From Sulfurovum sp. (GTDB lineage Bacteria > Campylobacterota > Campylobacteria > Campylobacterales > Sulfurovaceae), in assembly GCA_020721775.1 (NCBI GenBank), contig DYLZ01000005.1:1-41134 (forward strand): 41,134 nucleotides of DNA, written 5' to 3'. The notes below the pieces were generated by a model. The model was not told the origin of the DNA, made no database searches, and saw only the letters and a list, made by a program, of their open reading frames with translations. The position numbers and the translations under genes are program-made. This document shows positions 1-41,134 of the stretch, in pieces; the first letter of the stretch is position 1; every line of letters begins with the position of its first letter.

Positions 1-1039
1 TATATTCACCGTTTATGCTATAACCATCACCTTCAAGAGAAGATTTTGCATCTTGTGTTTTTACATATTGAGCTGCAAGCAAGAATTCCGGCTGATTATA
101 TACTGCATGGAAACCATACCAGTTAAAGTCATCATAATTGCCACCGCCAAGATCAGCACCTTTTTTAGCATTATCTTGGTTTCTTTGGCCAAAGAAAGAT
201 ACATTTGCGTATTGAAGATCTTTCTTGGCTTTCTCTTTACCGGTTCCTAGCAAGTGAGCTGTAAGTCTCCATTCTGCACTTAACCCATTATCTTTATCTG
301 TATCAAGAAGACCGTGGTAACCTTCACCGTTAAATAGTCCAAGTTCGCTTGAGATGTATGGAGTTTTTGTTTTGAAGTTTACACCAAGATCTGATGAGTT
401 TGTGAAATCAGGACCATAATTTTTATCTTCAACAAATACTTTTGCTATAGATCTGTAAGCCCAAGAGTTATGCTCTTCATAGTCTATCCAAGGTCTATGA
501 ACTTGTCCAAGCTCTACGCCGGTATATGGCAAGATATTATCAAGATAAAGATAAGCATATTTAAGTCTTACTTCCCAGCTGCCATCATCTGTATCGCCTT
601 TACCTTTATTTTGGAAAGTATCAAGAGTGATTCTTAAGAAATCTTTTGGATTTTCTTTGAAGTACGCTTTTGTTTGAAGATAGTTTCTTCTTGTTTCAAA
701 TTTATTTGTTCTGTAGTCTTTTACATTATCATCTTTACTTACAAAACCTAGGTAATGCGTTCCGCTAAAGTCAAGCGCAACTGCTTTTGATTTTACTTTT
801 ACGCCTTTTTTCATCTTGTTTTTAAGACTGGTGATTTGAGTCTCAATGCCTGCTATATCATCAGCAGTTGCTACTTCTGATTCTCCTGCTGTAGCTCTTG
901 CAGCTTCAAGAGCTTCTATCTTTTGAGCCATTTGTGCCATTTGAGCTTTAAGAGCTTTAAGCTCACTATTTGTATTTGCATTTGCTACACCGCTTAGAGC
1001 AAATACTGCCGCTGTTGAAAGTGCTATTTTTTTGATCAT
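1..1039 (-). CDS. Outer-membrane porin, N-terminal 346 residues (3' end outside window)
   Basis: The minus strand is open from an ATG at 1037-1039, preceded by an AAGGAAATAAG ribosome site, to the left edge, so the C-terminal part is missing. The protein starts with a typical signal peptide (MIKKIALSTAAVFALSGVANA, cleavage after ANA near residue 21). A short heptad-rich segment follows (residues about 25-45, NSELKALKAQMAQMAQKIEAL), as in trimeric porins with a periplasmic coiled coil. From about residue 90 the sequence alternates polar and aromatic residues (for example LRITLDTFQN, RLKYAYLYLDN), as in outer-membrane beta-strands. Campylobacterota commonly carry such a major porin, and general diffusion of small solutes is the likely role; substrate preference cannot be read from the sequence. 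It is transcribed divergently from miaA. Confidence 0.8.
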   Translation of the reverse strand, partial: MIKKIALSTAAVFALSGVANANTNSELKALKAQMAQMAQKIEALEAARATAGESEVATADDIAGIETQITSLKNKMKKGVKVKSKAVALDFSGTHYLGFVSKDDNVKDYRTNKFETRRNYLQTKAYFKENPKDFLRITLDTFQNKGKGDTDDGSWEVRLKYAYLYLDNILPYTGVELGQVHRPWIDYEEHNSWAYRSIAKVFVEDKNYGPDFTNSSDLGVNFKTKTPYISSELGLFNGEGYHGLLDTDKDNGLSAEWRLTAHLLGTGKEKAKKDLQYANVSFFGQRNQDNAKKGADLGGGNYDDFNWYGFHAVYNQPEFLLAAQYVKTQDAKSSLEGDGYSINGEY

Positions 1040-1117
1040 CTTATTTCCTTTTTTTAGTTTTAAGATATGAAAATATATTTAAAAATGGTTACCAAATGAT
1101 TACATTATTAATGATAA

Positions 1118-1152
1118 GTTAATAAAATATAAAAAAATATATTTTTATTAAC
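1118..1152. repeat. AT-rich inverted repeat between porin and miaA
   Basis: GTTAATAAAA at 1118-1127 is perfectly complementary to TTTTATTAAC at 1143-1152. Four more A-T pairs form inside if one base is bulged. It lies in the 152-bp gap between two divergent genes, so it could be an operator or simply AT-rich promoter DNA; no run of T after a GC-rich stem argues for a terminator. Confidence 0.4.
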
Positions 1153-1191
1153 AGACAATTCAAAGAACAAATTTATGTTATCATTGCATTT

Positions 1192-2091
1192 ATGAAACAA
1201 ATAGCGATCATCGGTGCAACTGCGAGTGGGAAAAGCGCTCTATCTATAGAGGTAGCAAAAAAGTATAATTGTATAGTACTCTCACTTGATTCATTGTCTG
1301 TCTATAAAGATATAGATATCGCTTCGGCTAAACCTACTCTTGAAGAGCGAGAGGGAATTAGGCACTTTGGAATTGATGAGATATACCCCAATGAGCCATT
1401 TGATGTTACTCTGTTTATAAAACTATATAAAAAAGCTCTGCATTTTGCTAAAGAAAATGATAAAAATCTCATAATTGTAGGCGGAAGCAGTTTTTATCTA
1501 AAAAGTCTCATTGGAGGCATTAGCCCCCTTCCTGATATTTCACAAGAAACAAAAGAAAAAACGGATAAATTTTTAAGCGATCTGCAATATGCTTATGGCT
1601 TTCTATATAACATTGATCCCCTATATATGTCAAAGATCAAACCAAATGACACTTACCGCATAGAAAAAGCTTTAAATATATATTTTGCAACAGAAACCAA
1701 ACCAAGCGATCATTTTGAAACAAACCCGCCAATACCTGTCATCACAGAAAATTTGCCTATTTTTGAAATAGATATGCCAAGAGATATTTTGCGAGAGAGA
1801 ATAAAACAGAGAACAAAAAAAATGGTTAAAGCCGGTCTTATAGAAGAGGTTAAAATGCTCGAAAACAAATACACAAGGGTACCAAATCCTATGAAAGCCA
1901 TAGGCATTAAAGAAACATTGAAATTTTTGGACGGCAAACTGACGAAAGATGAATTGATAGAACAAATATCAACTCATACTGCTCAATTGGCAAAAAGACA
2001 AACGACTTTCAACAGAACGCAGTTTAAAGAAAAAATTTTGATAAAAAATGATGATATAGAGATATTTGAGAAAATTTTTATGTTTTTGTAG
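1192..2091 (+). CDS. miaA: tRNA dimethylallyltransferase MiaA
   Basis: MiaA transfers a dimethylallyl group from DMAPP to N6 of A37 in tRNAs reading UNN codons, giving i6A37. The 299-residue protein has the P-loop GATASGKS at residues 8-15, the LSLDSLSVYKDIDIASAKP segment that matches the family's DSxQVYRxxDIGTAKP motif, and the IVGGSSFYLKSL motif. Length is normal for the family. No Shine-Dalgarno sequence is visible before the ATG, so a very short leader is possible. It converges with the complex I operon. Its partner MiaB, which adds the 2-methylthio group to the same base, is encoded about 30 kb away in this window. Confidence 0.96.
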   Translation: MKQIAIIGATASGKSALSIEVAKKYNCIVLSLDSLSVYKDIDIASAKPTLEEREGIRHFGIDEIYPNEPFDVTLFIKLYKKALHFAKENDKNLIIVGGSSFYLKSLIGGISPLPDISQETKEKTDKFLSDLQYAYGFLYNIDPLYMSKIKPNDTYRIEKALNIYFATETKPSDHFETNPPIPVITENLPIFEIDMPRDILRERIKQRTKKMVKAGLIEEVKMLENKYTRVPNPMKAIGIKETLKFLDGKLTKDELIEQISTHTAQLAKRQTTFNRTQFKEKILIKNDDIEIFEKIFMFL

Positions 2092-2134
2092 GGTATGTTT
2101 GCTAACACACAAATCTGTAATGCAAAAAGAATTT

Positions 2135-2164
2135 AAAAACAGTGTGCTATATAAACGCACCCTG
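2135..2164 (-). terminator. Rho-independent terminator of the complex I operon
   Basis: On the minus strand, just after the nuoN stop, CAGGGTGC (2164-2157) pairs with GCACACTG (2147-2140) with a single G-A mismatch around a 9-nt loop, followed directly by TTTTT (2139-2135). Position, GC-rich stem and U-run fit an intrinsic terminator. The same hairpin may also stop miaA transcripts from the other side, though the U-run there is poorer. Confidence 0.65.
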
Positions 2165-2168
2165 CTCT

Positions 2169-3653
2169 TTAAAATCCGCTTGCACTCATCATTGTATATA
2201 CAAATGTGAGTATTTTATCAAAGAAAAAGACAGAACCGACAGTAACAAATACTGCGATACCAACCACAACCATAAGTGGTTTAGATATATTGTAATAGAT
2301 AATATCTACGCTTTTTACAGGTTCTCTAAGGAACATATAAACAATAAGTTTTAAATAATAATAAGCAGCTATTGCGCTATTTAATCCCATGATAATAGCA
2401 AGTTTTATATATCCCGCATCAATAGCTGAACTCATTATATAGAGTTTTCCCCAAAATACTGAAAATGGGGGAACTCCCGCAAGAGAAAGCATAAATAGCG
2501 CCATTACAACAGCACCCATAGGAACTATCTTGATCATACCGGCAAATTTTTCATAAGGATGGTCAAATCTATCTGAAAATGCTTTTACTTTATGTCTGGA
2601 TATCCAAAGCATAGTAAATGCTCCAAGGTTGGTAAACATAAACAGAGCATAATAAACAAATATAGCAGTACTGGCTTTGGTTGTGCCTATAGCGATTGCC
2701 GCCATTACAAAACCTGCATGAGAGATAGATGAATAAGCAAGCATTCTTTTAACATCTTCTTGAACAAGAGCCATTATATTTGCAAGCGTCATTGTAACAA
2801 CAGATAAAATAAGTATTATTGTTTGGATACTATCTATTCCCAAATCAATATATATACTAAATATTCTCAAAGCTACTGCAAATGCAGCAACTTTAGGAAC
2901 TATGGACATATATCCTGCAAGTGGCGCTGAAGCTCCTTCATAAACATCCGGCGCCCATGTATGGAATGGGAAAAGAGATAACTTAAATGCAAATGCGACC
3001 AAAATAAGAACTGCGCCTCCTGTTATAAGAAGGGCATTTGAATTTTCTGTGCTCAAACTCAAAGCTTCAGATATTTGCCACAACTCAACACTTCCTGTTG
3101 TTGCATATATTGCCGCACTCCCCATAGCATAAAACCCTGCCGCAACAGCTCCCATTGTAAAGTATTTGATAGCCGCTTCAAATGAGTGATATCTGTTGTG
3201 CATAGCAATAAGTGCATAAAGAGCCAAAGACGATGTTTCAATGCCGACAAATATCAATATCAGGTTATCGGTAGTTACCATAAACTGCAATCCGGCAACC
3301 ATAAATACAAAAAGGGCAAAAAATTCCGGATAGGAGAATTCATGGAATCTTTTTGAAGTAAGTGCCAATGGGATAAAAAGCATAGATGCAATTAGTATCA
3401 ATATTTGAGAAACAATTGATAGTCCGTCAAACAACATCAGATCAAAAAAACCTCTGCCTTGCGCTGCTCCCAAAACAGAAAACAAATCAGCGCCAAATAT
3501 CATCAACGACAACATAACATATAGTGATTTATGTAAATTTGACTTGATAAGATCAATTATCAAAATACCAAGTCCGCCAAATATTGCTATAAGCATTGGC
3601 GCTAAAAGCGGCAGATTTAACTCTCCTAATGTAACTTGTATAGGCGTTACCAT
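2169..3653 (-). CDS. nuoN: NADH-quinone oxidoreductase-type complex I, subunit N
   Basis: NuoN is one of the three antiporter-like membrane subunits that pump protons in complex I. The 494-residue protein is hydrophobic throughout (about 14 membrane segments). It carries the family signature KLSLFPFHTWAPDVYEG in the middle, with its lysine and histidine in the proton channel, and MLAYSSISHAGFVMAA in the next half. It is the last gene of the operon. The nuoM stop and nuoN start overlap by one base (TAATG), so translation is coupled. A terminator hairpin follows. Confidence 0.96.
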   Translation of the reverse strand: MVTPIQVTLGELNLPLLAPMLIAIFGGLGILIIDLIKSNLHKSLYVMLSLMIFGADLFSVLGAAQGRGFFDLMLFDGLSIVSQILILIASMLFIPLALTSKRFHEFSYPEFFALFVFMVAGLQFMVTTDNLILIFVGIETSSLALYALIAMHNRYHSFEAAIKYFTMGAVAAGFYAMGSAAIYATTGSVELWQISEALSLSTENSNALLITGGAVLILVAFAFKLSLFPFHTWAPDVYEGASAPLAGYMSIVPKVAAFAVALRIFSIYIDLGIDSIQTIILILSVVTMTLANIMALVQEDVKRMLAYSSISHAGFVMAAIAIGTTKASTAIFVYYALFMFTNLGAFTMLWISRHKVKAFSDRFDHPYEKFAGMIKIVPMGAVVMALFMLSLAGVPPFSVFWGKLYIMSSAIDAGYIKLAIIMGLNSAIAAYYYLKLIVYMFLREPVKSVDIIYYNISKPLMVVVGIAVFVTVGSVFFFDKILTFVYTMMSASGF

Positions 3654-5176
3654 TATTTTTCCTCCTTAGAGTTTTTTGCTATTATTATTTCTTTTGCCTC
3701 AGGAGTTATAGCTTTTTGCTCCATAATAGATAGTGTGGTTTTAACGCTATTGTCAATAATGCTAAGCACCGGTTTTGGATAAATTCCCAACCAAATAACA
3801 ATAGCTACAAGCGGTATAAACGATACAAGCTCATTTGCATTTAAGTCTTTTAATTTTCTGTTTGCTTCATTTGTAATGGCCCCAAAAAAACTTCTTTTAA
3901 ATAGAGAGAGCATATAAACAGCTCCTACTATGATGGAAGTCCCAGCCAAAACAGTTAAAATCGGAGAAATTTTATAAAAACCTATAAGCACCAAAAACTC
4001 GCCTACAAACCCTATGGTAAGCGGCAAACCGACTGATGCCATCAGCATGATCCCAAAAATAAGAGCATACTTTGGCATAATAGAAGCAAGCCCGCCAAAC
4101 TCGCTCATATATTTTGTGTGCGTTCTATCGTAAATTACGCCTACAAGCATAAACAGAGCACCTGAAACTATACCGTGTGACAGCATTTGAAACACGGAAC
4201 CGCTTATGCCTTCACTATTCATAGCAAAAATTCCAAGCATAACGATACCCATATGTGAAACAGATGAGTATGCGATGACCTGCTTCATATCTTCTTGAGC
4301 ATATGCTACCATCGCAGTATAGACTATCATAATGATAGAAAGTATAGCGATAGGCGCTATCATCATTATAGAAGCATCCGGAAACATTGGAAGCGAAAAT
4401 CTAACAAATCCGTATGTACCCATTTTAAGAAGTACTGCCGCAAGTATCACAGAACCTATTGTTGGTGCTTGACCGTGAGCATAAGGCAGCCATGTATGAA
4501 AAGGGAACATAGGTACCTTAATAGCAAATCCTACAAAAAATGCCAAAAATAACCAGAATTGATATTTCATATCAAAGCCGAGCGCATACCAATCGGTTAT
4601 AGCAAAACTCCATACACCCGCAGCGCTATAGAAGCTGTATGCTACAAAAAGCATACCTACAAGCATTATAAGAGAGCCGACAAATGTATATAAGAAAAAC
4701 TTGATAGACGCATAAACTCTAAGCGGTCCGCCCCATGCACCAATGATATAGAGCATCGGAACAAGAGACAACTCCCAAAAGAAGTAAAACATGATAGCAT
4801 CGAGAGCCAAGAATACACCTACCATTGTCATTTCTAAGAACAAAAGCGTTATTACCATATTTTTTAAGTCTTCTTTTATGGTCATACTCATCATTCCGAT
4901 AAGTGTCATAAAAGTAGTCATTATAACTAAAAACAGGCTTATGCCATCAACTCCCAAATAATAACTGATCCCAAAGTCTTTAACGATGGGAAAATGTTCT
5001 ATAAATTGAAATGTAGGATTTAAGCTATCAAAGTTCATCCATAAAAATAGAGATAAAATAAACTCAACTGCGGCTATCGCAACACCATAAACCCTTGCGC
5101 TATTTTTGTCTATGACAAAACCGAGCAATCCGGCCAATGCCGGGAAAAATACTAATATAGTTAAAATATTACTCAT
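3653..5176 (-). CDS. nuoM: Complex I proton-pumping subunit M
   Basis: NuoM is the central antiporter-like subunit of the membrane arm. The 507-residue, roughly 14-helix protein has the conserved channel glutamate in FFWELSLVPMLYIIG (E135), and the lysine K220 before VPMFPFHTWLPYAHGQAPT, the hallmark of the family. VIAYSSVSHMGIVMLG follows. The start is set by an AGGAGAG site about 4 bases before the ATG. It follows nuoL by 9 bases and overlaps nuoN by one. Confidence 0.96.
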   Translation of the reverse strand: MSNILTILVFFPALAGLLGFVIDKNSARVYGVAIAAVEFILSLFLWMNFDSLNPTFQFIEHFPIVKDFGISYYLGVDGISLFLVIMTTFMTLIGMMSMTIKEDLKNMVITLLFLEMTMVGVFLALDAIMFYFFWELSLVPMLYIIGAWGGPLRVYASIKFFLYTFVGSLIMLVGMLFVAYSFYSAAGVWSFAITDWYALGFDMKYQFWLFLAFFVGFAIKVPMFPFHTWLPYAHGQAPTIGSVILAAVLLKMGTYGFVRFSLPMFPDASIMMIAPIAILSIIMIVYTAMVAYAQEDMKQVIAYSSVSHMGIVMLGIFAMNSEGISGSVFQMLSHGIVSGALFMLVGVIYDRTHTKYMSEFGGLASIMPKYALIFGIMLMASVGLPLTIGFVGEFLVLIGFYKISPILTVLAGTSIIVGAVYMLSLFKRSFFGAITNEANRKLKDLNANELVSFIPLVAIVIWLGIYPKPVLSIIDNSVKTTLSIMEQKAITPEAKEIIIAKNSKEEK

Positions 5177-5185
5177 CTACTCTCC

Positions 5186-7081
5186 TTAAGCTGCTATTAG
5201 TGATAATATTGACACCAATAGAAGCGCAATGGCGCCTATTGCCATCCAATTTAGATAATTAGAAAGGTTACCGCTTTGCATACCTCTGCTTTTGTCACCG
5301 CTTCTATATAGAAATTTTGCAATTGCGTCAACTGTAGCGTCAACAATTTTCATATCTACATTTTTCCACATCAATTTAGAAAGTTCGGCGTAAGGTTTAG
5401 ATATAACTGCTTCATATAAAACCGGTATATAGTATTGATTTGCCAATAGTTTATAAATAAATCCGTTTTCTGTTTTTTCGCTTCTAACTAATCGTTTATT
5501 GTATTTGATATAGGCAAGAAGAATTCCGCTTACTGCAACAGCTAATACTATAAGTCCCAAATACAATGCCAAATGGTGAGTATGCTCGCTCATTTGATAG
5601 TTAGGTAATAAATTTATTATAAAATCATTAAAACCGTCTTTGAAAAATCCTGCTATAACGGCCAAAATCGCAAGCGGCGACATAGCAACCAGAACATACT
5701 TATACATTTCATGAGGATGGATCCCAAATTCATGATATCTCTCATCGCCATGGAATGTCAAAAATACCTGACGGAAGCTATAGAATGCTGTCATACCTGC
5801 TGTTATGACAAGTGTTGCCCAGAGTATTAAAGAACCTTCATTGAATGCTGTCTCTATGATCGCATCTTTTGAAAAGAAACCTGCAAGAGGAGGTATGCCT
5901 GCAAGTGCGAGTGATGCTAACCCCATATAAAGATATGTTCCCCTCATTGCCTTTTTAAGTCCACCCATTTTGAAAATATCAAGCTCATCATGCATAGCAT
6001 GCATAACATTTCCTGCACCCAAAAATAAAAGAGCTTTAAAAAATGCGTGAGCGCCTAAGTGAAATAGAGCTATCCAATAAGCCCCAAGTCCTGCTGCTGC
6101 GAACATATACCCAAGTTGTGATAGAGTTGAAAAGGCAATAATTCTTTTTAGATCTCTATTGACAAGTGCCATTGATGCGGCAAAAAATGCCACAAAAGTT
6201 CCAAGTGCGGCTATAAAATAACTTACTTCAGGAGTTAGCGCAAAAATCGGATTTGCTCTGATCACCAAAAAAACGCCTGCTGTTACCATTGTTGCGGCAT
6301 GAATAAGTGCAGATACCGGAGTAGGACCCTCCATCGCATCTGTTAGCCATGTATGAAGCGGAAATTGCGCCGATTTTCCCATAGCGCCTATAAAAAGCGC
6401 CATTGCAGCTGTAGTAAGAACTGCTTGCGTCATATTTGGTATAGCGCTAAATACAACATCGTATTGTAAGCTGCCGACATTCCAATATATTATAAATAAA
6501 CCTACCAGCATACCAAGGTCTGCAATTCTGTTCATTATAAACGCTTCATTAGCTGCCCATGACGGTGAAATAGAAGGATTTATATCCCTTGTTACATCAG
6601 CTTTATGATACCAAAATCCAATAAGCAGCCACGAACATACACCAACGCCTTCCCATCCTATAAATAATCCGGCAAAGTTATCGCTCATAACAAGAATGAG
6701 CATTGAAAATACAAATGCCGAAAGGTATGAGAAAAATCTGTTGAAACTTTTGTCATGATCCATATAGCCTATTGAATATACATGTACAACGGTTGAAATA
6801 AGCGTTACAACAAACATCATTGTTACACTCACATGATCTACGATAAATCCAAATGAAATATTAAGATCTCCTGCTGCTATCCAATCCATAAGTTTAACAT
6901 GTATAGGTTCATTTGTAACAAGCAGATGATAACCTAATATTGCCGATGCGGCAAAAGAGATGAACAACAAAAACGACGAGACCACTCCTACAAATTGTTT
7001 TTTTGGAGTCATAGCAAAACTACCGGCAAACAGCGAGCTCAAAAGAGGCGCAAAAAGCGCAATATAAACTAAACTTTCCAT
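5186..7081 (-). CDS. nuoL: Complex I proton-pumping subunit L
   Basis: NuoL is the distal antiporter-like subunit, with the long lateral helix that runs along the membrane arm. The 631-residue protein has the channel glutamate E144 in FIGWEGVGVCSWLLIGFW and the lysine K236 in GKSAQFPLHTWLTDAMEGPT. The C-terminal stretch after residue 540 is consistent with the lateral helix and terminal anchor. An AAAGGATAAGC site precedes the ATG. All pump residues checked are present, so the membrane arm looks competent for ion translocation. Confidence 0.96.
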   Translation of the reverse strand: MESLVYIALFAPLLSSLFAGSFAMTPKKQFVGVVSSFLLFISFAASAILGYHLLVTNEPIHVKLMDWIAAGDLNISFGFIVDHVSVTMMFVVTLISTVVHVYSIGYMDHDKSFNRFFSYLSAFVFSMLILVMSDNFAGLFIGWEGVGVCSWLLIGFWYHKADVTRDINPSISPSWAANEAFIMNRIADLGMLVGLFIIYWNVGSLQYDVVFSAIPNMTQAVLTTAAMALFIGAMGKSAQFPLHTWLTDAMEGPTPVSALIHAATMVTAGVFLVIRANPIFALTPEVSYFIAALGTFVAFFAASMALVNRDLKRIIAFSTLSQLGYMFAAAGLGAYWIALFHLGAHAFFKALLFLGAGNVMHAMHDELDIFKMGGLKKAMRGTYLYMGLASLALAGIPPLAGFFSKDAIIETAFNEGSLILWATLVITAGMTAFYSFRQVFLTFHGDERYHEFGIHPHEMYKYVLVAMSPLAILAVIAGFFKDGFNDFIINLLPNYQMSEHTHHLALYLGLIVLAVAVSGILLAYIKYNKRLVRSEKTENGFIYKLLANQYYIPVLYEAVISKPYAELSKLMWKNVDMKIVDATVDAIAKFLYRSGDKSRGMQSGNLSNYLNWMAIGAIALLLVSILSLIAA

Positions 7082-7083
7082 GC

Positions 7084-7386
7084 TTATCCTTTCATAGACG
7101 CAAGATCGTCAAGATCAAGAGTATTTTCTTTTTTATAAACAAGTATCAAAAGCCCAAGACCGATAGCAACTTCACTCGCAGCGATTGCAACTATAAAGAA
7201 TGCAAACATTTGACCGGTAAGGTCATGATAAAAACTTGAAATAGCAGCAAAAGCAACATTTGCAGCATTTAACATTATCTCTGTTGAGAAAAATAACATA
7301 AGCAGATTTCTTCTTCTAAGAACTCCTATGAGACCTATTGCAAAAAGAATACCTGATAAAATTAGATAATGATTCAGCCCGATCAT
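7084..7386 (-). CDS. nuoK: Complex I membrane subunit K
   Basis: NuoK is a three-helix subunit next to NuoN that contributes two membrane glutamates to the proton path. The 100-residue protein shows both: one in FSTEIMLNAANVAF and one in AIAASEVAIGLGL. Its start overlaps the nuoJ stop (ATGA). Length and motifs are normal. Confidence 0.95.
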   Translation of the reverse strand: MIGLNHYLILSGILFAIGLIGVLRRRNLLMLFFSTEIMLNAANVAFAAISSFYHDLTGQMFAFFIVAIAASEVAIGLGLLILVYKKENTLDLDDLASMKG

Positions 7387-7937
7387 TCTTCATCCTTTAA
7401 TTGTAATACCTCATCTTTTATGTCAGTTAAGCTGGTATCCATTTTTTTACCTGCTAAGACAATACCGCCTATCATTGCTATAAGCAACATAACTGCAGCA
7501 ACCTCAAATGGAACTAGATACTTTGTGAAAAGAGCCATACCTACAGCTTCAGGATTTGTCATTTTATCGCTCATAGGCAAAGATGCATAGATAGCATCAG
7601 GATTAATGGCTCCCAAAAACATCAATGTCATCAAAAGTGCCGCCGTTACACCGACTATCAAAACCCAACCGGTTGAAGTTGTCTTCTCTTTTAAATTTTT
7701 TGTTACATTGAAAAACATCATACCGAAAGCATAAAGCGCCATAACTGCGCCGACATATACAATCAACTGCACAACGCCGAGAAAATCGGCTCCAACTAAA
7801 AAGAAAAATCCGGCAATTACTACCATGCCGCTAGCAAGTGATGTCATAGCATATAAAACATTTTTACTAAACACGGCAACCAAAAACAGTCCTATCGTTA
7901 GTACTGAAAAAAAATAAAATGCAATTTGTTCAAACAT
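7383..7937 (-). CDS. nuoJ: Complex I membrane subunit J
   Basis: NuoJ is a five-helix subunit linking NuoH to the antiporter-like subunits. The 184-residue protein has five hydrophobic stretches and the conserved GVVQLIVYVGAVMALYAFGMM segment in the third. The C-terminus is short and charged (KDEVLQLKDEE). It lies 9 bases after nuoI and overlaps nuoK by 4 bases. Confidence 0.94.
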   Translation of the reverse strand: MFEQIAFYFFSVLTIGLFLVAVFSKNVLYAMTSLASGMVVIAGFFFLVGADFLGVVQLIVYVGAVMALYAFGMMFFNVTKNLKEKTTSTGWVLIVGVTAALLMTLMFLGAINPDAIYASLPMSDKMTNPEAVGMALFTKYLVPFEVAAVMLLIAMIGGIVLAGKKMDTSLTDIKDEVLQLKDEE

Positions 7938-7946
7938 ATTTTGCTC

Positions 7947-8582
7947 CTAGTATGCAAGTGGCGTTTTTTTGATATTTTCATCTGCATTTGGACTAATGCT
8001 TCCAAATCCTGCAAACTCTTTTTGCTCTTTTAGTTTGTCGATCGGCGTTAACATATCTTCAAACAGTGAGAATCCTGCTCTTTGTTCAGAGGCATTTTCA
8101 TATCTTCCACCATGAACTATTGCAAGCTCAGGGCATACTTCAGCGCAATATCCGCAAAATATACAACGACCAAAATTGATAGTATATTGGCTTACTTCTT
8201 TTCTCTGATTTTCATCATATCTTGTTTCCATTGCTATACAGTTGGAAATGCATATCTTTTCGCAAAGCCCGCAACCTATGCATCTATAATGTCCGCTCTC
8301 AAGCAGCCTTAGCATTTCATGTATAGCTCTATATCTTGGCGAGATCGGTAATTTTTCAAATGGATACTTTGTTGTATGCATTTTGCCCTTAAATAGCGCA
8401 TTTATCATCTCTCTAAATGTTACGCCTAAACCTTTAAGCAACTCTAAACTTAAACTTCTTTTTACGACCTGAATAAACGCCGGCATACCGAATTTCGGAG
8501 TTTTTCCCAGATCAAGCATTACATAGTTTTGCTTCTCTTTTTGAACAGTATGCGTCTCTTTATGTTCTTCAATATGTGCCAT
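7947..8582 (-). CDS. nuoI: Complex I ferredoxin-like subunit I (clusters N6a and N6b)
   Basis: NuoI carries two [4Fe-4S] clusters that relay electrons from NuoG to NuoB. The 211-residue protein has two full motifs: C101-C104-C107-C111 (CIGCGLCEKIC) and C140-C143-C146-C150 (CIFCGYCAEVCP). A strong GAGGAGG ribosome site precedes the ATG at 8582. An N-terminal extension of about 80 residues holds the amphipathic helix region. All eight cysteines are present, so both clusters should form. Confidence 0.96.
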   Translation of the reverse strand: MAHIEEHKETHTVQKEKQNYVMLDLGKTPKFGMPAFIQVVKRSLSLELLKGLGVTFREMINALFKGKMHTTKYPFEKLPISPRYRAIHEMLRLLESGHYRCIGCGLCEKICISNCIAMETRYDENQRKEVSQYTINFGRCIFCGYCAEVCPELAIVHGGRYENASEQRAGFSLFEDMLTPIDKLKEQKEFAGFGSISPNADENIKKTPLAY

Positions 8583-8594
8583 ATTTTCCTCCTC

Positions 8595-9605
8595 TTACAG
8601 CATTACTACGATGCCGGTAATCAATATATTTATCACGGCTAAAGGCATCAAGACTTTCCAGCATAACCACATCATTTGATCGGGTCTAACATGCGGCCAA
8701 GCGGCTCTTGCCCACAACATCAAAAAGAAAAAGAAAACAACTTTTAGTACAAATAAAAACCAACCTGATATAAATGCCAAATCATTATAACCTCCGCAAA
8801 ATACAACTGCCGCTATGATAGAGATCGTGATCATATTTGCATATTCACCTATAAAGAACATACCCCATCTAAGGCCGCTATACTCAGTTAGATAACCTGA
8901 AACTATTTCAGCTTCATGTTCTAAAAGGTCAAACGGTGTTCTGTTTGTTTCTGCAAAACCGGCTATCAAAAACAACACAAATGCGATTGGCTGCTGCCAA
9001 ATTAGCCATGAAGTGATTCCGCCTGCCTGCGCGTCATTAAAATCGATCATAGAAAGGGAACCTACTAGCATAATAGGAGCCAAAACAGAAAGTCCTGTTA
9101 CAACTTCATAACTCAAAAATTGAACAGCTGTTCTAGCAGAACCTATAATACCCCACTTGTTTGATTGCGCCATACCTGCTAGCAGCGGACCATAAAGACC
9201 TGCCGCCATTGTTCCAAGTATAAACAATATACCTATATTTATATCTGCCACAGTAGATGGCACTATAGCACCTCCGATAACCGGAAGAGATTTGGGTATT
9301 GTAAATGTTGGAAACAGCGGTAATGCCGCCATAGCAATAAATGCTGTAGCCGCCGTTATTACAGGTGCTAATGAAAATATAAATTTATTTGCATTTTGAG
9401 GGATGATATCCTCTTTTGTAAACAATTTTATACCGTCTGCTGCAATTTGAAGCAATCCAAATGGTCCTACATGCATTGGTCCGAGACGACGCTGCATAAA
9501 TGCAAGTACTTTTCTCTCAATGTATGTTCCAAATCCTGCAATTGCAGATACAATTGCCAGAATTATCAATATTTTTATTATTGTTCCTATCGTTAATGCG
9601 TCCAT
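8595..9605 (-). CDS. nuoH: Complex I membrane subunit H (quinone site)
   Basis: NuoH forms, with NuoB and NuoD, the quinone-binding chamber at the junction of the two arms. The 336-residue, 8-helix protein has the family signature ERKVLAFMQRRLGPMHVGP near residue 30 and the charged loop ETNRTPFDLLEHEAEIVSG with its conserved acidic residues. The canonical PEAEAELVAG is slightly changed here to LEHEAEIVSG. The start is one base after the stop of the second nuoG copy. Confidence 0.96.
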   Translation of the reverse strand: MDALTIGTIIKILIILAIVSAIAGFGTYIERKVLAFMQRRLGPMHVGPFGLLQIAADGIKLFTKEDIIPQNANKFIFSLAPVITAATAFIAMAALPLFPTFTIPKSLPVIGGAIVPSTVADINIGILFILGTMAAGLYGPLLAGMAQSNKWGIIGSARTAVQFLSYEVVTGLSVLAPIMLVGSLSMIDFNDAQAGGITSWLIWQQPIAFVLFLIAGFAETNRTPFDLLEHEAEIVSGYLTEYSGLRWGMFFIGEYANMITISIIAAVVFCGGYNDLAFISGWFLFVLKVVFFFFLMLWARAAWPHVRPDQMMWLCWKVLMPLAVINILITGIVVML

Positions 9606-9606
9606 A

Positions 9607-12081
9607 TTATGCCTTTCTTATGGATATAGATTTAAATCTATTTTGTCCAAAAAATTTATAAATCTCAAAAGAGTGTTTAAAATCAGGAAGTTTTACTATA
9701 TTCCCGCTCATTCTGTTATCTATCTTGACATCCAAAACAAATTCTGTGCCTTCCAGATCTATTACAACCCTATCGCCAAGCTCATCTGCTTTTTCTTCGC
9801 TTACATAAAGAGCAAACGGCTCAAATATCTGATGAGCAGTTGCGGTAAACTCATTAAATTGTCTTTGAGGATTGCATCTATAAGCGATTAGTTCTGCGCT
9901 CATCTCATTTAAGCTTATCTCTTTAGGTAAAGATTCTACAATCTTAACTCTTTGAGATTTCAAACCATATCCTCTATTTTCGCTTCCGTCGTTATTGTAA
10001 CCGTTCGGTAAGCTATCAAATTCTCGCGCTTCAAAACCTTTTTTGACAGGAAGCTCTTTTGTCCAGTCGATCGTCAATCTTTTGCCTATGCCTAATTCAT
10101 TTAGAATATCATTCAATGTATATCCATTATAGCTAAGCGCAGCATTTGTAGGTACTACGCGTTTGTGCATATTTGTTAATGTTCCTTCCTGTTGGTTCAT
10201 TGCCGGCATATCAAGATCGCCGTCACCTAAAGCGCTCAATCTAAAATCTCCTACTTCGTTGTAACCAACTATATATCCGCTGCATTCATCATCAAGATCG
10301 CATATCAAAGATACTCCGAGTGAATTTGTTTTTGGAGGAATTATAGCGACATTAAATGGTGTTGCGCTTTCGATCAATGCCACAAGGATTGCAAGATTTT
10401 TTGATCGTGGATGAAAATAGAGATCTTCACCTACAACCAATGAAAAATTCTCTTTTTTTGCCAAGAATTTCTCTACGGTATCGGCAAAATCATTAGGGGC
10501 GCCAAACATTTCAAGAAGTTTGCTTGTGTTTACCTCTATCTCTTTGTTAACTTTTTTAGGAACTTTTTTTGTAACTTCTTTGCTTTCACCTGTTGCTTCA
10601 TCTATTACTGTTTCTATTATATCTTCCATGATAGTTTCAGTTATAGTTTTTTTGGTTACTGTTGAAAGTGATGCTAAATAATCTTTTACTTCTGCAGGTA
10701 ATTTTTCTTTATCGGCAAATTTATCAAGTATCCAATAAAGTACGGCTTCTTCGCTATTTATCTTATTTGCTATGCAAGCAACATTTTTTCCAAGATTTTC
10801 TATCACTTTATCGCCGATCGGATGAAAATATAATCCTGCTCCTTTATTTAACTTTTGAATATTATTAAACAGATATCTAACATTTGGATTATCATGTCTA
10901 ATAGCTGAGCCTACTGAAATAATAAAATCACTCTCCTGCATCATTGTTCTTATATTGCCGTCCCAAAGCGTAGCACCTTTTGCATTTGAAAAATATGTCA
11001 TAAAATCTTTAAACGCTTTTGCATCACTGTTGAGCAGCTTAAGACCAAATTTTTCTTTTAGCGTTTGGAGCATAAGAGCTTCTTCGTTTGTGATAATAGA
11101 GTTAAATCTGACAGCATCGGCTTTTTTTATAGCAGCAACCGCTTTTTTAAGCGCATTTGCATCTTTTGATGCAGTTCTATTTTCAAAATCATATCCAAAT
11201 CGTCCGGCTCCGCATAAAGATACATAGTTCCACTCATTTGTTACGCGATATATCTTTTCATCCCTATTTGCAATACCTGTCGGTTTTGTTTCATAATAGA
11301 TCTGACATCCGCTGCTGCAATGCGCGCAAGTTGCAGGAATCTTTGAAAGCTCCCAAGAATTTGTGGTATACATAAAATCTCTGCTAACTAGAGCTCCGAC
11401 AGGACAAACAGCGATACACTCTCCGCAATCGCTGCAATTTGTTTGGTTTGTTTCATTACTTGGCACTATGACAGATTTTTGCAACTTGTTCCACATAGCA
11501 TAAGCATCTTTAGGCATAGTATCTTTTAGCTCTTTGTCCAAACCTTTGCCACCTCTAGGACCGGTTGTCAAAGCGCTGTCACCGATCATATCTTTACATA
11601 CAGTAATACATCTCTCGCACACTATACAAAGAGCTGGATCATAGTGAAGAACACTGCTCCAATTAGAGCTTTCTCTTTTTACATCGGCTATTTTATACGG
11701 CTGTTCATCAACTCCGATCTCCAAAGTATAATTTTGAAGTTCACACTCTCCGCTCTTATCGCAAACACCGCATTGAAGAGGGTGATTTACATCGTAAACT
11801 TGCATAATAGCACGACGCTCTTCAAGTATCTCTTCATTGCTTACTACAACATTCATGCCGTCCTTTGCCTTGGCATTACAAGCATACACTCTTTTACCAT
11901 CGGCTTCAACAAGACATAAACGACAAGCCAGTGTCGGCGAACATCTGGTAAGATAGCATATTGCTGGTATAAATATACCGTTTGCTCTTGCAATATTGAG
12001 TATATATTCACCCTCTTTTGCAACGCATCTCTTGCCGTCAATTGTTAAAGATATAAGTCCGTTATTTTCGATTTCTTCCAT
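9607..12081 (-). CDS. nuoG: Complex I NuoG paralogue 2, with an extra [4Fe-4S] site
   Basis: This NuoG-type electron-relay subunit has 824 residues. Visible sites: [2Fe-2S] N1b at C42, C53, C56, C68; His-Cys3 cluster N5 at H100, C104, C107, C113; and N7 at C252, C255, C259, C290. The ferredoxin-like part has two complete motifs, C152-C155-C158-C162 and C216-C219-C222-C226, enough for two [4Fe-4S] clusters where canonical NuoG binds only N4. Residues about 473-517 are a Lys/Glu/Thr-rich insertion absent from the neighbouring paralogue. The degenerate molybdopterin-like C-terminal half shares long near-identical blocks with that copy (for example LGDGDLDMPAMNQQEGTLTN), showing they arose by tandem duplication. 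Its start overlaps the upstream stop (TAATG). Confidence 0.92.
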   Translation of the reverse strand: MEEIENNGLISLTIDGKRCVAKEGEYILNIARANGIFIPAICYLTRCSPTLACRLCLVEADGKRVYACNAKAKDGMNVVVSNEEILEERRAIMQVYDVNHPLQCGVCDKSGECELQNYTLEIGVDEQPYKIADVKRESSNWSSVLHYDPALCIVCERCITVCKDMIGDSALTTGPRGGKGLDKELKDTMPKDAYAMWNKLQKSVIVPSNETNQTNCSDCGECIAVCPVGALVSRDFMYTTNSWELSKIPATCAHCSSGCQIYYETKPTGIANRDEKIYRVTNEWNYVSLCGAGRFGYDFENRTASKDANALKKAVAAIKKADAVRFNSIITNEEALMLQTLKEKFGLKLLNSDAKAFKDFMTYFSNAKGATLWDGNIRTMMQESDFIISVGSAIRHDNPNVRYLFNNIQKLNKGAGLYFHPIGDKVIENLGKNVACIANKINSEEAVLYWILDKFADKEKLPAEVKDYLASLSTVTKKTITETIMEDIIETVIDEATGESKEVTKKVPKKVNKEIEVNTSKLLEMFGAPNDFADTVEKFLAKKENFSLVVGEDLYFHPRSKNLAILVALIESATPFNVAIIPPKTNSLGVSLICDLDDECSGYIVGYNEVGDFRLSALGDGDLDMPAMNQQEGTLTNMHKRVVPTNAALSYNGYTLNDILNELGIGKRLTIDWTKELPVKKGFEAREFDSLPNGYNNDGSENRGYGLKSQRVKIVESLPKEISLNEMSAELIAYRCNPQRQFNEFTATAHQIFEPFALYVSEEKADELGDRVVIDLEGTEFVLDVKIDNRMSGNIVKLPDFKHSFEIYKFFGQNRFKSISIRKA

Positions 12082-14324
12082 TACTGCTCCCTATTTAGAC
12101 GACTAAATCTGTATGAATTATTTAAACTAGCGTTCAAACCCATATCAAATATCGGATTTAGCGCTATTGTGCCTTTCATACTTTCATCGATCTTAAATAC
12201 TCTTTTGTATTTGGTTCCGTTGGCACTAAATGTTATCTCATCGCCATCATTTAGTTTAACGATACCGGCAAACTGAGGTGAACCTTTTAAATAAGTTTCA
12301 TCACTTTTAAATGCCTTTGTAACATTTGTAAATATATTCATATTTATATTTTCATTACAATTATAAACTATCGCTCCGTCAAATGTCGGCAACTCTTCTA
12401 TATCATCAAAGTCTTCTGCTGCTTTCACACTTTTTGAAGTCAGTAAATATCCTCTATGCTCGATCCCGCTATTATCAAAGTATGACGGCAGATTATCAAA
12501 ATTCTCCGGTTTAAACCCGGCTTTTTCAGGCAAATGAGTAGTGTAGTCTATGGTATATTCGGCTTTTAAACCAAGTTCATTTGCTATATCATTTAAAACA
12601 TATCCATTGTAACTAAGCGCTGCATTAGTAGGAACAACTCGTTTATCTATATTTGTCAATGTTCCTTCTTGCTGATTAAGCGCAGGCATATCCATATCTC
12701 CGTCTCCTAAACTGCTAAGCTCAAAATCACCTTTTGAATTATACCCTACCGTATATCCCTCTGCTTTCTCATCAAGAGAGCATATCAACGATACTCCTAA
12801 GGCATTTGTAGCAGGAGGAACGATTACGAAACTAAAATCACTATATTTATCTATGGCTCCTAACAATTTGGCTATCTCTTTTGCTCTAGGATGGTTATAT
12901 AGATCACTGCCGACAACAAAAGTTAGCTTTTCTTTCTTATCAATAGACTTCAAAAGAGCCATAAGCTCTTCTTCACCAACACTGCTCTCTGCGCTAATAT
13001 TGCCTATATCAAGGTTATCCAAAAAGCTTTTTAACTCCGGTGATATCTCGCGGCTGCTTAAAAATGTATTTGCAAGCAATGCTGCAACACCCTCTTCGCT
13101 TCCGACTTCATATTTGATAAATTGGGTTACGATATTACTGATATTGCTATCTTCCATAGGGTGCAGATATGCAACTCTTGCTCTATTTCTTTTACTTGCC
13201 ATTGTTATGTGGTATTTAACCATAGGATTGTCATCATTTATTCTACTGCCAAATACTATCACAGCGCTTGACTCTTTTATGGAATTTAAATTTCCGCTAT
13301 AAAGTGTCTCACCGGTGATACTTCCGTATGCTTTTAGGAATTGTTGATAACCGTAAGCTTCATCACAAACAAGTTTATATTTGTATTTTTCTTTAAGTTT
13401 TTGCAATATCAAAGCCTCTTCATTTGTTATTATGGCAGAAAAACTAATAGTATTGGCTCTTTTAAATGCGCTTATTGCTTCTTTGAATATCTCCGGATCT
13501 TTTACGGCATTTCTGTTTTCAAAATCAAATCCAAATCTGCCCGCTCCACAAAGTGAACTAAATTCAAAGTCATTAGTAACTCTGTATATTTTGTCATTTT
13601 TAACTTCATAATTAAGAGAACATGCACTGCTGCAATGTGCGCAACTTGCCGGAATACGCTTCAGCTCCCATGCATTTGAACTGTATTTAAAATCGCTACT
13701 TACAAGCGCACCTACAGGACAAACGGCAGCACTTTCTCCCAAAGATGGACAGGTGGAATTTTTAACATTTACTATAGTTGATCTATATCCGCCTACGCTT
13801 ATCTGCAAAGCTTCATTTCCTGTTATTTCATTTGATACCCTTACACACTTTTCACACATTATGCAAAGTGCAGGATCATATGAAACAAATCCCCAATTCT
13901 CAACTTTTTTATGAACCTCTCTTGCTGTAAAGTTTTGTTGAGATATGCCAAATTCCAATGTTTTATTTTGAAGCTCACACTCTCCGCTCTTATCGCAAAC
14001 ACCGCACTCTAATGGATGATTTACATTGTAAAGCTTCATAATGTTTTGTCTTTGGAGATAAAGATCTTTTGAAGTTGTTCTGACAACAGAACCATCAACA
14101 GCTTTTTCTTGACATGAAAGGATCATGCCTTCAACGCCCTCTACTTCCACGACACACATACGGCAGCTTGCGATCGGCTCAACTTTACTTAGATAACACA
14201 TTGTAGGAATATATATGCCGTTTGCTCTTGCAATTTTTAGTATTGTATCGCCATATTTTCCCTTGCACTCTTTACCATCGATCGTAATAGTTACGAGTTT
14301 TTTTTCTTCTCTTTGTGCACTCAT
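12081..14324 (-). CDS. nuoG: Complex I NuoG paralogue 1, canonical cluster set
   Basis: This 747-residue NuoG-type protein has the canonical bacterial cluster set: N1b at C43, C54, C57, C71; N5 at H103, C107, C110, C116; N4 at C154, C157, C160 and C202; N7 at C228, C231, C235, C259. At the four positions that would complete a second ferredoxin-type cluster it has S164, C192, L195 and S198, so that site cannot form. The C-terminal half is the molybdopterin-oxidoreductase-like fold without cofactor residues, as is normal for NuoG. It starts one base after the flavoprotein gene and overlaps paralogue 2. It may sit between the flavoprotein and paralogue 2, or the two may be alternative subunits; sequence alone does not decide. 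Confidence 0.92.
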   Translation of the reverse strand: MSAQREEKKLVTITIDGKECKGKYGDTILKIARANGIYIPTMCYLSKVEPIASCRMCVVEVEGVEGMILSCQEKAVDGSVVRTTSKDLYLQRQNIMKLYNVNHPLECGVCDKSGECELQNKTLEFGISQQNFTAREVHKKVENWGFVSYDPALCIMCEKCVRVSNEITGNEALQISVGGYRSTIVNVKNSTCPSLGESAAVCPVGALVSSDFKYSSNAWELKRIPASCAHCSSACSLNYEVKNDKIYRVTNDFEFSSLCGAGRFGFDFENRNAVKDPEIFKEAISAFKRANTISFSAIITNEEALILQKLKEKYKYKLVCDEAYGYQQFLKAYGSITGETLYSGNLNSIKESSAVIVFGSRINDDNPMVKYHITMASKRNRARVAYLHPMEDSNISNIVTQFIKYEVGSEEGVAALLANTFLSSREISPELKSFLDNLDIGNISAESSVGEEELMALLKSIDKKEKLTFVVGSDLYNHPRAKEIAKLLGAIDKYSDFSFVIVPPATNALGVSLICSLDEKAEGYTVGYNSKGDFELSSLGDGDMDMPALNQQEGTLTNIDKRVVPTNAALSYNGYVLNDIANELGLKAEYTIDYTTHLPEKAGFKPENFDNLPSYFDNSGIEHRGYLLTSKSVKAAEDFDDIEELPTFDGAIVYNCNENINMNIFTNVTKAFKSDETYLKGSPQFAGIVKLNDGDEITFSANGTKYKRVFKIDESMKGTIALNPIFDMGLNASLNNSYRFSRLNREQ

Positions 14325-14325
14325 A

Positions 14326-16338
14326 CTACACCGCCACCATTGAAATATAATAACATCTCATACATCTTTGCGCTTCATCTACGGCTTCTTCGCCCGTAAA
14401 GCCCATATTTACCTCTTTATAGTTATCTTTTCTCTCGTTCACTTCAAGTTTTTGACTAACAACTCTTGGAAGTCCCGGCATCCAGCCTATGATCTTCTCA
14501 TTTTTATTATAAACTTTTAGTTTTTTAAGATGATCTTCCATTATCTCATCATCAGTTAAACTAATTTTACCATCATATATGTATCTTGAGATAACCGATG
14601 CTGCTCTTTTTGCCTGACCAACAGCATTTACTATGGTCATTGGTCCATATTCACAATCTCCGGCAGCAAAAAGTCCAGGACGGCTTGTCATGTAATCTTT
14701 GCCGTTTGTGAGCAAGGTTCCCCATGATGTAAGAGCAAGCTCCCATTCGGCAGGCAACAATTGAAGATCGGCAGATTGAGAAACTGCAGGGATCAAATAA
14801 TCGCACTCTATTTCAAAATCACCATCTTCTCTTTTGACAAGCTGAGCTCTTCCACCGTTTGGATCAGGCACAAGTTCAAATTGATTAACTTTTAATTTTG
14901 TTATTTTCTCTCCATCATCAACAATCTCTTCAACAGCAGAGTAAAAGATAAACTCAACACCCTCTTCAAGCGCCTCATGATACTCTTCGTAAGTAGTATT
15001 TTTGATGATAGTCGCTTCATCTCTACGATAAAGCATAATAACTTTTTTAGCGCCCTCTCTAATAGCACATCTGACAACATCCATTGATGTAAATCCGCCA
15101 CCTACACATACAACAACTTTGTCTTTAAGTTCATTACTTGCAGGGCTTCCTATGCGGTATTTATTCCAAAGATTTACTTTGTCAAGCATCGCTATAGCGC
15201 CCCAATATCCGCCGATATCTGTCTTTTCATTAGCGGCACCTATTTTTTTAGAGAGTCTTGTTCCAAAGGCAAGAAGCGTAGCATCATATTCGCTCTCTAT
15301 CTCTTTGAGCCGCGCTGCATCAACACGATGATTCGTGATAACATTTACCGTCGGCATAGAGGTTACAAGCTCTATATCTCTATTGTACTTCTCTATAGGC
15401 ATACGATACTGCGGAACGCCCACTGCAACTTCTCCGCCAAGAACAGGCAGCTCTTCAAAAATATCCACCTGTATCCCTTCAAGAGCCAAATAATAAGCCG
15501 CTGTAAGTCCTGCGGGACCTGCTCCTATGATGGCAACTTTCTTACCGTCATTTCTCGGCTCTTTTGGCTCAAAAGGGTGTTGCCATGGAAGCCCATGATC
15601 TGTTTCATAGTCAGCTCCGAGTCTTTTAAGCTCCATTATAGATATCGGGCTGTCCAAATTTGCTCTTCTACATGCATCCTCGCATGGATGAGGACAAACT
15701 CTACCGCAAGTATGCGCTAAAGGCATAGTTTGTCTTGTCGCACTCAAAGATTTGGTAAAGTGCATATCCCTAACGCCTTCTATGTAAGCGGGTATATCGA
15801 CATGAGCCGGACACATATCTATGCATGGCGCAGTTACTTTTGCTATATAACTGATCTCTTCATTATAATAATGATGTGATGCTTTTTGATTATCTATCAA
15901 ATCATTAAAATCGGCCGCAAAATGTTCCATTAGATCCAAAATAGGTTTTGGTACAGTTTTTCCGATCTCGCATTTTGATGTCATCATCATAGTGCCGCAA
16001 ACCTCTTTTAGATGAGCGATATCATCATGACTGCCCTCACCTCTTGCTATTTTGTCAAGTAGATCATAAAGAATTCGTCCGCCCCATCTTCCAGGAGCGC
16101 ATCTGCCGCAAGCTTCTGAATAGATTTGATATTGCGCCGCATATTCCATTGCAAGTCTTACAACATCGACATCTTTATCAAATAACACTACACCGTCCCA
16201 GCCTATAAAAGCTTTTGAAGATCTATCTGTTGTATAATTTTCCGGCAAAGAAAATGCGCTTGTTTGAAAATCATCTTCTTTTTTATTTCTATTATCTACG
16301 AGTTCGCCCTGCCAAGTAGAGAAAAATACATTAGCCAT
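14326..16338 (-). CDS. Hybrid NuoF Fe-S segment / GltD-type NAD(P)H flavoprotein in complex I operon
   Basis: This gene stands where nuoF should be but encodes a 670-residue hybrid. Residues 74-140 match the C-terminal Fe-S domain of NuoF (SEACGRCAPGRWGG, then C114 and C123), but the FMN/NADH-binding domain is missing. Residues 172-223 are a GltD/DPD-type N-terminal Fe-S domain (C172, C176, C211, C215, C219, C223). GAGPAG at 272-277 binds FAD. GGGFTSMD at 413-420, followed by YRRD at 437-440, is the second dinucleotide site; the Arg pair is typical of NADPH-using GltD and NfnB enzymes. RPGLFAAGDC is the C-terminal FAD motif, and C659/C662 end the protein. Architecture resembles SfrB of Geobacter SfrAB. 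Inferred role: NADPH (possibly ferredoxin) oxidation feeding the NuoG-like subunits. Confidence 0.88.
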   Translation of the reverse strand: MANVFFSTWQGELVDNRNKKEDDFQTSAFSLPENYTTDRSSKAFIGWDGVVLFDKDVDVVRLAMEYAAQYQIYSEACGRCAPGRWGGRILYDLLDKIARGEGSHDDIAHLKEVCGTMMMTSKCEIGKTVPKPILDLMEHFAADFNDLIDNQKASHHYYNEEISYIAKVTAPCIDMCPAHVDIPAYIEGVRDMHFTKSLSATRQTMPLAHTCGRVCPHPCEDACRRANLDSPISIMELKRLGADYETDHGLPWQHPFEPKEPRNDGKKVAIIGAGPAGLTAAYYLALEGIQVDIFEELPVLGGEVAVGVPQYRMPIEKYNRDIELVTSMPTVNVITNHRVDAARLKEIESEYDATLLAFGTRLSKKIGAANEKTDIGGYWGAIAMLDKVNLWNKYRIGSPASNELKDKVVVCVGGGFTSMDVVRCAIREGAKKVIMLYRRDEATIIKNTTYEEYHEALEEGVEFIFYSAVEEIVDDGEKITKLKVNQFELVPDPNGGRAQLVKREDGDFEIECDYLIPAVSQSADLQLLPAEWELALTSWGTLLTNGKDYMTSRPGLFAAGDCEYGPMTIVNAVGQAKRAASVISRYIYDGKISLTDDEIMEDHLKKLKVYNKNEKIIGWMPGLPRVVSQKLEVNERKDNYKEVNMGFTGEEAVDEAQRCMRCYYISMVAV

Positions 16339-16340
16339 TA

Positions 16341-16571
16341 CTAGCCTTTTTTCCTAACAACTATAGTCCAATCCACCTCATTGAATTTAAGTGAATTTAA
16401 AAGCTCATGCCCTGCTTCTTTGACAACATCGGCGCTCTTTTGAATATGGCTGAAATCACCTATTTCAAAAAGAAAAATTCCGACTTCATTGTTTTTTAGA
16501 TCATTTTTGATGAGAGTTAGCATTCTGTCATAAAAATCATCTTTTAGATGTCTTAAATCATATCTTTTCAT
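16341..16571 (-). CDS. NuoE-position small protein, HP1264-like, no cysteines
   Basis: A 76-residue protein occupies the nuoE position. The chosen ATG at 16571 has a GGGAGAGAG site just upstream; an earlier in-frame start at 16592 would overlap nuoD and give 83 residues. Canonical NuoE is about 160 residues with four cysteines for the N1a [2Fe-2S] cluster; this one has no cysteine at all, so it cannot bind that cluster. Size and position match the short NuoE-like protein of Helicobacter pylori (HP1264) and Campylobacter. It may be a structural adaptor for the flavoprotein encoded 2 bases downstream. Confidence 0.8.
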   Translation of the reverse strand: MKRYDLRHLKDDFYDRMLTLIKNDLKNNEVGIFLFEIGDFSHIQKSADVVKEAGHELLNSLKFNEVDWTIVVRKKG

Positions 16572-16581
16572 TCTCTCTCCC

Positions 16582-17811
16582 TTACCGATCAACTTCGCCG
16601 AAAACTATATTTGTGCTACCTATAATAGTAACCACATCAGCTATATAAGCGCCTACCAGCATTTCTTGAAGAAGTCCTGTATGGAAAAAACTTGGCGCTC
16701 TGCATTTTAATCTATAAGCATACGGCTCGCCTTCGCTTTTGATATAAAAACCAAGTTCGCCTTTTGGAGATTCAGTAGGAGCATAAACTTCTCCCTTTGG
16801 CGGCCTCATACCTTGTGTTACAAGAACGAAATGCTGCATTAAAGCATAGTTCTGCGTCATTATCTCTTCTTTAGGAGCAGAGATGTATTGCGGTGCATGC
16901 GCCATTAGCTGCGGGGCTGTCTTATCATACATAGGAACAAGCTGTCTTAGTATCTTGATAGATTCTTTCATCTCTTCCATATATAGTCTATATCTACCAT
17001 AACTATCACATCTATCACTTACCGGTATATCAAACTCAAGCTTGCTATAAAGTTCATAAGGCTCTTCTTTTCTTATATCATATTGCACACCCGAACCTCT
17101 TAACATAGGACCTGAACAGCCCCAGCTTTGCGCTTCTTCAGCTGAGATAACGCCGACATCCTCAAGTCTCATTTTCCAAATTCTATTTTCATTCAACAGT
17201 TTCTCGTAAGTGTTAGCAAGCTCATACTCAACAGTATCACACCATTTAAGAAGCTCTTGAGTCCAACCTTTAGGTAGATCAAGAGGAACTCCACCGATTC
17301 TAACGGCAGAGTGTGTAAGCCTTGCCCCACAATACTCTTCCATTAGATCCATACCGAATTCTCTTTCTCTAAATGCATATAAAAATATTGACATTGCTCC
17401 CACATCAAGCGCATGGGTTGCTAAGAAAAATAGGTGAGATATGATGCGGTTAACTTCAAGAAGCATTGTTCTGATAACTTGTGCGCGCTCCGGTATTTCA
17501 ATTCCTAAAAGCTGCTCAACCGCATGAGCATAAGCATAATTGTTTGAAGTAGACGCTATGTAGTCAAGTCTGTCTGTTGTAGGCAAAAACTCGTTATATG
17601 TCATATTTTCTGCCATCTTTTCTATACCGCGGTGAAGATAACCGATATCAGGATATGCTTTTACAACTTTTTCGCCGTCAAGCTCCAAAACAAGTCTAAG
17701 CTGTCCATGAGCCGACGGATGCTGAGGACCTAAGTTGATAACCATCGTATTATCATTTCTCTCAAAATTAAGGTTTTCAAAAAATGGGGTCAATTTATTG
17801 GTTTGTTGCAT
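16582..17811 (-). CDS. nuoD: Complex I 49-kDa-type subunit D
   Basis: NuoD forms the quinone pocket with NuoB and is homologous to the large subunit of NiFe hydrogenases. The 409-residue protein has the N-terminal [20 protein letters not shown] motif, whose histidine (in HPSAHG) contacts the quinone head, followed by [16 protein letters not shown] and LPTTDRLDY. The C-terminus ends [12 protein letters not shown], close to the canonical DPVFGEVDR. NuoC and NuoD are separate genes here, unlike in E. coli. Confidence 0.96.
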
Positions 17812-17824
17812 GACTCTCTATCCT

Positions 17825-18607
17825 CTACTTTCTTTTATCTAACTGTTTTTGTGATTTTGTATAGTCAACCAGCGGCGCTTTACTATATTCAATATCATTT
17901 TCTTTTTCGCCATCACTTATATCTGCGCCAAACGGCACTTCATAACCGACTCTGGAAAATCTTTTTGTATCATATCTGTCTATTTTTGCAGGATCTCTAT
18001 TTTCGGGTCCGATCACATCTCTATATTCTTTACCGAATATCTTATCTACTTCATACCAGCTGGCAGCTTCATCGCCTTGAAGTGGATAAGTTTTTAGGAG
18101 TGGATGACCAACCCAATCGTCAGGCATAAGTATTCTCTTCAAATATGGATGATTATTCACCACGATACCAAACATATCATACATTTCTCTCTCGGAAAAA
18201 TTTGCTGATTTGTATAGACAAACAACACTTTCTATCGCTTCATCTTTTTTGATTCTTGTAACTACTCTAACTCTTTTGGCTTCGCTCATATTTAGCATTT
18301 GATAAAAAACTTCAAACTCACCGTCGCGTGCTAAATAATCAACGGCGCTAAGTTCAGAACAAACATTATATCCGCATTTATCTTTTAGTATCTCTAAAAC
18401 TTTTATATTGTCAGTTGATTTGATATGAATTATAAGCTGACCTAATTCTACATAAGATTCGCGCACAAATTTTTTAAGGCTGTTTACAACATCAGCAAAA
18501 TGGCTACCGCTCTGGACTTCGCTTCTTGGTACTCTTGGAACGACATAAAATCTATCTGTATAGTAAGATTTTTTTTGAACATTATCTTTTGGCGTGTACT
18601 TTCTCAT
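17825..18607 (-). CDS. nuoC: Complex I 30-kDa-type subunit C
   Basis: NuoC is a peripheral-arm scaffold subunit. The 260-residue protein contains the family core: LSAVDYLARDGEFEVFYQML in the middle and SANFSEREMYDMFGIVVNNH with RILMPDDWVGHPLLKTYPL further on. An N-terminal extension of about 60 residues and a charged C-terminal tail make it longer than typical NuoC (about 200 residues), similar to Helicobacter NuoC. It overlaps nuoB by one base (TAATG) and precedes nuoD by 13. Confidence 0.95.
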   Translation of the reverse strand: MRKYTPKDNVQKKSYYTDRFYVVPRVPRSEVQSGSHFADVVNSLKKFVRESYVELGQLIIHIKSTDNIKVLEILKDKCGYNVCSELSAVDYLARDGEFEVFYQMLNMSEAKRVRVVTRIKKDEAIESVVCLYKSANFSEREMYDMFGIVVNNHPYLKRILMPDDWVGHPLLKTYPLQGDEAASWYEVDKIFGKEYRDVIGPENRDPAKIDRYDTKRFSRVGYEVPFGADISDGEKENDIEYSKAPLVDYTKSQKQLDKRK

Positions 18608-19125
18608 TATATCAACCTTAGATTTTGTTTTCTGTTTTTGTTCATATTTGCAGATTCTCTTCTAATTTTCTTTTGAAGCATCATAAGAGCATATTGAAGA
18701 GTTTCCGGTCTTGGAGCGCATCCGGGCAGATAAATATCAACAGGAACGATTCTGTCAACTCCTTGAACGGTAGCGTAAGTATTGAACATACCGCCTGTAT
18801 TTGCACAGCTTCCCATAGATATAACCCACTTCGGCTCTGCCATTTGATCATAAAGTCTTCTTGTGAACTCAGCATGCTTTTTTGATAAAGTTCCTGCTAG
18901 TATCATAACATCGGCTTGTCTTGGGGATGCCCTAAAAATAGTACCAAATCTATCAAAGTCAAATCTACTTCCCCCGCTTGCCATCATTTCGATAGCGCAA
19001 CAGGCAAGCCCATAAGTTAAAGGCCAAAGTGAATTTGATCTTCCCCAGTTCACAAGTTTATCTACAGTAGTGAGTACTATAGGCAACCCTGCAGATGAGG
19101 CGTAATTTACTTGATGCTGTGCCAT
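18607..19125 (-). CDS. nuoB: Complex I subunit B (cluster N2)
   Basis: NuoB holds the terminal [4Fe-4S] cluster N2 that reduces quinone. The 172-residue protein has the tandem cysteines C42-C43 ([10 protein letters not shown]), C107 ([10 protein letters not shown]) and C136 (LPGCAPRPE), the full N2 ligand set. I chose ATG 19125 over the upstream 19146 start: it begins with [11 protein letters not shown], overlaps nuoA by 19 bases instead of 40, and has an AAAAGGAGC ribosome site at the right distance. Confidence 0.96.
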
Positions 19126-19496
19126 TCTAATGCTCCTTTTTTCCATGCATATACAAATCCTATTGCAAGTAATAATATAAATAGTACCATCTCAACAAAA
19201 CCAAACCAACCAAGAGCCTTAAAATCAATAGCCCATGGAAACATAAAAATTATCTCTACATCAAAAAGTATAAAAAGCAATGCGATGAGATAAAACTGAA
19301 CTGAAATCGTATTTGGCTGTTTTGTAACTTCAGGCCCGCACTCATATATACTCATTTTAAGTTTTTCCGTATCGAGTTTTGCCAACTTTCTACTGATAAA
19401 TCTTTGCAATCTAAGTGTTGCGCTAAATGCAACAAATGTCAAAACAAATAGGACAAACACACCAAAGTATGGATGTTCACTCACAATATGTGTCAT
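19107..19496 (-). CDS. nuoA: Complex I membrane subunit A
   Basis: NuoA is a three-helix subunit beside the quinone channel and is the first gene of the operon. The 129-residue protein has the loop signature YECGPEV, then [21 protein letters not shown] with the conserved acidic residues of helix 2. AAGGGG lies 5 bases before the ATG. A CATAAT hexamer on the minus strand at 19531-19536 is a plausible -10 box, which would give a leader of roughly 28 bases. Confidence 0.95.
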
Positions 19497-19530
19497 ATCA
19501 ACCCCTTTTAAGATAATGGGACTTCTCCCT

Positions 19531-19536
19531 ATTATG
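19531..19536 (-). promoter_or_regulatory. Candidate -10 box for the nuo operon
   Basis: CATAAT on the minus strand, about 35 bases before the nuoA start codon. No convincing -35 hexamer is visible, which is usual for sigma-70 promoters in this phylum. This is a weak single-motif call. Confidence 0.35.
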
Positions 19537-19700
19537 CAGACATATTACCCTAAAGTTGTTTAAAGTGCTTTGTTTTATTTGTTACTTTTTTGAACTTGTA
19601 TTTTTGTGATGTAACTATGTGAAACAGATTCTTTTAGAATTAAAATCTGTTGGAAGTTTGATGAGATTACTGAGGATTTCATGGATAAATATTTCAGATC

Positions 19701-19742
19701 TTGATGTAGGTCAATATTATAAATAAAAAAACTTGTTATAGT
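19701..19742 (+). promoter_or_regulatory. FNR/Dnr-type box with class II promoter
   Basis: TTGATGTAGGTCAA at 19701-19714 fits the CRP/FNR-family half-site pattern TTGAT-N4-ATCAA with one change. A -10-like TATAGT sits at 19737-19742. A start site about 7 bases further on (near 19749) would put the box centre at about -41.5, the classic class II activation distance. This is expected for an FNR- or Dnr/NnrR-type activator, so the downstream operon is probably induced by low oxygen or nitric oxide. Confidence 0.65.
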
Positions 19743-19778
19743 TTGTTCTGTTAAATTCAACAATAGGAGAAATATAAT

Positions 19779-20129
19779 ATGCAAACTATAATCAAACCCG
19801 CAGAGGCAGAAGAATTTATGCCGCAAGGAGCTACGGTTCCTTTTTTTAAATATCAAATGGGAGAAGATCAGATCGTTGAATTTGATACTTCCAAATGCGG
19901 TCCGCCTGAACCGATGGTCAATGCAATGATCGGACTTAAAATGGTTGATGAACACACCAAACTTTTAATGATCAATCATAAAAAACCGATGGGCTTGCTT
20001 GATAAAATAGGAGAAAACTATAATATCGAATCTGCAAAGATGGATGACGGAAGGATACAGCTGCTTTTTTCCTATAGTCATGGAAAAAGCGAAAATGCCG
20101 ATCTTAGTAATAGCACTTGCCATGGATAA
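19779..20129 (+). CDS. DUF2249-domain protein
   Basis: A 116-residue soluble protein with a DUF2249 core (VEFDTSKCGPPEPMVNAM, resembling the family's LDVRGLPPPEPM), then a stretch ending in an aromatic beta-strand (IQLLFSYS). DUF2249 has a TusA/SirA-like fold; no reaction is established for it. In many denitrifiers such genes lie beside nnrS, hemerythrin and DUF59 genes. C39 is in the core motif and another cysteine sits near the C-terminus (STCHG). AGGAGA precedes the ATG. It is the first gene behind the FNR/Dnr-type box. Confidence 0.75.
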   Translation: MQTIIKPAEAEEFMPQGATVPFFKYQMGEDQIVEFDTSKCGPPEPMVNAMIGLKMVDEHTKLLMINHKKPMGLLDKIGENYNIESAKMDDGRIQLLFSYSHGKSENADLSNSTCHG

Positions 20130-20136
20130 TCATTAG

Positions 20137-21372
20137 ATGTTTAATGTTTCAAAAGATTATGCACCTCCATTTGGGATGATCGCACCTTTTTTTAAGATGG
20201 GATCATTCTTTTATATAATGGGTATAATTTTTTTATTCTTTATAAAATCCGATTTTTCACATAATGATTTAAATCTATTGGCTTTGGTTCATTGGTATCT
20301 TTTGGGTTTTGTGATGATGATAATTTTTGGAGCTATGGCGCAATTAATACCGGTCGTAATGGAAGTTGGACATTTCAGTATCGATCTATATCGTCTTATC
20401 TGGCCTTTTTTGACAATAGGTACTTTTTTGATGGGGATCGGATTTCTTGTTTCCCCTAAAATCCTGCCATATGGAGGTCTATTAGTAATTGTTTCTATGT
20501 CAATATTTTTATATGATACGATTATGACACTCAGACATGTGGAACATATCTCGCTAACGGTCAAAACGGTTGCGGTTTCAAGCTTATTCCTTTCTTTGGG
20601 TATTTTTTCCGGTTTTATGATGGCTTTGGGAATTGGAGAGGGGCTTGGTATCGATATGGATAAATGGTTAGATATTCATGTCGTGTTCGTCTTGGGAGGA
20701 TATGTTACATTAACTATTATGGGGCTGTCCATTATTTTATTGCCAATGTTCGGTCTTTCTCACGGTTTTGACGAAACTCCTATCAAACGCGCATTTTGGC
20801 TGATGGTAGCAGGAGTGTCCGGATATTCGATCACAAGATTTTTAGGTACAGTTCAATGGGGAGAATTGTTGTCTCTATTGGTTATTTTTATATCGGTATG
20901 GTTTTATTTATATCAAATAATGATTATCTATCGCTCCAGAGCGAGAAAAGAGAATGACATCTGGGCAAAATCCATGTATTTTGGCTACGGATCACTTGCA
21001 TCGGCATTGATTTTAGGGATGATAAATATTTTAGTCCACTCTGAACAGCTTTTACTTGCTGCAGGATGGTTTGTGATCATGGGATTTTTTACATTCCTGA
21101 TCACCGGGCATCTTTATAAGATCATACCTTTTTTGGTTTGGTTTGAGCGGTTTAGCCCTTTAGTGGGCAAAGAAAAAGTGCCTATGCTTCATGAGATGTA
21201 TCCCAAAAAAGTAGCCCAGTACGAATTTGTGTTTTCCTCTTTGGGCGTGGTCATTGGAGGTTTGGGTCTTTTATTAGGAAATGATACACTGTTTAAAGTG
21301 GGAATATCTTTAATGGTGGTAGGCGGAGGATGTATGTTTTACAGTGTTAAATGGATGATGAATTATAAATAA
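20137..21372 (+). CDS. 12-TM NnrS / heme-copper-oxidase-subunit-I-like membrane protein
   Basis: A 411-residue membrane protein with about 12 hydrophobic segments. Conserved-looking histidines start helices: LVHWYLLGFVMMIIFG, DIHVVFVLGGYVTLTIMG, and LITGHLYKIIPFLVWFERF. The pattern H-x5-G-x6-G resembles NnrS and cytochrome-oxidase subunit I-like families. The HPEVY and HH copper-site motifs of true oxidases and NO reductases are not seen, so a catalytic oxygen or NO reductase is unlikely. Context (FNR/Dnr-type box, DUF2249 upstream, DUF59 downstream) suggests a role in anaerobic or nitrogen-oxide metabolism, perhaps heme or metal handling; that part is inference. It starts 7 bases after the preceding stop. 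Confidence 0.65.
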   Translation: MFNVSKDYAPPFGMIAPFFKMGSFFYIMGIIFLFFIKSDFSHNDLNLLALVHWYLLGFVMMIIFGAMAQLIPVVMEVGHFSIDLYRLIWPFLTIGTFLMGIGFLVSPKILPYGGLLVIVSMSIFLYDTIMTLRHVEHISLTVKTVAVSSLFLSLGIFSGFMMALGIGEGLGIDMDKWLDIHVVFVLGGYVTLTIMGLSIILLPMFGLSHGFDETPIKRAFWLMVAGVSGYSITRFLGTVQWGELLSLLVIFISVWFYLYQIMIIYRSRARKENDIWAKSMYFGYGSLASALILGMINILVHSEQLLLAAGWFVIMGFFTFLITGHLYKIIPFLVWFERFSPLVGKEKVPMLHEMYPKKVAQYEFVFSSLGVVIGGLGLLLGNDTLFKVGISLMVVGGGCMFYSVKWMMNYK

Positions 21373-21382
21373 AGGAAAGAAT

Positions 21383-21703
21383 ATGTGTACAATCACAAAA
21401 GATCAGGTTTACAAAGCTATCAGTACTGTCATTGATCCGGAAGTAGGTTTTAATCTTGTAGAGATGGGACTTATATATGATGTCATGATTGAGGAGTCAT
21501 GCAATGTAAAAGTGGTCATGACGCTTTCAACAAGAGGATGTCCATTGCATCAGATGATCACCCAATGGGTGCGTGAGGCAGTAGAGCGTATAGAGGGAGT
21601 GGGTATCGTAGAAATAGACATTGTTTGGGAGCCTGCTTGGAATATCTCAATGGCAGACGAAAGAGTGAAGGCTGCACTCGGCGGTGGCGGAACAATGTGG
21701 TAA
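21383..21703 (+). CDS. DUF59 / MIP18-family Fe-S assembly factor
   Basis: A 106-residue protein of the MIP18/PaaD/SufT family, which helps load Fe-S clusters onto target proteins. The signature DPEVGFNLVEMGLIYDV (residues 18-34) and LSTRGCPLH with C53 are both present. It ends in a Gly-rich tail (AALGGGGTMW). AAGGAAAG precedes the ATG, 10 bases after the membrane protein stop. It is probably the last gene of the FNR-box operon and may mature a metalloprotein made under the same conditions. Confidence 0.85.
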   Translation: MCTITKDQVYKAISTVIDPEVGFNLVEMGLIYDVMIEESCNVKVVMTLSTRGCPLHQMITQWVREAVERIEGVGIVEIDIVWEPAWNISMADERVKAALGGGGTMW

Positions 21704-21749
21704 TAAAATAGGTATGGCATTTATGCGATATTTTTAAATAAAAAATAAT

Positions 21750-23132
21750 CTAAACGCCGATAACGCTCTTTATATCTCCTGCTATACTCTCGGCCTTTGT
21801 TCCAAGAACTATTTGGAGTGAATTTTTATCAGCTCTTATAATGCCGCTCGCACCCAATCTTTTTAACATATCATCATCGGCTAATGAGGCGTCTTTTAAA
21901 CTCATTCTAAGTCTTGTTATACAAGCGCTTGTCTCTATGATATTTTCAGCTCCGCCTAAAGCTTTTATAAACTCATAAGTTTTATCACAGCTATTGATAA
22001 CGGTGTCTGCTTGCTCATCTTCATCTTTAAATAGATTTAGCTTAAATATTCCCAAAACAAAATATGTGACAAAGAAGTAGATCAGACCAAACGCAATGCC
22101 AAGAGGAATAATAAGAAGAGAATTTTGACCTAATTTATAATTTATAATATAGTCTATAAGTCCGGCTGAAAATCCAAACCCCATATGAATATTAAGAAGC
22201 TGCGCTACAGCCATTGCCAATCCTGTAAGCAATGCATGAATGACAAAAAGTACAGGTGTGGCAAAAATAAACATAAATTCCAGCGGCTCGGTGATCCCTG
22301 TCAAAAATGATGTAAATGCCACTCCTGCAAGCAATGCGCCTGCTTTTTTTCTACTCTCCTTTGGTACTCTTAGATACATTGCAAATGCCATAGCAGGAAG
22401 ACCGAACATCATAACTGCATAAAATCCGGACATATAAAAACCTGCACTTTTATCGCCTGCAAAAAATCTATGCAAATCGCCATTTGCAACTGTTGCTACG
22501 CCGTCTTTCATAAATTCAAAATCACCCAGCTGAAACCAAAAAACACTATTTAGTATATGGTGCAAACCTATCGGTATCAAAAGTCTATTTAGCGTACCGA
22601 ACAAAAATGTGCCAAATGCGCCAAGATCTATTATAAAATGGGAAAAACTATCTATTGCACTACCTGCAAAATGCCAAAAATATCCGGCAATAACGCCTAC
22701 TATTATAGCGCTCAAGGTTGTAATGATCGGAATAAATCTCTTGCCTCCAAAAAATCCCAAAAACTCAGGCAGCTTAATCTCATGAAATTTGTTATAAAGC
22801 GTACCTGCGATCACCCCCATGATGATACCTATAAAAACTCCCATTTTGAGATTTTCATCGATACCGAGATAAACTGCCTTTGCCGCAATTACCCCCACTG
22901 CTCCGCTTAATGCCGCCGTGCCGTCATTGTTCTTTGCAAGCCCGTATGCTATACCGATACCAAAAAGCAGATCAAGATTGTTAAATATACTCTCTCCTGC
23001 AATTTTGGCAATTTTAGCTATATCGCCGTCAAAAATATCCCCAAATCCAAGTCGGAGCAAAAGCGCCGCAATCGGCAATACTGCTATCGGCATCATAAGG
23101 GCTTTGCCTATTCGTTGCAAAAAATTAAACAT
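21750..23132 (-). CDS. PTS EIICB permease, glucose/N-acetylglucosamine family
   Basis: This membrane permease imports and phosphorylates a hexose. The 460-residue protein has an EIIC domain of about 10 helices (residues 1-370, starting MFNFLQRIGKALMMPIAVLP), with SFLTGITEPLEFMFIF as the sugar-binding region. A C-terminal EIIB domain follows, with the phosphorylated cysteine C404 in ACITRLRM. The EIIC part resembles NagE, so N-acetylglucosamine is a reasonable guess. NagE-type proteins usually end in an EIIA domain; here it is missing and no EIIA gene lies in the window. It overlaps the HPr-EI gene by 8 bases and has an AAGGA site. Confidence 0.88.
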   Translation of the reverse strand: MFNFLQRIGKALMMPIAVLPIAALLLRLGFGDIFDGDIAKIAKIAGESIFNNLDLLFGIGIAYGLAKNNDGTAALSGAVGVIAAKAVYLGIDENLKMGVFIGIIMGVIAGTLYNKFHEIKLPEFLGFFGGKRFIPIITTLSAIIVGVIAGYFWHFAGSAIDSFSHFIIDLGAFGTFLFGTLNRLLIPIGLHHILNSVFWFQLGDFEFMKDGVATVANGDLHRFFAGDKSAGFYMSGFYAVMMFGLPAMAFAMYLRVPKESRKKAGALLAGVAFTSFLTGITEPLEFMFIFATPVLFVIHALLTGLAMAVAQLLNIHMGFGFSAGLIDYIINYKLGQNSLLIIPLGIAFGLIYFFVTYFVLGIFKLNLFKDEDEQADTVINSCDKTYEFIKALGGAENIIETSACITRLRMSLKDASLADDDMLKRLGASGIIRADKNSLQIVLGTKAESIAGDIKSVIGV

Positions 23133-24927
23133 TTCTGATCCTTGATTTTATAGATGGAACCATTTTTGAAGGAACGCTTAGAGCTTCAAAACCGATATTT
23201 AGAAGTCTTTCTATAGCCCCCTTATCACTTGCCAGCTCACCGCAAATACTAACCGGCTTTGATGACTTTGAAATAACCAAGCTCAAAGCATCAAAAAGCG
23301 CATTTGAATATGGGTCAATTTTAAGCGTTTTATGGGTTCTATCTATCGCAAAAAGATATTGAGAGAGATCATTTGTGCCAATTGAATAAAAATCAACTAC
23401 TTTATTGAACTCTTCAAGTAAAAATAACACTGACGGCACTTCTATCATGATGCCGAAACTTACATTTTCTAAACTGAGTTTATTTTCTTGCGCGATCTTT
23501 AGAGCAAGCTCTTTTGCTTCCATGAATTCATCAACCGCAGCGACCATGGGAAACATTATCTTTAACTCTTTTTTTCTTTTTGCGCTAAGAATAGATAAGA
23601 GCTGTTCACTCATAAGCTCTTTATGAGTTTTTAAAAGCCTGATGCCCCTTACGCCTAAAAATGGATTTTGCTCCGCCTCCAAAGATATATATGGCAATGA
23701 TTTGTCTCCGCCGATATCAAGAGTTCTGATCGTTACCTCATCAAACAGCTCAAAAATTTCACTGTATGCCCTAATTTGTTCATCAACGGTTGGTTTTTTT
23801 TCTTGAAATAAAAATTCACTTCTTAGAAGTCCTATACCGTCACATCCAAAGTACAAAGCTTCTTTTGCACTTTGTACATCTGCTATGTTTGCTTGAACTT
23901 TGATCGTTTTGCCTGTTTTTGTATCTGCGCGTTTATGTCTGCTGTCAAATTCGAGTAAATCTTTATCGATATTTTTGCTTATCTCTTCTTTTACTTTTAG
24001 CAAATCATGCTCACTAGGCTCGACAATCAAACATCCGTTTGACGCATCTAGTATAACAACATCATTTAATATTTCTATACTCTTATCAATACTAATGGTC
24101 GGAATTTTATGACTTCTAAGTAAAAGTGCTACATGGCTTCTTGGAGGTAAATTTTTGACAACCGCACCTTTGATGGAATAATTTGAAAGTTTAACAATAT
24201 CACTAGGAAGCAGCTCGTCTGCGATGATTATAAAATCATCTTTTGGAAATTCTACATTTTTTTCACCGCTCATAATTGCTTTTATGGAGTTTAGCAAATC
24301 TTTATAATCTGCCGTCTTTGCTTCATGTTCGCTTCCGGCAATGGCTTCTATCGCTTCGTTAACGGCGCTTTCAAACTCTTCAAAAGATGTTTTTGGCAAA
24401 CTCTCCAATAATGCTTTTTGTGCCATAAATATATCATTGTCATCTATTGACGCTAAGTTATCCAGTGTTTGCATATAAGCATTGTCAAAAGTTTGTTTTT
24501 CGACAACATTATTTTCATTATTTCTTTGCCAAAAATAAGGCTTTCCAAGACCTAAACCATTGCTTATAGTATTGCCTTTTATCGTTTTGCCTTGAAAATC
24601 AAATGACTTATTTGAAATGCTTTGTGTGTCATCTGCTTTTTCATTTGTCAATGTTAATAAAAAATTGACAATTTTATCAACTACCGCCCTACCGTTTTTA
24701 CCACCTGCCATCACCTCTATCTCATCGCCGTCTTTTAATCCTAAGGCTAAAATTTTATTCATATCTTTAGCATCTATTTTATTTTTATCTAAAGCGATAA
24801 ATACTTTACCGTTATGGCTTTTAGCAATTGATGCTATCATAGCGCTTGGCCTCAGATGAATGCCATGAGGCGCATTTAGTTTTACTTTTGAAATTTCGTT
24901 TTTTGAAAATAGGTCAAGAATATTCAT
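23125..24927 (-). CDS. PTS HPr-Enzyme I fusion
   Basis: This cytoplasmic protein passes phosphate from PEP to the sugar permease. Of 600 residues, 1-95 form an HPr domain with the active histidine H24 in GIHLRPSA; the regulatory serine of HPr is replaced by Asp (D55 in AKDMNK). Enzyme I follows from about residue 115: the phospho-histidine is probably H265 in LPPRSHVALLLRS, where the usual GGRTSH is changed. The PEP domain has FLGVRGIRLL, IGTNDLSQYLFAIDR and the catalytic cysteine in SICGELASD. NagF-type relatives carry an EIIA in front of HPr; here there is only a 15-residue lead and an in-frame stop just upstream, so the domain is absent rather than mis-called. Confidence 0.88.
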   Translation of the reverse strand: MNILDLFSKNEISKVKLNAPHGIHLRPSAMIASIAKSHNGKVFIALDKNKIDAKDMNKILALGLKDGDEIEVMAGGKNGRAVVDKIVNFLLTLTNEKADDTQSISNKSFDFQGKTIKGNTISNGLGLGKPYFWQRNNENNVVEKQTFDNAYMQTLDNLASIDDNDIFMAQKALLESLPKTSFEEFESAVNEAIEAIAGSEHEAKTADYKDLLNSIKAIMSGEKNVEFPKDDFIIIADELLPSDIVKLSNYSIKGAVVKNLPPRSHVALLLRSHKIPTISIDKSIEILNDVVILDASNGCLIVEPSEHDLLKVKEEISKNIDKDLLEFDSRHKRADTKTGKTIKVQANIADVQSAKEALYFGCDGIGLLRSEFLFQEKKPTVDEQIRAYSEIFELFDEVTIRTLDIGGDKSLPYISLEAEQNPFLGVRGIRLLKTHKELMSEQLLSILSAKRKKELKIMFPMVAAVDEFMEAKELALKIAQENKLSLENVSFGIMIEVPSVLFLLEEFNKVVDFYSIGTNDLSQYLFAIDRTHKTLKIDPYSNALFDALSLVISKSSKPVSICGELASDKGAIERLLNIGFEALSVPSKMVPSIKSRIRNV

Positions 24928-24933
24928 TGGACG

Positions 24934-24939
24934 ATTATA
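24934..24939 (-). promoter_or_regulatory. -10 box predicting a leaderless PTS transcript
   Basis: A perfect TATAAT on the minus strand ends 6 bases before the A of the HPr-EI start codon at 24927. The expected transcription start therefore coincides with the ATG. No Shine-Dalgarno sequence is visible, which agrees with a leaderless mRNA. Confidence 0.5.
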
Positions 24940-24979
24940 CCAAATTTTTTATATCACCCACCTACTCACACTCACACTC

Positions 24980-25014
24980 ATTGCTCAACAAATATTTCGC
25001 TACTTTTGAGCAAT
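24980..25014. repeat. 9-bp inverted repeat upstream of the PTS genes
   Basis: ATTGCTCAA (24980-24988) and TTGAGCAAT (25006-25014) are perfectly complementary with a 17-base spacer, between the TPR gene stop and the PTS promoter. No T-run follows on the minus strand, so an operator is as likely as a terminator for the TPR gene. Confidence 0.45.
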
Positions 25015-25025
25015 TCAAGCAGTTC

Positions 25026-25376
25026 TCAATCTCCCATTTCGCACGCTTTTCGTGCATCTTTAGTTGCATTTTTATAGTCACCTGCGCGAGAATAAGAAAC
25101 GCCTCTATTGATAATAGTTCCCAGATTGTTTGGCTTTATGCTCAAAGCTTGCGTATAATCATTTACCGCAGATCGGTAATCTTTCAGCTCATAATATACA
25201 ATTCCCCTATTGTTATATGCTTTTGCATTTTTAGGATTTGCAGATATTGCTTTGGTATACCATTCTATAGCTTGTGTAAAATTGCCCTTAGAGTACTCCC
25301 TGTCGCCTCGTATCATATAATTATCACTATAAGCAAACAGAGTCAACAGAAATACAAATAATATTTTTTCATACAA
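25026..25376 (-). CDS. Small secreted TPR protein
   Basis: A 116-residue protein with a hydrophobic N-terminus (YEKILFVFLLTLFAYS) that looks like a signal peptide, then about two and a half tetratricopeptide repeats (YSKGNFTQAIEWYTKAISAN, YELKDYRSAVNDYTQALSIK, YSRAGDYKNATKDARKACEM). TPRs form helical protein-binding surfaces; a periplasmic scaffold is likely and the partner unknown. The start appears to be TTG at 25376, because the next in-frame ATG would remove the signal. It follows pcm by 14 bases and probably shares its transcript. Confidence 0.75.
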   Translation of the reverse strand: MYEKILFVFLLTLFAYSDNYMIRGDREYSKGNFTQAIEWYTKAISANPKNAKAYNNRGIVYYELKDYRSAVNDYTQALSIKPNNLGTIINRGVSYSRAGDYKNATKDARKACEMGD

Positions 25377-25390
25377 ACCACTAGCTTTGA

Positions 25391-26005
25391 TCAGTATATC
25401 AGCGGCACAAAGGCAAAGCCGGTATACTCTTTGGACTCTATGCCTTGCGGTGTTTTTTTAAATTTAAATATAGAATTGCGTATAGGAATAACCAAACTTG
25501 CCCCTATATTCAATTGGTCAAAAAGCTCTTTTGGCAACTCTTCTGCGCTGGCAGAAACTAAGATGGCATCAAATGTTTTTCCTGGAATCCCAAGTTTATC
25601 GCCTGCTTTTTCTATACTGATATGAGGCATATTTAATTTTGCTATATTGTTTTTGCCTATCTCAACTAGCCTCTCAACCCTCTCTAACCCTTCAACTCTG
25701 CCGCTCTCTCCAACCAAATTTCCAAGCAGTCCTGTTGTCCATCCGGAACCTGAGCCTATATCAAGAACATGATCGCCCTTTTTTACCCCTAAAAGTTCTA
25801 ACATAAAAGCTACCGTTGACGGCTGAGATATAGTTTGACCTCCGCCTATAGGAAGCGGCCTATCCAGATACATATATTCTCCGTATTCGGCAGGAATGAA
25901 ATATTTTCTATCAATGGTTTCAAACGCTTTTTCGATCTCTTCTGAGCGCAAAACACCTCTTCTTTTCATGCCATCGATCAATTCTTTGTTAGTTTCATAA
26001 TTCAT
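25391..26005 (-). CDS. pcm: Protein-L-isoaspartate O-methyltransferase
   Basis: Pcm methylates isoaspartyl residues in aged proteins using S-adenosylmethionine, starting their repair. The 204-residue protein has the substrate motif GGGQTISQPSTVAFMLELL and the SAM-binding motif VLDIGSGSGWTTGLLG. The family's usual GTGSGY is GSGSGW here. Length is normal. AAGGATAGCAA precedes the ATG, 3 bases after the amrB stop, so it belongs to the AmmeMemoRadiSam operon, an unusual partner. Confidence 0.87.
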   Translation of the reverse strand: MNYETNKELIDGMKRRGVLRSEEIEKAFETIDRKYFIPAEYGEYMYLDRPLPIGGGQTISQPSTVAFMLELLGVKKGDHVLDIGSGSGWTTGLLGNLVGESGRVEGLERVERLVEIGKNNIAKLNMPHISIEKAGDKLGIPGKTFDAILVSASAEELPKELFDQLNIGASLVIPIRNSIFKFKKTPQGIESKEYTGFAFVPLIY

Positions 26006-26008
26006 TTG

Positions 26009-26812
26009 CTATCCTTCTATAAAAGCAGCGCTCAAATATCCAACAACTGCACTTTTATCGCCGCTTGCATCTGCACTTGTACGATAATCAAGCAATTTTG
26101 ACTTTAATCCCATATTTTTAGCGGCTATTATCATTGCTTTTATTCCTATTTTTCCGCAAGCTTCACAACCTTTATCCAATATTTCGCTCTCCTCTTTTAC
26201 TATACCTTCCAAACAGATACCATCTAAGGTATTGGCTTTTTGAATATCATAATAGTGGCTTAGATCGGAACTTATCACGACAGCGCTGTTTTTATCAGAC
26301 AATATATATTCTATGACTTTTGACAAATCCTTACTCGACTCATCGCCATACACCATCTCAACTACACTACGATCATTCAAATAATGGGCAATAAAAGGCA
26401 TTTGCACCTCTGTGCTATGTTCATTGTGGGCATTTGGAGCAAATGACAAATTAAATCTATTTGACAACTCTTCGTTCAATTTATTGTCAATCTTTAAATT
26501 TCCAAATGGTGTTTCATAATGATCATATTTTGCAATACTTGTTCCTTTGAGATATACGCGATGGCTAGGGCCAATGACCACTACTTTTTTTATGTCTGAA
26601 TTTGCAAGCAGCCTAAAAGCAATATTTGCCGTAAAACCTGAATATACATATCCGGCGTGTGGAACTATTATTGCTTTTGGTTTCAAGTTTAAGATCTCTT
26701 TATCTGTTAAATATTCATCTAAAAGAGCGTTCCAATGATCTATCATCTTTAAAATTTCATTTGAATCAGCCGGATAGAATTGACCGCTAACTGCGCATTT
26801 TCGCACACTCAT
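26009..26812 (-). CDS. amrB: AmmeMemoRadiSam system protein B (Memo-like)
   Basis: This Memo-family protein has a fold related to extradiol dioxygenases; its bacterial role is not established. The 267-residue sequence shows the family landmarks SGQFYPAD, IVPHAGYVYSG, VVVIGPSHRVYLKG, ISSDLSHYYD and the C-terminal YRTSADASGDKSAVVGYLSAAF. The start is set at ATG 26812, which overlaps the amrS stop (ATGA) and has AAGGAG 7 bases upstream; a TTG two codons earlier is also open. It is translationally coupled to amrS. Confidence 0.9.
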   Translation of the reverse strand: MSVRKCAVSGQFYPADSNEILKMIDHWNALLDEYLTDKEILNLKPKAIIVPHAGYVYSGFTANIAFRLLANSDIKKVVVIGPSHRVYLKGTSIAKYDHYETPFGNLKIDNKLNEELSNRFNLSFAPNAHNEHSTEVQMPFIAHYLNDRSVVEMVYGDESSKDLSKVIEYILSDKNSAVVISSDLSHYYDIQKANTLDGICLEGIVKEESEILDKGCEACGKIGIKAMIIAAKNMGLKSKLLDYRTSADASGDKSAVVGYLSAAFIEG

Positions 26813-27795
26813 TTCCAAACTCCTTTTATAAATTCACCACATTTTGGACACTTGGAATCAACTATTTTATTCTCACTTGCCATGTATCCGCTTCTATCGA
26901 TCAAAAGCTCCTTGCATTTTGGACAATATGTATTACCGTCACTCACAACATTTCCGAGATAAACATATTTTAATCCATCTTTTTTGCCTATCTCTTTGGC
27001 GCGATTAAGTGTATCTAAGCCGGTCCGTTTAGTGTCAAGCATTTTATAATCAGGATGAAATGCGCTCAAATGCCAAGGCACATCAGCGCCTAGGTCTTTG
27101 GCTATAAATTCTGCCATTTCATTCAAGTCTTCATCACTATCATTTTGTCCTTCTATTATGAGAGTGGTAACCTCTACCCAAATTCCGGCTTTTACCATCA
27201 GTCTCAGCGTATCCTTGACCTCTTCGAGCCCGCCTTTTAATATTTTTTTATAATACTCTTTATCCCAGCTCTTAAGGTCAATGTTCGCGGCATCAACCCA
27301 GCTTTTCATATCTTCGATCATTTCCGGAGATTCAAAGCCATTACTGACAAAAATATTTTTGATGCCATGCTTCGCAGCTATCATACCTATATCTTTTGCA
27401 TATGGATAAAATATTGTAGGTTCGCTATATGTATATGCTATAGATGCGGCATTATGTTTAAGCGCTAATTCAACCATTTGCTCCGGAGTAACTACAATAT
27501 TTTCGTTTACATTTTTTTCTTGCGATATATCCCAATTTTGACAAAATGGGCATTTAAAATTACATCCAACTGTTCCGAATGAAAGTGCAGTGCTTCCCGG
27601 TAAAAAATGATATAGAGGCTTTTTTTCTATCGGATCTACATTTATGGCTATCGGATGAGAATATACCAAATTTACAAGCTCACCATTTTGGTTTTTATTT
27701 ACGCCGCATATCCCAACTTGCCCTTCCTTTAATTTGCAATAATGCCTGCACAACCGGCAAACTATATGGTTTCCTTCTTCTTTATAATATTTCAT
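26809..27795 (-). CDS. amrS: AmmeMemoRadiSam system radical SAM enzyme
   Basis: A 328-residue radical SAM enzyme of the AmrS type, related to pyruvate formate-lyase activases. The [4Fe-4S] motif is C78-x3-C82-x2-C85 in VGCNFKCPFCQNWD. An N-terminal cysteine set (C13, C16, C20, C30) precedes it. The C-terminus has two CPKC pairs (TYCPKCKELL and SKCPKCGEF) that look like a zinc ribbon. AAGGAGG lies upstream of the ATG, and a TATAAA at 27822-27827 may be the -10 box. It heads the operon amrS-amrB-pcm-TPR. The third usual member, AMMECR1 (AmrA), is not in the window, either as a gene or as a fused domain. Confidence 0.9.
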   Translation of the reverse strand: MKYYKEEGNHIVCRLCRHYCKLKEGQVGICGVNKNQNGELVNLVYSHPIAINVDPIEKKPLYHFLPGSTALSFGTVGCNFKCPFCQNWDISQEKNVNENIVVTPEQMVELALKHNAASIAYTYSEPTIFYPYAKDIGMIAAKHGIKNIFVSNGFESPEMIEDMKSWVDAANIDLKSWDKEYYKKILKGGLEEVKDTLRLMVKAGIWVEVTTLIIEGQNDSDEDLNEMAEFIAKDLGADVPWHLSAFHPDYKMLDTKRTGLDTLNRAKEIGKKDGLKYVYLGNVVSDGNTYCPKCKELLIDRSGYMASENKIVDSKCPKCGEFIKGVWK

Positions 27796-27840
27796 TAATT
27801 AGCCTCCTTAACTAAAATAACTTTATATTCTCACGCTAAA

Positions 27841-27849
27841 TGTTATAAT
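27841..27849 (+). promoter_or_regulatory. Extended -10 promoter for the AAA ATPase gene
   Basis: TGTTATAAT at 27841-27849 is a perfect extended -10 element. A start near 27856 would give a leader of about 85 bases that includes a 12-bp tandem repeat. A second -10-like TACAAT at 27913-27918 would give a much shorter leader; either or both may be used. Confidence 0.5.
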
Positions 27850-27862
27850 ATAGCTTTTTAGT

Positions 27863-27886
27863 ATCTTTGTCAATATCTTTGTCAAT
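27863..27886 (+). repeat. Two tandem copies of ATCTTTGTCAAT
   Basis: A 12-bp unit is repeated exactly, at 27863-27874 and 27875-27886, and followed by a partial third copy (ATCT). It lies in the predicted leader of the AAA ATPase gene. Confidence 0.7.
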
Positions 27887-27940
27887 ATCTATGATGTAAA
27901 CTTATTTTTGATACAATAAATAAATTTAAAAGGAAAAAAC

Positions 27941-29674
27941 TTGAAACATTTTATAGATTTCTTAAACGCCAAAGATGTCGAAAAAAGTCCTCTTTTTCAA
28001 CATCTCAAATGTTCTAAAAATGAAGCGATCATTGTACAACACTTGTGCCGCAAATATGCCAAAGGAATAGAAGAGATCGGTACTATCGAGTTGATCTCCG
28101 AGTGTTTTGACACAAAAGGATATGAACATATAAACTATCTTGAACACATTAAAAATATACTTGATCTTGGTTGGGCGGTGCAAAGCAGTTTCGGTCAGAT
28201 CAAGACTCACGAGAGCTCCAAAATAGAGCTGCTAAATACTTCAATTACCCCAAGTGTGTCTCTTCTTAGACTCTTGGAAGAAGGTTCGCTTGATATGCCT
28301 ATGCCTGAAATAAAACCATACACAGATCATCTTGAGTATCTACAAGATCAGTTCGATATGATAACTCTTATGCGCTCGATCGCATCATCCAAGCAGGGCT
28401 TTGGGGATACATCTTTTGTAGGAAGGGCAAAAAATAGACTTTCTATGCTAAACAAAAGAATAGAAGAAAGGCTAAAAATAACAACTGAACCGATCATTGT
28501 GGAAGAATTTTTTAAACAAAGAGGGCTTGACGAAAGAGAGAAAAAGATATTTTTAGCTCTTCTAAAAGAAGAATATAGCGCCGGTGACGGTCAGTTTAGA
28601 GAGATGAACAGCCTGATAGAGCTTATCAGTTTTGATGATTATGACAAGATTAAAAACAGGGCATTGCTTGAAGACGGCTCAAAGCTTATAAGTGATGAGA
28701 TCATAGATTATGATGAGATACTAAATATGTTTGGCGGTATCACAAGATCATTTTTTATAAACGAGGATATCTTACAGCAGATCATTCACCCTAACAAAAA
28801 GAAAAAAGTAACAAAACTAAAATTTGATATGTTGGTAAAAGAGCAAGACATTTTTGAATACCTGGAGCCTACGACATCTCTTGACGATGTAGTGTTACAC
28901 AACAAAACAAGACAAACACTTGAAACAATAATAAAACAGATGGATAAAGATGTTTTTGCAAAATTAAAAGCATGGGGCATTAAAGAGAAAAGAAAAGGCA
29001 TTGATGCAAAGATCATATTTTACGGACATGCGGGTACCGGTAAAACAATGACTGCAGTAAGCCTTGCCAAAACCCTCAAAAAACCGATCCTTTCATTTGA
29101 CTGTTCCAAAATCTTATCAATGTATGTCGGTGAGAGCGAAAAAAATGTAAGGCGTATCTTTGATGATTTCAAAACTTTAAGTCAAAAAGCAAAAGTTGAA
29201 CCCATATTGCTGCTAAATGAGGCTGATCAATTTTTGAGCAGCAGAGTCGAGGGGGCCGGAAGCGGAGCTGATAAGATGCACAATCAAATGCAAAATATAT
29301 TTTTAGAGCAGATAGAAAAATTTGAGGGCATTCTCATAGCTACTACAAACTTGCTTGGCAATATCGACAGAGCATTTTCAAGAAGATTTGACTATAAGAT
29401 CGAGTTTAAAAAACCGACCAAAATACAAAGAGTGCAACTATGGCAAATGATGCTGCCGGAAAATGCCGACTTTGAAGATGATTTTGATATAAGCGCTTTG
29501 GCAAATTATGAATTAACCGGAGCGCAAATACATTTAGTGATCAAAAATACTGCATATAAAGTGGCAGTAAGGGATGAGAGTCTTTTTATGATGAGCGATT
29601 TTATCGAAGAGATACAAAAAGAGATGGGTGCCAGTTTTGACAATGACGGAAAAAGTATGGGGTTTAAGGTATAA
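27941..29674 (+). CDS. AAA-family ATPase with NEAD-type Walker B
   Basis: A 577-residue cytoplasmic protein. The first 300 residues are a helical region I do not recognise. The AAA module has Walker A GHAGTGKT at 362-369, pore-like SMYVGESEKNVR near 392-403, Walker B LLLNEADQF (N426-E427, where most AAA proteins have Asp-Glu), sensor 1 ATTN and the arginine-finger region FSRRFDY. A C-terminal lid with LTGAQIHLVIKN follows. The NEAD variant recurs in a subset of FtsH/CDC48-like AAA proteins, so the protein need not be inactive. The start is TTG with AAGGA 8 bases upstream. Substrate is unknown; single AAA proteins of this kind usually act as remodelling hexamers. Confidence 0.82.
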   Translation: MKHFIDFLNAKDVEKSPLFQHLKCSKNEAIIVQHLCRKYAKGIEEIGTIELISECFDTKGYEHINYLEHIKNILDLGWAVQSSFGQIKTHESSKIELLNTSITPSVSLLRLLEEGSLDMPMPEIKPYTDHLEYLQDQFDMITLMRSIASSKQGFGDTSFVGRAKNRLSMLNKRIEERLKITTEPIIVEEFFKQRGLDEREKKIFLALLKEEYSAGDGQFREMNSLIELISFDDYDKIKNRALLEDGSKLISDEIIDYDEILNMFGGITRSFFINEDILQQIIHPNKKKKVTKLKFDMLVKEQDIFEYLEPTTSLDDVVLHNKTRQTLETIIKQMDKDVFAKLKAWGIKEKRKGIDAKIIFYGHAGTGKTMTAVSLAKTLKKPILSFDCSKILSMYVGESEKNVRRIFDDFKTLSQKAKVEPILLLNEADQFLSSRVEGAGSGADKMHNQMQNIFLEQIEKFEGILIATTNLLGNIDRAFSRRFDYKIEFKKPTKIQRVQLWQMMLPENADFEDDFDISALANYELTGAQIHLVIKNTAYKVAVRDESLFMMSDFIEEIQKEMGASFDNDGKSMGFKV

Positions 29675-29771
29675 AATTATTTCTTTTTTGCTTTAATAAA
29701 AAAATATGATACTAGAACTAAAAAAGAACGATTATTTATTATAATAACATATATTAAACATAGGCTGCGAG

Positions 29772-30302
29772 ATGGGATACGGTAGGATTGTTATTTTTAT
29801 ATTTGTATTTTTTTCAACATTTATATATGCAGCCAAAGAGATAATAATAGATTTAAAAAATCAAAAAATATATGCGATAGAAGATGGTGTCATCATGATG
29901 GATGATAAAATATCTTCCGGCAAAAAAGGGTACAGAACGCCTACGGGTAAATTTAAAATCTTGGAAAAACAGAGGCATCACATCTCGACCATATATAACC
30001 TGCCTATGCCTTATATGTTACGGCTAACAAATAGCGGTGTTGCGATACATCAAGGATATGTGCCAAACTATCCGGCTTCCCATGGATGCATTAGAGTACC
30101 TAAGCGTTTTGCAGAGAAATTATTTTATTGGACTCCGTATAGAACAACAGTATATGTTACATATAATTTTGAAGATTACAATAAAACATTGATCACATAT
30201 GAGCAATTCAAATCCATGAAAGATCAAAATGCTACACAGAGTATTGAACCCTCTGAACAAACCATTCAAGCCAAGAGTTTGCCACGACTAGAACCCCGCT
30301 AG
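29772..30302 (+). CDS. L,D-transpeptidase (YkuD domain)
   Basis: This periplasmic enzyme makes or exchanges peptidoglycan or protein crosslinks at meso-diaminopimelate. The 176-residue protein has a signal peptide (VIFIFVFFSTFIYA, cleavage near residue 20) and the YkuD catalytic set: H93 in GVAIHQGY, then SHGCIRVP with H104, the nucleophile C106 and R108. Residues 145-176 are a polar tail. After the TAG stop at 30300-30302 the same frame stays open for 44 more codons to a TAA at 30435-30437, so the tail may be a recent truncation. It lies about 100 bases after the AAA ATPase gene. Confidence 0.88.
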   Translation: MGYGRIVIFIFVFFSTFIYAAKEIIIDLKNQKIYAIEDGVIMMDDKISSGKKGYRTPTGKFKILEKQRHHISTIYNLPMPYMLRLTNSGVAIHQGYVPNYPASHGCIRVPKRFAEKLFYWTPYRTTVYVTYNFEDYNKTLITYEQFKSMKDQNATQSIEPSEQTIQAKSLPRLEPR

Positions 30303-30470
30303 CTAACGCCTTCGACCTGCCTGGCAAAATTGTCTATCAGTATTTATTCAGAGGATTCAATTGTTAGCAAAGAAATTTTAGATAAGAATATTACGCAAAA
30401 AAAATTTGAATTTACCAACAAACTGACCAAAAAATAATTATTTGGCAAGTTTAGAGAAATTAAAATATTT

Positions 30471-31595
30471 CTATTTAAAGAGATTTTCCAAAGCGGTTGT
30501 ATCTTTTGTTTTAAGCACTTCGTTTGTCTCTGAGGATAAAGTTTTAGGCGCTGTTTGCCCTTCTATCTCATTTAACTCTATTGTCATCCCTGTGAGCATT
30601 GAAGCAAGCCTTATGTTTATCCCGCTTTTACCGATAGCTTTTGCTTTTTGATCACTGGTAATAGAAACGATTGCCTTATCGCCATCAATTTTAACTGATC
30701 TCACCACCGCGGGACTCATAGCTCTAGTTACTAGGATCTCTTTGATATCAGAATGTTCGATACAGTCTATGTTTTCGCCGAGCAATTCATTGCTTACCGC
30801 ATTTATTCTAACACCTTTTACGCCGACCGCTGCGCCAACCGGATCGATGTTCGATCGCATTGCTCTTAAAGAGATCTTTGCTCTCTCTCCGGGAATCCTT
30901 GCGCAATTTGTAATTTCAAGCAATCCGTCTGCAATTTCAGGAACTTCTCTTTCCATAAGAGCTTCAAGAAATTTTGGCGATGTTCTGGAAAGCTCTAGAA
31001 ATAGTCCGAATTTTGGATTTATGCTTACATATCTAAGAAGCGCCTTGATCGTATCTCCCGGCTTAAATTTTTCACCTTTTATACGGTTTCTTTGCTTAAG
31101 AATGCCTCTTAGCTCTCCAACTTCAACATATGTATCGTCTTCGCTGTCAATCCTTGTTACAGTTCCGATAATGATAGTTCCGACTTTCTTTTTGTATCTC
31201 TCTAATATGCTTTGCTCTATCTGTCTTTGTATATGATATTCTAATTCCCTGAAAAGATTTGCAGAAGCCGTTCTGCCGTAATCTTCCAAATTAAACTCAG
31301 ACTTAAATATATCGCCGACTTCGATTGAATCGTCAAACTCTTTAGCAGTACTTAATGCCATAAAGCCTTCTTTGTTGCCGACAACTCTTTCATCCTCATC
31401 ATCTACTATTGTGATCGTTCTAAAGATCTTGTAATCTTTTTTTTGATTATCAACAACAACTTCAAATATATTTTCCGGCGATGTCAATCTTTTTGCCGTG
31501 TTGATAAGCGCTTCTTTAAATGCTTGTAAAGCATGTTTCGTTGAAATGCCTTTTTCATGTGCAATGGCTTCAACTGTATCAATAATTTTTTCCAA
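30471..31595 (-). CDS. nusA: Transcription termination/antitermination factor NusA
   Basis: NusA binds RNA polymerase and nascent RNA to modulate pausing, termination and antitermination. The 374-residue protein has the N-terminal polymerase-binding domain (1-125), an S1 domain (about 135-200, GTIIIGTVTRIDSEDDTYVE), and two KH domains (PVGAAVGVKGVRI near residue 252 and KAIGKSGINIRLAS near 330). The C-terminal acidic repeats of the E. coli protein are absent, as in most bacteria outside Gammaproteobacteria. The start is TTG at 31595 with AAAAGGA 6 bases upstream; no ATG is near. It is monocistronic here and divergent from the HP0268-miaB operon. Confidence 0.95.
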   Translation of the reverse strand: MEKIIDTVEAIAHEKGISTKHALQAFKEALINTAKRLTSPENIFEVVVDNQKKDYKIFRTITIVDDEDERVVGNKEGFMALSTAKEFDDSIEVGDIFKSEFNLEDYGRTASANLFRELEYHIQRQIEQSILERYKKKVGTIIIGTVTRIDSEDDTYVEVGELRGILKQRNRIKGEKFKPGDTIKALLRYVSINPKFGLFLELSRTSPKFLEALMEREVPEIADGLLEITNCARIPGERAKISLRAMRSNIDPVGAAVGVKGVRINAVSNELLGENIDCIEHSDIKEILVTRAMSPAVVRSVKIDGDKAIVSITSDQKAKAIGKSGINIRLASMLTGMTIELNEIEGQTAPKTLSSETNEVLKTKDTTALENLFK

Positions 31596-31713
31596 ATAAA
31601 ATCCTTTTTAATATTCTAAAAAAGCAAAACTAACAACGACAATATATCTTTATGTGATTTTTTGTTTTTGTAGAGTGCAATTTTATCTAAACAATCCTTT
31701 ACTCAAAGTTAAG

Positions 31714-31719
31714 TATAAT
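31714..31719 (+). promoter_or_regulatory. -10 box for the HP0268-miaB operon
   Basis: A perfect TATAAT 44 bases before the first start codon, with an upstream T-rich stretch and no clear -35 hexamer. Predicted start near 31726 gives a leader of about 37 bases containing the AAGGAG ribosome site. Confidence 0.5.
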
Positions 31720-31762
31720 ATGTATTAGTATAGATTTATTCATCCAAAGAAGGAGACATTTT

Positions 31763-31999
31763 ATGAAATTAAAATTAGCAAGAACTAGTTTAAAATCAAA
31801 GCCGAAAGTAGTAGAAATAGAAGAGATCGCAGAGCAAATGCCGAACAAATCAATATTTTATTTCGATAAAGAAAACAGTCATAAAGACATCATTGATATG
31901 GTCAATTACTTTGAAGAAAAAGGTCACAATGTATATATGAGAGAGGTCAAATACGGGCTAAACGAAGATGAGTATATCTACGAAGTACATATTATATAA
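31763..31999 (+). CDS. HP0268-family nuclease
   Basis: A 78-residue protein that matches the H. pylori HP0268 family in length, start (MKLKLARTS), the [21 protein letters not shown] core and the C-terminal end [10 protein letters not shown]0268 has an Smr-like fold and has been reported to have nicking nuclease activity; the family is restricted to Campylobacterota. A strong AAGGAG ribosome site precedes the ATG. It lies 5 bases before miaB, the same order as HP0268-HP0269 in Helicobacter, which supports both the assignment and the phylum. Confidence 0.85.
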
Positions 32000-32004
32000 A
32001 TTTG

Positions 32005-33309
32005 ATGCAAAAAAAACTCTATATTGAAACACTCGGTTGCGCAATGAATGTGCGAGACAGCGAACATCTTATCGCAGAACTATCGCTCAAAGAAAATTAT
32101 CATCTAACTAACGATATCAAAGATGCTGACTTGATAATCATAAACACATGCAGCGTTAGAGAAAAGCCTGTTGCAAAACTTTTTTCCGAACTAGGCGTAT
32201 TTAAAAAACAAAAAAAACCGGGTGCCAAGCTTGGTGTTTGCGGTTGTACCGCCAGCCATCTTGGGGGTGAAATTATAAAAAGAGCCCCATATGTTGACTT
32301 TGTGCTGGGAGCCAGAAATATATCTAAAATAACGGATGTTTTACACAAAAAACACGCAATAGAAATTGATACGGACCATGATGACAGCTCGTTTGCATTT
32401 GGCGAATTTCGAACAAATCCTTTTAAAGCAATGGTAAATATCTCAATAGGCTGTGATAAAGGGTGTACATTTTGTATAGTTCCGGTTACCAGAGGCGAAG
32501 AGATATCAATTCCAAGTGAGCTTATAATAGAAGAGATAAAAAAATCTGTATCAAGCGGAGCAAAAGAAGTTATGCTTCTTGGGCAAAATGTAAACAATTA
32601 TGGACGAAGATTTAGTAGTGAGAGTAAAATAAAAGATTTTACAGATCTGCTAAGAGAGATAAGTAATATTGAAGGACTGGAGAGAATAAGATTTACATCT
32701 CCTCATCCACTTCACATGGATGATGAGTTTATAGAAGAATTTGCTAAAAATCCAAAAATATGCAAACAGATCCATGTTCCGCTTCAAAGCGGTTCGACTA
32801 AAATTTTAAAAGAGATGAAAAGAGGATATACAAAAGAGTGGTTCTTAAATAGATGCGCTCTCATTCGCTCATTAGTTCCAAATGTTGCAATTTCAACTGA
32901 TATTATTGTAGGTTTTCCGGGTGAAAGCGACGAAGATTTTAACGATACTATGGATGTACTTGAAATTGTCAGGTTTGATCAGCTTTTTTCATTTGCATAC
33001 TCGCCAAGACCACACACACCTGCGGCTACTTATGAAAATCAAGTTGATGAAAAAATTGCATCAGAAAGACTTACAAAACTTCAAAATAGACATACACAAA
33101 TACTTGATGAGATAATGGAAAAGCAGTTAAATACGATACATGAAGTATATTTTGATGAACTTAAACCGAACGGCAAAATAGCAGGCAGAAGCGATGACGG
33201 AAAACTCGTATTTGTAGATGGAAGCGAAGAGTTACTTGGACTTATAAAACCTGTACTTATTACCAAGACTTCAAGAAGTCTCCTTGAGGGTAAAATTATA
33301 GAAAATTGA
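32005..33309 (+). CDS. miaB: tRNA-2-methylthio-N6-dimethylallyladenosine synthase MiaB
   Basis: MiaB adds a methylthio group to i6A37 of tRNA, the step after MiaA. The 434-residue protein has the MTTase N-terminal domain with three cysteines ([27 protein letters not shown]), the radical SAM motif GCDKGCTFC (C-x3-C-x2-C), and a C-terminal TRAM domain (about 375-430). The start is ATG 32005; a TTG one codon earlier is also open. No clear ribosome site is visible, but the upstream stop is 5 bases away, so translation is probably coupled. Confidence 0.96.
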
Positions 33310-33310
33310 T

Positions 33311-33925
33311 ATGAAAAATTTTTTTGTTTATAAAATTGTTCCATTTTTAATATATGCTTTAATGAGAATAATTTGGCTTACAGCCAAAAAAGAGTTTCGC
33401 CCAAAAACATTGCCTAAAATTGATAAGCAATACATATTTGCTTGCTGGCATGGGGAACTGCTTATATCTCCTCAATATTACCGCAAACTTTTTCCAAATC
33501 ATACTGCAGGCGCCATTGCATCGAACCATAAAGATGGACGAATAGTATCAGAAACGATCAAATACCTAAATATTTATCCCATTGAAGGCTCGACATCAAA
33601 AGGCGGGGTAAAAGCTCTTATAAGCTCTCTAGGCGCTCTTAAAAGAGGAGAGGATGTCTTGATCACTCCGGATGGTCCAAGAGGTCCAAGGTTTACAATA
33701 AATGACGGCATTGTAGCATTAGCGCAAAAATCAAATTTAGAAGTTTTTGCCATTAACTTTCAAGCACAAAATTACTGGCAATTAAAAAGCTGGGACAAAT
33801 TTATCATACCTAAACCTTTTAGTAAAATAATCATATACTCTGAAATTATAGATATAAAAGATATTAGCAATGAAGAAGCAAAAAAGCTCATACAAGATAT
33901 TATGCTCAAGCATACAACAATATGA
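33311..33925 (+). CDS. DUF374 lysophospholipid acyltransferase-family protein
   Basis: A 204-residue protein with a hydrophobic N-terminal anchor ([16 protein letters not shown]) and the DUF374 landmarks: [25 protein letters not shown] and [15 protein letters not shown]374 is related to LpxL-type and lysophospholipid acyltransferases, so acyl transfer to lipid A or a phospholipid at the inner membrane is likely; donor and acceptor cannot be read. It starts one base after miaB and overlaps the recombinase gene by 4 bases. Confidence 0.85.
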
Positions 33926-34758
33926 AAAACGATCTTTTAAAGTTTTTAGATGATTTTTTGGACTATCTTTATCAAATAAAAGGGTATAGCGATACGACAA
34001 TAATAACATATGAAATAGCTTTAAAGCAGATGATCGAAAGTAGCCATATTGACGAAGTGAACAATGTTATAAACATAGACATAACACCATTTAGATATAA
34101 CATAATCAAAAATACAAAAAAAACTATCGCCAAAAAGCTTAGTGCTGTACGATCTTTTGTTAAATATTTGAACGATCAAAAAAGCCTAAATGTTAAATAT
34201 TTTCCAAACGAAAGCATCAAAGTCCCCTCAACCCTTCCTAAGCCGATCGAACAAAACTATATTAAAGAGATACTTGAAGATGCAAATATTGAAGAAAAAA
34301 CTATTGTTTATATGCTTTACGGACTGGGCTTGCGGATAAGTGAGTTGGCAAATTTAGAGCTTGACAATATCAAAAACGGCTGGGTATTGGTGCACGGCAA
34401 AGGCGGCAAAACAAGGGAGCTTCCACTGCTTTTAGAGTTAGAAAAAACTATAAAAGAATATTTAGCCATTTACAGTCCTGCAAAATACCTGTTTGAAAAA
34501 AATAAAGCTGCTCTTGGAGCGGCATCTCTTAGGTATAAGCTATCTAAACTTTTTGCAAAGCACGGCATCAAAGCAACCCCCCATCAGCTTAGACACTCAT
34601 TTGCAACACATCTCTTAAATAACGGTGCCAGGATATCTGATGTCAGCGAGCTTTTAGGTCATTCCACTATGGCAACTACTCAAATTTATACAAAATTGGA
34701 AAGTGTCAAAAAAATGGAAGAGTATATGAAAGCGCATCCGCTTGCTAAGAAAGGTTAA
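33922..34758 (+). CDS. Xer-type tyrosine recombinase
   Basis: A 278-residue site-specific recombinase with an N-terminal SAM-like core-binding domain (1-90) and the full catalytic set: R138 in [10 protein letters not shown]160 in HGKGGK, H221 and R224 in [11 protein letters not shown]247 in GHSTM, and the nucleophile Y256 in QIYTK. Length and motifs fit XerC/XerD, which resolve chromosome dimers at dif. Many Campylobacterota use a single, longer XerH instead, so whether this is the chromosomal Xer or an accessory paralogue is open. It overlaps the acyltransferase gene by 4 bases, which argues for a resident rather than phage-borne gene. No dif-like site was recognised. Confidence 0.87.
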
Positions 34759-34790
34759 AAGAAAAAATTAGATAAAAAGCAGGCTCTATA

Positions 34791-35771
34791 CTAACAAATT
34801 ACTTCTAAATCAATATTTTCATCATATATATATCCCCGTACAAGCGGTGGTATATGTGATATTCTGCATTTTTCCTTGAACTTTTTTGGCAAAACTGTTT
34901 TTCTATACGGCGCAATAAAGAGCATATCGCAACTTACCCCTATTGCCCAAAGTCCGCCTATGACCACATTTTTGTTTTCCGTCACCTCTTGTCTCTGTTT
35001 TGACGACATTAGGTATCCAAGTTCTTTTAGTATGAGATCTGCTGCTTTTGCTAAATAGCTCATATCTTTCATTTTAGCAACTGCCAGCTCTTGTTGTTTT
35101 AAAATGATCTCATATTTACTCTCCATTAGCAAAGCGTCATTTTTTAAATATTCAAAACTTTTTTTGATACCGCTTTTATACTTTTTGATCAGTTCATTTG
35201 AAAAATTTACTCTAAAATAGTTTCTCTCATACTCTTGGTTGCTATTTGTTTCATCTATAAAATATTTGTGATCGTTTGCTTTTAAATAATCCAAAAGTTC
35301 ATCTTTTGAAAATCCAAGTAACGGTCTAACAAGCAGATAATTTTTCTTTTTAGTAACTTCATTTAAGCCAACAAGTTCACTAACTCCGGCACCTTTACAT
35401 AATCTCATAAGCAGCCATTCCAAATTATCATTTAGTTGATGAGCCGTCAACAAAACATCATATCCTTCTTTGTTTATGATATCTTCAAAAAACTCATAGC
35501 GAAAATTTCTGGCATTTTGTTCAAAATGACTTTTAAATTTTGGAGCAACTGCAGTAAAACATTTGATACCGTAAAGCGATGCCAGCTCTTTCGCATAGGC
35601 AACTTCATCTTTGCTTTGCTCTCTAATCCCATAATCAACAATTGCCAAATCGCATTTTATACCGTTTTGCAATAGCAAAAAAAAGAGAGCCGATGAATCA
35701 ATACCGCCGGAAAATGCAAGAAGATTTTTTTTACTCTCCAAGAGTAAGCAGATATCAGATGATAGGTTCAT
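34791..35771 (-). CDS. tilS: tRNA(Ile)-lysidine synthase TilS
   Basis: TilS converts C34 of the tRNA(Ile2) CAU anticodon to lysidine, using ATP and lysine, so that it reads AUA; it is normally essential. The 326-residue protein has the PP-loop AFSGGIDSSALF near residue 20, the VDYGIREQSKDE segment, TAHQLNDNLEWLLMRL, and the ARNFRYEFF motif. The C-terminal substrate-recognition domains of the E. coli enzyme are reduced, as in Helicobacter TilS. Its start overlaps the end of rimO by 17 bases. It converges with the recombinase gene. Confidence 0.93.
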   Translation of the reverse strand: MNLSSDICLLLESKKNLLAFSGGIDSSALFFLLLQNGIKCDLAIVDYGIREQSKDEVAYAKELASLYGIKCFTAVAPKFKSHFEQNARNFRYEFFEDIINKEGYDVLLTAHQLNDNLEWLLMRLCKGAGVSELVGLNEVTKKKNYLLVRPLLGFSKDELLDYLKANDHKYFIDETNSNQEYERNYFRVNFSNELIKKYKSGIKKSFEYLKNDALLMESKYEIILKQQELAVAKMKDMSYLAKAADLILKELGYLMSSKQRQEVTENKNVVIGGLWAIGVSCDMLFIAPYRKTVLPKKFKEKCRISHIPPLVRGYIYDENIDLEVIC

Positions 35772-37086
35772 ATTTTTCTACTAGTGTTGCCAAAAGCTGT
35801 GATCCTGCAAGCTCGGTGATCTTGGCTTTGTAAACTTTGCCAAATTCTATTGTCAAATCAGATGTATCATTTACAAGCAGCTCTCCATCAATTTCAACCG
35901 CCCAGCTAAGAGGCCTTGCACTTAGTAAATACTCATGTTCCTCGCTCACATTGTCAATCACAATATCAATATCTTTGCCAACCATTTTTGACAGTGATGT
36001 CAATGTTGTTTCATTTACTATATCTCCCAAGATTTTTGCTCTTTTATCAATAATTTTTTGTGGGATCTGTTCCATATCAAATGCGCTTGTCTCTTCTTCG
36101 TTAGAGTAACTAAACACATTTGCCCTGTCAAATCCAAACTCTTTTGTAAACTCGCAAAGCTCTTTAAAGCTCTCTTCGCTCTCCCCTGGATGTCCTACTA
36201 TAAATGTAGTTCTTATAAATGCGTCCTCTTTGCTCTTCATATACTTTAAAAGTTCTTTTGTTTTAACCTCTCCAAAACCTCTTTTCATAGTACGCAACAT
36301 ATCATCATCGCAATGCTGGATAGGCATATCATAGTAGGTTTGAAAAACTTTTGACTCGGCAATTTTGTCTATAAGCTCAAAAGTTGTAGTGCTTGGATAT
36401 AGGTATAGTATCCTTGCGCTCTTTACGCCTTCTATTTTTTCAACGGTATTTATCAGCTCAACAAGTCCGTCTTTTAGCCCCATGTCTCTGCCATAGCTTG
36501 AGCTATCTTGAGATATAAAACTAAAGTCCCAAAAACCTTTTTTAACAAGCGATTGAATCTCTTTTACTATCGAACTTAGTGTTCTTGAGTGAAGCTTGCC
36601 TTTGAAATGCGGAATTGCGCAAAAAGAACAGGCTTGGTTGCATCCTTCTGCTATTTTGATATATGCGTGATAGTTTGAGCCTGTGATCACTCTCTCGTTT
36701 GTATCGTCAGCTAAAAATACTTCACTAGAATAATTACTTTTTTTAAGCTCTATCAACTCATCTATCTTGTCATAATCGCCTACACCTGTAAATATGTCAA
36801 CTTCTTTTAGCTCTTTTTGCAATTCATCTTTATATCTCTCGCTCAAACACCCGCTCATAACAAGCAAAGAGTCTTCTTTTCTTGCTTCATGAAGGTTTAG
36901 TATAGTATTTATAGACTCTTCTTTTGCGGCATCTATAAACCCACAGGTATTGACAATGATGACATCTGCGCCTTTTGGATCGTCAACTATTTTATAGTCA
37001 CTCAAACGACCAAGCATCACTTCGCTGTCAACTAAATTTTTGGCACATCCCAGACTTACCAAGTGGAGTGTTTTTTCACTCTTCAT
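35755..37086 (-). CDS. rimO: Ribosomal protein S12 methylthiotransferase RimO
   Basis: RimO methylthiolates an aspartate of ribosomal protein S12. The 443-residue protein has the MTTase domain cysteines (VSLGCAKNLVDSE, VNTCGFIDAAKEES, MSGCLSERY), the radical SAM motif AEGCNQACSFCAIPHFKG (C-x3-C-x2-C), and a C-terminal TRAM domain. SLGCxKNLVDSE and CAIPxxKGxxxSR separate RimO from MiaB, which is also in this window. The start overlaps the ankyrin gene by 11 bases. Confidence 0.96.
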   Translation of the reverse strand: MKSEKTLHLVSLGCAKNLVDSEVMLGRLSDYKIVDDPKGADVIIVNTCGFIDAAKEESINTILNLHEARKEDSLLVMSGCLSERYKDELQKELKEVDIFTGVGDYDKIDELIELKKSNYSSEVFLADDTNERVITGSNYHAYIKIAEGCNQACSFCAIPHFKGKLHSRTLSSIVKEIQSLVKKGFWDFSFISQDSSSYGRDMGLKDGLVELINTVEKIEGVKSARILYLYPSTTTFELIDKIAESKVFQTYYDMPIQHCDDDMLRTMKRGFGEVKTKELLKYMKSKEDAFIRTTFIVGHPGESEESFKELCEFTKEFGFDRANVFSYSNEEETSAFDMEQIPQKIIDKRAKILGDIVNETTLTSLSKMVGKDIDIVIDNVSEEHEYLLSARPLSWAVEIDGELLVNDTSDLTIEFGKVYKAKITELAGSQLLATLVEKYEPII

Positions 37087-37600
37087 TTATTTCCTCGTTT
37101 TCTAACTCTTCTAAAAATTTTACTACGCTTTTTTGCCCCATTTTTACCGCATACTCAATTGCGCTCATACCACTTTTATCTTTTCCGTCCGGCTTGGCTC
37201 CGTTTTTAAGAAGAAGCTTGATCATATCAATATCATTAAAACAGCCGGCAAGCATAATAGGAAGTATACCGCTTTTGCGTTTAGTAGTATTTGGGTCTAT
37301 ACCGCTGTCAATGCAAAATTGAACTATGTCGTATCTTTTAAATTTGATAGCAATATCCATAATCCCCACGCCTTCCCTGTCTATGGCAAATATATCTGCG
37401 CCGTTTTCTACTAAGAACTTAATGAGTTCTAAACTTGCACCTTTTCGGACTGCATAGTTTAAAACGCTTACCTCATTCGGGCTATCTAGATCATACTCTT
37501 CACCTATGACAAGTGTTTGATTTATATCTTCACCTTCAGCAAGGAGTTTTTTTAATTCTGCTATAGAGTCTCTATCTATTGCATTTGAGAAGCTGCTCAC
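37076..37600 (-). CDS. Ankyrin-repeat protein
   Basis: A 174-residue soluble protein made almost wholly of about four ankyrin repeats (VSVLNYAVRKGASLELIKFL, VGIMDIAIKFKRYDIVQFCI, SGILPIMLAGCFNDIDMIKL, MSAIEYAVKMGQKSVVKFLE), each followed by an ENGADI/SGIDPN/NGAKPD loop. Ankyrin repeats bind proteins; no partner or activity can be read. No signal peptide is seen. The start is GTG at 37600, with AAAGGA about 6 bases upstream. It shares a transcript with rimO and tilS. Confidence 0.85.
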   Translation of the reverse strand: MSSFSNAIDRDSIAELKKLLAEGEDINQTLVIGEEYDLDSPNEVSVLNYAVRKGASLELIKFLVENGADIFAIDREGVGIMDIAIKFKRYDIVQFCIDSGIDPNTTKRKSGILPIMLAGCFNDIDMIKLLLKNGAKPDGKDKSGMSAIEYAVKMGQKSVVKFLEELENEEINEE

Positions 37601-37650
37601 ATTTTATCCTTTATCGTAATCGTATTGTAACAATTTTTATTTATAGTTAC

Positions 37651-37675
37651 TTTGCTTAGATATTATCTAAGCAAA
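37651..37675. repeat. Perfect 11-bp inverted repeat between divergent genes
   Basis: TTTGCTTAGAT (37651-37661) and ATCTAAGCAAA (37665-37675) are perfect complements with a 3-base spacer. It sits 51 bases before the ankyrin gene start on one side and 19 bases before the small ORF on the other. It may be an operator for both directions or an RNA hairpin in the small ORF's leader; no T-run follows on the plus strand. Confidence 0.6.
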
Positions 37676-37693
37676 ATTAAAAAAAGGAAACAC

Positions 37694-37822
37694 ATGAAAT
37701 TAAAAACTATACTAAAAAAGATATTTAAAAATGAGAGCAAAAATTCACAAATTTCAAGAAAAATAAAAGAGTTAGCAAAATCAAGAGAATTTGATTATCT
37801 TGTAGATGTAAAAAAGATATAA
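37694..37822 (+). CDS. Small basic protein, 42 residues
   Basis: This short ORF begins at an ATG with AAAAAGGA 6 bases upstream, as good a ribosome site as its neighbours have. The product, starting MKLKTILKKIFKNESKNSQ and ending FDYLVDVKKI, is Lys-rich with an amphipathic N-terminal helix and no membrane segment or cysteine. I do not recognise it. It lies alone on the plus strand between the divergent ankyrin gene and convergent panD, behind the 11-bp inverted repeat. The ribosome site and clean gap support a real gene. Confidence 0.55.
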   Translation: MKLKTILKKIFKNESKNSQISRKIKELAKSREFDYLVDVKKI

Positions 37823-37839
37823 TTTTTACTCCACAGTTA

Positions 37840-38208
37840 TTATTCAAGCCCCTCAAGAAGTTGCGCTATAGTATTGTCATCTTCTAATATAACCAATTTT
37901 GGTTTATAAGTAGAAGCTTCTTTGTGATCCATCTGGGCATATGCTATGATGATGATCTTATCTCCCACATGAACTTTTCTAGCAGCTGCACCGTTAAGGC
38001 AAATATCCCCTTTTCCTGCTTCACCTGCTATGATGTATGTAGAAAATCTCTCGCCATTATTGATATTTACTATATCAACTTTTTGCCCTATAAGCATACC
38101 GGCAGCATCAAGCAGATTGGCATCTACTGTAATGGAACCGACATAGTTAAGATTAGCATCCGTAACAGTGGCACGATGGATTTTGCTTTGAAGCATAGTT
38201 ATAGTCAA
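37840..38208 (-). CDS. panD: Aspartate 1-decarboxylase PanD
   Basis: PanD decarboxylates aspartate to beta-alanine for pantothenate and CoA synthesis. It is made as a proenzyme that cleaves itself to form a pyruvoyl group. The 122-residue sequence has [20 protein letters not shown], with the cleavage site between G24 and S25, and the downstream [27 protein letters not shown] core. The start is TTG at 38208, because GAGGA lies about 7 bases upstream; the ATG four codons later is too far from it. It follows the ferredoxin gene by 54 bases. Confidence 0.95.
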
Positions 38209-38262
38209 TGCTTTTTCCTCTAATATTAAGATTTATCGTAATTATACTAAAAAATTGTGATT

Positions 38263-38643
38263 TTAATGTTGAACAAGAGTTTTAGGCTCTATCGGCTCAC
38301 CCCACATCTCTGTCGGGATCACATACTCTTCAACTACATTGCCGCCTATAATATGCTCTTCTATGATCCTATCTATCTTTTCTTTATTTAGATTTACATA
38401 CATTGTATGCCCCGGCTCAACAAGCATGACAGGTCCAAGCTGACATCTGTTCAAACAGCCTGTTTGTATCGGCTGGACTGTTGAAATGATGCCTTTTTGC
38501 ATAAGACTTTGCGCCATATACATAAAAAGCTGTTGAGACTCTGCGCTTGCTTGACTTACACAGCTTGGCTTTGGCATACCGGCAGGCGCGCTTTGCTGGC
38601 ACTTGAAAATGTAAAATGCCGGTTGTGGTACTGAATAGTTCAT
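38263..38643 (-). CDS. Thioredoxin-like [2Fe-2S] ferredoxin
   Basis: A 126-residue soluble electron carrier of the thioredoxin-like [2Fe-2S] ferredoxin family, homologous to NuoE. The ligands are C15-x12-C28 (FKCQQSAPAGMPKPSC) and C63-x3-C67 (TGCLNRCQLGP), the exact family spacing, and the VEPGHTMYVNL strand is present. AAGGA precedes the ATG. The genome's complex I operon lacks a cluster-bearing NuoE, so this is the only NuoE-fold protein with a cluster in the window. Its partner is unknown. Confidence 0.85.
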   Translation of the reverse strand: MNYSVPQPAFYIFKCQQSAPAGMPKPSCVSQASAESQQLFMYMAQSLMQKGIISTVQPIQTGCLNRCQLGPVMLVEPGHTMYVNLNKEKIDRIIEEHIIGGNVVEEYVIPTEMWGEPIEPKTLVQH

Positions 38644-38725
38644 TGTTTTTCCTTGAATAAGAGTAATTTTATCCTAATAATACCAAAGTTTTTTTAATGT
38701 TTCTTAAATTCGCGATAAATTGTTT

Positions 38726-38764
38726 AAAAAGTGGATTGGCAAACCCATCCTACGCGCCAATCAC
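38726..38764 (-). terminator. Hairpin after murE: intrinsic terminator or REP-like palindrome
   Basis: On the minus strand, GTGATTGGC (38764-38756) pairs with GCCAATCCAC (38740-38731) with one bulged base, followed by TTTTT (38730-38726), 13 bases after the murE stop. This fits an intrinsic terminator. The same segment begins GTAGGATGGG and ends CCAATCC, a pattern reminiscent of REP elements with a GTAG foot, so it may also be a mobile palindrome. Confidence 0.6.
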
Positions 38765-38777
38765 CAATAGCTGCTCA

Positions 38778-40064
38778 CTACCGATTATTTAAATACTCTC
38801 TAACAACTTCCCTGTCATCGAAATGGTGCTTTACGCCTTTTATCTCTTGATAATCCTCGTCGCCTTTACCCAGTATCAATAGCGCTTCTCCTGCGCCAAG
38901 CTCGTCTATTGCTCTTTGTATTGCCTCTTTTCTCTCAATGATCACATTAACATTATCTTTACCCTCAAGCCCTGCCATAATTTCGCTAATGATAGCTTCA
39001 GGCTCCTCATCCCTCGGATTATCGCTTGTTACATATATCTTATTTGCAAATCGGCCTACGACCGCACCCATGCGAGGACGCTTAAGCTTATCTCTGTTTC
39101 CGCCTGCTCCAAATACCACTGAAAGCTTTTTGTCTTTCATGCTTTGAAGCACTTGAAGGATCCCGTCATCAGTATGGGCGAAATCCACGATAACCAAAGG
39201 ATCGCGGCTTACTACTTCCATTCTTCCGGCAACTCCGCCAAAATCCTCGACCACATCACATATCTGCTGTAATGGTTTATTTGTCAAAAGCGCTACGGCT
39301 CCGATTGCTGCCATTAAATTGTAAAGATTAAATAATCCTACCATATGCGAGTGGAATGTTGCTTCTTTTTCTAAATATTTTATATAAGCCGTAATCCCAT
39401 TTTGGAGTGAAAATGCCTGAACTTTAAATGTTGCAGGATTATCAACCCCGTAACTATAAGCATTGATAGGATTATATGTCAAATGCGCAAGATCGTCTTT
39501 ATTTAGCAACTTCATAGATCCATCTGCAAAAAACAGACTTTTTACCCTTCTATACTCTTCTATCGTTTTATGATAGTCAAGATGATCTGCGGTAACATTT
39601 GTATGAATTTTCAATGCAAATTCTATGCCTTCTATTCTTTTTTGCTCGATTGCATGTGAGCTTACTTCCATGATAAAATATCTACAGCCCATATCATATG
39701 CCTGTTTCATATGATATATTGTTTCAAAGACAGATGGCGTTGTCATTGATCTCTCTTTCAGTCTCTCTTCGTTTGCAAAAAATCCTCTAGTTCCCTGCAG
39801 CGCGACTTTTTCTCCAAGATCAAGCAAAATGGAATAGATAGCTCCACTCACAGTCGTTTTGCCATTAGTTCCTGTTACGCCTACAACTTTAAGATCATTG
39901 AGATCCCATATCTCTATAAGTTTATCGGGTGTGATACTCTCACTCTCTATCCCAGTCATATATTTACTATTTTGATTTGTTTGCAAAAGAAGAGTCTCGT
40001 CATCTATCTCTTTTGTATTATCTGTTATATAGTTGTATTTGAGGTATGAGAACGGGATCTTCAC
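38778..40064 (-). CDS. murE: UDP-MurNAc-tripeptide synthetase MurE (meso-DAP adding)
   Basis: MurE adds meso-diaminopimelate to UDP-MurNAc-L-Ala-D-Glu in the cytoplasmic phase of peptidoglycan synthesis. The 428-residue protein has the ATP motif GTNGKTT at 65-71, MEVSSHAI, TNVTADHLDYH, and DNPR at 348-351, the signature of DAP-specific rather than lysine-specific enzymes. The usual GKGHEDYQ is GKGDEDYQ here (D402). The start is set at GTG 40064, with AAGGA 5 bases upstream; a TTG 11 codons earlier is open but has no ribosome site. It is followed by a hairpin terminator. Confidence 0.95.
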   Translation of the reverse strand: MKIPFSYLKYNYITDNTKEIDDETLLLQTNQNSKYMTGIESESITPDKLIEIWDLNDLKVVGVTGTNGKTTVSGAIYSILLDLGEKVALQGTRGFFANEERLKERSMTTPSVFETIYHMKQAYDMGCRYFIMEVSSHAIEQKRIEGIEFALKIHTNVTADHLDYHKTIEEYRRVKSLFFADGSMKLLNKDDLAHLTYNPINAYSYGVDNPATFKVQAFSLQNGITAYIKYLEKEATFHSHMVGLFNLYNLMAAIGAVALLTNKPLQQICDVVEDFGGVAGRMEVVSRDPLVIVDFAHTDDGILQVLQSMKDKKLSVVFGAGGNRDKLKRPRMGAVVGRFANKIYVTSDNPRDEEPEAIISEIMAGLEGKDNVNVIIERKEAIQRAIDELGAGEALLILGKGDEDYQEIKGVKHHFDDREVVREYLNNR

Positions 40065-40128
40065 TTTTATCCTTCGTATAATATATTTATCAATCAAAGT
40101 TTAAAATATTGATTGAGGTTCTATAAAA

Positions 40129-40284
40129 CTCATAGCTCTCACAAAAGCTAATAATAAACAAGTTTTTTCCTTTTAGGATGAAGATACCTACATATAAAAC
40201 GTCTTGTGTTAGCTTTATTAAATCATCTATAGGATGCTAAGGAGAGATTAAAAACTTCTACCTTTTATATAACGAAGCTATGAG
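40129..40284 (+). ncRNA. Candidate bridge RNA of the IS110 element
   Basis: The non-coding region before the transposase can fold into a closed structure: CTCATAGCT (40129-40137) pairs perfectly with AGCTATGAG (40276-40284). Inside it, AAAGCTAA (40144-40151) and ACAAG (40158-40162) pair with TTAGCTTT (40209-40216) and CTTGT (40203-40207), leaving internal and terminal loops. IS110-family transposases use a structured RNA from a non-coding end of the element, with loops that pair with donor and target DNA. Size and position fit; loop-to-target pairing could not be tested. Confidence 0.35.
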
Positions 40285-40316
40285 ATTTTAAACTATCACA
40301 AACCTTGGAGGAAATT

Positions 40317-41134
40317 ATGTATTATGTTGGAGTTGACATTGCTAAAGATAAACACTTCGTTTGTATTTTAGATACCTTAGGTGAAATTGCCTGTAAACCA
40401 TTCTGGATTTATAGTGATATTTCGGGTCTTAGAAAACTTCTTAAGCAATTAGCTGAACTCTCTTCGGATAGTAATGATTTTATCATTGGCATAGAATCAA
40501 CCGGGGCATTTAGCGAGAACTTTTATAGTTATATGAGTGATGAGAATTACAAAGTAGTTTTACTCAATTCATACCAAACTGCAAAGTATAGAGACTTCTC
40601 TACCATTAAAAAGATTAAGAATGATTCTATTGATGCTTATGTTATAGCCGAGCTTTTAGCTACCGGCAAATATAGATCAAGCTACATCAGTAATGAAGAT
40701 TATCACAATTTAAAAGTTTTAAACAGGCTCAAAAAATCATTGGATGATAAGATAAAAACGGTTAAAAGAGAGATATCAACTGTTATGGCTACAGTAAATC
40801 CTGAGATTGCCACTGTTTTTCCAAATATCTTTACAAAAACGGCATTGGCGATCATTAAAGCCTATCCAACAGCATTGGATATTCAAAAAGCTACGCCTAA
40901 AAAGCTAACCAAGCTGTTTCGCCATATTAAAGGTAATAACTTTGGCGATGAAAAGGCTAAGCGGTTAATCGAACTTGCCAAATCTTCCATCTATACAGGT
41001 CGAGCTTATGAATCAAGAGCTTTAATGATCAAGACTAATATTAGTATATTAGAGCTTTTATGTCAAGAAAAAGATGAAGTTGAAAAACAAATTAATGATT
41101 TAATCAACTCTAAACTTGATGATGATGCCTCCAA
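40317..41134 (+). CDS. IS110-family transposase (3' end outside window)
   Basis: The frame is open from ATG 40317, preceded by GGAGG, to the right edge, giving 272 residues. The N-terminal RuvC-like DEDD domain has all four acidic residues: D7 in YVGVDIAKDKHF, E60 in IGIESTGAFSENF, and D103/D106 in KNDSIDAYVIAEL. A coiled-coil region follows (about 125-155), then helix-hairpin-helix-like sequence (FRHIKGNNFGDEKAKRLIEL). The C-terminal Transposase_20 domain with its catalytic serine lies beyond the edge, so it cannot be said whether the gene is intact. No frameshift is seen in the visible part. Confidence 0.9.
   Translation, partial: MYYVGVDIAKDKHFVCILDTLGEIACKPFWIYSDISGLRKLLKQLAELSSDSNDFIIGIESTGAFSENFYSYMSDENYKVVLLNSYQTAKYRDFSTIKKIKNDSIDAYVIAELLATGKYRSSYISNEDYHNLKVLNRLKKSLDDKIKTVKREISTVMATVNPEIATVFPNIFTKTALAIIKAYPTALDIQKATPKKLTKLFRHIKGNNFGDEKAKRLIELAKSSIYTGRAYESRALMIKTNISILELLCQEKDEVEKQINDLINSKLDDDAS

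Follow-up and report, generated by a model that had tools for sequence, protein, structure and literature searches.

A complex I operon of a Sulfurovum genome with a predicted NADPH-type GltD/StnC flavoprotein in place of the NADH head, and its apparent relation to the NuoXY complexes of Helicobacter and Campylobacter

In the open-access literature (including PMC6682613 and PMC4178425), the complex I of Campylobacterota (epsilon-Nuo) is described only as the NuoXY type, driven by flavodoxin or ferredoxin, or as the canonical type with NuoEF. In C. jejuni and H. pylori, NuoF is reported to be replaced by NuoY (PMC6682613; PMC4178425), and HP1264, the NuoX of H. pylori, is an FMN-binding protein without conserved Cys whose structure was obtained by NMR (PDB 2LXR). 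GltD-type flavoproteins are associated with NuoG-like partners in other systems. In SfrAB, an NADPH oxidoreductase of Geobacter, the GltD-resembling SfrB is reported to be paired with the NuoG-like SfrA, and an SfrB-like partner of [FeFe] hydrogenase has been reported in Pelobacter. In StnABC/NfnABC (PDB 8OH5, 9BOV), a GltD-type module feeds a NuoG domain, and StnC was found experimentally to be non-bifurcating (PMC10482914).

The locus described here lies in a stretch of 41,134 nucleotides (the window) of a Sulfurovum sp. assembly (Sulfurovaceae) with 96% completeness. It contains a nuo operon in the order nuoA-B-C-D-[16341-16592]-hybrid-nuoG1-nuoG2-H-I-J-K-L-M-N, with the following genes:

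19107..19496, minus strand: NuoA; D79/E81 kept
18607..19146, minus strand: NuoB (NCBIfam)
17825..18607, minus strand: NuoC (NCBIfam)
16582..17811, minus strand: NuoD, TIGR01962 (NCBIfam)
16341..16592, minus strand: NuoX, PF16514 at 1.1e-40 (Pfam); orthologue of H. pylori HP1264
14326..16338, minus strand: input subunit (the hybrid) of 670 aa, in which a GltD-type Fe-S/FAD/NAD(P)H module follows the C-terminal Fe-S domain of NuoF (NCBIfam, Pfam)
12081..14324, minus strand: NuoG1, 747 aa; ligands of N1b, N5, N4 and N7 all present
9607..12081, minus strand: NuoG2, 824 aa; ligands of N1b, N5, the eight-Cys dicluster and N7 all present
8595..9605, minus strand: NuoH; acidic residues kept
7947..8582, minus strand: NuoI
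7383..7937, minus strand: NuoJ, by position and operon homology over 44 operons; Y59 equivalent kept
7084..7386, minus strand: NuoK, by operon homology over 44 operons; E36/E72 kept
5186..7081, minus strand: NuoL (NCBIfam); equivalents of E144, K229 and K399 kept
3653..5176, minus strand: NuoM; equivalents of E144, K234 and E407 kept
2169..3653, minus strand: NuoN; equivalents of K217, K247 and K395 kept

The respiratory core (NuoB, C, D, H, and I) and the pump subunits NuoA, J, K, L, M, and N are all present, and the GltD-type gene thus lies, as the initial annotation had held, inside a full complex I operon. The pump residues which that annotation considered intact in NuoL and NuoM are indeed identical to those of E. 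coli, and the agreement extends to NuoA, H, J, K, and N, where every pump or quinone-arm residue compared has the E. coli identity. The operon therefore shares core subunits, membrane subunits, and conserved residues with canonical E. coli complex I, but differs from it by the absence of NuoE and of the FMN/NADH domain and by the presence of two NuoGs and NuoX. With the NuoXY type of C. jejuni, H. pylori, and Sulfurospirillum it has in common the order A-B-C-D-X-...-G-H-I-J-K-L-M-N, a NuoX orthologue placed directly after nuoD, and the lack of canonical NuoEF in the operon. However, the NuoXY type carries a short NuoY and a single NuoG where the Sulfurovum operon carries the hybrid and a full-length NuoG1, and the expected electron input would be flavodoxin in the former and NADPH in the latter. 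A divergent cluster adjoins the operon (19779-21703, plus strand), encoding a DUF2249-like protein, a FeS_assembly_P (MIP18-type) protein, and a third ORF of 411 aa, which is multi-helix and membrane-like and has no Pfam match.

The hybrid subunit is built from the following parts, all on the minus strand:

15904..16122, minus strand: NADH_4Fe-4S (PF10589), aa 73-145 (Pfam 8.5e-20)
15595..15834, minus strand: Fer4_20, aa 169-248 (Pfam 1.8e-23)
14611..15543, minus strand: Pyr_redox_2, FAD and NAD(P)H binding, aa 266-576 (Pfam 2.1e-26)
15019-15030, minus strand: YRRD, aa 437-440, within Pyr_redox_2
14353..14367, minus strand: RCMRC, aa 658-662 (C659, C662), the N-terminal CxxC of GltD/NfnB permuted to the C-terminus

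The 670-aa protein has no Pfam match to Complex1_51K (PF01512), and its residues 34-146 align solely to the final ~110 positions of NuoF (NCBIfam). Both resources agree with the first description of the gene at the nuoF position as one that lacks the FMN/NADH domain and joins a NuoF-like Fe-S segment to a GltD module. The resemblance to SfrB proposed at the same time also stood, as judged by comparison with the published description of SfrAB: the NuoF Fe-S segment is N-terminal to the GltD module and NuoG1 is encoded next to it. SfrAB-type proteins either form soluble enzymes of two subunits or act as partners of hydrogenases, whereas the hybrid is encoded within a proton-pumping complex I operon. 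The same NuoF-C and GltD layout is found in a Collinsella relative beside an [FeFe] hydrogenase. An ordinary glutamate synthase GltD was considered and rejected, as the genome encodes a separate GltD (C62, 460 aa, 30% identity). Chimera or misassembly was likewise rejected, with more than 100 syntenic relatives; neither chance nor chimeric assembly accounts for the gene, because orthologues of 56-92% identity occur across the phylum with the gene order kept.

In the NuoF-like part, C77, C80, and C123 are invariant in all 112 distinct relatives, and in the same 112 the third NuoF-type Cys ligand is replaced by Gly (G83 in CGRCAPG). E. coli NuoF has SCGWCTPC at the aligned site, the other NuoF-type proteins of the sampled genomes also have Cys there, and the Collinsella protein retains all NuoF Cys (CTPC), in contrast to the Campylobacterota hybrids. 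The pattern is therefore C-x2-C-x2-G ... C and not the CxxCxxC ... C of the four-Cys NuoF cluster N3, and with one Cys fewer a normal [4Fe-4S] cluster may not form at this site. In the GltD part, C172, C176, C211, C215, C219, and C223 are invariant among the 112 relatives. Residues 634-662 correspond in the alignments to NfnB 14-42 and to the region near position 565 of StnC, and the invariant K238 aligns without gaps to K170 of StnC, which is the Lys that ligates the FAD-proximal cluster, at a position where NfnB has Glu. The hybrid thus shares with StnABC/NfnABC the GltD-type NADPH module, the Lys ligand, and the CxxC permuted to the C-terminus. The layout is not that of StnC, whose GltD module lies within NuoG and supplies a bifurcating HydBC-like module. 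In the Sulfurovum protein the GltD module is joined to NuoF-C in a subunit of its own, and each NuoG has its own gene.

These ligands bear on a bifurcating or confurcating complex I, in which the FAD of the hybrid would split NADPH electrons between a ferredoxin and a quinone branch in the manner of NfnB. The NfnB fold of the hybrid (E about 1e-65 to NfnB chains) would suit such a mechanism, as would the additional Fe-S capacity of two NuoGs and the second flavin that NuoX may hold. Nevertheless, the proximal-cluster residue is Lys, as in the non-bifurcating StnC, where NfnB would have Glu, and the operon encodes no NfnA-like or HydBC-like bifurcating partner. An NfnB-type bifurcating flavin is disfavoured by the replacement of Glu by Lys, and bifurcation is the least probable of the alternatives considered here.

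The second dinucleotide site had been noted to end in YRRD, and the motif was located at aa 437-440; the same motif is found in the NADPH-dependent GltD of E. coli. Y437, R438, and R439 are present in 112 of 112 relatives and D440 in 99% of them. A putative preference for NADPH is supported by this identity and by the best structural relatives, which are NADPH enzymes. NADH-type GOGATs with GltD-like modules exist, and the genome has no other NADH-linked complex I head; both points would fit an NADH:quinone complex I in which the flavoprotein was swapped. Since all 112 sequences have R438 and R439 and both the motif and the structural homologues are of the NADPH kind, use of NADH seems very improbable. 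K238, the permuted CxxC, and YRRD together make the GltD part read as a StnC-like, NADPH-type, linear donor. An AlphaFold model of the hybrid alone, with 21 close relatives aligned, was of low confidence, with a mean pLDDT of 62.8 and with aa 170-255 and 596-670 below 50.

A canonical nuoE/nuoF pair elsewhere in the genome would have undermined the hybrid as the input subunit, and none was found: a profile search of the assembly, 96% complete, gave no PF01512 match anywhere and no PF01257 match above the cut-off, so that the NuoE and FMN/NADH NuoF of an NADH-type complex I are missing from both operon and genome. The lone PF01257-like match, below threshold, is at 38356-38466 in a 126-aa ferredoxin-like ORF (window 38263-38643, minus strand). 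By family profile searches, the genome also has no long-chain flavodoxin and no PntB, and it encodes ATP-citrate lyase, which indicates a reverse TCA cycle.

It could be argued that reduced ferredoxin or flavodoxin drives the complex and that the attached GltD domain acts as a ferredoxin/flavodoxin:NADP+ reductase in a regulatory or accessory role. Indeed, the operon retains the NuoX of the flavodoxin-type epsilon-Nuo, and the open-access literature assigns flavodoxin or ferredoxin to epsilon-Nuo as a whole. However, C. jejuni, the case in which flavodoxin is experimentally supported, has the NuoXY type without a hybrid; the genome studied here has no long-chain flavodoxin; and the hybrid has fully conserved NADP and FAD sites and carries the NuoF docking domain. 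This alternative is unlikely, and weaker than NADPH as the driver.

The distribution of the hybrid was studied in 150 Campylobacterota genomes, evenly drawn. A search for nuo operons with the same domain order, suggested at the outset, found it widespread in the phylum (33/150), and it occurs in 23 of the 24 nearest genomes of the same family. NuoX is present in 119 of the 150 genomes, including all 33 with the hybrid. PF01512 is found in 18, only 4 of which have the hybrid, and 29 of the 33 hybrid genomes have no PF01512 at all. When 44 operons were laid out, the hybrid, NuoX, and two full NuoGs occurred together in all operons with the region complete on the contig (23/23), NuoG being duplicated in each. 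The operons without the hybrid contain a gene of 231-339 aa and one full NuoG in 20 of 21 cases, the remaining one (L200) having one full NuoG only; a second full NuoG is found in none of the 21. NuoG1 of the window lacks the second cluster of the eight-Cys ferredoxin domain, a cluster kept in 9 of 16 NuoG1, whereas NuoG2 retains all eight Cys. The N7-type site of NuoG2 is absent in some lineages and present in the window.

Of the 86 NuoXY genomes, 79 encode long-chain flavodoxin, against 13 of the 33 genomes with the hybrid (Fisher p 8e-9, relatedness uncontrolled, a few genomes being assigned by subtraction from lists). The association is confounded by phylogeny, and flavodoxin is present in some hybrid genomes. 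A divergent hybrid was also observed at L155:5518-7692, in a genus of an otherwise NuoXY family; it has a long linker insertion and a very long branch, and its NuoG1 and NuoG2 are likewise fast-evolving.

The short gene of the non-hybrid operons occupies the position of NuoY (loci L156-L159, L162-L164, L171-L173, and L190-L199). A profile of these 20 NuoY sequences aligned to NuoG1 with an hhalign E of 5e-55 and to NuoG2 with 1e-22, as compared to 0.8 for a shuffled-column control, and the NuoY of every single family matched NuoG1 with E below 1e-36. A relationship of NuoY to NuoF or to the hybrid was rejected in favour of NuoG1 (hhalign against the hybrid, E 0.26). What NuoY retains of NuoG1 is approximately residues 340-505 and 635-750. 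It lacks all four domains that bind clusters as well as the middle of the protein, and not a single Cys is conserved. Judged by this profile homology, the NuoY found in complex I of the Helicobacter/Campylobacter type is a NuoG1 that has been truncated and has lost its clusters. The result covers H. pylori-type genomes, because the NuoX of L194 is identical to the HP1264 chain at 75 of 75 residues. The C-terminal half of NuoG1 is kept as NuoY with all clusters gone, which suggests that this half may have a structural role as the site where the electron-input partner docks.

Phylogenetic trees place NuoY on the side of NuoG1, and the NuoY of family f8 joins its own family's NuoG1 (SH-aLRT 91), away from the other NuoY; f8 is probably Arcobacteraceae, the family codes of the sampled genomes being related to taxa by inference. 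The hybrid and NuoXY types are interleaved in the core-gene and NuoG2 trees, and at least 4 to 5 changes are required. It is easier to derive a truncated protein without clusters from a full one than the reverse, and loss is therefore favoured as the direction. NuoXY complexes thus appear to be remnants of a hybrid-type complex I, and we infer that they evolved from the hybrid form by loss. One locus, L092 (~8001-12300), labelled as a Sulfurospirillum MAG, has a Sulfurovaceae/Sulfurovum-like hybrid and NuoG1 together with a Sulfurospirillum-like NuoG2; it is a mosaic due either to sideways movement of a cassette or to a chimeric contig. If cassettes are exchanged in this way, loss is not the sole direction.

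Domains, cluster ligands, synteny, the missing NuoEF, and the homology of NuoY to NuoG1, all established at the sequence level, enter into the interpretation considered probable here: a complete proton-pumping complex I in which the NADH head (NuoE and the FMN part of NuoF) would be replaced by a GltD/StnC-type NADPH flavoprotein with the NuoF docking Fe-S domain retained, working linearly and reversibly and giving rise to NuoXY by loss. NADPH, or NADP+ in the reverse direction, would dock at the YRRD Rossmann site and exchange hydride with FAD. Single electrons would then pass from FAD to the proximal [4Fe-4S] cluster (three Cys and Lys, non-bifurcating as in StnC), to the distal [4Fe-4S] cluster, and through the altered NuoF-type cluster (three Cys and Gly) to NuoG1 and NuoG2. 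From NuoG2 they may proceed via NuoI and NuoB to menaquinone, a flow that would be coupled to proton pumping by the intact NuoL/M/N/H. Reverse running is probably the main mode in this presumed autotroph, with proton-motive force and quinol yielding NADPH; such a flow to NADP+ would be most useful because the organism, as read from its genes, runs the reverse TCA cycle without PntB. In Helicobacter and Campylobacter, the hybrid would have been lost and NuoG1 cut down to NuoY, which has no clusters, so that a flavodoxin-driven complex was left.

A broader proposal, for and against which the balance is about even, is that Campylobacterota possess a distinct and vertically old class of NADP(H):menaquinone pump, in which the head is of GltD/StnC type, the NuoF-type cluster has three Cys, and two NuoGs act in series. 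The flavodoxin complex I of Helicobacter and Campylobacter would have arisen from this class by repeated reduction, NuoY being what is left of the outer NuoG once its clusters had gone. A pump with direct NADP(H) exchange would, if true, give chemolithoautotrophs of the reverse TCA cycle a one-step, proton-motive-force-driven source of NADPH and add a new type of electron input to one of the best-studied enzymes. The complex I head would behave as an exchangeable cassette, and a testable origin is offered for the puzzling NuoX and NuoY of human pathogens, in which complex I is not NADH-dependent. No description of a GltD-type complex I in Sulfurimonas or Sulfurovum was found in the open-access literature searched, and neither a GltD-type head nor a NuoG origin of NuoY is mentioned in the open-access literature on epsilon-Nuo. 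The 2008 genome paper of Sulfurimonas denitrificans reportedly discusses Nuo. The modules are known singly; neither the way they are combined nor a link to NuoXY is documented in the open-access literature searched, and no claim of priority is made.

Beyond the nuo operon, the window contains a PTS sugar transporter EIICB gene adjoining an HPr-EI fusion (21750-24927), in a small genome of a presumed autotroph. Sugar uptake seems unusual for the group to which the organism belongs.
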